Assembly: GCF_902809845.1 (NCBI RefSeq)
Contig: NZ_CADDWI010000008.1
Span: 620,001-684,000 of the forward strand
Length of the DNA: 64,000 nucleotides
From: Chelativorans sp. Marseille-P2723
GTDB lineage: Bacteria > Pseudomonadota > Alphaproteobacteria > Rhizobiales > Rhizobiaceae
Direction of reading: 5' to 3'
A program made the translations under genes and the position numbers. This document shows, piece after piece, positions 1 to 64,000 of the stretch; within the stretch, counting starts at the first letter, position 1; every line of letters begins with the position of its first letter. The notes below the pieces were generated by a model. The model was given only the letters and a program-made list of their open reading frames with translations, searched no databases and was not told the DNA's origin.

Positions 1-1
1 A

Positions 2-1279
2 GCGCGCACCGCCCGTGACAGCGATACGGCTCTTGCCGCGATAGCCGAACGCGTGCCGCGGCTGGTGCTTCTCGACATCTGGCTTCAGGGCTCGACGCTT
101 GACGGGCTGGCGCTCCTCGACAAGATCAAGGAGATGCATCCGGAACTTCCAGTGGTGATGATCTCCGGCCACGGGACCATCGAGACGGCAGTTTCGGCCA
201 TCAAGCGCGGTGCCTACGACTTCATCGAGAAGCCCTTCAAGGCAGACAGGCTGCTTCTAATCTGCGAGCGGGCCCTTGAAACTTCGAGGTTGAGGCGTGA
301 GGTTGAGGACCTCAAGAGACGCAGCGGCGAAACCTTCGACCTGATCGGCACTTCCCATGCCATCAACCAGCTGCGTCAGACGATCGAACGGATAGGGCCC
401 ACAAACAGCCGCGTCATGCTGATCGGTCCATCCGGGTCTGGCAAGGAACTGGCGGCAAGAGCGATTCACGCTGCTTCACATCGGGCTAACGCGCCATTCG
501 TCTGTGTAAATGCGGCCTCCATAACGCCGGAGCGTATGGAGATGGAACTTTTCGGCACCGAATCCAATGGCGGGGAGCGCAAGGTTGGAGCGCTGGAGGA
601 AGCTCATCGGGGCACCCTTTACCTCGATGAGGTTGCCGACATGCCGCGCGAAACGCAGGGCAAGATCCTGCGCGTTCTTGTCGACCAGCAATTCGAACGG
701 CTAGGGGGCACGAAGCGGGTAAAGGTCGATGTGCGCATCATCTCATCCACTGCGCGCAATCTGGAAACCATGATCGCTGAGGGACGTTTCCGGGAGGATC
801 TCTATCACCGCTTGGCGGTAGTGCCGGTTCCCATTCCACCTCTGGCAGAAAGGCGGGAAGACATTCCGATGCTCGTCCAGCATTTTATGCACCAGATCGT
901 CGAGCAGGTCGGGATCCGTCCGCGTAGGCTAGGGGATGATGCTCTCGCCGTGCTGCAGGCTCATGACTGGCCGGGTAATATCCGCCAGTTGCGCAATAAC
1001 ATCGAACGGCTGATGATCCTTACCCGCGGCGACGACGATGACGCGCTGATCACAGCCGACCTGTTGCCGGCCGAAATTGGGGATATGATGCCGCGCGTCC
1101 CAACCCAATCGGATCAGCATATCATGGCGCTTCCGCTGCGCGAGGCGCGTGAAATGTTCGAAAGGGAGTATCTTCTGGCGCAGATCAACCGTTTTGGCGG
1201 CAATATTTCTCGCACCGCGGAATTTATCGGCATGGAGCGTTCGGCACTTCACCGGAAGCTGAAGTCGTTGGGCGTCTGA
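2..1279 (+). CDS. ntrX: Nitrogen regulation response regulator NtrX, 5' truncated
   Basis: The reading frame is open from the left edge, so the first ~30 residues of the receiver domain lie outside the window. What remains is receiver (LLDIW carries the phospho-acceptor Asp; EKPF has the conserved Lys), an AAA+ central domain with Walker A GPSGSGKE and LYLDEV Walker B, and a C-terminal Fis-type helix-turn-helix (NISRTAEFIGMERSALHRKL). NtrX is the response partner of the sensor NtrY and controls nitrogen and redox-linked genes. The sigma54-contacting GAFTGA loop is absent: the segment after ELFG reads TESNGGERKVGALEEA. This is usual for alphaproteobacterial NtrX and suggests it is not a classical sigma54 activator. 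trkA follows 7 bases later. Confidence 0.95.
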   Translation, partial: ARTARDSDTALAAIAERVPRLVLLDIWLQGSTLDGLALLDKIKEMHPELPVVMISGHGTIETAVSAIKRGAYDFIEKPFKADRLLLICERALETSRLRREVEDLKRRSGETFDLIGTSHAINQLRQTIERIGPTNSRVMLIGPSGSGKELAARAIHAASHRANAPFVCVNAASITPERMEMELFGTESNGGERKVGALEEAHRGTLYLDEVADMPRETQGKILRVLVDQQFERLGGTKRVKVDVRIISSTARNLETMIAEGRFREDLYHRLAVVPVPIPPLAERREDIPMLVQHFMHQIVEQVGIRPRRLGDDALAVLQAHDWPGNIRQLRNNIERLMILTRGDDDDALITADLLPAEIGDMMPRVPTQSDQHIMALPLREAREMFEREYLLAQINRFGGNISRTAEFIGMERSALHRKLKSLGV

Positions 1280-1286
1280 GGACAAA

Positions 1287-2663
1287 ATGAAGGTCGTCAT
1301 TTGCGGAGCTGGGCAGGTCGGCTATGGCATCGCCGAGCGGCTCGCGGCAGAGCAGAACGACGTATCCATTATCGACACATCTGCCGATCTCATCCGGACA
1401 GTCCGTGATTCGCTCGATGTGCGCGGCTTCGTCGGCCACGGCTCACACCCTGAGGTGCTCGCTGCCGCCGGCGCCGAGCAGGCCGACATGATCATCGCGG
1501 TGACTCTCCACGACGAAGTCAACATGATCGCCTGCCAGGTTGCGCATGCACTTTTCGAGGTGCCGACCAAGATCGCGCGGATTCGCTCGCAATCCTATCT
1601 GCAGCCCCACTATATGGACCTGTTCTCGCGCGATCATCTGCCGATCGACGTGATCATCTCGCCGGAAATCGAGGTGGGCGAGATGGTATTGCGGCGCATC
1701 GCGCTGCCGGGGGCCACGGATGTCGTTACCTTTGCCGATGGCAAGGTGGTCATGGTGGCCATCGAATGCCTCGAGGAGTGCCCGGTGATCAACACGCCGC
1801 TGGCCCAGCTCACCGAACTTTTTCCTGACTTGCCTTCGACAGTCGTTGGCCTGTCGCGAAATGGCAGTCTTTTCGTTCCCCGTTCGAGCGATCAACTCCT
1901 GGCGGGGGACCTGGCCTATGTCGTCACCACTAAGGAGCAGGTACGCCGCACGCTAGGACTATTCGGCCATGAGGAGACCGCAGCGACACGCATCGTCATA
2001 GCCGGTGGAGGGCATGTCGGACTTTACGTAGCCAAGGCGATCGAAACGAGGCAGAGCCAGACGAAGGTGAAGCTTATCGAGAAGAATCGTGATCATGCGG
2101 TAGCGGCGGCGGAACGGCTTCGCCGCACTGTTGTTCTGAATGGCAGCGCTCTCGATCAGAAGCTGCTTCTGGAGGCAGACATAGGGCATGCAGACCTTAT
2201 GGTGGCCCTCACCAATGACGATCAGGTCAACATCCTGTCGAGCGTCATCGCCAAGCGGCTTGGCTGCAAGTCCAATCTGGTACTGATCAACAATCCTACC
2301 TATCACAATTTCGCAGGAACGTTGGGCATCGAGGCCCAGGTCAATCCACAGGCAATCACCATTTCGCGCGTGCTGCAGCATGTTCGGCGCGGGCGGATAC
2401 GCGCGGTCCACAACATCCAGGGAGGGGGCGCAGAAATTATCGAGGCCGAGGCGCTCGAAACATCACCGCTTGTCGGACCTCCGCTCAGCGAGCAGGACCT
2501 ACCTGAAGGCATGCGCATCGGTGCAGTTTTCCGCGATGGCAACGTCATAGCCCCAAGCGGTTCGTTGCGCATCAAGCCGGGCGACCGGCTCGTAATCTTC
2601 GCCCTTGAAGGCGTTGTACGGCAGGTCGAGCGGCTTTTCCGCGTAAGCCTAGAATTTTTTTGA
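1287..2663 (+). CDS. trkA: Trk potassium transporter regulatory subunit TrkA
   Basis: This is the cytoplasmic NAD(H)-binding gating subunit of Trk/Ktr potassium uptake channels. At 458 residues it has the normal full length of two RCK halves. The first Rossmann fold starts at residue 1 (VVICGAGQVGYGIA) and the second near residue 235 (IVIAGGGHVGLYVA). Each is followed by a TrkA-C domain; the second ends with the typical LKPGDRLVIFA-like segment. It sits directly behind ntrX and was probably cotranscribed with it, an arrangement common in Hyphomicrobiales. The membrane subunit TrkH is not in the window. Confidence 0.95.
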   Translation: MKVVICGAGQVGYGIAERLAAEQNDVSIIDTSADLIRTVRDSLDVRGFVGHGSHPEVLAAAGAEQADMIIAVTLHDEVNMIACQVAHALFEVPTKIARIRSQSYLQPHYMDLFSRDHLPIDVIISPEIEVGEMVLRRIALPGATDVVTFADGKVVMVAIECLEECPVINTPLAQLTELFPDLPSTVVGLSRNGSLFVPRSSDQLLAGDLAYVVTTKEQVRRTLGLFGHEETAATRIVIAGGGHVGLYVAKAIETRQSQTKVKLIEKNRDHAVAAAERLRRTVVLNGSALDQKLLLEADIGHADLMVALTNDDQVNILSSVIAKRLGCKSNLVLINNPTYHNFAGTLGIEAQVNPQAITISRVLQHVRRGRIRAVHNIQGGGAEIIEAEALETSPLVGPPLSEQDLPEGMRIGAVFRDGNVIAPSGSLRIKPGDRLVIFALEGVVRQVERLFRVSLEFF

Positions 2664-2696
2664 GCTATTACTGTTGTACTTGTTGAGGAGAGCGAA

Positions 2697-3563
2697 ATGC
2701 CGCGCATCGCCTATGTCAACGGACGTTATGTCCGCCACGCAGACGCCGCCGTACATATCGAAGACCGGGGCTATCAATTCGCCGACGGTGTCTATGAGGT
2801 ATGCGAAATCTCCGGCGGCTTCATCATGGACATGACGCGGCACCTTGATCGTCTTGACCGTTCGTTGCGCGAACTGAAGATCGATTGGCCCCTGCACCGC
2901 CGGGCGCTGGAGTTTGTCATGCGCGAAGTGGTTCGGCGCAATGGTGTGCGCGATGGTCTTGTATATTTGCAGGTTACCCGCGGCGTCGCCCCTCGCGATC
3001 ACGCCTTCCCCCCGCCCGGCATCCGTCCTGCCCTGGTGGTGACGGCCAAGCGGGTTGCTCCGCATATTGCGGCAATGCGGGCAGAGAGTGGTGTCAAGGT
3101 GATCACGGTACCGGAGAACCGTTGGGAGAGGGTGGACATCAAGACTGTGGGCTTGCTGCCCAATGTGCTTGCGAAGCAGAAGGCGCGTGAAGAAGGAGCA
3201 GCGGAAGCCTGGTTCGTCGACAACGAAGGCTTTGTAACTGAGGGTTCTTCCACCAATGCATGGATCGTCACCGCAGACGGCAAGCTCGTCACTCGCCCCG
3301 CTGAATTAGGAATTCTTCGCGGTGTAACGCGAACGACGCTGATGGATGTCGCAGCGAAACTGAACCTCGACGTCCAAGAACGAGCCTTCTTGGTGGAGGA
3401 GGCGAAGGGAGCACGCGAAGCTTTCATCACGTCCGCCACAAGCGTGGTGACGCCGGTGGTCGAGATAGACGGACAGACGGTCGCCAATGGCCGGCCAGGT
3501 TCCGTCGCACTGTCTCTACGGCAGGCATTTTTTGACGTTGCGGAAAAGCTCCCTGCCTGTTAA
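2697..3563 (+). CDS. dat: D-amino acid aminotransferase
   Basis: A fold-type IV PLP aminotransferase of 288 residues, the usual length. It interconverts D-amino acids and 2-oxoacids, for example D-alanine with 2-oxoglutarate, and so supplies D-amino acids for peptidoglycan. Visible family signatures are the N-terminal YVNGRYV with EDRGYQFADGVYE, the catalytic-lysine segment IKTVGLLPNVLAKQ, and the cofactor-binding EGSSTNAW near residue 184. The ATG follows a GAGGAG Shine-Dalgarno sequence. It lies between trkA and hfq as in related rhizobia. Branched-chain aminotransferases share the fold, but the KT..LLPN segment and gene order favour a D-amino acid enzyme. Confidence 0.88.
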   Translation: MPRIAYVNGRYVRHADAAVHIEDRGYQFADGVYEVCEISGGFIMDMTRHLDRLDRSLRELKIDWPLHRRALEFVMREVVRRNGVRDGLVYLQVTRGVAPRDHAFPPPGIRPALVVTAKRVAPHIAAMRAESGVKVITVPENRWERVDIKTVGLLPNVLAKQKAREEGAAEAWFVDNEGFVTEGSSTNAWIVTADGKLVTRPAELGILRGVTRTTLMDVAAKLNLDVQERAFLVEEAKGAREAFITSATSVVTPVVEIDGQTVANGRPGSVALSLRQAFFDVAEKLPAC

Positions 3564-3627
3564 CGACCTTTGGGGCTGGTAAAGAGAGCTTGCCGGCCGG
3601 GTGCGGATGCAAGGGCAGTCACCGCGC

Positions 3628-3657
3628 TTGACTGACGGGGCGATATTTGCGCTACTT
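3628..3657 (+). promoter_or_regulatory. Candidate sigma70-type promoter of hfq
   Basis: TTGACT at 3628-3633 is separated by 18 bases from CTACTT at 3652-3657, about 34 bases before the hfq start. The -35 is close to consensus and the -10 is of the weak alphaproteobacterial kind. The call is by inspection only. Confidence 0.4.
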
Positions 3658-3690
3658 GCCCGAAGCGCAGGGGATGGTGAAATAAAAACA

Positions 3691-3939
3691 ATGGCGGAAC
3701 GTTCCCAGAATTTGCAAGATTTGTTCCTGAACACCGTTCGTAAGAGCAAGAACCCGTTGACGATCTTTCTTATCAACGGTGTTAAACTTACAGGCGTCGT
3801 CACATCATTCGACAATTTCTGCGTCCTCCTACGTCGGGATGGCCACTCGCAGCTCGTCTATAAACATGCCATTTCCACGATCATGCCGAGCCAGCCCGTG
3901 CAGCTGTTCGATCCGGAGGAAAGCAGCCGGGAAGGTTAA
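3691..3939 (+). CDS. hfq: RNA chaperone Hfq
   Basis: An 82-residue Sm-like protein that forms hexamers, binds small RNAs and mRNA A/U tracts, and controls translation and RNA turnover. Sm1 motif residues are in [15 protein letters not shown], and the Sm2 signature YKHAISTI is near residues 56-63. The N terminus [10 protein letters not shown] matches the conserved start of the family, so the ATG at 3691 was chosen over an in-frame start 90 bases upstream. hflX begins on the very next base after its stop codon, so the two are translationally linked, as in many proteobacteria. Confidence 0.97.
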
Positions 3940-5319
3940 TTGGCGAACAAGAACCATGCAGCCGAGAATGGCGATACGGACGAACTTACTCGTGCCGTCG
4001 TCGTAGTCCCCGTGCATACGGGCCGACAGCGCGCATCGTCAGATGACGGTGGCTCCAAGCCGCGAATGGCTCTTTCTCCCCAGGCAAAGCTCGAGGAAGC
4101 GATCGGGCTTGCCGAGGCAATCGATCTCAAAATCGTTCACAGCGAAGTGGTGCAGATTGCTGCACCGCGGCCTGCAACCCTGATAGGCAAGGGGAAGGTA
4201 GAGGCTCTTTCGAAGATTGTGGACGAGACCGATACCGAACTCATCATTGTCGATCACCAGCTAACCCCCGTGCAGCAGCGCAATCTTGAGCGCGAGTTGA
4301 AGGCTAAGGTGCTTGATCGCACCGGTCTTATCCTGGAGATCTTTGGCCGGCGCGCCCGCACGAAGGAGGGGCGGCTGCAGGTCGACCTTGCGCATCTGGA
4401 ATACCAGCGCGGACGCCTCGTCAGAAGCTGGACCCATCTGGAGCGTCAGCGCGGGGGCGGCGGTTTCATGGGGGGCCCGGGCGAAACACAGATCGAAGCG
4501 GACCGCAGGCTTCTTCAGGATCGCATCGTGCGCATCAGGAGGGAACTGGAGACTGTCCGCCGTACACGAGAGCTTCACAGGTCCAAACGACGCAAGGTGC
4601 CGTTTCCGGTGGTCGCTATCGTCGGCTACACGAATGCCGGTAAGTCCACGCTATTTAACAGGCTGACAGGCGCATCTGTCCTTGCCGAGGATATGCTTTT
4701 TGCCACACTCGACCCGACATTGCGGCGGGTTCGCTTTCCGTATGGAACGGAGGTGATCCTGTCAGACACGGTCGGCTTCATTTCCGATCTGCCGCCGCAT
4801 CTGGTCGCCGCATTCCGCGCCACGCTGGAGGAGGTGGTCGAGGCCGACCTCATCATTCACTTAAGGGATATCTCCGATCCCGACACGGCGGCTCATGCCA
4901 GGGATGTGGAGGACGTGGTGGCAAGTCTCGGCGTGGATGTCTCCGATAGCCAGCGCGTCATCGAGGCATGGAACAAGATCGATCTTCTGAACGAGGCTGA
5001 GCGCGAGCGGCTTTTGCACGACGAGGTCAACAAGCGTCCGCCGGTCGCAATTTCCGCGGAGACTGGGGAGGGGATTGACGACCTTCTGACCGTGATCGAG
5101 GAGCGTTTGTCAGGGCCCGTAGAGGAATTTTCTTTCACGCTGGGGTCGAATCAGCTCGGTCTGGCCGATTGGATATACCAGCATGGCGAGGTGAGGGAGC
5201 GGACGGACCAGGATGATGGAAGCGCCTCATTCCGCGTCAGGGCGACGGCAGCTACACGGGAACAGATCATTCGCAAGCTGTCCGGCAATGAGAAGGGAAG
5301 TGGGGCAACGGGTAGGTAG
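3940..5319 (+). CDS. hflX: Ribosome-associated GTPase HflX
   Basis: A 459-residue TRAFAC GTPase that binds 50S subunits and splits or rescues stalled ribosomes, especially in stress. The N-terminal HflX domain contains the glycine-rich GGGFMGGPGETQ stretch near residues 171-182. The G domain has G1 GYTNAGKST, G3 DTVGF and G4 NKID. The start is a TTG that abuts the hfq stop codon. An in-frame ATG at 4066 would shorten the variable N-terminal extension by about 42 residues and cannot be excluded. It is convergent with mazG, with one base between the stop codons. Confidence 0.95.
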   Translation: MANKNHAAENGDTDELTRAVVVVPVHTGRQRASSDDGGSKPRMALSPQAKLEEAIGLAEAIDLKIVHSEVVQIAAPRPATLIGKGKVEALSKIVDETDTELIIVDHQLTPVQQRNLERELKAKVLDRTGLILEIFGRRARTKEGRLQVDLAHLEYQRGRLVRSWTHLERQRGGGGFMGGPGETQIEADRRLLQDRIVRIRRELETVRRTRELHRSKRRKVPFPVVAIVGYTNAGKSTLFNRLTGASVLAEDMLFATLDPTLRRVRFPYGTEVILSDTVGFISDLPPHLVAAFRATLEEVVEADLIIHLRDISDPDTAAHARDVEDVVASLGVDVSDSQRVIEAWNKIDLLNEAERERLLHDEVNKRPPVAISAETGEGIDDLLTVIEERLSGPVEEFSFTLGSNQLGLADWIYQHGEVRERTDQDDGSASFRVRATAATREQIIRKLSGNEKGSGATGR

Positions 5320-5320
5320 G

Positions 5321-6130
5321 TTACCTGTCTTTCTCCCGCTGCCATAGGGCTTCCATTTCTTCCAGTTGCGCCTGTTCGAGGCTTTTTCCTTTCGCCTTCA
5401 GGCCGCGTTCTATCGCATGAAAGCGGCTGCGGAACTTGTCATTGGCCCCACGCAGCGCGGCTTCGGGATCGATCTGGAGATGGCGTCCTAGGTTCACGAT
5501 GGCAAAAAGCAAATCGCCGAACTCTTCAGCGATGGCTTCATACTGGCCATTGTCCATTGCCTCGCGCAATTCGCCGATCTCCTCCTCGATCTTATCGAGA
5601 ATTGGTCTTGCCTCTCCCCAATCGAAGCCGACGCGCGCTGCCTTTGCCTGTAGCTTAAGAGCACGGGTGAGGGCGGGCAAAGCTACCGTCATATCGTCGA
5701 GATAGCCTTGAGGACCGTCAGTTCCTCCATCGTCCCCTGCGCGTCGCGCCTTCTTCTCTTCGGCCTTGATGCGTTCCCACATTCCCTTCGCCATGCCCGC
5801 CTGCTGTGCATCCATGTCTCCGAAGACATGCGGGTGGCGACGAATCATCTTGGACGTGATGGCTTCCACCACATCGCCGAAATCGAAGCTGCCTTCTTCC
5901 TCCGCCATGCGCGCATGGAAGACCACCTGCAGGAGGAGGTCACCCAATTCTTCGCGCAGATCCCGCATGTCGTTGCGTTGAATGGCGTCGAGAACCTCGT
6001 AAGCTTCCTCGATCGTGTAGGGTGCGATGCTGGAGAAATCCTGCTCCACATCCCATGGGCAACCGCTCTCGGGATCGCGCAGTGCAGCCATGATTTCGAT
6101 CAACCGGGCTATATCCCTCGAAGGCTTCAT
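5321..6130 (-). CDS. mazG: Nucleoside triphosphate pyrophosphohydrolase MazG
   Basis: A 269-residue all-alpha NTP pyrophosphohydrolase that hydrolyses (d)NTPs to monophosphates and PPi, a house-cleaning enzyme. The first MazG domain starts with the family hallmark CPWD (residues 24-27) and EEAYE, followed by the LREELGDLLLQVVFHA metal-binding helix. The second domain has EEIGELREA and EEFGDLLFA. The start at 6130 gives the conserved N terminus MKPSRDIARLIEIM and has a GGAG five bases before the ATG; a longer in-frame reading upstream adds residues not typical of the family. Confidence 0.95.
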   Translation of the reverse strand: MKPSRDIARLIEIMAALRDPESGCPWDVEQDFSSIAPYTIEEAYEVLDAIQRNDMRDLREELGDLLLQVVFHARMAEEEGSFDFGDVVEAITSKMIRRHPHVFGDMDAQQAGMAKGMWERIKAEEKKARRAGDDGGTDGPQGYLDDMTVALPALTRALKLQAKAARVGFDWGEARPILDKIEEEIGELREAMDNGQYEAIAEEFGDLLFAIVNLGRHLQIDPEAALRGANDKFRSRFHAIERGLKAKGKSLEQAQLEEMEALWQREKDR

Positions 6131-6532
6131 GAAAACTCCATCCGTGTGGACCATACAGGCTGCCGCAATGATACCGGCCCCCTGCCGCTTCAACCACATT
6201 TGAGCATACAACGCCACGTTCGACGACCACCGTCATCGCCGGCAACAGGATTGCGGCACGCTCTGCAATCTTGCAAAAGTTGGCATCTGGGTAAAAGGAC
6301 CTGGCCGCAAATGCTGCCTGCGGACGGTGCGTCTTCGACCGGTGCGGCCATCTTCCTTAACACCGATCGCTATGGCAGATCGTGTAAGAAAGCGCCGCCC
6401 GCCACTCGGCTTCCCCCGTCAATGCACCGAAGCAAGACGAGGATGATACCGCAGGCTAGAATGTTAGGCTTCCGCCTTCCCACTGCTTATTACATACTTG
6501 AGTAAATTCGCCTCAAAGCAAAGGAGCCATCT
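6131..6532. other. Intergenic, no gene recognised
   Basis: These 402 bases lie between divergent mazG and the small secreted protein gene. Open frames on both strands are present but have no recognisable protein character and overlap mazG in their longest forms. No RNA gene or clear repeat was seen. Confidence 0.5.
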
Positions 6533-6847
6533 ATGATCCGTTGGTCCGTTGCCACGCTCTCTCTGTTGTCAGCAACGACTTCCGCCTATGTCGAAACCGG
6601 TTCGCCTGTTAAGAACTGCGCTGTTGATCCAGCTCCATCGGCTTGGCACTCCATAAAAACCGCTCCTAAGGACAAGACTATACTTCTAGGCCTGCTTACC
6701 GAAGATGGATTTCTCCAGGGAATTGGCTATTGGGAGGTACGTGACGAGCTTGGGGCTGGCATTTGGTCAACGCAGGAGTGGTGGGGGCAGCCACCCACCC
6801 ATTGGTCTCCGATTCCATCGCCGCCTAATACAGCGGTTATGCCTTAG
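6533..6847 (+). CDS. Small secreted protein with W-x-S-I-K-T-A-P-K-D / THWSPIP motifs
   Basis: A 104-residue protein with a short N-terminal hydrophobic segment (residues 4-19, ending SAYVE) that looks like a signal peptide. The mature part contains WHSIKTAPKDKTILLGL and ends WWGQPPTHWSPIPSPP. This pattern resembles small DUF551-like proteins and phage proteins of the type W-xx-I-x-TAPKDGT...ATHWMPLPEPP, whose function is unknown. A good Shine-Dalgarno AAGGAG lies 6 bases before the ATG. It stands alone ahead of the thiamine-enzyme cluster, and whether it belongs to that cluster cannot be told. Confidence 0.6.
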   Translation: MIRWSVATLSLLSATTSAYVETGSPVKNCAVDPAPSAWHSIKTAPKDKTILLGLLTEDGFLQGIGYWEVRDELGAGIWSTQEWWGQPPTHWSPIPSPPNTAVMP

Positions 6848-7027
6848 ATACCTATAACGTGCTCTGGTCCAAGTGTTGGTATCTAACTGGACTACTATCA
6901 TGTTCCCCGGTTCAAGATTCATTGCCTTGACAGAAGTGGTTATGTAGGTCAGCCTGAGATGACAGCCTTCTGCAGGAGAGAAGGTTTAGCTTAGATATAG
7001 CGAGATCTTCCTTCCTGAAAGAACACG

Positions 7028-7041
7028 CTGTTGATCAACAG
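7028..7041. promoter_or_regulatory. Perfect 14-bp palindrome in the 5' leader of the E1 cluster
   Basis: CTGTTGATCAACAG is a perfect inverted repeat. The flanks ACG and GCGT extend the symmetry if one base is skipped. It lies 26 bases before the E1 alpha ATG, just upstream of the AGGAGG ribosome site (7053-7058). Size and position fit an operator for a dimeric repressor. No regulator gene is adjacent. Confidence 0.45.
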
Positions 7042-7067
7042 GCGTTGGTCCAAGAGGAGGAGACTCG

Positions 7068-8276
7068 ATGTCCGACACCTTGCATGTATCCGAGAAATCG
7101 ACAGTAAGTAATCAGGAACGCGATAAGCAACCCGGTATGCGGCGGCGCACGTTCCTGAAGACCCTAGGCGGGGTTGCCGCCGGGGTTGGCATTATGTCGA
7201 AAATTGATCTGGCCCACGCAGCCAATGGCTGGAATGCCGGGGCCCTGGATCAGCTGTCCAATGAACAGCTGGTCGATATGTACGATAAAATGCTGAAGTC
7301 GCGCTGGTGGGAGGAGCTTCTTAAAGACGCTTGGCTGGCAGGCGAGGACGACCTTTACGGCTATGTTCATCTGAGCATTGGTCAGGAAGCCGTCTCAATA
7401 GGTGCGATCGCAGCGCTCAACGAAGACGACTTCATCGCCTCAACGCACCGCGGTCATGCGCAACTAATCGCCAAGGGCGGCGACCTGAACAAGATGTCCG
7501 CCGAAATCTGGTTCAAGAGCACCGGCTACAACAAGGGCTATGGCGGCTCGATGCACATTACCGACACGTCGAAGGGCATCCTTGGCATGAACGGTATCGT
7601 CGGGTCCTCGCATATCCTTGCCGCGGGCGCTGCCTATGGCATCAAGGTCCGGGGCACCCAGCAGGTTTCCGTAGCCTTCGGCGGCGACGGGTCGGTCAAC
7701 CAGGGGTGGTTCTACGATGCGCTCCGGAACGGCGCCCTCTACAAACTGCCATTGATCATTATCATTGAGAACAATGGCTGGCAGGTCTCCAACCCGACGG
7801 AGAACACCAACCCGCTGAAGGACCTCGCCACGATGGCGAAAGGATTCGAAGTGCCGGGTTACGTGGTGGACGGGCAGGATGCGCTCGCCGTCTATTCGGT
7901 GACCAAGCAGGCTGTCGAAAGAGCCCGCAATGGCGAAGGGCCGACGCTCATCGAGGCCAAGACCTATCGCTTCTACGACCACGCGATGTTCGCCGGAGCA
8001 AAGGTCGGGCAGTTCGGCGCGTTCGGGCTTCCATACCGGTCGGACAAGGACGTCCATGCGTGGATCGCCAATGACCCGATCGAGAAATTCCGGGCTACAT
8101 TGATTGCACTCGGTGTGCTCACCAACGAACAGGCAGACGAAATGGTGCAGAAGGTCAAGGATGAGGTACTGGCATCCTTTGACTACGCGCGCCAGAGCCC
8201 TGATCCAGACGAGGATGCAGGCCTTGCCAATGTTTACGCTGAAGGGAAGGTCGCGGCGAGCCAGTTCTTCGCCTGA
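7068..8276 (+). CDS. Tat-exported thiamine-diphosphate dehydrogenase E1, alpha subunit
   Basis: A 402-residue protein. Residues 25-31 read RRRTFLK, a twin-arginine motif, followed by a hydrophobic stretch (GGVAAGVGIM) and an AHA-A cleavage site near 51. The mature ~350 residues match the alpha subunit of 2-oxoacid dehydrogenases (pyruvate, branched-chain, acetoin): HRGH at 127-130, KGYGGSMH at 156-163, and the TPP motif GDG (206-208)...ENN (234-236). The active-site loop YRFYDH (300-305) keeps the second His of the usual HGH but has Tyr for the first, and Ala replaces the phospho-serine position. Ordinary E1 alpha is cytoplasmic, so the export signal is the odd part. Substrate is unknown. The beta partner follows 50 bases downstream; no E2 or E3 is present. 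Confidence 0.85.
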   Translation: MSDTLHVSEKSTVSNQERDKQPGMRRRTFLKTLGGVAAGVGIMSKIDLAHAANGWNAGALDQLSNEQLVDMYDKMLKSRWWEELLKDAWLAGEDDLYGYVHLSIGQEAVSIGAIAALNEDDFIASTHRGHAQLIAKGGDLNKMSAEIWFKSTGYNKGYGGSMHITDTSKGILGMNGIVGSSHILAAGAAYGIKVRGTQQVSVAFGGDGSVNQGWFYDALRNGALYKLPLIIIIENNGWQVSNPTENTNPLKDLATMAKGFEVPGYVVDGQDALAVYSVTKQAVERARNGEGPTLIEAKTYRFYDHAMFAGAKVGQFGAFGLPYRSDKDVHAWIANDPIEKFRATLIALGVLTNEQADEMVQKVKDEVLASFDYARQSPDPDEDAGLANVYAEGKVAASQFFA

Positions 8277-8326
8277 CAAACCCTCACCACACCGTTGCAC
8301 TCTAATTTAAGGAGCTGTGAAGAGCC

Positions 8327-9304
8327 ATGGCACCGAAACCCGGTACATATGCGATACTGGAAGCAGTTCAGCATGAAATGCGCGCTCAACCCCACCTGAC
8401 TTTCTGGTGGCAGAGCAGCAAGCCCGTAGCGGTCAGCCCCATGGGGCAGGTCATCGACCTGTTCGCGGAGTTTGGCGATCCGCGAGTCCCCTTCGGTACT
8501 GCGATCAACGAAGAATGGTACATCGGCGCTGCGGCAGGCGCCGCCATGTCAGGTGTACCCACCATTGCACGCACACCGTCAATGACCCCGGTCAGGGCAT
8601 TTGACCTTGTGTTCAACCAGATCGGCAAGCTTCGCCATATGACAGGCGGACAGGCTCATATGCCGCTCGTCATCTGGCAGGACGGCGCAGGCCGTGCTGC
8701 AGGTCCGGCGGGACAGCACGCAGACGCAGGACAGGAGTCGCTCTATGCCGCTCTGCCAGGCGTCAAGGTGGTCGTTCCAGCAGACCCGTACGATGCCAAG
8801 GGGCTGATGCATGCCTCGTTGCGGGATCCTGACCCGGTGATCTTTTTCCACTATGCCGAGATCAACGGCGTCCGGGTCGACGTCCCCGATGAGGCTTACG
8901 AAGTCAAGATTGGGGAGGCGATCACCCGTCAGGAAGGCAATGACATCACTATTGTTGGCTATGGACCGGCGGCAGTTGAGATCAACCGCGCAGTCGAAGG
9001 CCTCAAGGAAGCCGGCATTAGCGCCGAGATCATCGATCCAAGATCATTGAAGCCGCTGCCGATGGATACGATCCTCCAGTCCGTGCGTAAGACGGGCAGG
9101 CTCTTGGCGGTCGATCATGGTCACGAGACCCTTTGCGGCGCGACGGAGATAATCGCCCGTTGCGCGATCGGGGTGCCAGGCGCAAAGTTTGCCCGGCTTG
9201 CCTTCCCCGACGCACCGCCTCCAGGTGCGCGCAGGATGATCGAGTGGATGCGACCGGACGCGCCCAAGATCGTAGAGGCTGCAAGAAAGCTCGTGGCAGC
9301 ATAA
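8327..9304 (+). CDS. Thiamine-diphosphate dehydrogenase E1, beta (transketolase-like) subunit
   Basis: 325 residues covering the pyrimidine-binding transketolase domain and the C-terminal transketolase domain of 2-oxoacid dehydrogenase E1 beta. The Glu that activates the TPP aminopyrimidine is present (AINE, E62), as is the active-site His (GQHAD, H131). The GED(V) segment usual near residue 28 is replaced by WQSSK. No signal peptide is visible. Because E1 is an alpha2beta2 enzyme and alpha carries a twin-arginine signal, beta may be carried out bound to alpha; this is inference. A GC-rich hairpin follows the stop codon. Confidence 0.85.
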   Translation: MAPKPGTYAILEAVQHEMRAQPHLTFWWQSSKPVAVSPMGQVIDLFAEFGDPRVPFGTAINEEWYIGAAAGAAMSGVPTIARTPSMTPVRAFDLVFNQIGKLRHMTGGQAHMPLVIWQDGAGRAAGPAGQHADAGQESLYAALPGVKVVVPADPYDAKGLMHASLRDPDPVIFFHYAEINGVRVDVPDEAYEVKIGEAITRQEGNDITIVGYGPAAVEINRAVEGLKEAGISAEIIDPRSLKPLPMDTILQSVRKTGRLLAVDHGHETLCGATEIIARCAIGVPGAKFARLAFPDAPPPGARRMIEWMRPDAPKIVEAARKLVAA

Positions 9305-9325
9305 GCCACCTAGCATTGTCTTGCC

Positions 9326-9346
9326 GGGGGCGGCGCATCCGCCCCC
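9326..9346 (+). terminator. GC-rich hairpin after E1 beta
   Basis: GGGGGCGG / CCGCCCCC form a perfect 8-bp stem with a 5-base loop, 21 bases after the E1 beta stop. The tail is only weakly T-rich (GCTTTCC), so it may attenuate or protect the 3' end rather than fully terminate. Confidence 0.45.
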
Positions 9347-9388
9347 GCTTTCCGAACTGTCATTACAATTCAACCCTAGTGCCAGAAA

Positions 9389-9694
9389 GTGAATGGCGTG
9401 CCCGAAGCAAATGGTTCTTCGCCGCAGTGCGGCAGTTGCGGCGGAAAGTTGGAAGACAAGCTCGTCGACGTCACGATGTGGACAGGTCGCGGCCTTGTCG
9501 TCATCGAGAATGTACCCGCACAGGTCTGCCAAGACTGCCAGGAGCAGTTCTATGAAAAAGACGCAGCCATGAAGATCCAGGAGTTGGTCAGCCAGGGCTT
9601 TCCGAGCAGCCGACTCGTTCGAGAAATCAAGGTGCCAATCTACTCGCTAAAAGAGGGAGCAACACCCGCGCTGCCTGAAGACCACGGGATTTAG
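9389..9694 (+). CDS. YgiT-type zinc-ribbon protein
   Basis: A 101-residue protein with two CxxC knuckles (CGSC near 15-18 and CQDC near 48-51) around WTGRGLVVIENVPAQVC, the signature of the YgiT/MqsA-type zinc finger. Unlike MqsA it has no clear C-terminal helix-turn-helix, and no MqsR-like toxin is adjacent. The start is a GTG with a weak ribosome site; GTG at 9398 is an alternative. It is cytoplasmic by sequence and lies between the E1 genes and the cytochromes. Its role there is unknown; metal handling or regulation are possibilities. Confidence 0.7.
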   Translation: MNGVPEANGSSPQCGSCGGKLEDKLVDVTMWTGRGLVVIENVPAQVCQDCQEQFYEKDAAMKIQELVSQGFPSSRLVREIKVPIYSLKEGATPALPEDHGI

Positions 9695-9706
9695 GAGAAG
9701 ATAAAC

Positions 9707-10135
9707 GTGACAAGGCGTACCCAAGTCTCCCTTTCCAGGAGAGCAATCGCGTTCCTGGGGGGTGCCACTGCCCTTCTTGCTGCATATGTGGGGCAATCCA
9801 CTTTTGCTACTGCGCAGGGCGTCGATATTGAAGCAGTATTCAATTGTTCGGCCGACGGCCCGTTAGGACCGCAGACACCGGAGGAATGCGCTACCGCGCG
9901 TGAGCTGGTGCTCACCAATTGCACCGGCTGCCACACCTTTGTACCGATTGTGAAAGCTCGGAAGGATGATGGCGCGTGGAACGCGACACTTCAATCTCAT
10001 CGGGCGCGCCTGCCTGAAGTGAGCGATGAGGATTATGAAAAGTTAGCAGTCTTTCTGAAGGCCCACTACAACCCCGAAAACGAGCCGCCACAGCTTCCTC
10101 CTGAACTTGAAGCGTTAGGGGATATTCCACAGTGA
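9707..10135 (+). CDS. Exported mono-haem c-type cytochrome (first of a tandem pair)
   Basis: 142 residues: N-terminal signal (residues ~10-37, ending ATAQ) and one haem-binding site CTGCH (72-76). Two further Cys (47 and 61) could form a disulfide. No Met occurs after the haem site. Where small cytochromes of this layout usually have an axial Met after the W...L segment, this one has H98 in LQSHRARL, so His/His ligation is plausible. It is closely similar to the next gene over ~75 residues. GTG start with AGGAG ten bases upstream. The stop overlaps the next start (GTGA), indicating coupled translation. Confidence 0.85.
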   Translation: MTRRTQVSLSRRAIAFLGGATALLAAYVGQSTFATAQGVDIEAVFNCSADGPLGPQTPEECATARELVLTNCTGCHTFVPIVKARKDDGAWNATLQSHRARLPEVSDEDYEKLAVFLKAHYNPENEPPQLPPELEALGDIPQ

Positions 10136-10566
10136 GACCATCCGATCAGAAAATGGGTGTTGGTGCAGCAAGATCCGCTCTCCTTTCGGGTCTTGTGGCA
10201 CTCGTTGCTTTGGGATTGTCACCTCTTGCTCAATTTGGCGCGCACATGGCTGCGGCGCAGCAGCTTGATCTGGAAAAGATCTTCACCTGTGAGGATCAGT
10301 CCACGTTGCCGCTGGATGAATGCAATGTGGGGCGGGAGCTTGTTACCACGAATTGCGTTGCCTGCCATGCATTCGTGCAGATCGTTCTGCGCCAGTATGA
10401 TGAAGGTGGCTGGAAGAGCCTGCTGAACCGCCACAGGGAACGTGTGTCGCACCTATCGGATGAAGAGGTCGAGACCATTCGGCACTATCTGGCGGCGAAG
10501 TTCAATCCGGAGCGTGAGCCACCCGAACTGCCTCCCGAGATCATCGAAGCATTGACCGATTACTGA
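10132..10566 (+). CDS. Exported mono-haem c-type cytochrome (second of a tandem pair)
   Basis: 144 residues: a signal/hydrophobic segment (~14-42, ending AAAQ), an additional Cys pair (53, 64) and the haem site CVACH (75-79). As in its neighbour, no Met follows the haem site. The equivalent residue is H101 in LNRHRERV, and the C-terminal block FNPE.EPPELPPE is nearly shared. The pair therefore arose by duplication and likely forms a small electron-transfer set in the periplasm. Starts on a GTG overlapping the preceding stop by four bases. Candidate acceptor of electrons from the upstream TPP enzyme (inference from context only). Confidence 0.85.
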   Translation: MRPSDQKMGVGAARSALLSGLVALVALGLSPLAQFGAHMAAAQQLDLEKIFTCEDQSTLPLDECNVGRELVTTNCVACHAFVQIVLRQYDEGGWKSLLNRHRERVSHLSDEEVETIRHYLAAKFNPEREPPELPPEIIEALTDY

Positions 10567-10615
10567 TCCGAAAGGCTACGTCTAACCCAGCCACGATCGA
10601 AAAACAGGTCGAGCG

Positions 10616-12061
10616 GTGCTGTTCAATTCCTTTGCTTTCCTGGGTTTCCTGGCGCTGGTGGTGGCAGCTTATTATGTGTTGCCCCACCGCTGGCGCTGGT
10701 TGCTGTTGCTGGTTGCAAGCGGATATTTCTACAGCACCTTTCAACCTGCCTATCTGTTGCTGCTCGCTTACGCGACCGGCGTCGCTTATCTCGTGGGACT
10801 GGGACTGACGGGGCGAGGTGGAACGCGATTTGGCCGGATCCTGCTGGCTTTGGGCGTTATAGGGGAGCTGTCCGTCCTCGCCCTGTTCAAATATTTCGAT
10901 TTTCTGGCCGCATCCATTGAGGGGGCCTTCGGCTGGCTGGCATTGTCAGCCGAGCCAATCGCGCTGCCCCGGCTGGAATTTCTGCTGCCGGCCGGGCTTT
11001 CCTTTTATGTATTTTCCGCAATCAGCTACCTGGTGGATGTCCGGCGCGGATCGATACCTCCGGAGCGCCATTTCGGAAAACTAGCGCTATACATTGCCTT
11101 TTTCCCCAAGCTCCTTGCCGGGCCGATCGAGCGGGCAGGGCCCTTCTTGGCCCAACTTGAGCAGAAAGCGCGCTTTGAGCCTGCGGTGTTCACCTTCGGT
11201 CTGCAGCTCTTGCTCTGGGGCATGTTCAAGAAGGTGGTGATTGCCGACAGGCTCGCCGCATTCGTGGATGCCGGCTTCAGCAGCCCGGACTTTCAATCAC
11301 CTGCCACCGTGCTGGTCGCAGTCTACTTCTACGCTTTCCAGATCTACTGCGATTTCTCCGGCTATTCCGACATGGCCATCGGTGCTTCCGCCCTGTTCGG
11401 GATCAAGCTGATGGAGAATTTCCGCCGGCCCTATTTCGCGAAATCCGTGCCGGAATTTTGGAGCCGCCGTTGGCACATTTCCTTGATGGCCTGGTTCCGC
11501 GACTATGTTTACATCCCGCTCGGTGGCAACCGTGTGTCTACGGCGCGCTGGTACGCCAACGTAATGATCGTTTTCTTGATCAGCGGTCTGTGGCACGGCG
11601 CGAATTGGACCTTCGTCGTTTGGGGTGGGCTTAATGGCCTTTACCAGATTGTCTATCTCATGCTTGGCGGCCTACGTACGCGGGTTGCTGCGCTGCTGCC
11701 CGCATGGCTTTGGAACACCTTGGCCGTCCTCCTCACATTCCACCTGATCACGCTTTCCTGGATATTCTTCCGCGCGGACAGCTTTGCCCAGGCCTGGGCG
11801 GTGATCGGACGAATTCAGGGTTCGCTGCTCCAGATGCCGACCTTGCTCGCTGCCCATCCTTGGACGGGCGAATTCTGGCTGGCGCTTGGGCTGATCGTGT
11901 TCCTCATCGGCTTCGAAGCGCTGGATGAGAAGCGCGGCCTCTGGCAATGGCTGGAGAAACGGCCGGTAGCCCTGCGATGGGGCTTCTACTACACGGTCCT
12001 GGCCTGCCTCGTTGTTGTCGGCCAGTGGGGGTTGAGCGAATTTGTCTATATGCGATTCTAG
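10616..12061 (+). CDS. MBOAT-family O-acyltransferase (AlgI/DltB-like)
   Basis: A 481-residue polytopic membrane protein of the membrane-bound O-acyltransferase family. The start MLFNSFAFLGFL is typical of AlgI-type members. The core signature is present: SRRWHISL, then FRDYVYIPLGGNR, then the catalytic-His segment GLWHGANWTF. Family members move acyl groups, usually acetyl, across the membrane onto polysaccharide or other extracytoplasmic acceptors with the help of a periplasmic SGNH partner. The next gene looks like such a partner. GTG start 49 bases after the second cytochrome. The acceptor molecule is unknown, and no alginate or cellulose genes are nearby. Confidence 0.88.
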   Translation: MLFNSFAFLGFLALVVAAYYVLPHRWRWLLLLVASGYFYSTFQPAYLLLLAYATGVAYLVGLGLTGRGGTRFGRILLALGVIGELSVLALFKYFDFLAASIEGAFGWLALSAEPIALPRLEFLLPAGLSFYVFSAISYLVDVRRGSIPPERHFGKLALYIAFFPKLLAGPIERAGPFLAQLEQKARFEPAVFTFGLQLLLWGMFKKVVIADRLAAFVDAGFSSPDFQSPATVLVAVYFYAFQIYCDFSGYSDMAIGASALFGIKLMENFRRPYFAKSVPEFWSRRWHISLMAWFRDYVYIPLGGNRVSTARWYANVMIVFLISGLWHGANWTFVVWGGLNGLYQIVYLMLGGLRTRVAALLPAWLWNTLAVLLTFHLITLSWIFFRADSFAQAWAVIGRIQGSLLQMPTLLAAHPWTGEFWLALGLIVFLIGFEALDEKRGLWQWLEKRPVALRWGFYYTVLACLVVVGQWGLSEFVYMRF

Positions 12062-12177
12062 CATGGCCCGAATAGGGGACGTGCCGGGGAGGGGGCAACT
12101 TCAGTTAGCTGCGGGATCAGGCGAAGAAATGAACAGGGCTGCGTACCGCATCGGAGAGGTAGAAAAGGCTGTCCCGA

Positions 12178-13155
12178 ATGGTGCTTGAAAAGGTGAAAGA
12201 TTCGGAACAGGCCCGCGAGGGAGCGAAAGGCAATTCAATCCTTCGGCAGTGGGGTGCTTTCGTACTTGTCGGCCTGGTGCTTTATCTTTGCCTCTATGTC
12301 TGGTCCGAGCATCTCGTCGAATCCTACGGCGAGAAGAACCGCTTCTTCATGATCAACTCAATGCCGAGCCAGCATTTCGATGTTGTCGTGCTTGGCGCTT
12401 CGCATGCCATGCCGCTCGACTTCGAAGACATGAATGAGCGGCTGGAGGCGGCGAGTGGCGCGAAAATCATGAACCTTTCGACGGAAGGGGCCGGCATACT
12501 TCCGAACCGCCTGCTTCTGGATTACTTTCTCAAGCGTCACAGTGCCTCGCACGTGATGATGGTTGTGGATTCCTTCGCCTTCTATTCACCGCAGTGGAAC
12601 GAAGAGCGGCTGGACGATGCAAGCTTGCGCAGGGCGCCCTTCGACCCGGCACTGATCAGAACGCTCTGGAGTTACCCATGGGCACGCCGGCTCCTTCCCG
12701 TTTATGTGTCAGGCTTCGGAAAAATTAACAATCCAGACCGTTTTGCGCCCGATATTCCGGACGCCGAGCGGGACTTTACGCGTACCTATCGCCCGATTGC
12801 TCAGATTGACCGCCGGCGGGTGCAGTATCTTTATCCCGAAAACCCCGATCCCGGGATTCTGGCGCACTACGGGGAGGAGTTCCGCGATCTGGCCAGACTG
12901 GTTCGCCAGCACGGAATGGAACTGGTTACGGTTGAGCTGCCAACACCTGAGCGTTATCGCGAGTTGCTGCCCTACGAAGCCGACTTCGAGCAATTCCTCC
13001 AGCCATTGCTTCAGGAGGAGGGGATCGAACACTATGATCTGTCTGAGACGCTGCCGGAGGACGACTACTACTACGACACCGATCATCTCAATCGGGACGG
13101 CGCGCTAAAGGTTATCGACGAGCATCTGGCCGAACTCATTAGCGCTATCAGGTAA
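12178..13155 (+). CDS. Membrane-anchored SGNH-like protein, probable MBOAT partner
   Basis: 325 residues: a single N-terminal transmembrane segment (about 28-43) and a periplasmic domain. VVVLGASHAMPLDF resembles SGNH block I with GASH holding the nucleophilic Ser, and DTDHLNRDGA near residue 300 matches the block V D-x-x-H dyad, in the manner of AlgJ/AlgX/DHHW acetyltransferases. Overall similarity to a named family could not be fixed by eye. Its place after the MBOAT gene supports joint action in O-acylation of an extracytoplasmic substrate. ATG start, 116 bases from the MBOAT stop. Confidence 0.65.
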   Translation: MVLEKVKDSEQAREGAKGNSILRQWGAFVLVGLVLYLCLYVWSEHLVESYGEKNRFFMINSMPSQHFDVVVLGASHAMPLDFEDMNERLEAASGAKIMNLSTEGAGILPNRLLLDYFLKRHSASHVMMVVDSFAFYSPQWNEERLDDASLRRAPFDPALIRTLWSYPWARRLLPVYVSGFGKINNPDRFAPDIPDAERDFTRTYRPIAQIDRRRVQYLYPENPDPGILAHYGEEFRDLARLVRQHGMELVTVELPTPERYRELLPYEADFEQFLQPLLQEEGIEHYDLSETLPEDDYYYDTDHLNRDGALKVIDEHLAELISAIR

Positions 13156-13496
13156 GCGTCTGCGCACTTTGGCAGATTGCGTGCGTCGTGTTCTCCGAAA
13201 GCGAAAGGAAGCTTTTGGAAGCGGTTTACGCGCCCTTGGACGGGTACATCCGCATTACAACTTCAACAAGTTCAGTCTACCGCTTCACCCTGGTTTTTCT
13301 TGAGGAAATTGCAGGTGGTATGCACCATGTTCACTAAACGCCGAGGCTTCGGCGGCCATCAGGACGGGCGCCAGACTGACTATGTTATGACGAACGTTCC
13401 GCCGGATTATAGGGCCGTGCACCACCCGTGCTTCCTGCCGTTTCGCGCCAGCTCGCATCATCCACTGACCGTGCAGCTGTAATTTGCCGCCTCTGC
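13156..13496. other. Intergenic, no gene recognised
   Basis: 341 bases between convergent genes. One open frame of about 100 codons crosses it on the plus strand but its translation has no protein-like character. It marks the boundary between the E1/MBOAT cluster and the thiol-redox module. Confidence 0.5.
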
Positions 13497-14102
13497 TCAG
13501 TTTTGACGCGCTGCAGCGATGGCGTCGATGAGCCCTTGGCGGTCCATCGCGCCGTGGTAGATGCGGGTGCCGACGATGAAGGCCGGGGTGCCGCCGAAGC
13601 CGAAGGCGTTCGCCTGATCCATATTGCGCGCGATGATGCCGTCAACGCGTTCCATGTCCTTCCGGAACGCCTCCCATAAGGCCTTGGGGTCGAGGCCCGC
13701 CCCTGCGATGGCGGCATCGACATCCTCCTTTTTGAGCCTGCCAGGCGTTGCCATCACGGCGTTCAGCGCTTTCTCGTAATTCTCGCCGGCAGCAAGCACC
13801 AGGCTTGACGCGTGAAGCGAAGCGCCACCGAAAATCGGCCAGTCCTTCATCACAAGCCGCACGTTTCCATCCTGCCGCACCACGTCCAGCAACTCTTCAT
13901 GACCGCGCTTGCAGAAGGGGCACTGGTAGTCGAAGTACTCGGCGATCGTCACGTTCCCGTCGGGATTGCCCAGGGCGGGAATCTGCGGATCGAACAGCAC
14001 TTCCTCCACGGTCGGATAGGATTGCGCCAGAGCAGGCCGCGTGAGCGCCGCAATGGCGGCGCCTGCGGCTGTCGTCTTGAGCAGGTCTCGTCTGTTCAAC
14101 AT
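13497..14102 (-). CDS. DsbA/ScsC-like periplasmic thiol oxidoreductase
   Basis: 201 residues with an N-terminal signal that includes NRRDLLK, a possible twin-arginine motif, cleaved near ALAQ. The thioredoxin-fold domain has active site CPFC (FDYQCPFCKRGHEE), an inserted helical region and the cis-Pro loop GGTPAF. Proteins of this type oxidise or isomerise disulfides in exported proteins. It is third in a minus-strand set with a TlpA-like protein and DsbD, the composition of Scs (suppressor of copper sensitivity) loci, which protect periplasmic thiols from copper. DsbD probably keeps it reduced. Confidence 0.88.
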   Translation of the reverse strand: MLNRRDLLKTTAAGAAIAALTRPALAQSYPTVEEVLFDPQIPALGNPDGNVTIAEYFDYQCPFCKRGHEELLDVVRQDGNVRLVMKDWPIFGGASLHASSLVLAAGENYEKALNAVMATPGRLKKEDVDAAIAGAGLDPKALWEAFRKDMERVDGIIARNMDQANAFGFGGTPAFIVGTRIYHGAMDRQGLIDAIAAARQN

Positions 14103-14122
14103 TCTTCTACTCCTTTCCTTGG

Positions 14123-14929
14123 TCAGTCATTCTCGGTCAGCAGTCCGGAAATTCGCGATTGCAGCGCCTCGCGCGAGATCTCGCCGAGATGCGCGTGCCT
14201 GAGCACTCCGTCCGTGCCGATGAAAAGGGTGGCGGGCAGCCCCGGAGCGCCGTAGTGGCGGGCAAGTTCGCCGAATGAATCCAGCAGCACGTGGTCGAGA
14301 GAAATCCCGTTTTCGGTGAGATAACGTTCGATGGCGTCCCGGCCCTCGCCCTGGTTGGCGAACACGAACTCGGCTCCTTCCGTGGACCTCGCCACGTCGG
14401 CCATCATCGGCATCTCGCGCCGGCAGGGCGGACACCAGGTCGCCCAGAGATTGATGACCATCGGCTTTCCGGGTGCCGCGGTCAGCGAGTAGGTGTCGTC
14501 GGAAAGCGTCCGGTATGCGCTGGCCGGGAGCGCGATCGCCTGCGTTCCCCCGGTCAGTTGCCACGCCGTATTCCAGACCATGAGGCCCAGCGCCAAGGGC
14601 AACATGGCCCAGAGGCGCAGCCGAGCGGAGCGCAGCACAAGGAAGACGCTCAGGGCGACTGCGGCAAGCGCAGCCACCCAGCTGAAGCCTCCCTCCCACA
14701 GGGCAAAGATGCGCAGCGGCTCGCCAACGAAGTTCCGCCAATGTTGAGCCACGTGCCCTAAACGAGCCGCCGCGATGCCGCCGAGCAGGACCCACCATGA
14801 CCAGACATGAAAACGGTCGTCGATCCGGCTCGTAATGATGCCCGTCACGAGAATGAAGGTGACGACGCCCAGGGTGACCGCAAAGCGGTCGGCAGCCAGT
14901 ACGAGCGGTCCAAGGGAAACAGCATTCAT
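14123..14929 (-). CDS. TlpA-like thiol-disulfide reductase fused to an Lgt-like membrane domain
   Basis: 268 residues. The first ~120 form four hydrophobic segments and carry ARLGHV...EPLRIFALWEGGFSW, which resembles the core of prolipoprotein diacylglyceryl transferase (Lgt). It is too short and lacks much of that enzyme, so it is probably a membrane anchor of related origin. The C-terminal half is a periplasmic TlpA/ResE-type thioredoxin domain with ATWCPPCRREMP. It likely receives electrons from the neighbouring DsbD and reduces a client such as apo-cytochrome or copper-handling proteins. One base separates its ATG from the dsbD stop, so expression is coupled. Confidence 0.85.
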   Translation of the reverse strand: MNAVSLGPLVLAADRFAVTLGVVTFILVTGIITSRIDDRFHVWSWWVLLGGIAAARLGHVAQHWRNFVGEPLRIFALWEGGFSWVAALAAVALSVFLVLRSARLRLWAMLPLALGLMVWNTAWQLTGGTQAIALPASAYRTLSDDTYSLTAAPGKPMVINLWATWCPPCRREMPMMADVARSTEGAEFVFANQGEGRDAIERYLTENGISLDHVLLDSFGELARHYGAPGLPATLFIGTDGVLRHAHLGEISREALQSRISGLLTEND

Positions 14930-14930
14930 G

Positions 14931-16730
14931 TCAGTACCCCGCCAGCCGGGCAGCAGACGCAGTCAGGGAATTGACGCTCACATTGCCGACGAGCCGGGTT
15001 CCGGCAATCTCGCGCGCGTTCGCGTCGAAGAACAGCATGGTTGGAGGCCCGGCCACGCGGAGCTGCCTCATCAGTTCGGCGTCCCGCGCGTCAAAATCAG
15101 TCACGTCCGCCTTCAAGAGCCGGAAGCCTGAAAGGGCTTCCCGCACGCCCGCGTCAGGAAGCACTCCGCGCTCGATGCTCCGGCACGTAACGCACCAGTC
15201 GGCCGTAAAGTAGACCAGCGTCGGCATGCCTGCCGCGTCCATCTTCGCCTGGAGATCAGCGGCCGACGTGACGGAGCCGAAGTCAAGGTCCCTGCTGACG
15301 GCAGAGGCCTGCCCGCGATCCGCGAACACTGCAAGAGGCGTGAGCGGGTCGGTCGCCCCGGCAGCGGCTCCGATCATGAGAATTGCGCCATAAATCAGCG
15401 AAATGGTTCCCAATGCACGTCCTGCCGTCAGCGCAAGGCCGCGCGGCAGAATGGCCGAGAATGCATAGCTCGCAACGCCGATCAACAGGACCGCCCATAG
15501 CGCGAGATCGACGCCCGCTGGAACGAGCGGCGTCGCCAGCCATATGGCTGTTCCCAAAAACGCGAAGCCGAAGGCACGCTTGACTTGTTCCATCCAGGCG
15601 CCTGCGCGCGGCAGAGCCTTGCCGCCAAAGGCGCCGAGAACGAGGAGCGGCAGTCCCTTTCCGATTCCAAGCGCGAAAAGAGCCGCCGCACCGAGCGCAG
15701 TGTCGCCTGTCTGCGCGATGTATAGCAGTGCGCCCGCGAGCGGAGCGGTAACGCAGGGGCCGACGATAAGCGCGGACGAGAAGCCGAGGGCGGCAGCCGA
15801 ACCAGTCGATCCTCCCCGCCTGCCCGTGCGCGCCGCGATCCAACTCGTCCAAGCCGAGGGAAGCTGGAGCTCGAACAGCCCGAACATGGAAAGCGCCAGG
15901 CCGATGAATACCGCCACGATGACGCCTGTCGTCCAGGAGGATTGCAAGACCATCTGGAGGTTCTGGCCCGACCATCCAGCCGCAGCACCAAGCAGCGCGA
16001 ACGCGGAAGCAAGGCCAATTACGTAAGCGGCGGAGAGGGCGAAGCCCCGCCCTGGAGTGAGGCGCTCGCCTTCCCGCGCCAAGGCTCCGGCCAGGATGGG
16101 ATACATCGGAAACACGCATGGGGTGAAGGCGAGCAGCAGACCGAACAGCGTGAACATGCCCAGCATCAAGGCTATTCCGCCCTTGCCCAGGAGCGACTGG
16201 ACAAGGCCCTCGTCCGCCGCAAGTTGAAAACCTGGAGACTCCAGCCCGCTCTTCGGCTCGACGGCGGGTTCCGAACTCCAGGCGACCTGAGCCCTCGTCA
16301 TCGGCGTCGGGTTGGTGATCGCGAAGGTCACCGGATCAACCAGACGCCTCTCGGGGGCATAGCAGATGCCGTCCTCCTGGCACCCCTGATAGGAGATCTC
16401 GATGGGGTTGGATACGCGATCGGAAAGCACCGCCTCGGCACGACCGTAATAGATCTCGGAAGGTCCGAAGTTGGGATCGTCTTTTTGGAGGCCCGGCGGT
16501 GTCTCAACCGTCAGTGCCGCGCCGTCCGCGGCCCGCGCAGCGATCCTGTCGCGGTATAAGTAGTAGCCCTCGGCGATTTCCCACTCTATTTCGAGCGATC
16601 CGCCGGGACCTTGCGAAGCCGCGATCTTGAAAGCCTGATCCACGGGAAGCGGCTCATCGGCCACTGCGGCAGTAAGCGCAATGCCCAGGCTTGCGAGCAC
16701 TGCCAGGATACCTGCCGCTGTCTTCTTCAT
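14931..16730 (-). CDS. dsbD: Thiol:disulfide interchange protein DsbD (ScsB-like)
   Basis: 599 residues in three parts: signal peptide then periplasmic alpha domain (EPLPVDQAF...; cysteine pair in YQGCQEDGICYAP); a central membrane domain of about eight helices (FTPCVFPMYPIL and IVGPCVTAPLAG hold the two electron-relay Cys); and a C-terminal thioredoxin domain with ADWCVTCRS. It moves electrons from cytoplasmic thioredoxin across the membrane to periplasmic thiol proteins. First gene of the minus-strand set, divergent from the L,D-transpeptidase gene with a putative operator between them. Confidence 0.92.
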   Translation of the reverse strand: MKKTAAGILAVLASLGIALTAAVADEPLPVDQAFKIAASQGPGGSLEIEWEIAEGYYLYRDRIAARAADGAALTVETPPGLQKDDPNFGPSEIYYGRAEAVLSDRVSNPIEISYQGCQEDGICYAPERRLVDPVTFAITNPTPMTRAQVAWSSEPAVEPKSGLESPGFQLAADEGLVQSLLGKGGIALMLGMFTLFGLLLAFTPCVFPMYPILAGALAREGERLTPGRGFALSAAYVIGLASAFALLGAAAGWSGQNLQMVLQSSWTTGVIVAVFIGLALSMFGLFELQLPSAWTSWIAARTGRRGGSTGSAAALGFSSALIVGPCVTAPLAGALLYIAQTGDTALGAAALFALGIGKGLPLLVLGAFGGKALPRAGAWMEQVKRAFGFAFLGTAIWLATPLVPAGVDLALWAVLLIGVASYAFSAILPRGLALTAGRALGTISLIYGAILMIGAAAGATDPLTPLAVFADRGQASAVSRDLDFGSVTSAADLQAKMDAAGMPTLVYFTADWCVTCRSIERGVLPDAGVREALSGFRLLKADVTDFDARDAELMRQLRVAGPPTMLFFDANAREIAGTRLVGNVSVNSLTASAARLAGY

Positions 16731-16795
16731 TGCCCACTCCTTACGTCCCGTGCTGGAGGCAGAACCTCGTTCTTCGAGCCTACTGGGCGACGCAG

Positions 16796-16813
16796 CTTAA
16801 GGCAGCCTTAAGG
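16796..16813. promoter_or_regulatory. Candidate OmpR-type response-regulator site
   Basis: CTTAAGG occurs twice with an 11-base period (16796-16802 and 16807-16813), and the same bases form the inverted repeat CTTAAGG-CAG-CCTTAAG. Direct repeats one helical turn apart are the usual target form for OmpR-family regulators. The site lies between divergent dsbD and the L,D-transpeptidase gene, which is followed by such a regulator. Confidence 0.45.
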
Positions 16814-16857
16814 TAGGAAGGCTTCAGAGCGTCACGGAAACTCAGGAGAGGCAGGCA

Positions 16858-17622
16858 ATGACGCGCGATTTCGGAACCATGGCAATGCAAGGCGAAACGA
16901 AGATGGGCAGCAAGAATGTCGGACGACGATCGTTCCTGGTCGGAATAGGCGCTATGGCCGTATCCGGCTGCGTTGCAACCCCGCGCCAGGCGCCTGTGGT
17001 CAGCGTCGCGCCCGTACCAGCGCCGGCGGCCAAGCCCACTCCGGCGGTGCCGCCGATGTACTATGCAATGCCGCATGAGCGCTTTCCGATCCCCGCCGTC
17101 GACGTGACGCAGCTCGACGAGCGATTCTGGCGCACAGAGGTTGATTACCCAACGGATGAGAAGCCGGGAACTCTCATTGTCGATACGCCAGGCAAGTACC
17201 TATATCATGTGAAGCCGGGCGGCCGCGCGACCCGCTACGGCATCGGCGTTGGTCGGGACGGTTTCTCCTGGGCTGGACGTGCGATCATGGCCTACCGGCG
17301 CAAGTGGCCGCGCTGGACACCGCCCGATTCCATGGTCGCGCGGCAGCCTGAGCTCGAACCCTACAGCATTGCCAATGGGGGGATGGATCCTGGAATGAAA
17401 AACCCACTCGGCGCGCGGGCCCTCTACATCCACAAAGACGGCAAGGACACGCTTTACCGGGTCCACGGAACACCTGAAGCCTGGAGCATCGGCAAGGCCG
17501 TGTCCTCGGGCTGCATCCGTCTCGTCAACCAGGATGTTATTCATCTTCATGATGAGGTCCGCGATGGCAGCCCGATCGTGGTCATTCCCGATCCCGCCAT
17601 GAAGCATCTTCTCGTTGGCTGA
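16858..17622 (+). CDS. L,D-transpeptidase (YkuD domain) lipoprotein
   Basis: 254 residues. RRSFLVG followed by a hydrophobic stretch and AVSGC near residues 36-40 suggests a Tat-type lipoprotein signal. A Pro/Ala-rich linker leads to a YkuD catalytic domain with the motif H-G-T...SSGCIRL (catalytic Cys in SGCIR near residue 219). These enzymes make or use 3-3 cross-links in peptidoglycan or attach lipoproteins to it. The ATG at 16858 has AGGAG upstream; ATG at 16903 would put the RR motif near the N terminus, as is usual, and is a fair alternative. The two-component genes follow. Confidence 0.85.
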   Translation: MTRDFGTMAMQGETKMGSKNVGRRSFLVGIGAMAVSGCVATPRQAPVVSVAPVPAPAAKPTPAVPPMYYAMPHERFPIPAVDVTQLDERFWRTEVDYPTDEKPGTLIVDTPGKYLYHVKPGGRATRYGIGVGRDGFSWAGRAIMAYRRKWPRWTPPDSMVARQPELEPYSIANGGMDPGMKNPLGARALYIHKDGKDTLYRVHGTPEAWSIGKAVSSGCIRLVNQDVIHLHDEVRDGSPIVVIPDPAMKHLLVG

Positions 17623-17676
17623 CGCCACCAAACGGGCGGGATTTGATGCTCAGGAGCTTTCCATGGAATTCGATCA

Positions 17677-18342
17677 ATGCGGATACTGGTAATCGAAGAC
17701 GATCCGATGCTGCTCGACGGCCTCTCGGCAGGCCTCGGGCTTGCCGGCTTCACTGTTGATGCCGTCGCCACTTGCGAGGATGCCTTTGCTGCCCTCGAAA
17801 CGCACAGCTATCGCGCCGTGGTCCTTGACCTGATGCTTCCGGATGGGTCTGGCCTCGATGTACTTCAATCCCTTCGCAGACGCCGGGACGCAACCCCGGT
17901 TGTCCTGCTTACCGCACGCGACCAGGTGGAAGACCGTATCGCCGGGCTCGACGCCGGCGCCGACGACTATGTCGGCAAGCCCTTTGATCTCGACGAACTA
18001 GCCGCACGGGTACGGGCGGCGGCGCGCCGCGGAGCGGGCCATGCCTCAGCGGTATTGGAATGGAGGGGCGTGGTTCTGGATCCGGCAGGGCAGACCGTCA
18101 ACGCCGAAGGAAAACCGATTGCCCTGACCCGTCGGGAGTTCGGCGTCCTGCGAGCACTCATGGAACGCCCTGGCGCGACGGTTTCGAAGGCGGTGCTTGA
18201 GGAGACGCTTTACGGATGGCAGGAGGAAGTAGAAAGCAACGCCGTAGAAGTCCATATTCATAATCTCAGGACCAAACTCGGAACCAGCTTTATCAAGACG
18301 GTCCGGGGGCTGGGTTACAGGCTGGCGGAGGAACAGGCGTGA
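17677..18342 (+). CDS. OmpR-family response regulator
   Basis: 221 residues: a receiver domain (phospho-acceptor Asp in VLDLMLPDGSG, Lys in GKPFDLDEL) and a winged-helix Trans_reg_C domain (LTRREFGVLRALMERPGATVSK is split here as LTRREFGVL and MERPGATVSK; VRGLGYRL near the end). It is of the QseB/TctD type. Overlaps the sensor gene by four bases. Given its place behind the L,D-transpeptidase and near dsbD, it likely controls this envelope module; the 16796-16813 repeat is a candidate target. Confidence 0.93.
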   Translation: MRILVIEDDPMLLDGLSAGLGLAGFTVDAVATCEDAFAALETHSYRAVVLDLMLPDGSGLDVLQSLRRRRDATPVVLLTARDQVEDRIAGLDAGADDYVGKPFDLDELAARVRAAARRGAGHASAVLEWRGVVLDPAGQTVNAEGKPIALTRREFGVLRALMERPGATVSKAVLEETLYGWQEEVESNAVEVHIHNLRTKLGTSFIKTVRGLGYRLAEEQA

Positions 18343-19679
18343 GGTCGATCCGGTCGCGGCTGCTCACCATCCTTATCGCCTCAACAGGATTGGTGTGGCT
18401 GTTGGCGGTGGCTTGGATTTACGTCAGCACACAAGCCGAAGTCGAGCGGGTGCTCGATGCGCGCCTCACCGAGGCGGCACGTATGGTCAACTCGCTGCTG
18501 GCAGAGCGGCGGATCGAAATTGCACTTCCTGATGTCGGCGATCTCCCCGCGACTGAGTTCCAGATCGAGGACCCCTCCTACGAACGTCAGTTGTCGTGCC
18601 AGATCTGGTCCCTAGACGGGCGGTTGGTGGGACGTTCGGAACATGCACCTGGCGACCGGCTCACGGATGCCGACAATGGGTTCTCCGAAAGCGTCGTGGA
18701 CGGTGAGACGTGGCGCGTTTACGCGATCGAGAACGTAGCCTTGGGCGTGCGCGTCATGGTCGGGGACAGCATGGCGGTACGCAACCGCCTCGTCGGCGAT
18801 GTCGTAAAAGGACTTGCAATTCCCGCGGCGCTGATCCTGCCGTTCCTCACCGGTGTCATCTGGGTCAGCGTCCGGCGCGGCATGTCGCCTCTGGTCCGGA
18901 TGGCGGAGTCCCTGTCTTCGCGTTCGGCCACCGATCTGCGCCCGCTTCCCGATGAAAACTTGCCTGAGGAGATTGCGCCTGCCGTCCACGCTCTCAACGG
19001 GCTGTTCAGGCGGGTGGAGGACGCGCGCGAGCGCGAAAAGAGCTTTACGGCATTCGCCGCCCATGAACTGAAGACGCCATTGGCTGGACTGAAAACCCAG
19101 GCTCAGGTGGCGCTTGCGAGCCAGGACGGGGAGGTCCATGAAAATGCTCTTCGGCAGATTGCGGCCGGCGTTGACCGCACGTCAAGGCTTGTCCGTCAAC
19201 TGCTCGATCTCGCCGCGATCGAGGCGACGGACAGAACCCCTGAGCTGCAGGAGGCACGCCTGCTCGAGCTCGTCAGGCGCGTTGCAGCCGAGACGCTTTC
19301 CGCGGAGCGACGGGTGAGGATCGAAGGAAGCGAGGACGCTTCCGGGCGGCTCGATCCGGTGCTTGTTACACTTGCACTTCGAAACATCCTGGAAAACGCT
19401 ATCTGCCACTCGGATGGACAGGTTTCAGTCAGCATCGGCGAGACCTCAGCCGGCATCGAAATCGTGGTGGAAGATGAGGGACCCGGCATTCCCGTCGATG
19501 ACCTGCCACGCGCGAGCGACCGGTTTTTCCGAGGGCGGACAAAGTGTTCATCCGGCAGCGGCCTCGGACTTTCAATTGCAAAGGAGGCGGTGGCTCGCAT
19601 GGGAGGCACGTTGATATTGAGAAACCGGGAGCCACGTGGGCTCTCTGCCATACTATCGATCCCGACGCTCACGGAATGA
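18339..19679 (+). CDS. Two-component sensor histidine kinase (TctE/QseC type)
   Basis: 446 residues. The first transmembrane helix is at about 8-28, then a periplasmic TctE-like sensor region, a second helix near 155-175, a linker, the HisKA dimerisation box FAAHELKTPLAG and a HATPase domain (N box LRNILENAICHS, G1 EDEGPGIP, G2 GSGLGLSIAKEA). It starts on a GTG that overlaps the regulator's stop (GTGA). The signal is unknown; the dsb/scs-like neighbours suggest metal or thiol stress at the envelope. Confidence 0.92.
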   Translation: MRSIRSRLLTILIASTGLVWLLAVAWIYVSTQAEVERVLDARLTEAARMVNSLLAERRIEIALPDVGDLPATEFQIEDPSYERQLSCQIWSLDGRLVGRSEHAPGDRLTDADNGFSESVVDGETWRVYAIENVALGVRVMVGDSMAVRNRLVGDVVKGLAIPAALILPFLTGVIWVSVRRGMSPLVRMAESLSSRSATDLRPLPDENLPEEIAPAVHALNGLFRRVEDAREREKSFTAFAAHELKTPLAGLKTQAQVALASQDGEVHENALRQIAAGVDRTSRLVRQLLDLAAIEATDRTPELQEARLLELVRRVAAETLSAERRVRIEGSEDASGRLDPVLVTLALRNILENAICHSDGQVSVSIGETSAGIEIVVEDEGPGIPVDDLPRASDRFFRGRTKCSSGSGLGLSIAKEAVARMGGTLILRNREPRGLSAILSIPTLTE

Positions 19680-20680
19680 GGAGCATCCGCCAGACTTGTT
19701 GGAATTCGAGTCTTAAGATGTCATCAAGGCATTTACGAACCCACTCAATGGTTAATCTTCCTCAGCTATTTGCCGCCGTAGCGATATTTTGAGCGATATT
19801 TATCGAGGGAGCGGGGTGCCCATGGTCTGACATCAGGCGCTATCATACAAGGGCGTAACCACGACGCGAGCGGTTTCACGATGGCCGGGTTTATGAAACC
19901 TGATAACAACATCCTTCATCTGAACAGCGCTTGATCGTTTTGCGGGTAGGGGAGGCAATCCGGTCCGGTCTATCCGCAGCGATCAAGTCAGCCACGCGGC
20001 GCGATCGCAGCCGACTCCGCTGATCAGCGGAGCACATATTGAAAGACGTCGAAATACTCGCAACAGACCCAGCACCAGAAGGCGGCACGCAAAAAAGCGG
20101 CCAGTGGAGATTGGGGCAGGGCCGACGTCACTGATCAGCCGCCACGATTGATCACCGGCCGTCTCTGTTATGCGGTAACGCTGGAGATGGCCCATAAAGC
20201 AGCGCGTGTGGACGTCGTCTGGACGATTCAAAATCCATAGATCCGGGCCGAACCGGCAGTCATGGCGGCGTCTGGCGCGGCAGGCGCAGTTCGGCCAGGT
20301 GGCACCATATTTCCGAACCGCGTGACCAGGCGGACCGATGGTTCATTTCGTGACAGACGAGGACACTCTTTTGCTTGCAACCCACAGGGAGGTTGTCGAC
20401 GATGCGCACTGCTAAATAACAAGTCGCATAAGATATATTATGGAACTGGCAGCAGGATGCTGTAGGGCTTCGACAAGAGCTTTGATACTTGTCCATTGTT
20501 GCGATGGCAGGCTCGCCCCCTTCACCATGCAGCCGATTCTGCATTAAGTGGGCTCCACGTTGCATATGAGAACGGATCGCATTTTCCGTCGCAGACTTAG
20601 CGGGAATTGAGAGACTGTATGCGCAAATGCGTTGCGATCGACTAGGCCGATTATGCTTTGCGCATAAATGCGTCCGAACT
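19680..20680. other. 1-kb stretch with no recognisable gene
   Basis: About 1 kb between the histidine kinase and chrA. All six frames are broken by stops into pieces of at most ~100 codons, and none reads as a known protein. No tRNA, riboswitch or transposon end was recognised. Base composition looks a little more AT-rich than the flanks. It may be decayed DNA from an earlier insertion. Confidence 0.45.
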
Positions 20681-21925
20681 TCAGTCGATTAGGATCCCAC
20701 CTAATGCCGCGATCAGAACAACGTTCCAAGGCGGGCGTTTCCAGACCATCAGCAGCACGAAGCACGACATTGCCAGGGCGAAATCGTACGGCCCGCGAAT
20801 GGCGTTGCTCCAGACCGGATCGTAAAGTGCAGCCGCAAGGATGCCGACGACGGCCGCATTGGTGCCTCGCATCATGGCTTGTGCAGACGGCTGCATGCGG
20901 AATGAATCCCAGAACGGAATAACTCCGAGCAACAGAAGGAATCCCGGCAGAAAAATGCTGGCAAGTGCAATGCCGGCCCCAAGAAAGCCGTTCGGCTCTG
21001 GGCCGAGTACCATTCCAAGATAGGCAGCAAAGGTGAAAAGCGGTCCCGGAATGGCCTGGGCAGCTCCGTATCCGGCCAGGAACGCATCTGCCGAAACCCA
21101 GCCCGAACGGACAATTTCAGTCTCCAGAAGCGGCAGTACTACATGGCCACCGCCGAAAACCAAGGCGCCGGCTCGATAGAAGGCGTCGAAAACGGCAACC
21201 CCTTGCCATGCTGTGGCGGAAGCCAGCAATGGCAGCCCTAAAAGCAGTCCGAAAAACAGCCCTAGCGAGATCAGCCCTGAGGCACGCGTGAGCGGAAAGC
21301 GGACATGGCTTGCAGCGCCGTCCCCAGCCCCAGACCGGCAGAGCCATAATCCGCCAAGGCCCCCTGCAAGAATGGCAGCGATCTGGCCCATGAAACCTGC
21401 GATAAAGATCACGATCAGTGCTGCCGCAAGCGCGATGCTCGCGCGCTCCCTATCAGGACAGAGGCTTCTTGCCATGCCCCACACGGCCTGCGCTACGATA
21501 GCGACCGCAACAACCTTCAGGCCGTGGAGGATTCCTGAGCCAACGGGGCCGCCGAACGTTGCCGCGCCTAATGCAAAGAGCACCAGAATGATTGCGGAAG
21601 GAAGCGTGAATGCCAGCCAGCCCGCTGCCGCGCCCAGTGGCCCTGCTCGCAGAAGCCCCAGCGCAAAGCCTACCTGACTCGATGCAGGTCCCGGGAGAAA
21701 CTGGCACAACGCAACGAGATCCGCATAGCCCTTCTCGTTGAGCCAGCGCCGGCGGACCACAAACTCGTCCCGAAAGTAGCCAAGATGGGCGATGGGCCCG
21801 CCGAAGGATGTAAGCCCAAGCTTCAAAAAAGCAGCAAAGACCTCACCGAGCGCGCCCTTCTTTCTCCGCTGAGCTGAACTCGGTGCGTTTTCACCGTGAT
21901 CGCTTTCATCGATCGGTTCAGGCAT
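20681..21925 (-). CDS. chrA: Chromate transporter ChrA (long-chain)
   Basis: 414 residues, a two-domain CHR membrane protein. Each half carries the repeat: FLKLGLTSFGGPIAHLGYF with PGPASSQVGF in the first half and FGGGHVVLPLLE with IPGPLFTFAAYLG in the second. It exports chromate, taken up by mistake through sulfate transporters, and gives chromate tolerance. No ChrB regulator lies beside it. It forms the head of a long minus-strand stretch but shares no obvious function with the genes after it. Confidence 0.92.
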   Translation of the reverse strand: MPEPIDESDHGENAPSSAQRRKKGALGEVFAAFLKLGLTSFGGPIAHLGYFRDEFVVRRRWLNEKGYADLVALCQFLPGPASSQVGFALGLLRAGPLGAAAGWLAFTLPSAIILVLFALGAATFGGPVGSGILHGLKVVAVAIVAQAVWGMARSLCPDRERASIALAAALIVIFIAGFMGQIAAILAGGLGGLWLCRSGAGDGAASHVRFPLTRASGLISLGLFFGLLLGLPLLASATAWQGVAVFDAFYRAGALVFGGGHVVLPLLETEIVRSGWVSADAFLAGYGAAQAIPGPLFTFAAYLGMVLGPEPNGFLGAGIALASIFLPGFLLLLGVIPFWDSFRMQPSAQAMMRGTNAAVVGILAAALYDPVWSNAIRGPYDFALAMSCFVLLMVWKRPPWNVVLIAALGGILID

Positions 21926-21964
21926 CCAATTTATCTGCTTGAATGGCCATGGCTGCCTGCATGC

Positions 21965-22435
21965 TCAAACCACGATGTCAGCGACCTGTGCCCGGGCCGC
22001 CTCGATTAACGCGTCGGGCGCAGCAGCAAATACCGCGTCATGCGCACCGGCCGCAGCCCAGACGCGATCGAAGCGAAGCAAGGTCTCGTCAGCAAAGCGG
22101 CGAACCGTTTCGGGGTGACCTAAGGGCGAGACACCTCCGATCGCAAAGCCGGTCTCTTCCCGCACCTTCCTCGGATCAGCTCGCTCCAGCTCCTCGCCAG
22201 CAAGACCTGCGGCCTTGTTCGGATCAAGCATATGGCTGCCGGAGACGAGAAACAGGTAAAGGTGGCCTGACTCCTTTCCTGCAAAGACCAGCGATTTGAC
22301 GATCTGGTCAACGTCGCAGCCGCACTGGCAGGCCGCCTCCTCCGCCGTTCGCGTCGATTCCCCCATCCGCCTGATCTCGATTGAAAGCCCTGCCATCGCA
22401 GCCGCGCGGGCGACTCGCTCGACGCTTTTTGACAT
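21965..22435 (-). CDS. YbaK/EbsC-family protein, probable aminoacyl-tRNA deacylase
   Basis: 156 residues of the YbaK/ProX superfamily that hydrolyses mischarged aminoacyl-tRNAs such as Cys-tRNA(Pro). Visible family blocks are CQCGCDVDQIVKSLVF (with the conserved catalytic-type Lys), LVSGSHMLD and AIGGVSPLGH. The ATG at 22435 was chosen over a TTG three bases upstream. It stands between chrA and the MBL hydrolase, on the same strand as both. Confidence 0.85.
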   Translation of the reverse strand: MSKSVERVARAAAMAGLSIEIRRMGESTRTAEEAACQCGCDVDQIVKSLVFAGKESGHLYLFLVSGSHMLDPNKAAGLAGEELERADPRKVREETGFAIGGVSPLGHPETVRRFADETLLRFDRVWAAAGAHDAVFAAAPDALIEAARAQVADIVV

Positions 22436-22451
22436 CAAGTTCCCTTACGTT

Positions 22452-23264
22452 TCAGCCTGTTGCACTAATTTCTTCAAGAATCATACCATCATATGCAGGT
22501 TCAACGTGGCTCGGCGTCTCTTGACGTACAGTCTCATAATCAAGCGGAGTATGCATATGCGTCAGCACGGCCCGCCGGGGTTCGAGCCGCTCAATCCATT
22601 GCAGCGCTTCTCCCAGTGAAAAGTGGCTCGGATGCGGATGGTATTGCAACGCATCTATGACGAGAACTTTAAGCCCCGAAAGGAGGGGCACCGTTTCCTC
22701 CGGGAAATCGCTCACGTCAGGGCAATAGGCGATGTCCTCCACCCGCAGCCCAAGCGAGTGCATATCGCCGTGGATTTGGAGCAGCGGCGTGAAGCTGAGC
22801 GGCCCCCCCTCACCCGTAATCGTGAACTTCCCGCGGATGATGTGCGGCAACAGGATCGGCGGATAGCTGCTGCCGGGCGGGGTTTCAAAACAATAGCCAA
22901 ACCCTTCACGCAGGCGCGCCATGGTCCGTTCGTCCGCATAGATGTCCATCATCCGGCGCTGCGCCAGAACATAGCCGCGCAGATCGTCGACGCCATGGAT
23001 ATGATCGGCATGTGGATGCGTATAGACCACTGCGTCAAGGCTCGTCACCTTCGCACGGATCATCTGCTCGCGGAAATCGGGCCCCGTGTCGATGGCAACA
23101 CGTGTGACACGTCCATCAGGCTTGATGCGCTCCACCATCGCCGCGGCGCGTGAGCGGCGGTTTCTCGGATTGCAGGGATCGCAGGCGCCCCAATCGCCGG
23201 TTATTCGGGGCACTCCCGGAGAGGAGCCACAGCCTAGAATAGTAAGACGGATCCGGTCAGCCAA
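22452..23264 (-). CDS. PhnP-like metallo-beta-lactamase-fold hydrolase
   Basis: 270 residues. The N terminus LTILGCGSSPGVPRI and the DPCNPRNRRSR insertion are typical of the PhnP / YcbX-type branch, which cleaves cyclic phosphodiesters. The metal site is THPHADHIHG, with further His in the later strands (LTHMHTPLDY). Within this minus-strand set it follows tatD with a 2-base gap, as in many alphaproteobacteria where metG-tatD-MBL are adjacent. The exact substrate is not known; no phn genes are nearby. Confidence 0.88.
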   Translation of the reverse strand: MADRIRLTILGCGSSPGVPRITGDWGACDPCNPRNRRSRAAAMVERIKPDGRVTRVAIDTGPDFREQMIRAKVTSLDAVVYTHPHADHIHGVDDLRGYVLAQRRMMDIYADERTMARLREGFGYCFETPPGSSYPPILLPHIIRGKFTITGEGGPLSFTPLLQIHGDMHSLGLRVEDIAYCPDVSDFPEETVPLLSGLKVLVIDALQYHPHPSHFSLGEALQWIERLEPRRAVLTHMHTPLDYETVRQETPSHVEPAYDGMILEEISATG

Positions 23265-23266
23265 GT

Positions 23267-24064
23267 TCAGGCGCCTTCTTCCGTAGGGCGGGGTACCTTG
23301 CCGAACAGGCGAAAGAAATTTCCTGTCGTCAATGCGGCCGTTTCTTCCAGAGGGAGGCCGATTATTTCTGCAAGGACCTTGGCCGTCTGGACCACGAAAG
23401 CAGGTTCGTTGCGCTTGCCACGATTAGGAACAGGGGCCAGAAATGGCGCATCGGTTTCCACCAGCAACCGGTCGCGCGGCACGTTGCGCGCAATTTCCCT
23501 CAAAGCTTCCGATTTCTTGAAGGTCAGGATACCGGAAAAGGAGATGTAGCCGCCCAGTTCTACTCCTGTATGGGCCAGGGCCGGGCCTGAGGAGAAGCAA
23601 TGCAGGATAAAGGGAAAAGCGCCCTTCCCCGTCTCTTCCCGCAAAATTGCGGCAATGTCGTCATCCGCATTCCGGGCATGGATGACGAGCGGCAGGCCAG
23701 TGCGACGCGCCGCCTCGATGTGGGTCCGGAAGCCCTTTGCCTGGATGTCCCGCGGTGCCTTGTCGTAGAAGTAATCAAGGCCGGCCTCCCCGATGCCGAT
23801 CACCTTGGGATGCTCAGCCAGGCTAACGAGATCATCGGCGGTGACGTCCGTTTCCTCACCGGCGTTATGCGGGTGAGTCCCGATTGTGCAATAGACGCTG
23901 TCGTACTTCTCGGCGAGGGCGTTCAATGCCTCAAACCGCTTCACCCGGGTTGAGATCGTAACCATCAGCGCAACGCCGGCTGCCGCAGCACGAGCCACGA
24001 TCTCATCTCGATCCGTCTCAAAATCTGGAAAATCCAGATGGCAGTGGGCATCGACCAGCATCAT
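23267..24064 (-). CDS. tatD: TatD-family metal-dependent hydrolase (DNase)
   Basis: 265 residues, a TIM-barrel amidohydrolase-like nuclease. Metal ligands are in VDAHCHLDF near the N terminus, GEAGLDYFY (Glu), VIHARN (His), LHCFSS (His) and [11 protein letters not shown] (Asp). TatD proteins have 3'-5' DNA exonuclease activity and act in DNA repair or clearance. Its ATG overlaps the metG stop by four bases (ATGA), so the two genes are translationally coupled. Confidence 0.92.
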
Positions 24065-25617
24065 CCGCCCTGCCCCACTGCCTCTTCCACATATCGCGGA
24101 AAGACCGGCTGCGGGGGAGGCAGTGGCGTACCCGGTTCCAGCGCAGCGTCGTCGGAAATATGAGCAAACGTCCGCCGCTCAGTGGCCACTGCCAAAAGAT
24201 CAAGCAACTTCTCAGCCGAACCTGGCATATAGGGCTGGCAGAGGATGGCAATGCGGCGCAGCGTTTCGGCCGTGGTGTAGAGCACTGTTTCCATGCGTTT
24301 TGGGTCGGTCTTCCTCAGGGCCCAGGGCTCCTGGCTGGCGAAGTAGCGGTTTGCCTCTGCCACTACCTCGAAGATGGTTGCAAGTGCTGTGTGGATCGCC
24401 TGGCGTTCCATGGCGTCGCGTGCGCCACCGAGAGCGCCTGCCGCTTGGGTCAGCAGTGCTCTATCCTCGTCCGAAAGCGTGCCTTGCGCAGGCACCTTGC
24501 CGTCGCAGTTCTTGGCGATCATCGAGAGGGAGCGCTGCGCCAGGTTGCCCAGATCGTTGGCGAGATCGGCGTTGGTCCGGTTCACGATGGCTTCGTGACT
24601 GTAGCTGCCATCCTGCCCGAACGGCACCTCGCGCAGAAAGAAATAGCGCACCTGGTCGAGGCCGTAATGGTCCACCAGCGCAAACGGATCAATGACGTTA
24701 CCAACCGACTTCGACATCTTCTCTCCGCGGTTGAACAGGAAGCCGTGGCTGAAGATACGCTTCGGCAAGGCAATGCCCGCGGACATAAGAAAGGCCGGCC
24801 AGTAGATGGCATGGAAGCGCGTGATGTCCTTGCCAATGACATGCACGTCGGCGGGCCAGTAGCGCCAGCGTACAGCGTCCGTATCCGGATAACCCATGGC
24901 AGTGATGTAGTTGGTGAGCGCGTCAACCCACACATACATCACATGCCGCTCGTCTCCCGGCACCGCAACGCCCCAATCAAAGGTCGTGCGGGAAATGGAA
25001 AGGTCGCGCAGGCCCTGACGGACAAAGCTCACGATCTCGTTGCGCCTTTCGGTGGGGCCGATAAAATCGGGATTCTCCTCATAGTGCCTGAGCAGGCGTT
25101 CCTGATAGGCCGAGAGGCGGAAGAAATAACTCTCTTCCTCCACCCATTCGACGGGCGTGCCTTGTGGGCCGTATCGCACAGCGTCTTCGCCAACAGTCGT
25201 CTCTTCCTCGCCATAATAGGCTTCATCGCGCACCGAGTACCAGCCCGAGTAGCTGCCCAGATAAATATCGCCCTTTTCAGCCATTGCCTTCCAAATTGCT
25301 TGGGAAGCAATGTGATGGCGCTCTTCCGTGGTGCGGATGAAGTCGTCGTTCGAGGCGTTCAGAGCCTCTGCCATGCGCTGGAATTGCGGCGTGTTGCGAT
25401 CAGCCAATTGGCGTGCGGAAATCCCTTCCTTGCGCGCCGTCTGCAGCATCTTGACCCCGTGTTCGTCTGTTCCGGTAAGGAACATCACGTCCTTGCCGTC
25501 ATGGCGCTGGAAACGCGCTAGCGCGTCGGTGGCGATCAGCTCATAGGCGTGGCCGATATGGGGCGCCCCATTGGGGTAGGATATGGCCGTAGTGATATAA
25601 AAGGTTTCGCGCGTCAT
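24061..25617 (-). CDS. metG: Methionine-tRNA ligase
   Basis: 518 residues, class I synthetase charging tRNA(Met). The HIGH motif is in [11 protein letters not shown] and the KMSKS motif in [13 protein letters not shown]. There is no C-terminal tRNA-binding (Trbp111-like) extension and no clear four-Cys zinc knuckle, as in the shorter alphaproteobacterial form. The start at 25617 gives the conserved N terminus [17 protein letters not shown]; the frame is open 24 codons further but those residues are not family-like. Followed by tatD. Confidence 0.95.
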
Positions 25618-25690
25618 TGGCTCGGTGCTCAAAAAAGGCATTCGTCCGCGCCCAGATAGCGCATCGCGACCGGGAATGCCATGCTGCAAA

Positions 25691-26752
25691 CTAACCAGTC
25701 AGAGTTTGCGCCGCTTCGTGCAGACGCGCTGTCATGGCCATGACGTGCTGCCTGCGGTCGAGGTTGAATATCTCGGTTTGCCGAATGGTTTCTGCCGTTT
25801 TTTCCCATAGCGAAGCAAGTTGGGCCGCCTGTTCCAGCGCGCCAGCCCTGCCCAATTCGGAAGCATGCAAGAGAATATGCTCCTGAACGGCGCGATTGAA
25901 GAGTTCGAACTGTATCTGACGCTCGCGTCCCGCAGCCGCGTCGGCCAGCCTTGCAGCCTCCATCACGTCGAATTTCTTGCCCGATATGATGCGATCTAGC
26001 GCTAAGGCGATTTCCAGTCCGCCAAACTGCGTCATCAGTATCGCTTCACGCACGCTACCCTTTGCCTGTTCCGTCAACAGGCGGCGTTCCTTTTCCGTTT
26101 CCGGCAACTGAGCGCCTAGACTTACCAGCAACCGTCCCAGAAGATCTGACGGCAGCGGCTCAAGCTTCAGGACCTGGCAGCGTGACCGTATAGTTGGCAA
26201 AAGGCGTCCAGGCGCGTGCGCCACAAGCATGAACAAAGTGCGCGGCGGCGGTTCCTCCAAGTTCTTGAGGAGCGCATTAGCGGCGCTGAGATTCATATCT
26301 TCCGCCGGATCGATGATGACGACGCGGTAGCCGCCATCGGCCGGCGTCAGGCTGAGAAAGCGTGAAACCCGGCGGATCTCGTCGACGGTGATAACCGTCC
26401 TGAACTTCTTGGCGCGTTCGTCGAACGGGCGCGTTAGATGCAAAAGGCCTGGATGGGCACCCTGCGCGGCGAGGCGGAAAGCGGGGGACGCAACATCGAC
26501 CTTTGCCAATTCCGCCGGCGCAAGCCTGTGATCAGGATATGTGAAGAGGTGATGCGCCATATGAAAGGCAAGCGTCGCCTTGCCTATACCCCTCCTCCCT
26601 GCCAGAAGGAGCGCATGGTGCAGCTTTCCCGAGTGATAGGCTCGCGCCAGCATGTCGCGTACCCCTTCATGCCCCACCAGCAATGGATTCTCGGCAGGTT
26701 CGGGTATATCCGGCAGCGAATCGTGCTGTTCGGGCGCGGTCCGCTCAAACAT
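25691..26752 (-). CDS. holB: DNA polymerase III subunit delta' (HolB)
   Basis: 353 residues, the clamp-loader subunit that works with gamma/tau and delta to place the sliding clamp on DNA. The AAA+ N-terminal region has Walker A-like [14 protein letters not shown] (near residue 53) and the sensor/SRC-type [12 protein letters not shown]. The ATG at 26752 lies inside the end of tmk and the purine-rich GAAGGAGG abuts it directly, so translation probably depends on coupling to tmk. A longer in-frame reading upstream overlaps tmk and gives no family-like residues. Confidence 0.9.
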
Positions 26753-27419
26753 CCTCCTTCTCCGCCGTTTTGCCTCTAGTTGGCTCTTTCGCGATGAGCG
26801 CCCGTACCGCTTCTTCCACTGCTTCGGCGACCTCTTCGGCCGGAGGATGAGCACTGATTACGATGCAGCGCTCCGGTTCCCTCTCTGCTATGTCAAGGAA
26901 AGCCTGCCGGCGGAGGCGGTGCACTGCCAAGTCTTCTTTCTCGAACCGATCGACCGTCCCGCCGCCGCGCCTTTCCGTCGCGCGGCGCAAGCCCTCTTCC
27001 GGATCGATATCGAGGATGATTGTCAGGTCTGGCATCATCTCTCCGACAGTTACCTGCTCCAGTACCCCCATGAACTCCTCATCCAGATCGCCCGTAATAC
27101 CCTGATAGACACGAGACGAATCGACAAAGCGATCACACAGAACCAAGGCCCCCCGGCTCAGCGCTGGCTCGATCACTTGTTCGATATGATCGGTACGAGC
27201 GGCTGCGAACAGAATCGCTTCCATGGCAAGGCCGAACTTCTCGGCAGCACCGGAAAGAAGAACGTGGCGGATCGCTTCCCCACCGGGCGAGCCACCTGGC
27301 TCGCGCGTCTCCACAACCTCATGGCCCTCCGCCCGCAAACGTCCGGCAAGGCGGCGGATCTGGGTCGTTTTGCCGGCACCCTCGCCACCCTCGAACGTTA
27401 TGAATACTCCGCGCCGCAA
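26745..27419 (-). CDS. tmk: Thymidylate kinase
   Basis: 224 residues. It phosphorylates dTMP to dTDP for DNA synthesis. P-loop [12 protein letters not shown] at 9-20, the DR(F/Y) motif CDRFVDSS, and a lid region. It overlaps holB by eight bases, the usual tmk-holB pairing. Confidence 0.95.
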
Positions 27420-27580
27420 GGCTTCTCCTGTCCGGTCCTGGTGATCTGCGGGCTTTTCATAATCGCTCCAGCTAGAATGGCCAACTCATGTCGTTGCGAT
27501 TGGCGCGCCGGAAGGCACGATGCGAATGCAACAGCTTACCGCATCCTTTATGCATCCTGAAGGATGGTGAACCCAAGAAC

Positions 27581-28762
27581 TTATCGCAGCCAGCCGACGA
27601 GCAGTTCCCACACGGCACCCTGGGCTCTTTGCCGTAAACTCCCCCGATCGACCGTTTCGGCGGCATAGAGAGGCGCCTGATGGCTGCGTGTATCGCCCAC
27701 GCGCAATTCCAGCCTGGCTATCTGGCTCCCTTCCTCGATTGGGGCTGGCACCGGGCCTTCATAGATAATACGTCCGGAAATGCTACCTTCTTCGGTGGGC
27801 ACCAGCGCCGTAAGCTCCGCATCGGTACGCAGCGTTACCTTTTCCCGCTCGCCTCCATAGACCTGCGCCTCACCAACTATTTCGTTTGCGGCAAAGATCT
27901 GGCGCTTCTCGAAGGCAGTCATGCCCCAGTCGAGGAGCCTGCTCGCCTCCTCCTCCCGCTCCTCCTCACTTTCCATCCCCGCGAGCGTGACGAAAAGCCG
28001 CCTGCCCCCGCGCGCCGCCGAAGCAACGATGGAATAGCCTGATTCTTCTGTGAAGCCTGTCTTCAACCCATCAGCCCCGATATTGCGCGTCAGGAGAGGA
28101 TTGCGGTTCCGCTGGAAGATATTGTTCCACTCGAATGCGGGTTGCGAAAAATAACGATAATAGCTGGGATAGGTTTGCCACAGATGCTGCGCCAGTTGTG
28201 TCAGTTCGCGCGCGGTCACCCATTGCCCCTCCGCGGGAAGCCCGGTCGAATTGACGAAAGTGGAGGCTGTCAGGCCAAGCTCCCGCGCCCTCTCAGTCAT
28301 CATCCGAGCAAAATTTTCCTCCGAGCCCGCCATTCCTTGAGCAATGACGATGCAACCATCGTTGGCCGATTGCACGATGATGCCCTGGATCAAAGCTTCA
28401 ACAGGAACGGAGGAATTCACAGCAGCAAACATTGTGGCGGTGCGTGAGGGGGCTCCCCCTGTCCGCCAGGCATATTCACTTACCGGAAATGTCTGATCGA
28501 GAGAGAGATGGCCGTTCTTCAGCGCTTGGAAAACCAGTTCGATCGTCATCAGCTTGGCGAGCGAGGCGGGAGGAAAAAGCTGATCGGGTGCTTTGGAAAA
28601 AAGCACGGTGCCCGTTTCGGCATCGATCATGTAGGCGCTCGAAGCCTTCGTTTCGAAGAGTTCCGAGCGGCCGGGAACAACAAATATCAGGAGGGCAAGC
28701 AGCACCAGTGCGAGATTAGCGATCCGAGCGAGGACGGATGCTGCAATCTTCTGCGCATTCAT
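27581..28762 (-). CDS. D-alanyl-D-alanine carboxypeptidase (DacC/DacF type)
   Basis: 393 residues from the ATG at 28762; a further in-frame ATG 15 codons upstream is possible. An N-terminal hydrophobic segment (about 7-30, ALVLLALLIFVVPG) acts as signal or anchor. Serine penicillin-binding motifs are all present: SLAK (SxxK), SAND (SxN) and KTG in DGLKTGFTEESG. The PBP5-type C-terminal beta domain follows. It trims D-Ala from peptidoglycan stem peptides in the periplasm. It sits between rlpA and tmk, as in related genomes. Confidence 0.92.
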   Translation of the reverse strand: MNAQKIAASVLARIANLALVLLALLIFVVPGRSELFETKASSAYMIDAETGTVLFSKAPDQLFPPASLAKLMTIELVFQALKNGHLSLDQTFPVSEYAWRTGGAPSRTATMFAAVNSSVPVEALIQGIIVQSANDGCIVIAQGMAGSEENFARMMTERARELGLTASTFVNSTGLPAEGQWVTARELTQLAQHLWQTYPSYYRYFSQPAFEWNNIFQRNRNPLLTRNIGADGLKTGFTEESGYSIVASAARGGRRLFVTLAGMESEEEREEEASRLLDWGMTAFEKRQIFAANEIVGEAQVYGGEREKVTLRTDAELTALVPTEEGSISGRIIYEGPVPAPIEEGSQIARLELRVGDTRSHQAPLYAAETVDRGSLRQRAQGAVWELLVGWLR

Positions 28763-28834
28763 GGAGCGAAGGTCGCAGGTGACGTCGTCAACGACCATGG
28801 TGACCAACCGTTACGGCCGTCGTGCCGGACATTT

Positions 28835-30031
28835 CTAATCGCGGATGAAGAAAGCGTCCGTGGCTCCAGCGGACCAAGCCACACGCAAGACCCGGTCCGG
28901 CTCTGCCCTTCCATCAAGGTGAAGGGTTGCGACGTAAAGCGGTCCGCCACGCGTGTCGTCTTCCTGCACCACCGGAGTTCCGAGATCCGCAAGCTTTTGT
29001 GCAAAGCGTTCGGCGTCGTTCCGAGACGACCAGGTTCCGAGAAGAATTTTCGCGGGGTTACCAAGGCCGTGTGACATGCCACCGGCATCTTCTCCATCGC
29101 CTGTCTGCCCGATAATGGACTCGAAAACGCGCCCCGCCCCGCTGGAGTTCCCCACAGCATAGGAAAGGAGGGCAACCTCGGTCACATCCGCAGGAACTGC
29201 GTCTGCAGGCCGGTCCGGTACAATTGGCCCGATCGCGGGCAGCCCCGAGAAACCATCGCTTGGCTGAATTGCAAATGCGGAAGCAGTGCTTAACACAGGC
29301 TGCTTCGGCGTCGGCCCGGACATAGCTACCATCACGCCGGTTGGAAGCCCGTCCGAAGGATCCGGCGCAGCTCCGCTCGGGCGGTAAGAGGCTAGGAGAA
29401 AGCCGTCATCCTCCCCATGCAGAGGTGCCGGGCCGACATATTCGACACGGACGTTTGCGACGCCTGCATGCTTGTAGCCCAGCAGCTCTGCCGCACGCTT
29501 CGAAAGGTCGATGACACGATTGCGGACAAAGGGACCGCGGTCGTTAACACGTACAAGGACCGAACTGCCATTCTGCATGTTGGTCACGCGCGCATAACTG
29601 GGTAGCGGCATGGTCGGATGCGCTGCCGTCAGATGCGTCATGTCGTAGACTTCGCCATTTGCGGTCAGCCTGCCGTGGAAAGCGTCGCCATACCAGGAGG
29701 CCGCGCCCTCGGCGACATAATCCGGATCAACCTTGGGCTTGTACCACTGCCCCTTGATCTTATAGGGCTTTCCCACCTGATAGCGCCCACCTCCGCGACG
29801 TAAGCCGGAGGAATTGAATGCCACACGTGGGCTCGTCTTCACGCCATATTCGGACTCGGCGAAATATTCGCTCGTCGCCGGAGCAAGCCCAGCCTTTGGC
29901 GCAGGAGCATTACACCCCGTCACGATAGCGGCTAGACCAGCAGAAATGACAGCAACGCGTGAGCGCCGCCCGCCCCTTTCAGCCTCATCCCCCTTCTTCG
30001 TGTCTTTCGATGCGTATCCCCTTGCAGTCAC
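28835..30031 (-). CDS. rlpA: Septal ring lytic transglycosylase RlpA with SPOR domain
   Basis: 398 residues. A lipoprotein-type signal ends at IVTGC (lipobox Cys near residue 40). The double-psi beta-barrel domain has EGAASWYGDAFHGRLTANG (split as EGAASWYGDAFHG and RLTANGE) with the catalytic-type Asp in VRVNDRGPFV. The last ~75 residues are a SPOR domain (LGTWSSRNDAERFAQKL) that binds denuded glycan at the division septum. Genes for RlpA and a D,D-carboxypeptidase are neighbours here, both acting on the cell wall. Confidence 0.92.
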   Translation of the reverse strand: MTARGYASKDTKKGDEAERGGRRSRVAVISAGLAAIVTGCNAPAPKAGLAPATSEYFAESEYGVKTSPRVAFNSSGLRRGGGRYQVGKPYKIKGQWYKPKVDPDYVAEGAASWYGDAFHGRLTANGEVYDMTHLTAAHPTMPLPSYARVTNMQNGSSVLVRVNDRGPFVRNRVIDLSKRAAELLGYKHAGVANVRVEYVGPAPLHGEDDGFLLASYRPSGAAPDPSDGLPTGVMVAMSGPTPKQPVLSTASAFAIQPSDGFSGLPAIGPIVPDRPADAVPADVTEVALLSYAVGNSSGAGRVFESIIGQTGDGEDAGGMSHGLGNPAKILLGTWSSRNDAERFAQKLADLGTPVVQEDDTRGGPLYVATLHLDGRAEPDRVLRVAWSAGATDAFFIRD

Positions 30032-30210
30032 GGGCTGGTCCCTTGATTATCCCTCAATTGAATAAAACACTCGGACAACTGCATCAAAAGGTGCAGCCAC
30101 CTTACCCATGCGCATCGAATTCTTATCAGAATGTAAACGCTATGTGGCCAGATATGGGCATTAATATGCACTGAATATGACCTGATAAAGTCACATTTAG
30201 TGTAGGGTTA

Positions 30211-30279
30211 TGACAGCGTGAGGCGGCGAAAGCCGACCCTGGAGCCGAAAGGCAGCAACGCGAGTGCGAACGTTTGTCA
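30211..30279 (+). ncRNA. Candidate structured RNA with two GAAA-tetraloop hairpins
   Basis: An outer stem TGACA/TGTCA (30211-30215 with 30275-30279) encloses three hairpins. These are CGGC-GAAA-GCCG (30224-30235), GCC-GAAA-GGC (30244-30253) and AACGCG...CGTT (30257-30274). GAAA tetraloops read correctly only on the plus strand, which suggests plus-strand transcription. It lies in the 279-base gap between two minus-strand genes (rlpA and the Dabb gene). It matches no riboswitch or sRNA class that I recognise. The folding is by eye and no covariation is available. Confidence 0.3.
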
Positions 30280-30310
30280 GAATCTGCACTCCAGAAGTTG
30301 GACGCGAGCC

Positions 30311-30613
30311 TTACTTCGGCCCTCCCGCTTCGGAGAGAAAATCGGCAGCGATACGCATCTCACGGAGCGGACGCACCTTCGCAATGGTCTCCTCGTAGAT
30401 GGGGTGCGCCTTGTAGGCTTCGAGCGCCGCCTCGTCCCGGAACTCGCCATAAACCACCACGTCTACCTCTCCAGAGAGTTTGTCCACTCGACGATTGAGC
30501 GCGACTTCAAAATATTCCGAGTGGGGGATGCGTCCGAGCGCCCCCAGTTCGTCAGCAATCCGCTGGACATTTTCCTTATCCCGCGCGCTGAAGAAAACAA
30601 TGTGCCGAATCAT
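30311..30613 (-). CDS. Dabb-family (stress-responsive alpha/beta barrel) protein
   Basis: 100 residues: MIRHIVFFSA at the start and VDVVVYGEFRDEAALEAYKAHP with H in the usual place are the Dabb signature of a dimeric ferredoxin-like barrel. Functions in the family are varied and mostly unknown. The start at 30613 has GGAGG eight bases upstream; the frame is open further but with unlikely residues. It is divergent from bmt. Confidence 0.85.
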   Translation of the reverse strand: MIRHIVFFSARDKENVQRIADELGALGRIPHSEYFEVALNRRVDKLSGEVDVVVYGEFRDEAALEAYKAHPIYEETIAKVRPLREMRIAADFLSEAGGPK

Positions 30614-30823
30614 AGGCAGCCTCCATATTTGCTTCCTGGGCAAACTTGCGCTCGGGTAGCAATTGTCAATCATACAAGACGTCACGCCCGATCCTGGCCG
30701 GACGGGTACTGTCCCGAACAGTCATAGCAGAAGCTCAAGCTAGTGCGCGACTGACAACGAGCGCCTTGCATATCACCGAGGTTAGGCGATCTTGCTGTAT
30801 CGCAAAGCAGAGGCTTCACGCCA

Positions 30824-30852
30824 TTGACCGGATATAAGGAGTTCCTTATATC
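30824..30852 (+). promoter_or_regulatory. bmt promoter with embedded 20-bp palindromic operator
   Basis: TTGACC (30824-30829), a 17-base spacer and TATATC (30847-30852) form a near-consensus sigma70 promoter. Inside it ATATAAGGA-GT-TCCTTATAT (30832-30851) is a perfect inverted repeat covering the spacer and most of the -10, 38 bases before the bmt start. The position implies repression. The form resembles ArsR-family (SahR-like) operators of methionine-cycle genes, which is inference. Confidence 0.6.
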
Positions 30853-30889
30853 GTTATGACCCTCCCCAAGACGATGAAGTGGACGCCCC

Positions 30890-31906
30890 ATGCAGAATCC
30901 CATCGATGCGCTGATCGCGGAAAAAGGCATCTTGCTCGCTGACGGCGCCACGGGCACGAATCTCTTCGCCATGGGCTTGCAATCGGGCGAGGCACCGGAA
31001 CTTTGGAATGAGGATGCATCGCAGAAGGTCGAGGCCCTGCATCAGGGTTTTGTCGACGCCGGGGCGGATATCATTCTGACGAACTCCTTCGGCGGCACGC
31101 GCCATCGGCTGAAGTTGCATCATGCCGAAGACCGTGTTTTCGAACTCAACAGGAAGGCGGCAGAGATTGCCCGCCGTGTTGCCGATCGCGCCGGGCATCG
31201 CGTCATTGTCGCAGGGTCCGTGGGTCCAACCGGCGAGCTCTTGCAGCCGCTTGGCGCGCTCGCCTTTGACGAGGCAGTGGATGCCTTTGCCGAACAGATC
31301 GAAGGATTGAAGGCCGGTGGGGCAGAGGTCGCATGGATCGAAACGATGTCTTCCCCGGAAGAGATCCGCGCGGCGGCCGAGGCGGCGATCCGGGTCGGAA
31401 TACCCTACACCTATACCGGCTCCTTCGATACGGCCGGCCGCACCATGATGGGGCTCGCACCGAAAGACATCCACTCCGTTGGAGAGGCACTTCCTTCAAA
31501 GCCAGTCGCCGTGGGGGCAAATTGCGGTGTCGGAGCGCCGGATATCCTGGCCGCTCTACTAGACATGACCGAAGCCCGGCCTGAGGCGACCGTGATTGTG
31601 AAGGGCAATTGCGGAATTCCGGAGTTCCGCGGCTCGGAAATCCACTATTCCGGCACGCCGGAGCTCATGGCGGAATATGTACGCCTTGCTGTCGATAGCG
31701 GGGCGAAGATCATCGGCGGATGTTGCGGCACGTCCTTTGAGCATCTGGCCGCCATGCGGAAAGCGCTCGATGGGCATGAAAAGAGTGTCCGCCCCACGAT
31801 CGAGGTGATCGAAGCGCGTGTCGGCCCCATGCGTAACAAGCAGGCCGCCCAGAGCGGTGCCGATAGTGCTGCCCCGGGTCGCCGCGAAAGGCGCCGCACA
31901 CGCTAA
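30890..31906 (+). CDS. bmt: Betaine-homocysteine S-methyltransferase
   Basis: 338 residues of the homocysteine S-methyltransferase family. The N-terminal LLADGATGTNLFAMG, TNSFGGTRHRL (first zinc-ligand Cys position is N-C variant, see CGVGAP), GANCGVG and the C-terminal zinc pair GGCCGTS are present. It transfers a methyl group from glycine betaine to homocysteine, giving methionine and dimethylglycine. The C-terminal tail is basic (RRERRRTR). Preceded by a strong promoter with a palindromic operator. Other methyl donors, such as S-methylmethionine, are possible for the family. Confidence 0.85.
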   Translation: MQNPIDALIAEKGILLADGATGTNLFAMGLQSGEAPELWNEDASQKVEALHQGFVDAGADIILTNSFGGTRHRLKLHHAEDRVFELNRKAAEIARRVADRAGHRVIVAGSVGPTGELLQPLGALAFDEAVDAFAEQIEGLKAGGAEVAWIETMSSPEEIRAAAEAAIRVGIPYTYTGSFDTAGRTMMGLAPKDIHSVGEALPSKPVAVGANCGVGAPDILAALLDMTEARPEATVIVKGNCGIPEFRGSEIHYSGTPELMAEYVRLAVDSGAKIIGGCCGTSFEHLAAMRKALDGHEKSVRPTIEVIEARVGPMRNKQAAQSGADSAAPGRRERRRTR

Positions 31907-31927
31907 TCCGGCGCTTCCCCGCAAGCC

Positions 31928-32758
31928 TCAGGGCTCATCCCATTGCGGCGAGAAATCATAGTCGCAAATCCGCCTTCCCTCGCTGCGCAGGCTGCCGATG
32001 ACTTCCATCTCGTCATCGTCGAGCATGAAATCAAAAACGTCGATATTCTCAGCGAGCCGCTCCTTGCGGCTGGTGCGAGGAATGGCAGCGACATTCTCCT
32101 GCTGGATATGCCAGCGCAGCACTATTTGTCCCGGCGTCTTGCCATGGCGAACAGCAGCGGCCCGGATCGGCTCTTCCTCAAGAAGCGAGCCGCCACGATG
32201 CAGAGGGCAATAAGCTACCATCGCCATGCCATACATGCGGCAAGCCTCATGAATCTTTCTCTGATCAAGGTAGGGGTGCGACTCCACCTGGTTGGCGACA
32301 AGAGGCACCGGTGATACCCGCACCGCCTCGGCAAGAAGACTCGTCGGAAAATTGGCTACACCGATATGCCGTGTCAGTCCGCGTTCGCGAAGCCGGCTGA
32401 GCGCATCCATTGTCTCGTGAAGTGGAAACTCTGGATTAGGCCAATGGACGAGGAGAAGGTCAACATAATCAAGACGGAGCCGTTGGAGGCTACTTTCGGC
32501 AGAGCGGAGCAGATCGGAGGCTGAAAGATTTGTCCACCAGACCTTCGTCGTGACAAAAACTTCCGAGCGCTCAACGCGGGAGTTACGAATCGCCTCTCCT
32601 ATCTCCGCCTCGTTCTCATAGGATGCGGCCGTGTCGATATGCCTGTATCCGATATCGATGCCATGGCGGACCAGATCAACACAGGCGTCGCCGCGTAGTG
32701 TCCAAGTTCCAAGCCCGATTACCGGGATATCTGCGCCATTCACATGCAACGTCTTCAT
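31928..32758 (-). CDS. Aldo/keto reductase (2,5-diketo-D-gluconate reductase-like)
   Basis: 276 residues, NADPH-dependent (alpha/beta)8 oxidoreductase. Catalytic tetrad members are visible: Asp and Tyr in YRHIDTAASYENE, Lys in VFVTTKVWW and His in LLVHWPNP. The C-terminal cofactor-binding segment AIPRTSRKERLAEN has the phosphate-binding pattern. The ATG at 32758 follows GAGGAGG. It is convergent with bmt (21 bases apart) and faces away from the membrane-protein pair. Substrate unknown. Confidence 0.9.
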   Translation of the reverse strand: MKTLHVNGADIPVIGLGTWTLRGDACVDLVRHGIDIGYRHIDTAASYENEAEIGEAIRNSRVERSEVFVTTKVWWTNLSASDLLRSAESSLQRLRLDYVDLLLVHWPNPEFPLHETMDALSRLRERGLTRHIGVANFPTSLLAEAVRVSPVPLVANQVESHPYLDQRKIHEACRMYGMAMVAYCPLHRGGSLLEEEPIRAAAVRHGKTPGQIVLRWHIQQENVAAIPRTSRKERLAENIDVFDFMLDDDEMEVIGSLRSEGRRICDYDFSPQWDEP

Positions 32759-32919
32759 GAATCCTCCTCTCGTCTGCAGTGCGGCAGGCAGAAATCCATG
32801 CCAGTTCGGCCGCCCCGGGCACGGCGCCCATTGACCCAAGTGGAAAATACGCGCTTTCGTCTGATCATCAACCCGCGTGCATGGCTGCCTGGCCATCTTG
32901 ACGCCCGCAGGAGAAGCAT

Positions 32920-33909
32920 GTGCAGGCACGAAGATTATCCCGCATAGAACTCATTGACGCTGCGCGTGGCGCCGCGCTCGTAGCGATGGCCATCTATCAT
33001 TTCACCTGGGACCTTGGATTTTTTGGCTATATAGAGCCCACGATCCCCGTGACGGGCGGCTGGAGGATCTTTGCGCGCTGCATTGCATCCTCGTTCCTTT
33101 TCCTCGTCGGCGTCAGCCTCTTCCTGGCTCATGGCCATGGTATCCGATGGCGCTCCTTTGGGAAACGGCTCGCCATGATCGCCGGTGCGGCCTTGGCGAT
33201 TACTGTCGTCACCTATTACGCCACGCCCGACGCCTTCATCTTTTTTGGCATCCTGCACCACATCGCACTGGCAAGCATTCTTGGCCTTGCGGTCATGCGG
33301 CTGCCGGTATTTGCCCTTGTGATCCTGGCGGGTGCGGTGATTGCAGCCTCCCGATTCATCCAGGCTTCCCTTCTTGACCAGCCGCTCTTCTGGTGGACCG
33401 GGCTTTCCCGCAACGTACCGCCGAGCAACGATTACATCCCAATTTTTCCCTGGTTCGGCATGGTGCTTCTAGGTATCGCTGCGGCAAAATGGGCCGCGTC
33501 GACCGGCATACTTGCACGCCTGGCGAGCGTTCGACCTCACACGCTTCCGCTCCTTGCAGCGGCGGGCAGGCATAGCCTGTTGTTTTACCTGCTGCACCAG
33601 CCCGTACTGATTGCGCTCCTCTGGACATTCGCGCAGGTGCTTCCGCCCGCCACGCCCGACCGTACGGCGATATTCTTGGACGCTTGCACCGAACGTTGCT
33701 CGGCCAGCCGTGAGGAACGCTTCTGCCGGACCTATTGTGCCTGCGTAGTAGATGCGGCCGCTGCAGACGACAGGGTAGAGGCCCTTTTCTCTCCTCGGCC
33801 TGATGCTGCTACCCAGGAATGGCTGGAAGAGGTTGTCTTTCGCTGTAGCCTGGAGAACAATGGCCGGGATGGCGAAATCTCGCCTTCGGCCGCCGGGAGA
33901 GGCTTATGA
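32920..33909 (+). CDS. DUF1624-type membrane protein (heparan-alpha-glucosaminide N-acetyltransferase-like)
   Basis: 329 residues. About seven transmembrane segments occupy residues 12-245, beginning with the family signature ELIDAARGAALVAMAIYHF and including FFGILHHIALASILGL. Members are related to acyltransferases that move acetyl groups across membranes. The last ~85 residues are hydrophilic and Cys-rich (ACTERCSASREERFCRTYCACVVD), a feature I associate with rhizobial members but whose role is unknown. GTG start; the stop overlaps the next gene by four bases, so both membrane proteins are made together. Confidence 0.8.
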   Translation: MQARRLSRIELIDAARGAALVAMAIYHFTWDLGFFGYIEPTIPVTGGWRIFARCIASSFLFLVGVSLFLAHGHGIRWRSFGKRLAMIAGAALAITVVTYYATPDAFIFFGILHHIALASILGLAVMRLPVFALVILAGAVIAASRFIQASLLDQPLFWWTGLSRNVPPSNDYIPIFPWFGMVLLGIAAAKWAASTGILARLASVRPHTLPLLAAAGRHSLLFYLLHQPVLIALLWTFAQVLPPATPDRTAIFLDACTERCSASREERFCRTYCACVVDAAAADDRVEALFSPRPDAATQEWLEEVVFRCSLENNGRDGEISPSAAGRGL

Positions 33910-34385
33910 GTAAACCGCTGGACCAGGTGCCAAGCCGCGTTGCGTGGCCAACCATCATCTATCTGGCAGCAATCATAGGCGCCATAATTCTGAGCTATGC
34001 AGTCCCCCTTCCCTGGTTTGGTGCGCCTCTTTCACACATCCTCTTCGCGGCCGGTTGGATTCTGGCAGCGGCCGCTATGCTGTTGTGGGTCGGTTCGCTA
34101 AGGGCGTTGCGTCGTGCCAAGACGACCATCATGCCAACGAAAGGAGCCAGCCACCTTGTTACGTCGGGCCCCTATGCCTTCAGCCGCAATCCAATCTATC
34201 TTGGCAATACCGTGATGATGCTTGCGATCGGGATGATCGCCGGCCAGCCCTGGTTCTTCCTTTTCGGCCTCATTGCTGGATTTACAACACAGAAGCTCGC
34301 AATTGAGCCGGAGGAGCGGCACCTTGCCTTGCGCTTCGGCAAGAAATATCGTGACTACCAGAAGAGGGTGCGGCGCTGGTTCTGA
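33906..34385 (+). CDS. Isoprenylcysteine/phospholipid methyltransferase-family membrane protein
   Basis: 159 residues with four hydrophobic segments and the family's C-terminal signature: TSGPYAFSRNPIYLGN, then EPEERHLALRFGKKYRDYQKRVRRWF. These integral-membrane S-adenosylmethionine-dependent methyltransferases act on isoprenoid thiols or lipids in characterised members; the bacterial substrate here is unknown. Translationally coupled to the DUF1624-type gene. Confidence 0.85.
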   Translation: MSKPLDQVPSRVAWPTIIYLAAIIGAIILSYAVPLPWFGAPLSHILFAAGWILAAAAMLLWVGSLRALRRAKTTIMPTKGASHLVTSGPYAFSRNPIYLGNTVMMLAIGMIAGQPWFFLFGLIAGFTTQKLAIEPEERHLALRFGKKYRDYQKRVRRWF

Positions 34386-34475
34386 TGACCTAGGTCTTTG
34401 CTCCTCATAGTTCCGGCCGGAAAACCCGTATCCGCTTTTCCTTGAATTGCACCAGGACCGTGGCCGGGCAGCGAA

Positions 34476-34862
34476 TTACGTCTTCACGCCAAGTTCCGCC
34501 AGCCGTTCCACACAAGCTTCTTCAGCCCGGTCAAGTTCGTGGAGCGTATCCTCAAGATCCCGCCTCTTCTGCCGCAGCGTCTGACGTTTTTCGTCAATTT
34601 TCTCGATGAGCAGATGGAGCTGGCCGACCTCTCCCGGCGGAGTCTTGTAGATCTGGATGATCTCGCGGATCTCGCTGATGGAAAAGCCTAGGCGCCGGCC
34701 GCGCAGGATCTGGCGCACCAGATGCCTGTCTGACGGGCGATAAAGCCTGGTACGCCCTCGGCGCACAGGATGAATCAGCCCTTCGTCTTCATAGAAACGC
34801 AGTGTTCGGGTCGAGACGCCAAATTCGCGTGTGAGTTCGGTGATCGTGTAGTAGTCGCGCAT
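34476..34862 (-). CDS. MerR-family regulator (LiuR-like)
   Basis: 128 residues: a winged-helix MerR DNA-binding domain (ITELTREFGVSTRTLRFYED, split here as ITELTREFGV and TRTLRFYED; VRRGRTRLY) and a C-terminal coiled coil (about residues 80-118). No metal-binding Cys cluster is present; only one Cys occurs near the C terminus. The short form without a ligand domain and the DNA-reading region resemble LiuR, which controls branched-chain amino acid or acyl-CoA catabolism, but no liu genes are in the window. A TTTACGTAAA palindrome lies 40 bases upstream, probably an autoregulatory site. Confidence 0.82.
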   Translation of the reverse strand: MRDYYTITELTREFGVSTRTLRFYEDEGLIHPVRRGRTRLYRPSDRHLVRQILRGRRLGFSISEIREIIQIYKTPPGEVGQLHLLIEKIDEKRQTLRQKRRDLEDTLHELDRAEEACVERLAELGVKT

Positions 34863-34901
34863 AGCTTGCCCGCAATCCTCGCGAGAAAGAGTGCCATTTG
34901 C

Positions 34902-34911
34902 TTTACGTAAA
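34902..34911. promoter_or_regulatory. Palindrome TTTACGTAAA upstream of the MerR gene
   Basis: A perfect 10-bp palindrome 40 bases before the MerR-family start. Read on the minus strand it continues from TTGACTTTTACGTAAA, so a -35-like TTGACT overlaps it. The form agrees with operators described for LiuR-type MerR regulators. Confidence 0.5.
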
Positions 34912-35042
34912 AGTCAATTCTGACACAGGAAGGAGGCTGATCAGCGATTCCTTGGGCAGGACCGGCGGGTGCCATTTCATTGCTCCCAACTCTCTTCTGG
35001 CACATGCGGAACTAGGCGGCGGTTGAAAAATGTGTCGAGCGC

Positions 35043-38000
35043 CTAAACCAGTTCCACCTCAACGACCCCTGGCACGGCACGCATGGCAGCTGCGATCTGG
35101 GGTGAGATGCGGTAGCGTTCCGGCAACCCGATCTCGATCTCGCCTTTGCCCCCTTCCCTGATGACGATGAAGCTCACCTGCCCCTCTCCCTGCTTCACCA
35201 GTTGGGAGGAAAGGGCGGGAACAGGCGCGGCGTCCCGAAGATAGACGCGCAGGGCCTTCTGGGCGCGGCTCGCCTCCTCTTCCAGCGACTGCACGCTCTG
35301 GATGCGAAGGTTAACCCCCTCAGGCCTGTCCTCTGCGGACACCATGATCACGACGGACATTCCCGGCTCCAGAAGATCGCGGTACTGCTGAAGCAATTCC
35401 GAAAAGAGGACCGCTTCGTACTGACCGGATGCATCGGAGAGCTGGACGATCCCCATCTTGTTGCCGGTGCGCGTGCGCCGCTCCTGCTTGGCTGTCACCG
35501 TGCCAGCCAACCGCCCGGCAGAGGCGCCCCGCTTGACGGCGGCCTGGAATTCCACCCAGTTCTGGACGCGCATCTTTTCCAGCGTCTGCCGGTAATCGTC
35601 GAGCGGATGGGCGGAAAGATAGCAACCGACCACCTGGAACTCGCGATGCAGCTTCTCGGCCGGCAACCATGATTCGCCGGCCGGCAAGTGCAGCTTTTGA
35701 GGCTCCAGCGCCGCGGAACCGAAGATGTCGCCCTGCCCCATGGCCGCATCTTCGGCCGCGCGGGACGCCATGCCCATGAGCCGGTCGACGCCGGCGAAGA
35801 GCGCGGCCCTGTCATGGCCGAAACAGTCAAGCGCACCGGCCTGGATCAGGCTTTCCAGCACCCGTTTTCCGACGATCTTTGGGTCGACACGGGCGCAAAA
35901 GTCTTCCAGGCTTGTGAATGGCTTTTCCTTCCGTCGCTCCACGATGTGCTCCACCGCGGCATCGCCTACGCCCTTGATGGCGGCGAGCGAGTAATAAATG
36001 CGGTTTTCGCCCACCTCGAAATCGCGATAGCTTGTCATGACCGATGGCGAAACCACCTCGATCCCGAGACGGATGGCGTCGCGCCGGAAGTCATTGAGCT
36101 TGTCCGTATTGGCCATGTCGTACGTCATGGAGGCGGCCAGAAATTCCACCGGATAATGCGCCTTCAGATAAGCCGTCTGGTAGGAGACGATGGCATAGGC
36201 GGCGGCGTGCGACTTGTTGAAGCCATAATCGGCGAACTTCGCCAGCAGGTCGAAGATGAAATCGGCCTGTGCCTTCTCAAGACCCCGCTCGACGGCACCC
36301 TCGACGAAGCGCACGCGCTGCTTGTCCATCTCGGCGCGGATCTTCTTGCCCATGGCGCGGCGGAGCAGATCGGCCTCGCCCAGCGTATAGCCTGAGAGCT
36401 CTTGGGCGATCTGCATCACCTGCTCCTGATAGACGATGACGCCTTGCGTCTCCTTCACCAAGTGGTCGATCTTCGGGTGGATGGAGGCGATCTCCTCCTC
36501 GCCGTGTTTGCGGGCGTTGTAGGTGGGGATATTCTCCATGGGGCCGGGCCGGTAGAGCGCCACCAGAGCAATGATATCCTCGATGCGGTCAGGCTTCATG
36601 CCGATCAGCGCCTTGCGCATGCCTGCACTTTCCACCTGGAACACGCCGACCGTCTCGCCGCGCGACAACATCGCGTAGGTTTCGGGGTCGTCGAGCGGGA
36701 TTTTCGACAGGTCGATCTCGATTCCGCGCCGGCGGATGAGCTTCACCGCCTTATCGAGCACGGTGAGCGTCTTGAGGCCCAGGAAGTCGAACTTCACCAG
36801 GCCCGCCGGCTCCACCCATTTCATGTTGAACTGCGTGACCGGCATGTCGGAACGCGGGTCGCGGTACATCGGTACCAGATTATAGAGCGGTCTGTCGCCG
36901 ATAACGATGCCCGCGGCGTGCGTCGAGGCATGGCGATAGAGACCTTCCAGCTTCTGTGCGATTTCGAGCAACGTGCCGACAATGGGTTCCTTCTCTACCT
37001 CCTCGGCGAAGCGCGGCTCATCCTCAACGGCCTTATGGAGCGGCGTGGGATTGGCCGGGTTGGAGGGAACCATCTTGCAGAGCCGGTCGACCTGCCCGTA
37101 GGGCATTTGCAACACGCGGCCCACGTCGCGCAGCACGGCGCGCGCCTGCAACGTTCCGAAGGTGATGATCTGGCCGACCTGATCGCGTCCGTATTTATCC
37201 TGGACGTAGCGGATCACCTCTTCGCGTCGGTCCTGGCAGAAATCGATGTCGAAGTCCGGCATCGAAACGCGATCGGGATTGAGGAAGCGCTCGAAAAGCA
37301 GCGAGAACCGCAGCGGGTCGACATCGGTGATGGTGAGCGCATAAGCGACCAACGAGCCCGCGCCCGATCCGCGGCCAGGTCCGACCGGTATTTCATGCGC
37401 CTTGGCCCACTTGATGAAGTCCGACACGATAAGGAAGTATCCGGGGAACTTCATCCTTTCGATAATGCCAAGCTCGTATTCCAGCCTCTCGACATACTCC
37501 TCGCGGCTGTGGCCTTCGGCGAGCCCCTGCGTGGAAAGCCGCCATTCGAGACCCTCGCGCGCCTGGCGGCGCAACTCTTCCGCCTCCGCCTTCTCGGCTG
37601 CTTCGGCATCTTCGGCATTGCCGCCGGTGAAGCGGGGAAGAATGGGTGCGCGGGTCTTTGGAAAATAAGAGCATCGCTGCGCGATCTCGACCGTATTGTC
37701 GATGGCCTCCGGCAGATCCGCGAAGAGAGCGGCCATCTCCGCTTGCGACTTCAGATAATTGTCGGGCGTGAGCCTGCGGCGGTCGTCCACGGCAATCACC
37801 GTGCCCTCGGCAATGGCGATCAGCGCGTCGTGCGCCTCGAAATCATCGCGGGTCAGGAAGAAGGCCTCATTGGTGGCGACCAGCGGCAGATCGTGCCGAT
37901 AGGCAAGATTGACGGTCGCTGCCTCCAGCCCGCGATCATAACCCGCAAGTCGCTCCAGTTCGACGTAAAGACGGTCGCCGAAGGTCTCCTTGAGAAACAG

Positions 38001-38561
38001 AAGGCGCGCCTCGGCAACTTCGGTCTGGTCGGCCTTGAGGGCCGCTCCTAAAGGCCCGCGGGGGCCTCCCGTTAGACAGATGATGCCTTCTTGGTGCAAG
38101 GCAAGCCAATCCGCGGGCACATGAACGGCTGCGCCGGCCTCGTTCTCAAGGTATGCGCGGCTGACCAGCCGCACGAGATTCTGGTAGCCGCCTTCCGTCG
38201 CCGCAATGAGAACAAGCGGGTCATATTCGCTCGTCCGTCTGCGCACATTCCCCTGCCGCCCTTCGGCAAAAGCATCGTTGAAGCTGATGCCGATCTGGCA
38301 GCCGATGACGGGCTGTACGCCATCCTTCACAGCCTTTTGCGCAAATTCAAGCGCGCCGAAAAGGTTATTCGTGTCAGTAATGGCGATCGCCGGCGCCTCG
38401 TCCTTAACGGCATGATTGATGATCTTGCCAAGCGGCAGCGCACCTTCAAGAAGCGAATAGGCAGAATGCACACGCAGATGAATGAAGTGCCTCTCCGGAC
38501 GTGCCTGGAGCCGCAGAACTTCGGCCATCAGGGGATCCCGCGATCGCCTTTCGCTCGTCAT
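35043..38561 (-). CDS. dnaE: DNA polymerase III alpha subunit
   Basis: 1172 residues, the replicative polymerase catalytic subunit (DnaE1 type). The N-terminal PHP domain starts FIHLRVHSAYSLLEG. The palm has PDFDIDFCQDRREEVI with catalytic Asp residues and GPGRGSGAGSLVAYAL. A helix-hairpin-helix motif is near KGVGDAAVEHIV and an OB fold near the end. Length and order are normal. No neighbour on the same strand forms an operon with it; the MerR gene is 180 bases downstream. Confidence 0.96.
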   Translation of the reverse strand: MTSERRSRDPLMAEVLRLQARPERHFIHLRVHSAYSLLEGALPLGKIINHAVKDEAPAIAITDTNNLFGALEFAQKAVKDGVQPVIGCQIGISFNDAFAEGRQGNVRRRTSEYDPLVLIAATEGGYQNLVRLVSRAYLENEAGAAVHVPADWLALHQEGIICLTGGPRGPLGAALKADQTEVAEARLLFLKETFGDRLYVELERLAGYDRGLEAATVNLAYRHDLPLVATNEAFFLTRDDFEAHDALIAIAEGTVIAVDDRRRLTPDNYLKSQAEMAALFADLPEAIDNTVEIAQRCSYFPKTRAPILPRFTGGNAEDAEAAEKAEAEELRRQAREGLEWRLSTQGLAEGHSREEYVERLEYELGIIERMKFPGYFLIVSDFIKWAKAHEIPVGPGRGSGAGSLVAYALTITDVDPLRFSLLFERFLNPDRVSMPDFDIDFCQDRREEVIRYVQDKYGRDQVGQIITFGTLQARAVLRDVGRVLQMPYGQVDRLCKMVPSNPANPTPLHKAVEDEPRFAEEVEKEPIVGTLLEIAQKLEGLYRHASTHAAGIVIGDRPLYNLVPMYRDPRSDMPVTQFNMKWVEPAGLVKFDFLGLKTLTVLDKAVKLIRRRGIEIDLSKIPLDDPETYAMLSRGETVGVFQVESAGMRKALIGMKPDRIEDIIALVALYRPGPMENIPTYNARKHGEEEIASIHPKIDHLVKETQGVIVYQEQVMQIAQELSGYTLGEADLLRRAMGKKIRAEMDKQRVRFVEGAVERGLEKAQADFIFDLLAKFADYGFNKSHAAAYAIVSYQTAYLKAHYPVEFLAASMTYDMANTDKLNDFRRDAIRLGIEVVSPSVMTSYRDFEVGENRIYYSLAAIKGVGDAAVEHIVERRKEKPFTSLEDFCARVDPKIVGKRVLESLIQAGALDCFGHDRAALFAGVDRLMGMASRAAEDAAMGQGDIFGSAALEPQKLHLPAGESWLPAEKLHREFQVVGCYLSAHPLDDYRQTLEKMRVQNWVEFQAAVKRGASAGRLAGTVTAKQERRTRTGNKMGIVQLSDASGQYEAVLFSELLQQYRDLLEPGMSVVIMVSAEDRPEGVNLRIQSVQSLEEEASRAQKALRVYLRDAAPVPALSSQLVKQGEGQVSFIVIREGGKGEIEIGLPERYRISPQIAAAMRAVPGVVEVELV

Positions 38562-38756
38562 CGATTCGTTCTCTCAGTCGGATTTGTTACCCGCGCTCAT
38601 TCTTTCGGATCGTTTAGCTAAGGTCGAGTCCTCCCTGGGGAAGGCCACATGGGATTTTCTGCCGCGCCGGGCACCGGTTCCTCGATCCATCATCCCTTTC
38701 CCTCAAGGCAATATTCTTCTAAGCCATGCGCCACGCAAGCTAACCTTGGACCTGCC

Positions 38757-39212
38757 ATGATCTCCATCCATGTAGATGCCGATGCCTGCCCCGTGAAGGC
38801 GGAGGTGGTACGCGTGGCAGAGCGGCACGGCCTGCCGGTGATCTTCGTCTCCAATGGCGGGCTTCGCCCCTCGCGCGATCCAATGGTGCGCCACGTCGTG
38901 GTTCCCGGCAAGGCGGACGCTGCGGATGACTGGATCGTGGAGAACGCCAATGCCGGTGATATTGCGGTTACGGCGGACGTGCCGCTTGCCGCGCGGCTGG
39001 TAGAGAACGGGCTGCATGTAATCGGCCCGACCGGCCGCGTCTTCACACGCGAAAGCATCGGCATGGACGTTGCCATGCGCAATTTGAAACAGGACCTGCG
39101 GGAATCCGGAGAGATAAAGGGCTACAACTCTGCCTTCACCGCAAAGGATCGCAGCGCCTTTCTTCAGGCGTTGGAGAAGATCGCTCGGCGTGCCTTGAAA
39201 GAAGAGAGATGA
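38757..39212 (+). CDS. YaiI/YqxD-family (DUF188) protein
   Basis: 151 residues. ISIHVDADACPVKAEV at the start with PIN-like acidic residues, VSNGGLRPS and ITADVPLA-like (AVTADVPLAARL) motifs mark the UPF0178 family. The PIN-like fold suggests a nuclease, but function is not established. The ATG at 38757 gives the conserved N terminus; an in-frame reading 36 codons longer is not family-like. Confidence 0.88.
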   Translation: MISIHVDADACPVKAEVVRVAERHGLPVIFVSNGGLRPSRDPMVRHVVVPGKADAADDWIVENANAGDIAVTADVPLAARLVENGLHVIGPTGRVFTRESIGMDVAMRNLKQDLRESGEIKGYNSAFTAKDRSAFLQALEKIARRALKEER

Positions 39213-39314
39213 GCGCTGTTTTCACAGGAATTCTCGTTCCAGCATCCGTGGCAGGTGACAAGTCCGCTCGCCTACGCTAGGTAAAGGCCGTTGAGGGCGC
39301 TAGCCCTGCCTGTC

Positions 39315-39490
39315 TGTGGGAGAGAGCAGCGTTGCTGCCGCCGAAGGGGAAACCGCCCGAAATCTCTCAGGCAAAGGAACCGTAGACGGGTCAGACACTC
39401 TGGAAAGTCGGGGTTATTCCCGCGCCGAAGGTGTAAGCGTTGCTGACGAAAGTCCGTTGCGCGAGTCTCTCAGGCTTCCGACAGAGGGGC
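39315..39490 (+). ncRNA. Tandem glycine riboswitch
   Basis: Two consecutive glycine aptamers lie in the leader of gcvT. The first (about 39315-39406) contains GGGAGAG...GCCGCCGAAGG...CTCTCAGGCAAAGGA. The second (about 39408-39490) contains GCGCCGAAGG...AGTCTCTCAGGCTTCCGACAGAGGGG. Both have the conserved CCGAAGG and CTCTCAGG cores, and the linker is one or two bases. The usual role is to turn on the glycine cleavage genes when glycine is abundant. The gcvT ribosome site is 39 bases after the second aptamer. Confidence 0.92.
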
Positions 39491-39534
39491 ACTAGCACGT
39501 CCGCCGCGAGCGGCGTGCGTGCAACTTTGGAGGA

Positions 39535-40632
39535 ATGATGAGGGACTTGAAGACACTTCCGCTTGAGACCATGCATGAGGAGGCTGGGGCGCGTTTTGGC
39601 GCATTTGCCGGCTGGCGCATGCCGCTCACCTATCCGGCCGGCGTGATGAAAGAACATCAGCACACGCGGGAAAAGGCCGGGCTTTTCGATATATCGCATA
39701 TGCGCCTTTTCGAGGTGGAGGGCGCTGATGCTTGCGCCTTTCTTTCACTGGCTTGCCCGCTGGATGCCGTGGCCTTGGAATCAGGCCGGTCGAAATACAG
39801 CATGTTGCTGAACGAGCAGGCCGGCATCCTTGACGATATTATCGTTACGCGGCTGGACACCGATCGTTTCATGATCGTGGCGAATGCCGGGAACGCCGAA
39901 AAAGACCATCGTATTCTCAGCGGATTAGCCAGGGGTTTTAATGTTTCACTGAAGCCGCTTGACCGGGTTCTTCTTGCCCTTCAGGGGCCTGAAGCAGAAA
40001 GCGTGCTGATTGGCGCAGGCCTCGACTTGTCGGATCTCAGCTTCATGTCAGCTGTTGAGCCGCAGCAGGACTGGTTCGTTACCCGATCAGGTTACACGGG
40101 CGAGGATGGTTTCGAAATTGCCCTGCCGCCTTCCCATGCGCAGGCGTTCGTTGAAAAATTATTCTCTGACGAACGTGTGATGTGGGCCGGACTTGCCGCT
40201 CGCGACAGCCTGAGGCTTGAGGCCGGGCTTTGCCTGTATGGTCAGGATCTTGACGAGAACATGGACCCGGCACGCGCCGCCATACTGTGGGCGATCCCGA
40301 AGAAGCTTCGCGAGGAAGGCAGCTTTGTGGGCGCCGACGCATTGCGCGGCCTGCTTGCCAAGGGAGTCGAGGAGACGCGGGTCGGGCTCAAGCCGGAGGG
40401 GCGTCAGCCCGTTCGTGCAGGAGCCATACTTATGAACGAAGCCGGCGAGGCTGTTGGCCGGGTCACTTCCGGCGGATTCGGGCCCTCAGCAGGTCATCCC
40501 GTGGCCATGGGGTATGTGTCCAGAGCTCTTCGTGAGCCGGGCACAATCCTTTTTGCCGATGTGCGCGGCAACCGCGTGCCTCTGCGGGTGCACCCCCTGC
40601 CCTTCATGCCCCACCGATACCGCAAAGGATAA
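39535..40632 (+). CDS. gcvT: Glycine cleavage system T protein (aminomethyltransferase)
   Basis: 365 residues. It takes the aminomethyl group from lipoyl-H protein and, with tetrahydrofolate, releases ammonia and 5,10-methylene-THF. Family residues include [16 protein letters not shown] (N-terminal), LFDISHM and YTGEDGFEI. The first ATG is one base from the GGAGG; the second ATG three bases on (39538) has the better spacing and may be the real start. First gene of gcvTHP under the glycine riboswitch. Confidence 0.95.
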
Positions 40633-40639
40633 AGAGTCA

Positions 40640-41008
40640 ATGAGCAAGACCTATTTCACCAAAGATCACGAATGGATTCGCATTGAGGGTGGCACGGCAA
40701 CGGTTGGCATAACGGATTATGCACAGGAACAGCTCGGCGACCTCGTATATGTAGAGTTGCCCGAGAGCGGAAAATCGCTTGCGAAGGGAGATACCGCCGT
40801 CGTGGTTGAATCTGTTAAGGCTGCATCCGATGTATATGCCCCGGCGGATGGCGAGGTAACGGAAGTCAATGAGGCTCTTTCGTCCGACCCATCGCTCGTC
40901 AACAGCGCGCCCATGGGTGACGGCTGGCTGTGGAAGATGCGGATCACCGATGAAAGCCAGCTTGAGGGGCTGATGGATGAGGACGCCTACAAGGCATCCA
41001 TAGAGTAG
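40640..41008 (+). CDS. gcvH: Glycine cleavage system H protein
   Basis: 122 residues, the lipoyl-carrying shuttle of the glycine cleavage complex. The lipoylation Lys is in [15 protein letters not shown] (near residue 60). FTKDHEWI at the start and GWLWKM near the end are family hallmarks. Seven bases separate it from gcvT. Confidence 0.97.
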
Positions 41009-41107
41009 AGCATTGAATGGCAGGCGGAATGGCTGCCTTGGCAAACGATCAGAAGCGGAAGCGCGTATAGGCCAGCGCGCCGCGCACCCCGCCCAGGAGA
41101 TTTCAGC

Positions 41108-43900
41108 ATGACAGCACCGTTTTCCAGGCGCCATATCGGCCCTGGTTCCGATGACAAGAAGGCTATGCTCGCCGCCCTCGGCGTTCCCTCACTGGAGACG
41201 CTGATCAGCCACGCTGTTCCTAATTCCATTCGGCTAAAGCGTCCCCTCGCCCTTCCGGAACCAGCGAGCGAAGCAGAAGCGCTTGCGGAGCTTCAGGGGT
41301 ATATGCGTGAAAACCGGGTGCTCAAGAGCTTCATCGGGGCGGGTTATCATGGTTGCCACGTGCCGGCCGTGATCCAGCGCAACCTGTTCGAAAGCCCGGC
41401 CTGGTATACAGCCTACACCCCCTACCAATCGGAAATCAGCCAAGGCCGGCTGGAGATGCTTTTCCATTTCCAGACGTTGGTGACTGAACTCACAGGCTTG
41501 CCTGTCGCCTCGGCATCGCTGCTGGACGAAGGCACCGCCGTTGCCGAGGCCGTGGGGATCGCCTGGCGGCACCACCGCTCCCGCCGCAACAGGCTGGTGA
41601 TCGCAGGCGCACTTCATCCGCAAACCCGCGATGTCGTGGAGACCCGCGCCGAGCCGCTTGGCCTGGAGGTTGCGACCGACACCATCGATGATGATACGTT
41701 CGCCCTCATCGTCCCATGGGGTGACACGTTCGGCGTCTACGAAGATCACTCCGCAGCCATCGCCCAAGCAAAGAAGAAAGACGCTATCGTTATTTTTGTG
41801 GCCGATCCGCTCGGTCTCCTTCTAAGTGAAACGCCGGCAGCCCTTGGAGCGGAAATCGCTGTTGGCTCCATGCAGCGCTTCGGTGTGCCTATGGGATTCG
41901 GCGGTCCACATGCAGCTTATTGCTCCGTGTCCGAGCGGCTGACGCGGCTGATGCCGGGGCGGCTGGTTGGCCAATCGGTCGACGCTCATGGGCGGGCCGG
42001 CTATCGTCTCGCACTACAGACGCGCGAGCAGCATATCCGCCGCGACAGGGCGACTTCCAATATCTGCACTGCCCAGGCGCTGCTCGCCAATATGGCAGCG
42101 GCCTACGCAATATGGCACGGGCCAGATGGCCTCACGGAAATTGCCCTACATGCGCATGGTTTGGCCGCACGTCTTCATGCCGCACTAAAGGCTGCACGGC
42201 TCGACATGGCCGGAGAACGGATTTTCGATACAGTAACGGTATCCGTGCCAGGCAGGGCCGCAGCCATCGCCGCGGAAGCCGAAGCGGGTGGCAGACTCCT
42301 GAGGGTCCTTGACGAGGACCGGCTTGCCATCTCCTTTGACGAGACTTCCAACGATGAGGACCTTAAGGCCATTGCCGCCGTTTTCGGCGTCACTGCGCCG
42401 GAACAGGCCGCCAGCATTGCGCCGTCGGAGCCCCGCGGAAGAGGTTTCCTCACTCAGCCCGCATTCCACGAGTACCGCTCAGAAACGGAGATGATGCGCT
42501 TCCTGCGCCAGCTTTCAGACAAGGACCTTTCGCTCGATCGGGCAATGATACCGCTCGGCTCCTGCACCATGAAGCTTAATGCCGCCGCGGAGATGATACC
42601 CGTCAGTTGGCCCGAGGTGAACGGCCTGCATCCCTTCGCGCCAGAAGCGCATACCGGCGGATATCGCCGCATGACCGCCGAGCTTGAGGGCTGGCTAGCC
42701 GAGATCACAGGCTTCGATGCAGTGTCTTTGCAGCCCAATGCTGGCAGTCAGGGCGAATATGCGGGGCTGCTCGCCATTCGTCGTTATCACCGCGAGCGCG
42801 GCGAAGCGGAGCGGGATGTCTGCCTTATTCCTTCCTCCGCGCATGGCACCAATCCGGCGTCCGCTGCGATGGCGGGAATGCGCGTGGTAGTGGTGCGCTG
42901 CACCGAGAACGGCGACATTGACGTTGAGGATCTCAACGCAAAGGCAGCCGAGCATTCCGACCGGCTAGCCGCACTGATGATCACCTATCCTTCGACCCAT
43001 GGCGTGTTCGAGGAAGGCGTGCGCGAAATGTGCGAGCTTGTCCACGCGCATGGCGGGCAAGTCTATCTGGACGGGGCGAATCTGAATGCAATGGTGGGGC
43101 TTGCCCGGCCGGGAGACCTGGGTGCCGATGTCTGCCACATGAACCTACACAAGACCTTCTGCATCCCCCATGGTGGCGGCGGTCCCGGCGTTGGTCCCAT
43201 TGGCGTCAAAGCGCATCTAAAACAATTTTTGCCGGGTCATGTGGCGCTTGGCACCTCCAATGCGGTGGCGGCCGCTCCTTTTGGCAGCGCCTCCATACTG
43301 CCGATCACGTGGATGTATATCCGCATGATGGGTGCTGAAGGTCTCAAGCGCGCCACGGAAACGGCAATCCTTGCCGCAAACTACGTCGCCAAACGGCTCA
43401 ATGAGCACTATCCGGTGCTCTATGCAGGCCGCAACGGCTGCGTGGCCCATGAATGCATCCTGGACACGAGGGTGCTTAAGGATCGGGCGGGCGTCAACGT
43501 TGAGGACATTGCCAAGCGCCTGATCGACTACGGTTTTCATGCTCCCACCATGAGTTGGCCGGTGGCCGGCACACTGATGGTGGAGCCTACCGAATCGGAG
43601 CCAAAGAGCGAGCTTGATCGCTTCTGCGAAGCGATGATCTCTATCGCCCGCGAAGCCGAGCGCGTTGCAAAGGGCGAATGGCCGCGGGACGATAATCCGC
43701 TGGTCAACGCCCCGCACACCCCCGCCGAGTTGATGGCGGATGGCTGGGAGCATCCCTATTCGCGGCAGGAGGCTGCCTTCCCTAAGGGGGGGATGGAATG
43801 GAGCGTGAAGTATTGGCCGCCCGTCTCCCGCATCGACAATGTGGCTGGCGACCGCAATCTCGTCTGCGCATGCCCTCCGATGGAGGCTTTGGCAAGCTGA
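41108..43900 (+). CDS. gcvP: Glycine dehydrogenase (decarboxylating), P protein
   Basis: 930 residues, a full-length single-chain P protein (both halves fused, as opposed to the gcvPA/gcvPB form). PLP-dependent; the Schiff-base Lys is in [14 protein letters not shown] near residue 685. The N-terminal RRHIGP motif is present. It decarboxylates glycine and loads the aminomethyl group onto GcvH. Third gene of the riboswitch-controlled operon, 99 bases after gcvH. Confidence 0.97.
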
Positions 43901-44092
43901 CATTCAGCCTGACATTAACGAAGGCGGTGCGCTCTCGTTAAGGAGCACGCCGCATTATGCTGTTGGCGAATGGCCGTCTGTCCTGTAAGGAACGCCTCGC
44001 ACCCACTGAACGGAACCGGAACGGCCTTCGCTTTGCCCTGCCAAGCATGGCAAGATCAAGGATGATTCGCGGGTGATGGGGAAACCTGTTTG

Positions 44093-46135
44093 ATGGACGA
44101 TACAAACGATCTTTTTGCCGGCCTGACTTCGACTGCAGAGCGCGTAAGGCAGCCGGACCCGATCATTTCGACGCGTAGGGGGTCAGAAGCTTCCTCGCCC
44201 GCGCGCGAGGAAGGCTACAGCGCAGCGGACATCGAGGTTCTGGAAGGCCTTGAGCCCGTACGGCGCAGGCCTGGCATGTACATTGGCGGCACGGATGACA
44301 AAGCGCTGCATCATCTTTTCGCCGAAGTCATCGACAACTCGATGGACGAGGCTGTCGCAGGCCATGCAACCTTTATCGAGGTGGACCTCGATGAAGACGG
44401 CTTCCTCACCGTCACGGATAATGGCCGTGGCATTCCAATCGACCCGCATCCGAAATTCAAGGACAAGTCCGCGCTTGAAGTCATCATGACGACGCTTCAT
44501 GCGGGCGGCAAATTCGACTCGAAGGTCTATGAGACGTCGGGCGGCCTGCACGGCGTGGGCGTATCTGTCGTCAATGCCCTTTCAGAGTCACTGGAGGTGG
44601 AAGTCGCGCGTGGCCGCCGGCTTTACCGCCAGCGCTTCTCGCGAGGAAAGGTTCATGGGCCGCTTGAAAGCTTGGGCGAAGTGCATAACCGCCGCGGCAC
44701 GAGGGTGCGCTTCAAGCCAGACCCGGAGATCTTCGGCGCAGCTGCGAAGTTCGAACCCGCCCGTCTCTACCGGATGGCCCGCTCGAAGGCCTACCTGTTC
44801 GGCGGGGTAGAGATACGCTGGAACTGCGCCCCATCCCTCCTTAAGAAAAATGACGAAACGCCAGAGAAGGCCAGCTTTCACTTTCCCGGAGGTCTGAAGG
44901 ACTACCTTTCTGCTACGCTCGCCGGCGAATTCCAGGTAACGCAGGAGGTTTTTGCGGGGCGGACAGAAAAATCCAGCGGTCATGGCGCCGTCGAATGGGC
45001 GGTCACCTGGTATGGCGGCGACGCCTTGCTCAACTCCTATTGCAATACAATTCCGACCTCCGAGGGAGGAACACACGAACTCGGTTTCCGTAATGCGCTG
45101 TTGAAGGGGCTGCGCGGCTACGCCGAGCTCATCGGTAACAAGCGGGCCTCCGCCATCACCGCTGAAGATGTGATGATTTCCGCGGCGGGCATGCTCTCGG
45201 TCTTCATTCGGGAACCGGAATTCGTAGGGCAGACGAAGGATAAGCTGGCGACTGCCGCCGCTATGCGTATGGTGGAAAATGCGGTCCGCGACCCCTTCGA
45301 TCACTGGCTCGCCGATAATCCAACCGAAGCCACCAAGCTGCTCGACTGGGTGATCGCACGGGCGGACGAGCGTCTTCGCCGCCGGCAGGAAAGGGAGGTG
45401 AGCCGCAAGACGGCAGTTCGCAAGCTCCGCCTGCCCGGAAAGTTGGCCGATTGTACGGTGGGTGCGGCCGCGGGCGCAGAGATTTTCATCGTCGAGGGTG
45501 ACTCAGCAGGCGGTTCCGCCAAGCAGGCGCGCGACCGCGCCACCCAAGCCGTTCTGCCTCTGCGCGGCAAAATTCTGAACGTTGCCAGCGCAGGGTCGGG
45601 CAAGCTTGCTTCCAACCAGCAGATTGCCGATCTCGTCCAGGCGTTGGGTTGCGGTACGCGCTCAAAATATCGCGAAGACGACTTGCGTTACGAACGCGTT
45701 ATCATCATGACGGATGCCGATGTCGACGGGGCGCATATCGCCTCCCTTCTCATCACCTTCTTCTACCAGGAGATGCCGCAACTCATAACCGGCGGCCATC
45801 TGTTTCTGGCAGTGCCGCCGCTTTACCGCATCAGCCAGGGCGGCAAGACCATGTATGCGCGCGACGACGCGCACAAGGATGAACTGCTGACGACGGAGTT
45901 CACGGGTCGGGGCAAGGTGGAGATCAACCGGTTCAAGGGCCTCGGCGAGATGATGCCCAAACAGCTCAAGGAAACCACAATGGACCCCAGGCACCGCACT
46001 CTTCTGCGCGTGGAGGTGCTGGAAAGCTCGGAGGCAACGAGCAATGCTGTCGATGCGTTGATGGGAACGAAGCCTGAGGCCCGCTTCCGCTTCATTCAGG
46101 AGAACGCGGAATTTGTAGAGGAACTGGACATTTAG
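44093..46135 (+). CDS. parE: DNA topoisomerase IV subunit B
   Basis: 680 residues. GHKL ATPase domain (DNSMDEA, DNGRGIPIDPHP, LHGVGVSVVNAL), transducer domain, then TOPRIM (EGDSAGGSAKQARDR, DADVDGAHI) and the C-terminal tail. The absence of the extra insert seen in many GyrB proteins and the TOPRIM reading SAKQARDR fit ParE. With ParC it decatenates daughter chromosomes. The ATG at 44093 was chosen over an immediately preceding in-frame TTG. Confidence 0.93.
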   Translation: MDDTNDLFAGLTSTAERVRQPDPIISTRRGSEASSPAREEGYSAADIEVLEGLEPVRRRPGMYIGGTDDKALHHLFAEVIDNSMDEAVAGHATFIEVDLDEDGFLTVTDNGRGIPIDPHPKFKDKSALEVIMTTLHAGGKFDSKVYETSGGLHGVGVSVVNALSESLEVEVARGRRLYRQRFSRGKVHGPLESLGEVHNRRGTRVRFKPDPEIFGAAAKFEPARLYRMARSKAYLFGGVEIRWNCAPSLLKKNDETPEKASFHFPGGLKDYLSATLAGEFQVTQEVFAGRTEKSSGHGAVEWAVTWYGGDALLNSYCNTIPTSEGGTHELGFRNALLKGLRGYAELIGNKRASAITAEDVMISAAGMLSVFIREPEFVGQTKDKLATAAAMRMVENAVRDPFDHWLADNPTEATKLLDWVIARADERLRRRQEREVSRKTAVRKLRLPGKLADCTVGAAAGAEIFIVEGDSAGGSAKQARDRATQAVLPLRGKILNVASAGSGKLASNQQIADLVQALGCGTRSKYREDDLRYERVIIMTDADVDGAHIASLLITFFYQEMPQLITGGHLFLAVPPLYRISQGGKTMYARDDAHKDELLTTEFTGRGKVEINRFKGLGEMMPKQLKETTMDPRHRTLLRVEVLESSEATSNAVDALMGTKPEARFRFIQENAEFVEELDI

Positions 46136-46305
46136 ACTAGCGAGGCCCCGCCTTGCTTGGGTCCGCCGATCGATGCGGGTCAATCGCAAGGCAGGCATCG
46201 GGTTTTGCCGGTTAGCTTGCGAATGTCCAGATAGCGCGGGCAGGTCCTCTAGACGTATAGCGTCTTGACGTTGCGAAATGCAATTCAAGTCATCGGACGA
46301 GCGTA

Positions 46306-46333
46306 ATGGGCCGCCACCAACTCTGGCGGCCAT
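46306..46333. terminator. Strong hairpin between convergent parE and the glycosidase gene
   Basis: ATGGGCCGCCA (46306-46316) pairs with TGGCGGCCAT (46324-46333) over ten base pairs with one bulged G and a 7-base loop. No long T run follows on either strand. It sits between two convergent genes, where a bidirectional terminator is expected. Confidence 0.45.
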
Positions 46334-46414
46334 TGTACCTTCCCCTCGGGCAGAGCCTTATTAAGAAGGCTCCCGCAGGCGACGGGGCGGGACGGTAGAC
46401 ATGCCCCGTTTACG

Positions 46415-47332
46415 TCAGGCGGCGCCCTTGATGCGGCGTTCGGCGCGCCCGGCATAGCGCTCGATCATGGTGGCGCAAAACTCGGCGAACTCTTCCGGTA
46501 CCAGCGGCGCGCTAGTGTGATGGGGTGCGATGCCGCGATGTTCTGGCGTAAAGCAGAAGGTGAGCGTTACATCGAAATCGGCAAGTTTCTCCATCTGCCT
46601 GTCGAACCAGTCAAGCGCATTGGGCCGGAAGCTATCCGCCCAGGAAAGACCAGTGCGAAGATGTTTCACTCCCAGCCGCTTTAGCCAGACGACGGCTTCA
46701 TCGAGGCGAGGGTCTTCGAAGTGGAACCATTGGCAGATGCCAAGTTCTGGCGTGTGCCTGGCAAACTTTTCCAAGGCCGGCTTGGGTGTGCCATCCTCGC
46801 GGATGAGACCCATATAGAAATGGCGGTAGTAGGAAGAGCCCTCCGCTTCCCTGTGGCGAGTAGTGGCACCCCAAGCCTGAGGCAGGTCGAAAAGACTGTA
46901 CCACTGGATGCGCGGCGCACGCCCTTTCAGAAGAGTGGCGGTACGTTCAAGCCCCCATTCCTGGACTTCATCAGCGCCGAAAGTGGATACGCCCACCTCA
47001 CTCACCCAGACCGGCAAGTGCGTCAGCGCCTGAATTTCAGCGAGCTTTGCCGGCCATTCATCGATCTGCCAGAGGTTCCAGTCCAGAGGAAAGCCATGCA
47101 CTGCAATGGCATCGACATGATCGAGAACGCCTTTGCCCTGCATATTACGAATGAACAGTGGGTCGATAGGCGAGATACCTCCCAAAACGCGGACCACGTC
47201 GGAGTTGACGCGCTGGATTGCATCAGCAGCACCCATCGCCATTTCGGCGAACATGTTCCATTCCGGATCGATTTCCAGGTCCCAATGGGACTTGTTGTTC
47301 GGCTCGTTCCAGATCATCGCGGCTTCAATCAT
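46415..47332 (-). CDS. Clan GH-A glycosidase with apparent circular permutation
   Basis: 305 residues resembling beta-xylosidase-type TIM-barrel hydrolases. The general acid/base WNEPNN is at residues 8-13, and the nucleophile Glu is E112 in WVSEVGVST. The barrel appears to end at YYRHFYMGLIREDGTPKPAL (residues 168-187). After that comes FHFEDPRLDEAVVWLKRLG...HLRTGLSWADS, then FDVTLTFCFTPEHRG and a helix FAEFCATMIERYAG. Those segments normally stand at the N terminus, before the NEP strand. An in-frame TGA one codon before the ATG fixes the start. It follows the histidine phosphatase and inositol-phosphate synthase genes. The substrate is unknown. Confidence 0.8.
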   Translation of the reverse strand: MIEAAMIWNEPNNKSHWDLEIDPEWNMFAEMAMGAADAIQRVNSDVVRVLGGISPIDPLFIRNMQGKGVLDHVDAIAVHGFPLDWNLWQIDEWPAKLAEIQALTHLPVWVSEVGVSTFGADEVQEWGLERTATLLKGRAPRIQWYSLFDLPQAWGATTRHREAEGSSYYRHFYMGLIREDGTPKPALEKFARHTPELGICQWFHFEDPRLDEAVVWLKRLGVKHLRTGLSWADSFRPNALDWFDRQMEKLADFDVTLTFCFTPEHRGIAPHHTSAPLVPEEFAEFCATMIERYAGRAERRIKGAA

Positions 47333-47548
47333 TACTCAGATCCCTCATTTCGCTTGCTTGAAACTATGGCCGCACCGGTGCTGACGCGCGGGATGCACTT
47401 TGCGGCTCGCCGTTTACGGCTGCGCGGTCGACCGAACAGGCGCGGATCAGCTTTGCAGTGCACCGACGCAGGAGTACGTTCGCCCTCCCCACTGTGTTTC
47501 GAGCCAATCTTCCAGGAAGAGGAAACTTAAGGCTGAAGATCAACAGCC

Positions 47549-48169
47549 TCATGCTGCCGTCTCCGTACCGGCCGAGAGCGGGCTATAGTCCAGCAGATGC
47601 AAGCTGCAACCTTCCTCGCCGAACACAAGGGTGGTGAGCGATGCGGGGCGGATTTCAAAATCGTGTACACTGGAAAAACGCCAGTTGAGGAAATGACAGA
47701 GCCCGGCCTTGATGACATCGCTGTGGCTCACCAGCGCCACCGTCAGGCCAGCATGTTCCTGCCGTAGCCGGTTCACCAGATCGCCGAAGCGAAGTGCTAC
47801 CTTTTCCATGGTGTCGCCGGCAGGCGTTGCCGCGATATCTCGCTCAGCGTTCCATTGCCTCCAGGTAGGATCCGCTGAAAGCGCCTCGAACGGAAGGCCC
47901 GACCAGCATCCGAAATCTATCTCGTCGAGTTCCTCGGCTATTCCGGCTTCCAGACCGGTCTCCATGGCGATGATTTCGGCTGTCTGGCGGGCACGAAGGC
48001 GCGGGCTTGTCTTCAGCGCGTCGACTTGAAGTCTTGCGATGTGTCGTCCGAGCCGCCGTGCTTCCAAGCGGCCAGCTGCCGTGAGAGCGATTTGCGAACG
48101 GCGTCCGGTAAGGATCGTCCCAAGTTCGCCATGGGATGCGTGGCGTAGGAGGTGGAAGACTGTCATCAC
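47549..48169 (-). CDS. Histidine phosphatase family protein
   Basis: 206 residues. The phospho-His motif is [11 protein letters not shown] near the N terminus, with the second catalytic His in [11 protein letters not shown]. The family includes phosphoglycerate mutase-like phosphatases. Its ATG overlaps the stop of the inositol-3-phosphate synthase gene by four bases, so it may be the phosphatase acting on that enzyme's product or on a related sugar phosphate; this is inference from coupling. Confidence 0.88.
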
Positions 48170-49266
48170 TGTTTGAGACCGGCGGGAAGCTCGTCACCTG
48201 CGATGAAGCGGAGTGTTCGCTGCCGTGCCTCTGAGTCAGTAAATTGCTGGGGTGGGGATTTCATGAAATAGCTGGAGGGCCCGACCAACGCCCCTCCCTC
48301 GCCCCGATCCATTGCCAGCTTCGCGCAGCGCACAGCATCGATCACAACGCCGGCGCTGTTGGGCGAATCCCAAACTTCGAGCTTCAACTCGCAATTGATC
48401 GGAACACCGCCAAAGGTCGTGCCTTCCATGCGGATATACGCCCATTTGCGATCCGTCAGCCACGGCACATGATCGCTTGGCCCGACGTGGATATTTCCCG
48501 GTTCGAGGGGTACGCCCAGTTGGCTCGTCACAGACTGGGTCTTGGAAATTTTCTTAGATTCGAGCCTTTCCCTTTCCAGCATGTTCTGGAAGTCCGTATT
48601 GCCTCCGAAGTTAAGCTGATAGGTACGATCGAGGCGTATGCCGCGGTCGCGGAAAAGGTTCGTCAATACGCGATGCACGATGGTAGCGCCGAACTGGCTC
48701 TTGATATCGTCGCCGATAATGGGAACGCGCCGTTCTTCAAATCGCTTTTGCCATTCTGGATGCGAAGCGATGAAGACGGGCATGCAGTTAACGAAGGCGC
48801 AACCGGCCTTCAACGCCTCGCCGGCATAATATTGTGCGGCCTTCTCAGAGCCGACTGGCAGGTAGGAAACGACAACATCCGTGCGCGTTCTGGTCAGTAC
48901 GTCGGCGACATCAGCCTCTGACGCGTCCGATTCCTCGATCTCCTCCCGCAGATATTTGCCAAGACCGTCGAGGGTCCTGCCCCGCTCCACCGTTACGCCT
49001 GTTGGTCCCACATCTGCGAAACGGATCGTGTTATTGGGAGGCGCGTAGATGGCCTCTGCAACATCGCGTCCGACTTTAGAGGCACCCACATCGAATGCGG
49101 AACTGATGACCACATGGTCAACCAGATATCCACCAATATCGGCGTTCATGATACCCGGGATCGGGTTATTCGAACGCAGACCCCGGTAGTAGGAAAGTCC
49201 TTGTACAAACGACGACGCGCAGTTGCCGACACCCACGATCCCCACACGCACTTGTGCGCCATCCAT
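48166..49266 (-). CDS. Inositol-3-phosphate synthase (short, actinobacterial type)
   Basis: 366 residues. An NAD-binding Rossmann start [18 protein letters not shown] is followed by [14 protein letters not shown] and, further on, the catalytic-region segments [12 protein letters not shown] and [15 protein letters not shown]. It cyclises glucose-6-phosphate to myo-inositol-phosphate. The sequence style matches mycobacterial-type synthases rather than the longer eukaryotic form. Downstream and coupled are the phosphatase and glycosidase genes; a methyltransferase gene is upstream. Together they suggest synthesis of an inositol-containing compatible solute or glycoconjugate. Confidence 0.9.
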
Positions 49267-49456
49267 TCTCTCGCCTCCATTCTGTATAGAAGGCCGTCAA
49301 GGCGAACTGGAATTTGCCCGGTACGGTCCTTCCGGTCATGTTCGAACCGTTACAGGTGGATCTTTGTTCCAGAGCAAGAAGGTGTTAGGTGCAGCGGCGC
49401 ACATGGGTGAGCCGCTCCATCACTGCTGCTGCCGAACCATGTTAAGCAGAGATTGT

Positions 49457-50221
49457 TCACTTCGCCTGAGACGCAATAGCGGGCGGAGGATCAACCGCAT
49501 AGCCGCGCCGGCCACGGGTGCAAAGGTAAACCTCCGGCTCCGGATGAGCATTGATCTGAAAACCCGAACTACGCAGCATTGCCTCTACTGCCGCCCGGTT
49601 GGGAAAAAACCAATTTGTGGGATCTTCTGAATAGCAGTGCTCGATGAAATGCAGCTTCGGAAAATCCGGCCAGTCAAAAATATCCCATTCACCAAAGGGA
49701 TAATCGGCAGCGACTTCCGCAACCCCATTCTCCCCTCGTTGAAGGCACTGGAAGAGCAGTTTATCGCCTGCGACGTGCTCATGGATCAGATCAAGAGCCA
49801 GAAGCGGATAGCGCAGGTGATAGAGAACGCCCATGAAGATCACGAGATCGAATTTTTCTTCCAACCGCCCGACTTCGTAGACCGACATCTGCCGCCATTC
49901 AATGTCCACTCCCGCATGTCGCGCTGCAAAGGCTGCCTGGCGCAGATACTGCGGGTCAGAATCAATTCCTACCACCCTGCGCGCATTTCTGCGTTTCATC
50001 TCGATCGAGTAGAAGCCTGCATTACAGCCAATGTCGAGAACGGTCTGGCCACTAAGGTCGTGGGGAATGACATGGCAGAAACGCTTCCACTTGCAGTTCG
50101 GATAATCGCCTAAGAAATGATCGGGCGCCGTTTCCACCCCACCTATCGTCATGTTCTGGAACCAGGGTCCCAACTCTGCAATACGCTGCGAAATCTCATC
50201 TGGGCGAAAACGGGTGTTCAT
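49457..50221 (-). CDS. SAM-dependent methyltransferase (TIGR04290-like)
   Basis: 254 residues. Class I methyltransferase motif I is DIGCNAGFYSIEMKRR, with the acidic ribose-binding segment VVGIDSDPQYL following it. N- and C-terminal parts (FLGDYPNCKWK, FPNRAAVEAMLRSSGF) match a family that I recall as TIGR04290, found beside glycosidase and inositol genes. It is related to tRNA cmo5U carboxymethyltransferase-like CmoB proteins. The ATG at 50221 follows AGGAAG. The acceptor is unknown, possibly a sugar or inositol product of the cluster. Confidence 0.8.
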   Translation of the reverse strand: MNTRFRPDEISQRIAELGPWFQNMTIGGVETAPDHFLGDYPNCKWKRFCHVIPHDLSGQTVLDIGCNAGFYSIEMKRRNARRVVGIDSDPQYLRQAAFAARHAGVDIEWRQMSVYEVGRLEEKFDLVIFMGVLYHLRYPLLALDLIHEHVAGDKLLFQCLQRGENGVAEVAADYPFGEWDIFDWPDFPKLHFIEHCYSEDPTNWFFPNRAAVEAMLRSSGFQINAHPEPEVYLCTRGRRGYAVDPPPAIASQAK

Positions 50222-50550
50222 CTCTTCCTCTTTACCGTGGTGGTTAGGAAGAGCAGGAGCAAAACGTTCCGGGCTCTTCCGGTCTGGCAAAGTCAGGCAT
50301 CAGAAGGCCTTGCATGCCGAACAGGCCGGAAAATAGAATGTTCCGCCGACGGCAGGAGGCAGCGTCAGGGCTTTGCCGGATAAGGAGGGAGGTTGTTCTG
50401 CTTCTATCGGGAGGCCGTTGGACAGATTAAGGCCAAGGCTGCCGTCACAAATTCATCCTGTACTTGCTCGCCAAAGACCGCAATGAGCGCGATACGTCTC
50501 TACGCAAGGTACTTTAGGCGCGGAGCAACCCGGAACCATCTGTGGCTGAT
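50222..50550. other. Intergenic, no gene recognised
   Basis: 329 bases between the methyltransferase and tRNA-Cys genes, both minus strand. No supported gene was found; it should hold the methyltransferase promoter and the 3' end of the tRNA transcript. Confidence 0.5.
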
Positions 50551-50624
50551 TGGAGGCCTCGCCCGGAATCGAACCGGGGTGCAAGGATTTGCAGTCCTCT
50601 GCGTAACCACTCCGCCACGAGGCC
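50551..50624 (-). tRNA. tRNA-Cys (GCA)
   Basis: 74 bases with encoded CCA. Acceptor GGCCTCG/CGAGGCC, discriminator U as required for tRNA-Cys, anticodon GCA in the loop of GGACTGCAAATCC, and TTCGATT in the T loop. Confidence 0.97.
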
Positions 50625-50810
50625 ACGCCGCAGATTGGCGTCACGAGTTCAATAGGTTGGGCAGGCTCACCCGTCAAGCGCCCTGATCGCCTATACTGGA
50701 CAATGAACAGCTCTGGCGATCGGATCGGGTTCGCCGACAGCATTTGCCTTGCTCAACAGCGTCTGGCCAGCCGCAATGCTCGGCGCCGTGCTTTCAAGTC
50801 ATCAAACAAA

Positions 50811-50884
50811 TGGAGCGGGTAGCGGGAATCGAACCCGCATATTCAGCTTGGAAGGCTGCTGCTCTACCATTGAGCTATACCCGC
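50811..50884 (-). tRNA. tRNA-Gly (TCC)
   Basis: 74 bases with encoded CCA. Acceptor GCGGGTA paired with TACCCGC, anticodon TCC within CAGCCTTCCAAGCTG, and T loop TTCGATT. Four bases from tRNA-Tyr, so probably cotranscribed with it. Confidence 0.97.
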
Positions 50885-50888
50885 AGAG

Positions 50889-50973
50889 TGGTGGAGGGGG
50901 CTGGATTCGAACCAGCGTAGGCATAGCCAACGGATTTACAGTCCGTCTCCTTTAACCACTCGGACACCCCTCC
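50889..50973 (-). tRNA. tRNA-Tyr (GTA)
   Basis: 85 bases with encoded CCA. Acceptor GGAGGGG/CCCCTCC, anticodon GTA within ACTGTAAATCC, and a long variable arm typical of bacterial tRNA-Tyr. First in a minus-strand tRNA-Tyr, tRNA-Gly run. Confidence 0.97.
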
Positions 50974-51164
50974 TCACGGCTGCATTCATGCAACGCGTAT
51001 CTGGGAAATCTAGGTCCGCCATTCAATGGCACGACCGTTTTCCGATGCGCCTTATGGCCAGCGAGCCTTGCCCTGTCAACAGGGCCAAGGCGCATTTGAG
51101 GGGAATTTTCCCCATCGCTGCTTTCTACATAGTCTGCACGCACGCGGACCGTTATAGGAGAGGA

Positions 51165-52010
51165 ATGAGCGAGGATCGCAAGACAGGAACTCCCAAGGAC
51201 AGCCACTACGCCAGGTTGCGGCGAGCCCACCGTGCTCGCGCTTCAGAAGGAGGCGGTGGCCCATCGGAAATTGATGAAGGCCTGGTGCGCCTGTACGGCT
51301 TGCACACGGTGCGCGCCGCGCTAGACAATCCGGCGCGATCCATCCGGCGCATGTGGGTGACGCGGAATGCAGCGCAGCGTCTGAAAATTGCCGACATTAC
51401 CGCCCTTCCCTTCCCGGCCGAGCTTGTCGAGCCCAAAGCCATCGATTCGTTGACGGGCGCCGACGCGGTTCATCAAGGTGTCCTGATCGAAGCGGAGATC
51501 CGTACCCCAAAGACGCTTTCGGCGCTCGGGAAAGCTTCCCTCGTCCTAGTGCTCGATCAGATCACGGATCCGCACAATGTTGGTGCCATCATGCGCTCGG
51601 CGGTTGCGTTCGGCGTGGATGCGCTCGTGACTACCGCCCGCCATAGCCCCGCGGAATCTGGCGTTCTCGCGAAAGCCGCCTCTGGTGCATTGGAACACAT
51701 CGACCATATAGAAGTACGCAACCTTGCCGAATCCCTGGAGGAGCTTCACGCCGCGGGCTTCCACACGGTCGGTCTCGATTCGGATGCGCCTGGCCCGCTA
51801 GAGGAAGCGCTGGGTACAGGCCGGCTTGCGCTGGTCCTGGGCGCAGAGGGCAAAGGTCTCCGCCGGAAAACCCGTGAAACGGTGCGGGCTCTCGCCCGCT
51901 TGGACATGCCGGGCGCTATTCGTTCCCTCAATGTGTCCAACGCCGCTGCCGTAGCGCTTTACATCGCCCGCCAGGCTAGGAGGAAAACAGCCGTACCGGG
52001 CCGGCGATAA
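51165..52010 (+). CDS. rlmB: 23S rRNA (guanosine-2'-O-)-methyltransferase RlmB
   Basis: 281 residues of the SPOUT/TrmH class. A substrate-binding N-terminal domain (LVRLYGLHTVRAALDNP) is followed by the knotted catalytic domain with motifs VLDQITDPHNVGAIMRSA, LGAEGKGL and SLNVSNAAAVALY. It methylates G2251 of 23S rRNA. The ATG at 51165 follows GGAGAGGA; the longer open frame upstream overlaps the tRNA region and is not family-like. Confidence 0.94.
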   Translation: MSEDRKTGTPKDSHYARLRRAHRARASEGGGGPSEIDEGLVRLYGLHTVRAALDNPARSIRRMWVTRNAAQRLKIADITALPFPAELVEPKAIDSLTGADAVHQGVLIEAEIRTPKTLSALGKASLVLVLDQITDPHNVGAIMRSAVAFGVDALVTTARHSPAESGVLAKAASGALEHIDHIEVRNLAESLEELHAAGFHTVGLDSDAPGPLEEALGTGRLALVLGAEGKGLRRKTRETVRALARLDMPGAIRSLNVSNAAAVALYIARQARRKTAVPGRR

Positions 52011-52070
52011 GCTCGTGCAAATGTCCGCACATTGGAGTATTTTATTTGCGCGTTATAGAGGAAGCGTTCG

Positions 52071-52229
52071 ATGCGCAGACACATCGCTGCAATCCTCCTG
52101 GTCGGTGCGTCAATTGTTAGTACGACCTCATTCGCTCTTTCAGTGTCCGCACAGACGAGTCAGGAGGATCCGGAACGTGGCGGAAGCCAGGAATGCGAAC
52201 GCCATCGGCAGGATTCGGTAACGAGCTGA
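52071..52229 (+). CDS. Small secreted peptide, 52 residues
   Basis: MRRHIAAILLVGASIVSTTS begins a clear signal peptide, with likely cleavage at VSA-Q (residue 27/28). The mature part of 25 residues is polar (QTSQEDPERGGSQECERHRQ and so on) with a single Cys. AGGA lies ten bases upstream of the ATG. It has no recognised family. It lies between rlmB and tRNA-Thr on the same strand as both. Confidence 0.45.
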   Translation: MRRHIAAILLVGASIVSTTSFALSVSAQTSQEDPERGGSQECERHRQDSVTS

Positions 52230-52315
52230 TCGGCCATTCTATCGGAAGAACCGGATGCTTTTGCTGAGAAGAATGCATTTCACTCCGCGCGCGATTATGC
52301 TATGCGCGTGACCAT

Positions 52316-52391
<76 letters not shown>

Positions 52392-52410
52392 TACCTAAAA
52401 TACTTGGCAG

Positions 52411-52429
52411 ATTGGCCTTTCAGGCCAAT
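52411..52429 (+). terminator. Hairpin after tRNA-Thr
   Basis: ATTGGCCT-TTC-AGGCCAAT is a perfect 8-bp inverted repeat with a 3-base loop, 19 bases after the tRNA end. It has no T tract, so it may act in 3' processing or as a weak terminator. Confidence 0.35.
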
Positions 52430-52829
52430 GCAATGAGAGCAAGGCGGGAAACAACGATCGCCGAGCCACCATGTAAAGAATCGCACACCCAAAGCGGTCG
52501 GATTCATTGCGCTCCTGAAACCCGTAAAGAGTGTTCTGGTGGTCTTCCCCTTCTTCGGTAAGCGAATGAGCTTCTTTTTGTTCCGAGGAAGCTCTTGCGC
52601 ATGCCGCCCTCGGGGAAATCCGAATTCAATGTTAATGCCGCTCGCGGTTCCTCAACGGAGACAACAGGCCCATTTTCTCTTGTCTCGCACCGACGCCCCT
52701 AGCTGTCTACAGTAACCATGGGAATGAGAAACTTGGTTCTGTTTGGTTACTAGCTGGGTTGACCGGTTGAATCCCGCCGCGCACCATGCGACTAAAACCT
52801 ACCCGGGATCATCACTCCATAGGCTTAGA
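52430..52829. other. Gene-poor stretch before the first sulfotransferase-like gene
   Basis: 400 bases without a supported gene, downstream of tRNA-Thr. No repeat of the tRNA 3' end was noticed here. Confidence 0.45.
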
Positions 52830-53501
52830 ATGAAGAAAACATTTCACATTTCGTGCTGCGGGCGCAGCGGCAGTAAGTATGTTGCTCGCGCGTTGTCGAG
52901 TATGGGTATCTCCGTTTTGCACGAGATGGGCGATGATTGGCCGTTCCCGCAGAAACTAGGGATAAAGTACATTGCTGCAAACCCGCGGCTCTTTGCCAAT
53001 TATGATGGGCTCATTGGATGGAAGTGGTCACTTCTAACTCCTAAGTATGCAGCGAAAAAGGCTGTACAATTTCACTTGGTGCGTGAACCGGTGAAGGCAA
53101 TTGAATCCGCCACTACGCACCTCGATTCCCTGTTCAAGTTTATTGAAAGCAAATTGGGCGAGCCGGACTTCATTCCCGAAGGTGCGGATAATGCAGTTAT
53201 CCGCTTAGGGCGCGCAGTGAACTATTGGCTTCGCTACAATCGCGCCTTCGGTCGAGAGAAAATTCTTCTGCGACTGGAAGACTTTACCAGCAAGGGACAA
53301 TCTTCAACACTATTCTGCGAAGCTATCGGCGCAAACCCAGCCGCCACCAAGTTGATCGACAACCTCCCGTCCAACATTAATGCACGTCCAGCGGCCACGA
53401 GGCGAGTGCCTGCAAGCTGGGAACGAATAGAGGAACTTTTCCCGTCCAAACTCGCGGAACTTCGTGAAATGGCGGCCGAATACGGATACGTCCCAAAATA
53501 A
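52830..53501 (+). CDS. Sulfotransferase-like protein
   Basis: 223 residues. The start KKTFHISCCGRSGSKYVAR has the form of a PAPS-binding 5'-phosphosulfate loop (C/G-R-S-G-S-x-x), and FHLVREPVKAIESATTHL resembles the 3'-phosphate-binding R-x-P segment. These are the two signatures of sulfotransferase folds. It probably transfers sulfate to a surface glycan or other acceptor, which is unknown. Base composition looks poorer in G+C than the neighbours, suggesting acquisition. The ATG at 52830 places the loop at the N terminus, as is usual. Confidence 0.65.
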   Translation: MKKTFHISCCGRSGSKYVARALSSMGISVLHEMGDDWPFPQKLGIKYIAANPRLFANYDGLIGWKWSLLTPKYAAKKAVQFHLVREPVKAIESATTHLDSLFKFIESKLGEPDFIPEGADNAVIRLGRAVNYWLRYNRAFGREKILLRLEDFTSKGQSSTLFCEAIGANPAATKLIDNLPSNINARPAATRRVPASWERIEELFPSKLAELREMAAEYGYVPK

Positions 53502-54274
53502 GCGAATGGTACATCTCGATCGGAAACGAGGACTCTTGCCGACAGCATCAGCAGGAACGCCGTTACTGTGCCGGCCGAGCGAATTGCATGAGTGGCTGTT
53601 CATCGATCTAGTTTGCAGGTTCTTCAAGTCCGGTCACCTCCTTGAGACCAGCGCTCATGAAGCCGATACCGAGTGATCGGTTGCTTGCCGTCCGTCCCCT
53701 GAAGCCGCCGATGTTGTCGCCTTTGAGGCCGATCCCGTCATATACCGGGATGACGGAGCTGTCTCACATAGCCCTCTGCCTCAAACACGGGCGGCGAAGG
53801 CCATGATCCAGAACAAGAAAACTATTTGCGTGGTAACCGCTCCCGACATCCTGGCAACAGTTTCTTTATTACCGAGACGGATGACGTCGCTTACGAAACG
53901 GCGGCACTTCCCAGCTATTCCAAAGGCGGATGCAAGGTGTTTGGCCCGCCCCCCTCATCCTTGCCCTGAGTAGGCTGCGGCAAAATGAAGGCGTTCCTCC
54001 ATCACCGAACACTCTTTCTTAACCATCAATACCTCCAGCCGAGCCATAAGTGTCAGCCATGTATTCGGTACAAAACGTCACCTATTTCCGCTCTTAGTCA
54101 TCAGCGACAATGTTCCTGATCCTCCCTGTATCTGGCTAGGCGCGGACACCAGCCGGGAAAGAACGGTAACAAATTGTGCCTTGAGCATTGGCATATACGC
54201 GGCGGAACGCCACTTCAAAAACCGCTCCTTCCTGCCATGATGACTCATTCTCGAGAATCGGCAATGGGACGACA
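53502..54274. other. Gene-poor stretch between two sulfotransferase-like genes
   Basis: 773 bases without an intact gene. Short plus-strand frames around 53770-53970 read in a protein-like way in two registers, which could be the remains of a frameshifted gene, but no family could be named. Confidence 0.4.
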
Positions 54275-54910
54275 ATGCTGATCAGCCTTGCGTACAAGTT
54301 TATTCATGTGGCCAACGTGAAGGTGGGATCCACCTGCATTCACAATGCGCTTCGCCCGCATGCGCAAATCAGCCTTCCCCAAGCGGAATGGGGAAAGTAT
54401 CTTGGGATTGCGGACATTGAAACGCGCTTCGCCTGGATCTTTGACAAAGTTCCCTTGGAGGAGTTCACGATTTTCGCTGTCATGCGCGATCCGGTTGATT
54501 GGCTTGTATCACTTTACCGTAGCCATGCTCATCCAGGCTTCAAGGATGGTGCCCTTTACACGGGGAACATGACATTCGACGAATTCCTGTCAGATTGGTG
54601 CCGCACCTTTCCGGAACGATCAATGCCGCAGGTTGAACGCTTGAAGCGTTCCGATGGCTCGATTGGCGTAACCCATGTACTTGAGTATGAGCGTTTGGAG
54701 GAGCAACTCAACGAGATGCTTGGCGAGATCGGCTTGCCGGAAGTTGCCTTGCCAGCGGAAGATCAGATCCCACCCGATCTTCCTTATCCTGAAATTAAAT
54801 GGCTCACACGCCTTAAGATCAAGAGTGCTTATCGCGTGGACTACGCCATGCGCAGGAAGATTCGAGTGCAGCGTTCCCGCGCCGAAGCGATGGCGCTAGC
54901 GCGCCAGTGA
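54275..54910 (+). CDS. Sulfotransferase family protein (family 2-like)
   Basis: 211 residues. KFIHVANVKVGSTCIHNAL near residue 10 matches the P-loop-like K-x-G-S-T-x-x of sulfotransferase family 2, and FAVMRDPVDWLVSLYRSH is the R-DP-x-x-R-x-x-S 3'-phosphate-binding motif. It has no signal peptide. It is the second such gene within 2 kb and is not closely similar to the first beyond these motifs. The acceptor is unknown. The ATG at 54275 was chosen because it places the nucleotide loop near the N terminus. Confidence 0.75.
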   Translation: MLISLAYKFIHVANVKVGSTCIHNALRPHAQISLPQAEWGKYLGIADIETRFAWIFDKVPLEEFTIFAVMRDPVDWLVSLYRSHAHPGFKDGALYTGNMTFDEFLSDWCRTFPERSMPQVERLKRSDGSIGVTHVLEYERLEEQLNEMLGEIGLPEVALPAEDQIPPDLPYPEIKWLTRLKIKSAYRVDYAMRRKIRVQRSRAEAMALARQ

Positions 54911-54999
54911 GTCTCTGCGCCGGCTGCGCCTTTGCATAAGGTAGCCCTCGTGATACCAGTTGAGCCCTTACGGCAACCTCTGGAGCCATTCTTCCCCTC

Positions 55000-55776
55000 A
55001 TGAAAGACCCATCAGCGCTCGCCTTGGCCTTTGTCGCCGCGGACACCGATGATGCCCAGCAGGCCGCCGCCCGGCTTTCCGCGCTTTATGGCCAGGAAAG
55101 GTTGGAGAATGCCGATGTAATCGTCGCTCTTGGCGGCGATGGCTTCATGCTCCAGACTTTGCGCGAAACAATGGGCACAGGCAAACAGATCTATGGGATG
55201 AATCGCGGCACCGTGGGCTTCCTCATGAACGAATATCATGAGCAGGGTTTGCGCGAGCGGATCGCGGAGGCCATCCCTGAAACCATCCGGCCGCTGGAGA
55301 TGGAGGCCAAGGATGCGGCGGGGGAGACGTTCGAGGCGCTTGCAATCAACGAGGTCTCGCTTCTTCGTCAGTCCTACCAGGCCGCCAAGATCCGCATTAC
55401 CGTTGATGGAAAGGTGCGACTCGACGAGTTGATCTGCGACGGAATCATGGTTGCGACGCCAGCCGGGTCGACGGCCTACAACCTTTCCGCACACGGTCCG
55501 ATTTTGCCGCTGGATGCTCCGCTCCTGGCACTCACCCCTGTCAGCCCTTTCCGTCCGAGGCGGTGGCGGGGCGCGCTCCTGCCCAACCAGTCGGTGGTCG
55601 AATTTTCAATTCTCGAGACGGAGAAGCGCCCGGTCAACGCTGTGGCTGATCATACCGAGATAAAATCGGTAATATCCGTAACAGTACGCGAATCCCGCGA
55701 TTTCACCGCAACAACTCTTTTCGATGCCAGCCACTCCTGGGACGAGCGCATCCTTTCGGAACAATTCCGCTATTAG
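55000..55776 (+). CDS. nadK: NAD kinase
   Basis: 258 residues. GGDG motif in [17 protein letters not shown] (with the catalytic Asp), [12 protein letters not shown], the NE motif ([10 protein letters not shown]) and [20 protein letters not shown]. It phosphorylates NAD to NADP in the cytoplasm. The alphaproteobacterial form, shorter than the E. coli enzyme, is normal. Confidence 0.95.
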
Positions 55777-55948
55777 CAGATTCATCTACACGAGCGACTT
55801 GCTATGTTGCCAAGAAGCTTTAATCACTAAACAGCGGAGCGCTTCGGTCACTCTCGGTGTTGACATTAGGCTTGCCACACCTTAGGCCGCGTCAAGTGCT
55901 GATTGCGGCGCAGCAAGCATCGCAGGCCAACGAGCAGCAAAGACTTAA

Positions 55949-57400
55949 GTGTCGGACACACAGGAAATCGCACAAGACGTTGTGACATTCGCGGACCTCG
56001 GGCTTTCGCAAAAGGTCCTTTCCGCAGTGAATGACGCAGGCTACACCACTCCAACGCCTATTCAGGCGGGGGCCATTCCCCATGCGCTTAAGGGGAAGGA
56101 CGTGCTCGGGATTGCACAGACGGGAACGGGCAAGACCGCTTCCTTCGTGCTGCCGATGCTGACAAGACTGGAACGCGGCCGCGCTCGGGCGCGTATGCCG
56201 CGTACGCTCATTCTCGAACCAACGCGTGAACTTGCCGCTCAGGTGGAAGAGAACTTCACCAGATACGGCAAGAACCACCGCCTCAATATTGCACTGCTGA
56301 TAGGTGGTGTCTCCTTCGATGAGCAGGAGCGCAAGCTTGAGCGTGGTGCCGATGTGTTGATCGCCACGCCGGGCCGCCTACTGGATCATTTCGAGCGCGG
56401 CAAGCTGCTTCTTACAGGCGTGGAAATTCTCGTCATTGACGAGGCGGATCGCATGCTGGACATGGGATTCATTCCCGACATCGAGCGCATCTGCAAGCTT
56501 ATTCCCTTCACGCGGCAGACGCTTTTCTTTTCTGCCACCATGCCGCCGGAGATCACCAAGCTCACGGAGCAGTTCCTGCAGGCGCCGGTGCGTGTTGAGG
56601 TTTCGCGGCCCGCCACGGCGGGAGCCAATATCACCCAGCGGCTGGTGAAATCCGGGTCGAAGCCTTGGGCTAAACGCGAGCGGCTCCGCGAGCTCATCAG
56701 GGCAGAAGGCGACGAACTCAAGAACGCCATCATCTTCTGCAACCGCAAGACGGAAGTAGCCACCCTCTTCCGCTCGCTCGTCCGCCACGAGTTCGATGCA
56801 GGCGCCCTTCACGGTGACATGGACCAGCGCGCACGCATGACGATGCTGGAGAATTTTCGCCGTGGGAAGCTGAAGCTGCTCGTGGCGTCGGACGTGGCAG
56901 CGCGCGGCCTCGATATCCCCGATGTCAGCCATGTCTTCAACTTCGACGTGCCTGTGCATGCGGAAGATTATGTGCACCGCATCGGCCGTACCGGCCGCGC
57001 CGGGCGCTCCGGCAAAGCCTACACTATCGTCACTCGCGCCGACGAAAAATACGTGCAGGCGATTGAGAAGCTCATTGGCCAGGAAATCGAATGGCTGGAT
57101 GGCGATCTTTCTACATTGAGCGAGGAGGATGACGCGTCGGAAAAGCCACGCCGCACGCGCGGGGGCGGACGCAGCCAGCAGCCCGACCCCAAGGCAGAAC
57201 GCTCAAAAGAGACCGACGATTCTTCCAAGCGATCTCAGCGCACATCCATGGAGCGGGATGAAAACCGCAGTCGCAAGGGAACACAAAAGTCAGGCGGCGA
57301 CGGCAGGAAACATCACAGTGACAAGCAACGTGAACCCGAAGTTGTCGTTGGATTCGGCGACGATATGCCGGACTTCATGAAAGTCCCCGGTAAGGTTTGA
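55949..57400 (+). CDS. DEAD-box ATP-dependent RNA helicase (RhlE-like)
   Basis: 483 residues. The Q motif region TFADLGLS...PTPIQ, Walker A AQTGTGKTAS, PTRELAAQ, the DEAD box in VIDEADRMLDMGF, SAT and HRIGRTGRAGR are all present. The last ~85 residues form a basic, low-complexity tail rich in Arg, Lys, Ser and Gln, typical of RhlE-type helicases that act on rRNA assembly and mRNA decay. GTG start. A TTGACA element about 84 bases upstream (55860-55865) may belong to its promoter. Confidence 0.92.
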   Translation: MSDTQEIAQDVVTFADLGLSQKVLSAVNDAGYTTPTPIQAGAIPHALKGKDVLGIAQTGTGKTASFVLPMLTRLERGRARARMPRTLILEPTRELAAQVEENFTRYGKNHRLNIALLIGGVSFDEQERKLERGADVLIATPGRLLDHFERGKLLLTGVEILVIDEADRMLDMGFIPDIERICKLIPFTRQTLFFSATMPPEITKLTEQFLQAPVRVEVSRPATAGANITQRLVKSGSKPWAKRERLRELIRAEGDELKNAIIFCNRKTEVATLFRSLVRHEFDAGALHGDMDQRARMTMLENFRRGKLKLLVASDVAARGLDIPDVSHVFNFDVPVHAEDYVHRIGRTGRAGRSGKAYTIVTRADEKYVQAIEKLIGQEIEWLDGDLSTLSEEDDASEKPRRTRGGGRSQQPDPKAERSKETDDSSKRSQRTSMERDENRSRKGTQKSGGDGRKHHSDKQREPEVVVGFGDDMPDFMKVPGKV

Positions 57401-57405
57401 ACTCC

Positions 57406-57430
57406 ACCCGCTTGCATCACAAGAGCGGGT
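57406..57430 (+). terminator. Hairpin after the helicase gene
   Basis: ACCCGCT (57406-57412) and AGCGGGT (57424-57430) form a 7-bp stem with an 11-base loop, starting five bases after the stop codon. Only a short T-poor tail follows. Confidence 0.35.
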
Positions 57431-57532
57431 TAAATCCCTTCCAGTTATCTGAACGTGCACGGCGGATTATACCGTTCCCCCGGCAATGCCGGTTTTCCGG
57501 TCTGCTTTAAGGCGCTTCCGCTACGCCGCACT

Positions 57533-58264
57533 TCATACAATGTCCTTGCCGGCAGCCTCCTCTGGAGGATGCGCAGCCGCGTAGAGCCGAGCAAAACTCA
57601 TGGCAATGTGCGCACGGCGGATATGACCGACTACATGAAGATCACCACATTCGATGGCAGCAACGATATCCGTCATCTCGCGCTGAAAAACGCTAATTTC
57701 GTTAAGAAGCACATCGTCATACTGCGCCAGTTCCGATGCGGTTTTCAGCCATATCCTGTTCGTCTGGTAATAGAGCCGCTCGGAAATTGCCTTTAACGGC
57801 TCGTTTCCTGTCAACCTCATGAGCAGATGGAAGAACTCCATATTGAGACGGGCAAATTCCCGCGCATCGGGTTTTTCCATGAGGGCTTCGCAGCGCGAGA
57901 GCAACTTCTTGTATACATCCATCTCCTCCCGCCCAGGATGAACTGGATGCAGCTTGCCAATAAGCTCTGCAATCTCAACCCGAAGCTGATAAACTTGCTG
58001 CAACTCATCGATGTGAATGTCAGTGACGATCGTTCCCACCCCATGGACGGATCGGAGGAGACCTTCATCTTCGAGTCGTGCAAGCACACGGCGTACCGGC
58101 GTCCGGCTAGTGTGAAACTCTGCCGCCAGGTCTTCCTCACGAAGGCGCTGGCCGGGTGGGTAGTCGAGCAGACAGATGCGGCTGCGGAGCGTCAGGTATA
58201 TATGGCTGAAGCGCGCCCGCGATATCCTTGGGCCGGGCACGTTCATTTTCATTTCTGCGACCAC
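57533..58264 (-). CDS. GntR-family regulator with FCD domain
   Basis: 243 residues. The N-terminal winged helix has RICLLDYPPGQRLREEDLAAEF split as LLDYPPGQRLREEDLA, then TSRTPVRRVLARLEDEGLL. The all-helical FCD ligand domain follows (YQLRVEIAELIGKL, ARLNMEFFHLLMRL and a late helix with His in GHIRRAHIAMS). It is divergent from ehuBCDA. The palindrome at 58509-58524 has the TNGT..ACNA form read by FadR/FCD-type GntR proteins, so it probably controls the uptake genes. The start could also be the ATG at 58252. Confidence 0.88.
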   Translation of the reverse strand: MVAEMKMNVPGPRISRARFSHIYLTLRSRICLLDYPPGQRLREEDLAAEFHTSRTPVRRVLARLEDEGLLRSVHGVGTIVTDIHIDELQQVYQLRVEIAELIGKLHPVHPGREEMDVYKKLLSRCEALMEKPDAREFARLNMEFFHLLMRLTGNEPLKAISERLYYQTNRIWLKTASELAQYDDVLLNEISVFQREMTDIVAAIECGDLHVVGHIRRAHIAMSFARLYAAAHPPEEAAGKDIV

Positions 58265-58485
58265 GTCGATCTCTCAAGCGTCTCACCCACCGCACGTGAG
58301 TTCGTCTGCCTCTTGGATAGCCAAGTTATCATAGCCTTGCGTTCCCGGCCCCGATCGCACTTCTCGTAAGGAAAGGTGCTGCCGGCCGCACTGGCACGTC
58401 TTGGCTTACGCCCTACCTTAGCGAGTCCTACAATGACGTCTGGAGAATCCGATTATTCTAGAGCTTCAAAGAAAAGGCACAGCGG

Positions 58486-58524
58486 TTGACATGCCCCGAA
58501 GGCCCATGCTGTTGTATACAACAG
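58486..58524 (+). promoter_or_regulatory. ehu promoter region with perfect 16-bp operator
   Basis: TTGACA at 58486-58491 is a consensus -35. Seventeen bases further the perfect palindrome CTGTTGTATACAACAG (58509-58524) begins, covering the expected -10 and start-site region. Its core TTGT-AT-ACAA fits the GntR/FCD operator form. Binding here would block ehuB transcription. Confidence 0.6.
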
Positions 58525-58571
58525 GCCATTCGAGCCAGCAATCCGAAATCAGGAATGGAACAGGGAAGACG

Positions 58572-59417
58572 ATGAGAAGAACCTTTTTGAAAGGAATGGT
58601 GGCGCTTTGTGCCATTGCAGCCTCTCTCGGCACCGCTGCCGCCCAGAGCACGCTAGAACGAGCCCGCGAGCAGGGATACATCCGCGTCGGATTTGCGAAT
58701 GAAGCGCCTTATGGCTACGCCACGCCAGCAGGCGAGCTGACGGGCGAGTCACCGGAAGTCGCCAAGGAAATCCTCTCACGCATGGGGATCGAGGAGGTTG
58801 ATGGCGTTCTGACCGAGTTCGGCTCTCTCATTCCTGGACTGATGGCGGGCCGCTTTGACATTATCGCCGCGGGCATGTTCATCACGCCCGAGCGTTGTCA
58901 GCAAGCCGCCTTCTCAGAGCCATCCTATGGCATCGGCCAGGCTCTTCTGGTGCCAGAGGGAAACCCGAAGAACCTCGTTGATTATTCATCCATTGCCGAC
59001 AACAGCGAGATCACCCTTGCTGTGATGGCAGGCGCCGTCGAGGCAGACTACGCAAAAATGGCAGGCATCGCAGATGACCAGCTTGTCATACTACCTGATC
59101 AGGCAAGTCTTGTGAGTGCGGTGCGGTCAGGCCGGGCAGATGCCGCCGCGCTAACAGCCTTGTCGATTCAGCGAATGGCGCAGAGCAATGAAGGCGTTGA
59201 ATCCACCGAACCCTTCGCCGAGGTTGCAGGTGAGTCGGTCATGGGACATGGCGGCTTCGTCTTCAGGCCGGACGACACGGAGCTGCTTGAAGAGTTCAAT
59301 AGGCAGCTTCAGGCCTTCATAGGCACACAAGAACATATCGAACTCGTCTCGGAATTTGGCTTCGGCGATGGATACTTGCCGACCAAGACCACAGAGGAAC
59401 TGTGTTCGGCAAGCTAG
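58572..59417 (+). CDS. ehuB: Ectoine/hydroxyectoine ABC transporter substrate-binding protein
   Basis: 281 residues. The signal peptide (residues 1-25, ending TAAAQ) is followed by a periplasmic SBP_bac_3 domain. Segments IRVGFANEAPYGYATP, LTEFGSLIPGLMAGRFDIIAAGMFITPERC and FPDQA-like (ILPDQASLVSAVRSGRADA split as ILPDQASLVSA) match EhuB proteins. It delivers ectoines to the permease as osmoprotectant or nutrient. The ATG at 58572 follows GGGAAG and gives a proper signal peptide. Confidence 0.85.
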   Translation: MRRTFLKGMVALCAIAASLGTAAAQSTLERAREQGYIRVGFANEAPYGYATPAGELTGESPEVAKEILSRMGIEEVDGVLTEFGSLIPGLMAGRFDIIAAGMFITPERCQQAAFSEPSYGIGQALLVPEGNPKNLVDYSSIADNSEITLAVMAGAVEADYAKMAGIADDQLVILPDQASLVSAVRSGRADAAALTALSIQRMAQSNEGVESTEPFAEVAGESVMGHGGFVFRPDDTELLEEFNRQLQAFIGTQEHIELVSEFGFGDGYLPTKTTEELCSAS

Positions 59418-59537
59418 GCGCAAGCAGATGTCAGGGCGCGGGTCAATGCCGGCGCCTCGCTCAAGAAACTCCCGGTTGAAAAGAGGAGACGCGTATGGCT
59501 GCATAACGGCCGACGCAGAAAGGAACCAAGGTTCGCG

Positions 59538-60260
59538 ATGCAGCTGCGCCAGCTCGCCGTCTGCGCGATCGTCTTCTTCACTGCGGGTCTGGTTGTTTCC
59601 AGTTTCGCAGGTTTTCGTGAGTTCATCCCCGGCCTGCTTGAGGGTGCCTGGGTTACCGTTCAAATTACTGCGGGCGGTGCGATTCTGGCCGTTGCGATGG
59701 CGTTGTTTGCGGCCATGGCCAGGATGTACGGCCCCGCTCCGCTGCGTTGGCTGGCAGTGGCATACATTGAGGTGTTCCGGGGTACCTCGGCACTCGTTCA
59801 GCTATTCTGGCTATTCTTCGTCCTCCCGCATTTCGGGATCACGCTAGAGCCCATAACGGTAGCTGTTACAGCCTTGGGCCTCAATATAGGGGCCTATGGC
59901 GCCGAGGTAGTGCGGGGAGCCGTGAATGCTGTGCCTAGGGGGCAGTGGGAAGCGACCATTGCTCTTAACATGCCGCGACATCTCGCTTTGCGCCGCATCA
60001 TTCTGCCGCAGGCCTTCCTTGCAATGATCCCGCCTTGGGGAAATCTCTTCATCGAGCTTTTAAAGGCCACCGCGCTCGTCTCGCTCATAACCATATCGGA
60101 TCTTACTTTCCGGGCGCAGCAGATGAACCAGACGACGTTCCGCACCGTGGAAATCTTCACCATCGTGCTCATCATGTATTTGGCGATATCGATTCTGATA
60201 ACCGTCGGAATGCGGACTCTTGAGCGCTATGCGTCGCGCGGTATCGCACGGAGAGGATAA
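59538..60260 (+). CDS. ehuC: Ectoine/hydroxyectoine ABC transporter permease
   Basis: 240 residues, a polar amino acid-type (HisMQ) inner-membrane permease with about five membrane helices. The EAA loop, which contacts the ATPase, is in GAVNAVPRGQWEATIALNMP (near residues 125-145). The family start EFIPGLLEGAWVTVQIT and FRGTSALVQLFWLFFVLP are present. 120 bases follow ehuB; two bases precede ehuD, whose ribosome site lies within the end of this gene. Confidence 0.87.
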   Translation: MQLRQLAVCAIVFFTAGLVVSSFAGFREFIPGLLEGAWVTVQITAGGAILAVAMALFAAMARMYGPAPLRWLAVAYIEVFRGTSALVQLFWLFFVLPHFGITLEPITVAVTALGLNIGAYGAEVVRGAVNAVPRGQWEATIALNMPRHLALRRIILPQAFLAMIPPWGNLFIELLKATALVSLITISDLTFRAQQMNQTTFRTVEIFTIVLIMYLAISILITVGMRTLERYASRGIARRG

Positions 60261-60261
60261 A

Positions 60262-60936
60262 GTGTTCTGGGATTGGAACTATGCGTGGGAAATCCTCCCA
60301 ACCCTAATGCGGGCATCTGTCGTTACCATTCAGGCTACGCTTCTGGGATTTTTGCTCGCGGCTATTCTGGGTCTCGTCCTGGCGATCGCGCGCATGTCGA
60401 GGACGGTCTGGATCTCAGTTCCGACTGCTGCTGCCGTGGAGTTTATCCGATCGACACCGGTGTTGATCCAGATCTTCTTCATCTTCTTCGTTTTTCCGGA
60501 GTTCGGCCTGGTGCTTCCGGCGATGACCGCTGGCGTCATCGCGCTTGGCCTCCACTACGGAGCCTATTGCTCGGAAGTGTATCGAGCGGGACTGGAGAAC
60601 GTCCCGAAGGGACAATGGGAAGCCTCGATTGCGCTCAATCTCAACCCCTTCATTACCTATCGGGACATTATCATTCCCCAGGCAATTCCGCCGGTAGTTC
60701 CCGCTCTTGGCAATTATCTGGTAGCGCTCTTTAAGGAAACACCGCTCCTTTCGGCCATCGCCGTGCTCGAACTCATGCAAACAGCAAAGATTCTCGGGTC
60801 GCAGAGCTTCCGCTATGTGGAGCCGATTACGCTGGTTGGCGCCTTCTTCCTAATAATGAGTCTGGTGGCTGCCGCTTTGATACGCCAGGTGGAAGCCTGG
60901 CTTAACCGCACGCTGCGCATTGGAGCCGGACGATGA
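60262..60936 (+). CDS. ehuD: Ectoine/hydroxyectoine ABC transporter permease
   Basis: 224 residues, the second HisMQ-type permease. It starts [18 protein letters not shown] and has EAA-loop residues in [18 protein letters not shown]. The GTG at 60262 has GGAGAGG upstream. It pairs with EhuC to form the channel. The stop overlaps the ehuA start by four bases. Confidence 0.87.
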
Positions 60937-61709
60937 CAACGCCCATGATCAAGTTCGAAGATGTAACCAAGCGTTATGGCGACCTTACGGTGCTTGATTC
61001 CCTCAATTTGGAGGTCGCACCTTACGAGAAAGTCGCCATTATCGGTCCTTCTGGCTCTGGCAAAACAACGGTCCTGCGCATGCTGATGACGCTTGAGCGA
61101 ATTGATGGCGGCGTAATCTATGTTGACGGGGAGCCCCTGACCCATATGCGGAAGAATGGCAGCCTTGTACCAGCCGACCGGCGGTATCTGCGCCGAATGC
61201 GCGGCAACATCGGCATGGTCTTTCAGCACTTCAATCTTTTTCCGCATATGACGTCCCTCAAGAACTGCATGGAAGCGCCCATTCATGTTCTGGGTCTTTC
61301 GAAACGGGAAGCGGAGGAGCGGGCGGCAGAGCTTCTCGACATGGTAGGTTTGGCAGACAAGATGGATCACTATCCAAGCCAGCTATCCGGCGGACAGCGG
61401 CAACGTGTTGCAATCGCCCGGGCTCTTGCCATGAGGCCAAAGGTGATGCTGTTCGATGAGGTCACATCAGCGCTCGACCCGGAATTGGTGGGTGAAGTGC
61501 TGAACGTGATCCGCAAGCTTGGGGAGCAGCATAACCTCACCATGCTGATGGTCACGCACCAGATGGGCTTTGCCAAAGAGTTCGCCGACCGTGTCTGCTT
61601 CTTCTATGACGGCAATATCGCAGAGCAAGGCAAGCCGGAGGTTATCTTCAGTGATCCGAAGGAGGAACGAACCCGGCAATTCCTGAGTGCAGTTCTTGAA
61701 GCGAGCTAG
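60933..61709 (+). CDS. ehuA: Ectoine/hydroxyectoine ABC transporter ATP-binding protein
   Basis: 258 residues. Walker [11 protein letters not shown] loop [12 protein letters not shown], signature [15 protein letters not shown], Walker [14 protein letters not shown] and the H loop VTHQMGF. The stretch [15 protein letters not shown], inserted after the first strands, is characteristic of EhuA. It powers the EhuBCD importer. The gene order here is B-C-D-A, with the ATPase last. Confidence 0.9.
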
Positions 61710-61860
61710 AAGCGCTGCCACAAACTGCTACGCTCGGTGTATGCGTGGAACCCAAAAAACGCGGCAAAACGACAACACTCGTCAAAGTTCGACTTACATC
61801 TGGAATTGCGCTATTCGATAAGCCATATTGAGCCTGTTTCCAGCCTGCGAAGGAAAAATC

Positions 61861-62322
61861 ATGCGCCTGACCCGGCAGACCAATTATGCCATTCGTATCC
61901 TGATGTATTGCGCTGCCAACAATGATCGTTTGAGCCGCATTCCAGATATCGCGCGGGCGTATTCCCTTTCGGAGCTTTTTCTTTTCAAGATCCTGCAACC
62001 GCTGGTAGAAGCCGGAATGGTGCAGACTGTCCGCGGCCGCAATGGCGGGGTGCGTCTTGCCAAGCCTGCCGATGAGATCAATCTCTTTGAGGTTGTGCGC
62101 GTGACGGAAGAGAATTTTCACATGGCGGAGTGTTTCGAGAGCGATTCAGAATGTCCACTTGTGGATGGCTGCGGCCTCAACGAGGCTTTGCGCAGGGCGT
62201 TGGACGCATTCTTCGACGTATTGGCCTCCTACACGATTCAGGATCTGGTCGACGCGCGGCCCAATATGCGTCACCTGCTCGGAATTGACGTGCTGGAATC
62301 ACGGGCGGCAGTAGTGAACTAA
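61861..62322 (+). CDS. rirA: Rrf2-family iron regulator RirA
   Basis: 153 residues. An N-terminal winged helix (MRLTRQTNYAIRILMYCAAN split as MRLTRQTNYAI, LSELFLFKILQPL, VRGRNGGVRLAKP) and three Cys in CFESDSECPLVDGCG near residues 91-105 bind an iron-sulfur cluster. RirA represses iron-uptake genes when iron is plentiful in rhizobia and relatives. The ATG at 61861 gives the conserved start; an open frame 11 codons longer is not family-like. No ferric-uptake genes are in the window. Confidence 0.92.
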   Translation: MRLTRQTNYAIRILMYCAANNDRLSRIPDIARAYSLSELFLFKILQPLVEAGMVQTVRGRNGGVRLAKPADEINLFEVVRVTEENFHMAECFESDSECPLVDGCGLNEALRRALDAFFDVLASYTIQDLVDARPNMRHLLGIDVLESRAAVVN

Positions 62323-62337
62323 GAGGATTCCGGTAAT

Positions 62338-64000
62338 TCAGGCCGATGCCAACAGGCTTGCGTTGCCGCCTGCCGCAGTTGTATCCACGCACACTGCATG
62401 CTCGTTCACATATGCGGAGGGCGCGATGATCTCCGTTACTAATGGCACGATCTGACCTTCACGTGCGGCAAGGGCTCTTCTCAGACGAGCGAGCCAATCA
62501 TGCCCCCCGGACGCAGCGACAAGATCGACAGACAGGCGCTCCAGCATTTCCGGCGCAATAGTCCCCTCCAGAACACCTAGCGGAAATTTACCTTGGAGAA
62601 GCGGCTGCAGCAGGTTCCCGGCATTATCCCCTACTGCAAGCACCGCATTTCCCGCCGCAATTGCTTGTATCACCTGAGCGGCAAGCGTCTCGCCGTCAGC
62701 GCCAAGACACAAGACCCGGCCGCGCGGCACCAGGCGCAATGAATTTACCTCGCCTGTCGGGCCGGGCAGGTCGACCGGGCCGAAATTCAATGCATCCATC
62801 GCGGTCATGACATCAGTCCATTGTCCGTGTAGTGCATTGCGCAACATGATGCGCCGATCCGTCCGACTGGCCCACCCGCCTTCTTCTAGCTCGGCCATGG
62901 CCCGCGTCACCATCCCCTCATCAGTAAGGGCAGCGCCTGCCGGCACCACGTCGCTGCCGCCCCTTTCCCGGACGAACCGGGAAAGATAATGGGGCCCGCC
63001 CGCCTTGGGGCCGGTACCTGACAGCCCCTCTCCGCCAAATGGCTGGGAACCAACGATGGCACCGATCTGGTTCCGGTTCACATAGATATTGCCGGCCTTG
63101 ACCTTGTCCACTGCCTCCTGAACCCGCACGTCGATGCGTGTGTGAAGGCCGAAAGTTAGCCCATAACCCTTTGCATTTATGGAGAAAATGACTTTATGAA
63201 GTTCATCCGCATCGAAGGTCGCGACATGCAGCACGGGGCCGAAAATCTCCCTTTCCATTTCCTCGATGCCGGAAACCCGGAACGCGATCGGTGCAACAAA
63301 GCGGCCAATGGCCTCGGGCCTTCCGATCTTGGCGATCAGACGACCCTCGCGTTCCATCTCCGCACAATAGCTTGTAATCCCTGAAAGCGCATCATCATCG
63401 ATGACAGGGCCGACATCGGTCGATAGTTGCCAGGGATCGCCCACGACAAGCTCCTGCATTGCGCCTTCAAGCATCCTGAGGAACCTGTCTTCGACGTCCT
63501 TCTGCACATAAAGGATGCGTAGTGCCGAGCAACGCTGACCAGCGCTCTGGAAGGCCGAGGAGAGGATGTCGCGTACCGCCTGCTCCGGCAGCGCAGTGGA
63601 ATCCACGATCATAGCGTTGATACCGCCTGTTTCGGCGATGAACATGGCGTCGGGTGCAGCCGTTCTGGCTAGTTGCTGCTCGATCAGCCGCGCAACCTCT
63701 ATCGAGCCGGTGAAACAGACGCCTGCAATGCGCGGGTCGGCAGTAAGCGGCGCGCCGACGCTCGGCCCGTCGCCGGGTAGAAGATGGAGGACGTCTTTTG
63801 GAATGCCTGCCTCGTGCATCAATGCCGCCGCGCGTGCAGCAATCAGGCAGGTCTGCTCAGCGGGTTTTGACACCACTGTATTTCCGGTGACGAGTGCCGC
63901 GGCGATCTGTCCCGTAAAAATGGCAAGCGGGAAGTTCCAGGGCGAAATACAGGCGATCACTCCCCTCGCCTTTCCTTTCTCCTCCGCATATTCGGCCTGA
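62338..64000 (-). CDS. putA: Bifunctional proline dehydrogenase/P5C dehydrogenase PutA, C-terminal part
   Basis: The frame is open through the right edge, so the gene is 5' truncated; the 553 visible residues are the aldehyde dehydrogenase part. ISPWNFPLAIFTGQ, GNTVVSKPAEQT and VCFTGSIEVAR (NAD-binding), the general base in AETGGINAMIVD and the catalytic Cys in SAGQRCSALRIL are seen. The last ~200 residues form the extra C-terminal domain of long PutA proteins. It oxidises P5C/glutamate semialdehyde to glutamate, after the upstream proline dehydrogenase domain. Convergent with rirA, 15 bases apart. Confidence 0.93.
   Translation of the reverse strand, partial: QAEYAEEKGKARGVIACISPWNFPLAIFTGQIAAALVTGNTVVSKPAEQTCLIAARAAALMHEAGIPKDVLHLLPGDGPSVGAPLTADPRIAGVCFTGSIEVARLIEQQLARTAAPDAMFIAETGGINAMIVDSTALPEQAVRDILSSAFQSAGQRCSALRILYVQKDVEDRFLRMLEGAMQELVVGDPWQLSTDVGPVIDDDALSGITSYCAEMEREGRLIAKIGRPEAIGRFVAPIAFRVSGIEEMEREIFGPVLHVATFDADELHKVIFSINAKGYGLTFGLHTRIDVRVQEAVDKVKAGNIYVNRNQIGAIVGSQPFGGEGLSGTGPKAGGPHYLSRFVRERGGSDVVPAGAALTDEGMVTRAMAELEEGGWASRTDRRIMLRNALHGQWTDVMTAMDALNFGPVDLPGPTGEVNSLRLVPRGRVLCLGADGETLAAQVIQAIAAGNAVLAVGDNAGNLLQPLLQGKFPLGVLEGTIAPEMLERLSVDLVAASGGHDWLARLRRALAAREGQIVPLVTEIIAPSAYVNEHAVCVDTTAAGGNASLLASA

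Follow-up and report, generated by a model that had tools for sequence, protein, structure and literature searches.

Can a TPP-dependent dehydrogenase work outside the cytoplasm and pass its electrons directly to cytochromes? To our knowledge, TPP-dependent 2-oxoacid chemistry is generally held to be cytoplasmic or organellar, with lipoyl, flavin or iron-sulphur acceptors. The question is raised by a locus of Chelativorans sp. Marseille-P2723, located within the 64,000-nucleotide stretch analysed here (the window). A preliminary description, limited to positions 7068..10566, had proposed a 2-oxoacid dehydrogenase E1 carrying a Tat signal and coupled to c-type cytochromes. The ORF list and translations agree with the genes described, but the unit ends further downstream, since an MBOAT gene and an SGNH gene, reaching to 13155, are part of the conserved unit.

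Gene content and recurrence of the cluster

From the ORF list and profile searches, positions 7068-13155 of the forward strand form a seven-gene cluster, in the order E1 alpha with Tat signal, E1 beta, YgiT-type zinc finger, two mono-haem cytochromes c, MBOAT and SGNH/DltD-like protein (Table 1).

Table 1. Positions of the cluster genes and of an upstream palindrome in the window (SGNH residue numbers count from the 12181 start, as used in the alignment)
Feature	Position	Strand	Basis or location
14-bp perfect palindrome CTGTTGATCAACAG	7028..7041	.	ahead of first gene
E1 alpha; Tat signal RRRTFLK...AHA, GDG..NN, His305	7068..8276	+	ORF, Pfam, alignment
E1 beta; no N-terminal signal seen, Glu62 and His131 conserved	8327..9304	+	ORF, Pfam, alignment
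YgiT-type zinc-finger protein; four Cys	9389..9694	+	NCBIfam, alignment
Cytochrome c 1; CTGCH, hydrophobic N-terminus, His at W+7, no Met after haem motif	9707..10135	+	
Cytochrome c 2; CVACH, His at W+7, no Met after haem motif	10132..10566	+	
MBOAT acyltransferase; His327, C-terminal FVYMRF acyl-shuttle motif	10616..12061	+	Pfam, NCBIfam, alignment
SGNH/DltD-like protein; long N-terminal helix, Ser74 and Asp299/His302	12178..13155	+	

Relatives were sought by a contig scan of a one-genome-per-species collection. With an alignment of three E1 betas as query, this one scan yielded 39 further loci, in Alpha- and Betaproteobacteria, which together with the window and locus L034 make 41; with the window's E1 alpha as lone query, the contig scan gave no relatives. 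The complete seven-gene set was present in a single order and on a single strand at 32 of the 41 loci. Eight of the other nine reach a contig end, and one is without a cytochrome. Given this recurrence, and a twin-arginine motif at all 37 available E1 alpha N-termini, we conclude that the cluster is beyond chance. What the sequence itself demonstrates is gene content and order, the twin-arginine motif, the catalytic residues and a separate E1 alpha clade. Carriers exist in culture (Defluviimonas salinarum, Roseivivax lentus and Marimonas arenosa; loci L065, L069 and L072), so that the system is directly testable.

In samples where scoring covered the best few candidates per genome, E1 alpha matches clearly exceeding ordinary E1s were found in 2 of 199 genomes of the order and 2 of 385 of the class (the window's own genome included in both), 1 of 199 of the family, two other members of the genus being without, and 1 of 398 of the phylum, where the first cytochrome was likewise found in 1 of 398. 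Around genomes G161 and G671, such E1 alpha matches were present in 1 of 6 and 1 of 4 genomes, respectively. Among plasmid records, 178 matched E1 alpha at 1e-50, the best 20 of the 178 with 36-42% identity, and none matched the L034 E1 beta at 1e-60. A PADLOC scan of four of the seven cluster proteins gave no match to anti-phage defence.

FNR-like sites with at most one mismatch were found upstream of the cluster at 11 of 36 loci, compared to 2.6% of 3,500 control stretches, a contrast that may be somewhat inflated because the controls were drawn at random from these same loci and were mostly coding. No such box was detected in L048, nor, with two mismatches allowed, in the window or at 10 of the 34 other loci tested. 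Such boxes, present ahead of many relatives, suggest that the cluster is used when oxygen is low. Searches for promoter-like and terminator-like sites gave null results (4 against a shuffle mean of 2.6, and 8 against 6.7).

An E1 with a predicted export signal and probable cytochrome partners

The E1 alpha is 402 residues long, and its N-terminus has the features of a Tat substrate: RRRTFLK, followed by a hydrophobic stretch and then AHA, with a Pfam TAT_signal score of 17 bits, below the cut-off of 22.7. The motif RRx[FL] was found in all 37 cluster E1 alphas whose N-terminus is available, the other four loci being cut at the contig start; L043 and L056 in this listing are one contig entered twice. 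An A-x-A follows the motif in 33 of the 37. Controls for the h-region and A-x-A used the first RR motif in each sequence, and for L080 the values are not those of the signal, because the first RR there precedes that of the listed motif. Among 34 E1 alphas from outside the cluster, 30 lack a motif of this kind before the domain. A TatC gene is present in the genome. The Tat signal of the preliminary description is thus confirmed, homologues having retained it. Conservation strongly supports export of E1 alpha, and the motif argues against the cytoplasmic location of 2-oxoacid and acetoin dehydrogenase complexes; E1 beta would presumably leave the cell interior together with it.

Family and active site are those of a 2-oxoacid or acetoin dehydrogenase E1, with an E1_dh alpha (Pfam, 1.2e-69), a transketolase-type beta (Transketolase_C, 3.9e-23; Transket_pyr, 2.8e-14), a TPP motif and a catalytic Glu and His. 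In alignments, beta E62 and H131 as well as alpha H305 coincide with Glu/His residues of solved PDH E1. These three residues, GDG and NN are identical in all 40 aligned sequences, window included, and the earlier reading that they are kept holds. The best-scoring E1 profiles for the window's E1 alpha are pyruvate dehydrogenase ones, with scores below the equivalog cut-offs (TIGR03182, 280.8 against 393.85 bits; TIGR03181, 233.1 against 411.35). The cluster E1 alpha has S-x-H-R in its active-site loop, a reading shared by 30 of the 34 non-exported E1 alphas, whereas solved PDH E1 has Y-R. We take S-x-H-R to be a mark of acetoin-type E1s. With this loop rather than Y-R, an acetoin-like ketol is also a possible substrate. 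The proposed interpretation is thus supported in part: conservation backs export and the association with cytochromes, whereas a substrate restricted to 2-oxoacids and the passage of electrons to the cytochromes are tentative.

The 37 cluster E1 alphas, 36 of them with the twin-arginine motif present, form one clade (support 1.0) relative to the 34 others. The loop RGHSxSDRNR, found in 15 of these 34, is absent from all 37 cluster proteins; 35 of the latter have YYNHWGxPG...LGAFGYDPLAI in its place, and GAFG is found in 37 of 37 compared to 0 of 34.

Reading of the ORFs in window positions 1-20000 revealed no E2 or E3. A phmmer search, using as query the E2 pieces of the genome's other E1 cluster, found no E2 beside the cluster at any of the 41 loci; as a positive control, the same query detected an E2-like ORF in 7 of 34 short outgroup loci. 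A lipoyl E2 encoded alongside, as in 2-oxoacid and acetoin dehydrogenase complexes, was thus not found, in agreement with the initial observation that no E2 gene accompanies the cluster. Other E1 genes exist in the same genome, one of which, by reading, adjoins an E2-like ORF.

The two cytochrome genes overlap by 4 bp, and each product has one CxxCH. This motif and a later His were found in all 75 cytochromes long enough to judge, out of 78. The conserved His is at W+7 in the window and L048, and at W+9 in the others. Met is usual in this position, and the conserved His suggests His/His haems. Both genes are present at 38 of the 41 loci (L081 and L085 stop at the contig end and L073 has one), so that homologues mostly lacking the cytochromes, which would have spoken against the preliminary description, are not the case. 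The window's cytochromes are 20-22% identical to those of the majority and are without the majority's N-terminal domain. When searched against families and folds, the cytochromes gave weak matches or none, and Foldseek on a majority cytochrome gave no useful match. The association of the putatively exported E1 with cytochromes is strongly supported by these conserved gene neighbourhoods.

The zinc-finger protein scores above the NCBIfam YgiT_finger cut-off (42.4 against 20.2 bits), and its four zinc-ligand Cys are the same in 40 of 40 sequences. Identity as an MqsA antitoxin was rejected, the MqsA-type family score being 18.7 against a cut-off of 61.8 bits even though the YgiT finger is recognized. 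It may perhaps be a maturation chaperone.

Acyl relay, proposed mechanism and alternatives

The MBOAT and SGNH genes did not figure in the mechanism first proposed. The cluster MBOAT is the single match to its family in this genome. Its H327 is conserved in 34 of 34 aligned sequences, and SGNH S74 and D299/H302 in 32 of 32 and 31 of 31, respectively. FxYxxF, described as the acyl shuttle of MBOAT-SGNH pairs (PMC12148441), ends 33 of 34 MBOATs; in this cluster it sits on the MBOAT itself. The MBOAT His, this tail and the SGNH Ser-Asp-His are those of an MBOAT-SGNH pair, with a partial fold match: the SGNH model (pLDDT 93.3) has DltD as best Foldseek match (E 1.9e-5, TM-score 0.42). The nearest solved MBOAT is DltB, the DltB equivalog score being 154.4, below the cut-off of 375 bits (TIGR04091). 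A gene of the acetate-CoA-ligase family lies near 7 of the 41 loci and an ACP with [LI]DSMD near 7, making 8 loci combined; two of these ligase genes were profiled (891 and 841 bits, cut-off 729), and at L075 and L078 both genes immediately precede the cluster on its own strand. Proteins resembling fatty acyl-AMP ligases, with an ACP part recognized by reading, lie near L061 and L083 and score below family cut-offs. Neither ligase nor ACP was found near most loci, the window included, 7 of the 41 having less than 2 kb of flank on both sides.

These data lead us to propose that an extracytoplasmic TPP enzyme probably gives its electrons to cytochromes c, an MBOAT-SGNH acyl relay taking the place of the lipoyl E2; substrate, electron transfer and acyl direction are the parts that we infer. 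E1 alpha and beta would fold and take up TPP in the cytoplasm, then exit via Tat on the signal of alpha, with beta as a hitch-hiker. Outside, by analogy with the family, a 2-oxoacid would be decarboxylated or an acetoin-like ketol cleaved, leaving an active aldehyde on TPP. The two mono-haem cytochromes would then accept the two electrons, probably singly, and relay them to the respiratory chain, replacing E3/NAD. Acetoin-type E1s are assayed with the dye DCPIP as acceptor (PMC4275255, on cell fractions; PMC12247030). With no gene for a lipoyl E2 found nearby and a different loop following His305, the acyl group would not be passed to such a partner; it may be released as free acid, or taken by the MBOAT-SGNH pair, acting as a Dlt/Pat-type relay in which the MBOAT tail would carry acyl-Tyr and the SGNH protein would be the Ser-Asp-His acyltransferase.

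The relay may also run in the familiar direction. MBOAT-SGNH would then take a short acyl group from acyl-CoA or acyl-ACP in the cytoplasm and export it to an envelope acceptor, the TPP enzyme and cytochromes merely feeding or tuning it. The acyl-shuttle tail, the SGNH triad, DltD as best fold match, and the ligases and ACPs near 8 loci, including the upstream pairs and the ligase-like proteins cited above, point this way; at those 8 loci, acyl export from the cytoplasm is indicated, a process that could do without an oxidising E1. However, ligase and ACP were not found near most loci, yet E1 and cytochromes recur in nearly all, and acylation alone would require neither. We consider this a lesser possibility. 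A bolder form of our proposal, which we regard as doubtful, is a PDH-like machine split across the membrane: E1 outside, cytochromes for E3/NAD and SGNH-MBOAT for lipoyl-E2, the acyl group moving via Ser, then Tyr, inward to CoA/ACP or onto an envelope acceptor. If true, low-oxygen respiration would be directly coupled to moving acyl groups across the envelope or attaching them to it, and an inward acyl group could be recovered by the ligase near some copies.

It is quite unlikely that the exported protein makes or breaks a ketol as a carboligase, with no net oxidation and with cytochromes serving another step: S-x-H-R is common to most of the non-exported E1 alphas compared, and an acetoin-system E1 has been employed as a carboligase (PMC12247030), but both cytochrome genes are retained at 38 loci. 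Finally, a cytoplasmic E1 with an accidental Tat-like N-terminus in an unrelated operon would fit the low TAT_signal score and the signal-free beta. It is very improbable in view of the conserved RRx[FL] and A-x-A, of partners with membrane or export features, and of a clade apart from 34 E1 alphas, 30 of them motif-free ahead of the domain.

Comparison with known systems

In a full-text literature search, with most subscription journals outside its coverage, none of the titles and abstracts listed described a system of this form, consistent with the novelty claimed at the outset. An enzyme of this kind, exported, conserved and accompanied by cytochromes, would represent a new class of respiratory dehydrogenase and a new kind of Tat cargo; combined with MBOAT-SGNH, it might also link oxidation to acyl transfer in a new way. 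TPP-dependent pyruvate oxidation without a lipoyl E2 is known from PoxB (pyruvate:quinone oxidoreductase) and PFOR; these enzymes rely on FAD or Fe-S and reside in the cytoplasm or at its face of the membrane.

The cluster E1 shares with the alpha2beta2 E1 of acetoin dehydrogenase and PDH the fold family, the TPP motif and the catalytic Glu and His; it differs from them by its twin-arginine signal, its cytochrome partners, the replaced loop after His305, the absence of an E2 nearby, its separate clade and scores below NCBIfam equivalog cut-offs. With MBOAT-SGNH pairs (PatAB, DltB-DltD with DltX, alginate O-acetylation) the cluster has in common the MBOAT His, the C-terminal FxYxxF and the SGNH triad, and with Dlt also a ligase and ACP near 8 of 41 loci; unlike in those pairs, the locus also encodes two cytochromes and a TPP enzyme that is probably exported. 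As in sulfite dehydrogenase SorAB and quinohaemoprotein amine dehydrogenase (QHAmDH), a redox enzyme with an export signal is encoded with small c-type cytochromes, and those of the cluster weakly resemble SorB and the haem domain of QHAmDH; unlike in these two systems, the cofactor of the enzyme is TPP and the cytochromes have His where Met is usual.

Distribution and gene content of the cluster

The preliminary description had named five genes (E1 alpha, E1 beta, a zinc-ribbon protein and two cytochromes c), and all were found as stated when the ORFs of the window were read; the identities of E1 alpha, E1 beta and the YgiT-type zinc finger were confirmed with Pfam and NCBIfam. Two further genes follow (see table).

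When E1 alpha was searched against 199 genomes of the order, one match besides the window's own stood well above ordinary E1s (genome G161, E 5.6e-98; second-best other genome, 9.0e-77). Among 385 genomes of the class there was likewise one (genome G671, 4.7e-83; second-best, 1.0e-74). Both E1 alphas have a Tat-type N-terminus. G161 holds all seven genes, ordered as in the window; the G671 contig (4,998 bases) stops inside the MBOAT gene. With an alignment of the three E1 betas (window, G161, G671), 39 loci, among them G671's own contig, were recovered from one-genome-per-species contigs, a lower bound since the scan relied on two peptide patterns. Their titles name Alpha- or Betaproteobacteria, one only 'Proteobacteria'.

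In the resulting set of 41 loci (the window, L034 and L048-L086), 32 carry the seven genes on a single strand in the same order; in L071 and L082 the contig breaks off within an end gene. Eight of the remaining nine reach a contig end where the absent genes would sit. L073 is the sole locus unexplained in this way: one of its two cytochromes is missing inside the cluster. The cluster is rare and patchy among the sampled genomes: it occurs in 1 of 199 genomes in the window's family, and two other members of the genus lack it.

Coordinates of genes and sites in the window and in other loci carrying the cluster
Locus	Position	Strand	Feature
Window	7028-7041		CTGTTGATCAACAG, a perfect palindrome of 14 bp a little upstream of the E1 alpha start
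Window	10616-12061	+	MBOAT, downstream of the five named genes
Window	12178-13155	+	SGNH protein, downstream of the five named genes
Window	13497-16730	-	After the cluster: DsbA-like protein with Tat-like N-terminus, TlpA-like thioredoxin protein, DsbD-like protein (by reading)
Window	16858-17622	+	Probable L,D-transpeptidase, RRSFL close to N-terminus (by reading)
L034	12352-17421		Adjoining the cluster: cation ATPase, bacterioferritin-like and bfd-like genes (by reading)
L073	1-5419		Cluster with one cytochrome
L075	5585-7606	as cluster	Acetate-CoA-ligase-family and ACP genes immediately upstream, giving a nine-gene cluster
L078	5437-7619	as cluster	As for L075

Predicted export and active site of the E1 subunits

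The Tat signal proposed for E1 alpha is supported by conservation. The E1 alpha N-terminus is available in 37 of the 41 loci, the contigs of the remaining four starting inside the gene, and each of the 37 has RRx[FL], followed by a hydrophobic stretch (by reading) and, in 33, by A-x-A downstream. TatC is present in the genome. For comparison, 34 E1 alphas outside the cluster were drawn from the same searches and from the window's own genome; 30 have no RRx[FLIVM] ahead of the domain, and the other four have it within a stop-to-stop extension. In a tree with these 34, the cluster E1 alphas of sufficient length (37, including L057, whose motif is cut off) formed one separate clade with support 1.0. 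No signal was found at the E1 beta N-terminus, so that its co-export with alpha is something we infer.

The TPP-motif and active-site residues reported as kept (GDG, NN, E62 and H131 of beta, H305 of alpha) are identical in 40 of 40 aligned. The active-site loop reads S-x-H-R in 37/37 cluster E1 alphas, compared to Y-R in solved PDH E1; the 34 others have S-x-H-R (30) or T-x-H-R (4). We take S-x-H-R to be a mark of acetoin-type E1s, so the substrate could be either an acetoin-like ketol or a 2-oxoacid.

Cytochromes and upstream sites

Of 78 cytochromes, 75 were long enough to judge; each has a single CxxCH and a His after the haem motif, at W+7 in the window and L048 and at W+9 elsewhere. Both window cytochromes lack a Met after the motif, and a His/His haem is likely there, judging from sequence. 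Outside the window and L048 many of the proteins have a Met nearby, and the first of the two cytochromes almost always has one at W+14; a His/His haem is probable outside the window. Family assignment was weak: the window pair matched the QHAmDH haem domain, SorB and cytochrome CBB3 (Pfam, NCBIfam), and 3 of 60 members had a Pfam match at ≤0.001. The best PDB sequence matches were also weak, to bc1 cytochrome c subunits (4.9e-5) and DHC (5.7e-4), and a model of one cytochrome from outside the window and L048 (pLDDT 91.5) had no PDB structure match at E 0.001. Taken together, gene content, signals and conservation support the prediction of a TPP oxidoreductase that works outside the cytoplasm and has cytochromes as its acceptors. 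Full-text literature searches found no published description of such a system.

Upstream of E1 alpha, 11 of 36 loci have an FNR-like site (TTGAT-N4-ATCAA) at one mismatch or fewer, compared to 2.6% of 3,500 control stretches; at two or fewer the figures are 24 of 36 and 14.8%, and 19 of the 24 sit 122-199 bases ahead of the RR codons. None was found upstream in the window or L048. CRP/FNR-like genes lie near eight loci; of these, two were scanned, and both score below the cut-off of the FnrL models that they match. The window's palindrome was not seen upstream in the 36 other loci tested.

Lipoyl E2 and the MBOAT-SGNH pair

The claim that no E2 gene accompanies the cluster held: E2 pieces from another E1 cluster in the window's genome matched nothing in the 41 loci, and of the 34 comparison loci, which are shorter, 7 gave an E2-like ORF with the same query. 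RGHSxSDRNR occurs in 15/34 other E1 alphas compared to 0/37 in the cluster, where 35 have YYNHWGxPG and LGAFGYDPLAI in its place and the remaining two, from the window and L048, have a related form. All 37 contain GAFG, compared to 0/34. In known complexes the loop replaced here faces the lipoyl domain.

An acetate-CoA-ligase-family gene and/or an ACP lies near 8 of the 41 loci (ligase 7, ACP 7, both 6), the ACPs carrying the [LI]DSMD Ser. The MBOAT, the only one found in the window's genome, keeps its His in 34/34 and ends in FxYxxF in 33/34, with the Tyr retained in the exception, L084. Such a tail is described as an acyl-Tyr shuttle of MBOAT-SGNH pairs in PMC12148441. The SGNH protein carries Ser74 together with Asp299/His302; Pfam assignments differ between members, and its profile had no match among PDB sequences. 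The recurrence of the pair suggests that the acyl product may be handled by an MBOAT-SGNH relay, in the place of a lipoyl E2. The closest solved relatives of the MBOAT are DltB, and the top fold match of the SGNH model (pLDDT 93.3) is DltD (E 1.9e-5, TM-score 0.42), followed by GDSL acylhydrolases; PatB comes 17th (1.5e-3).
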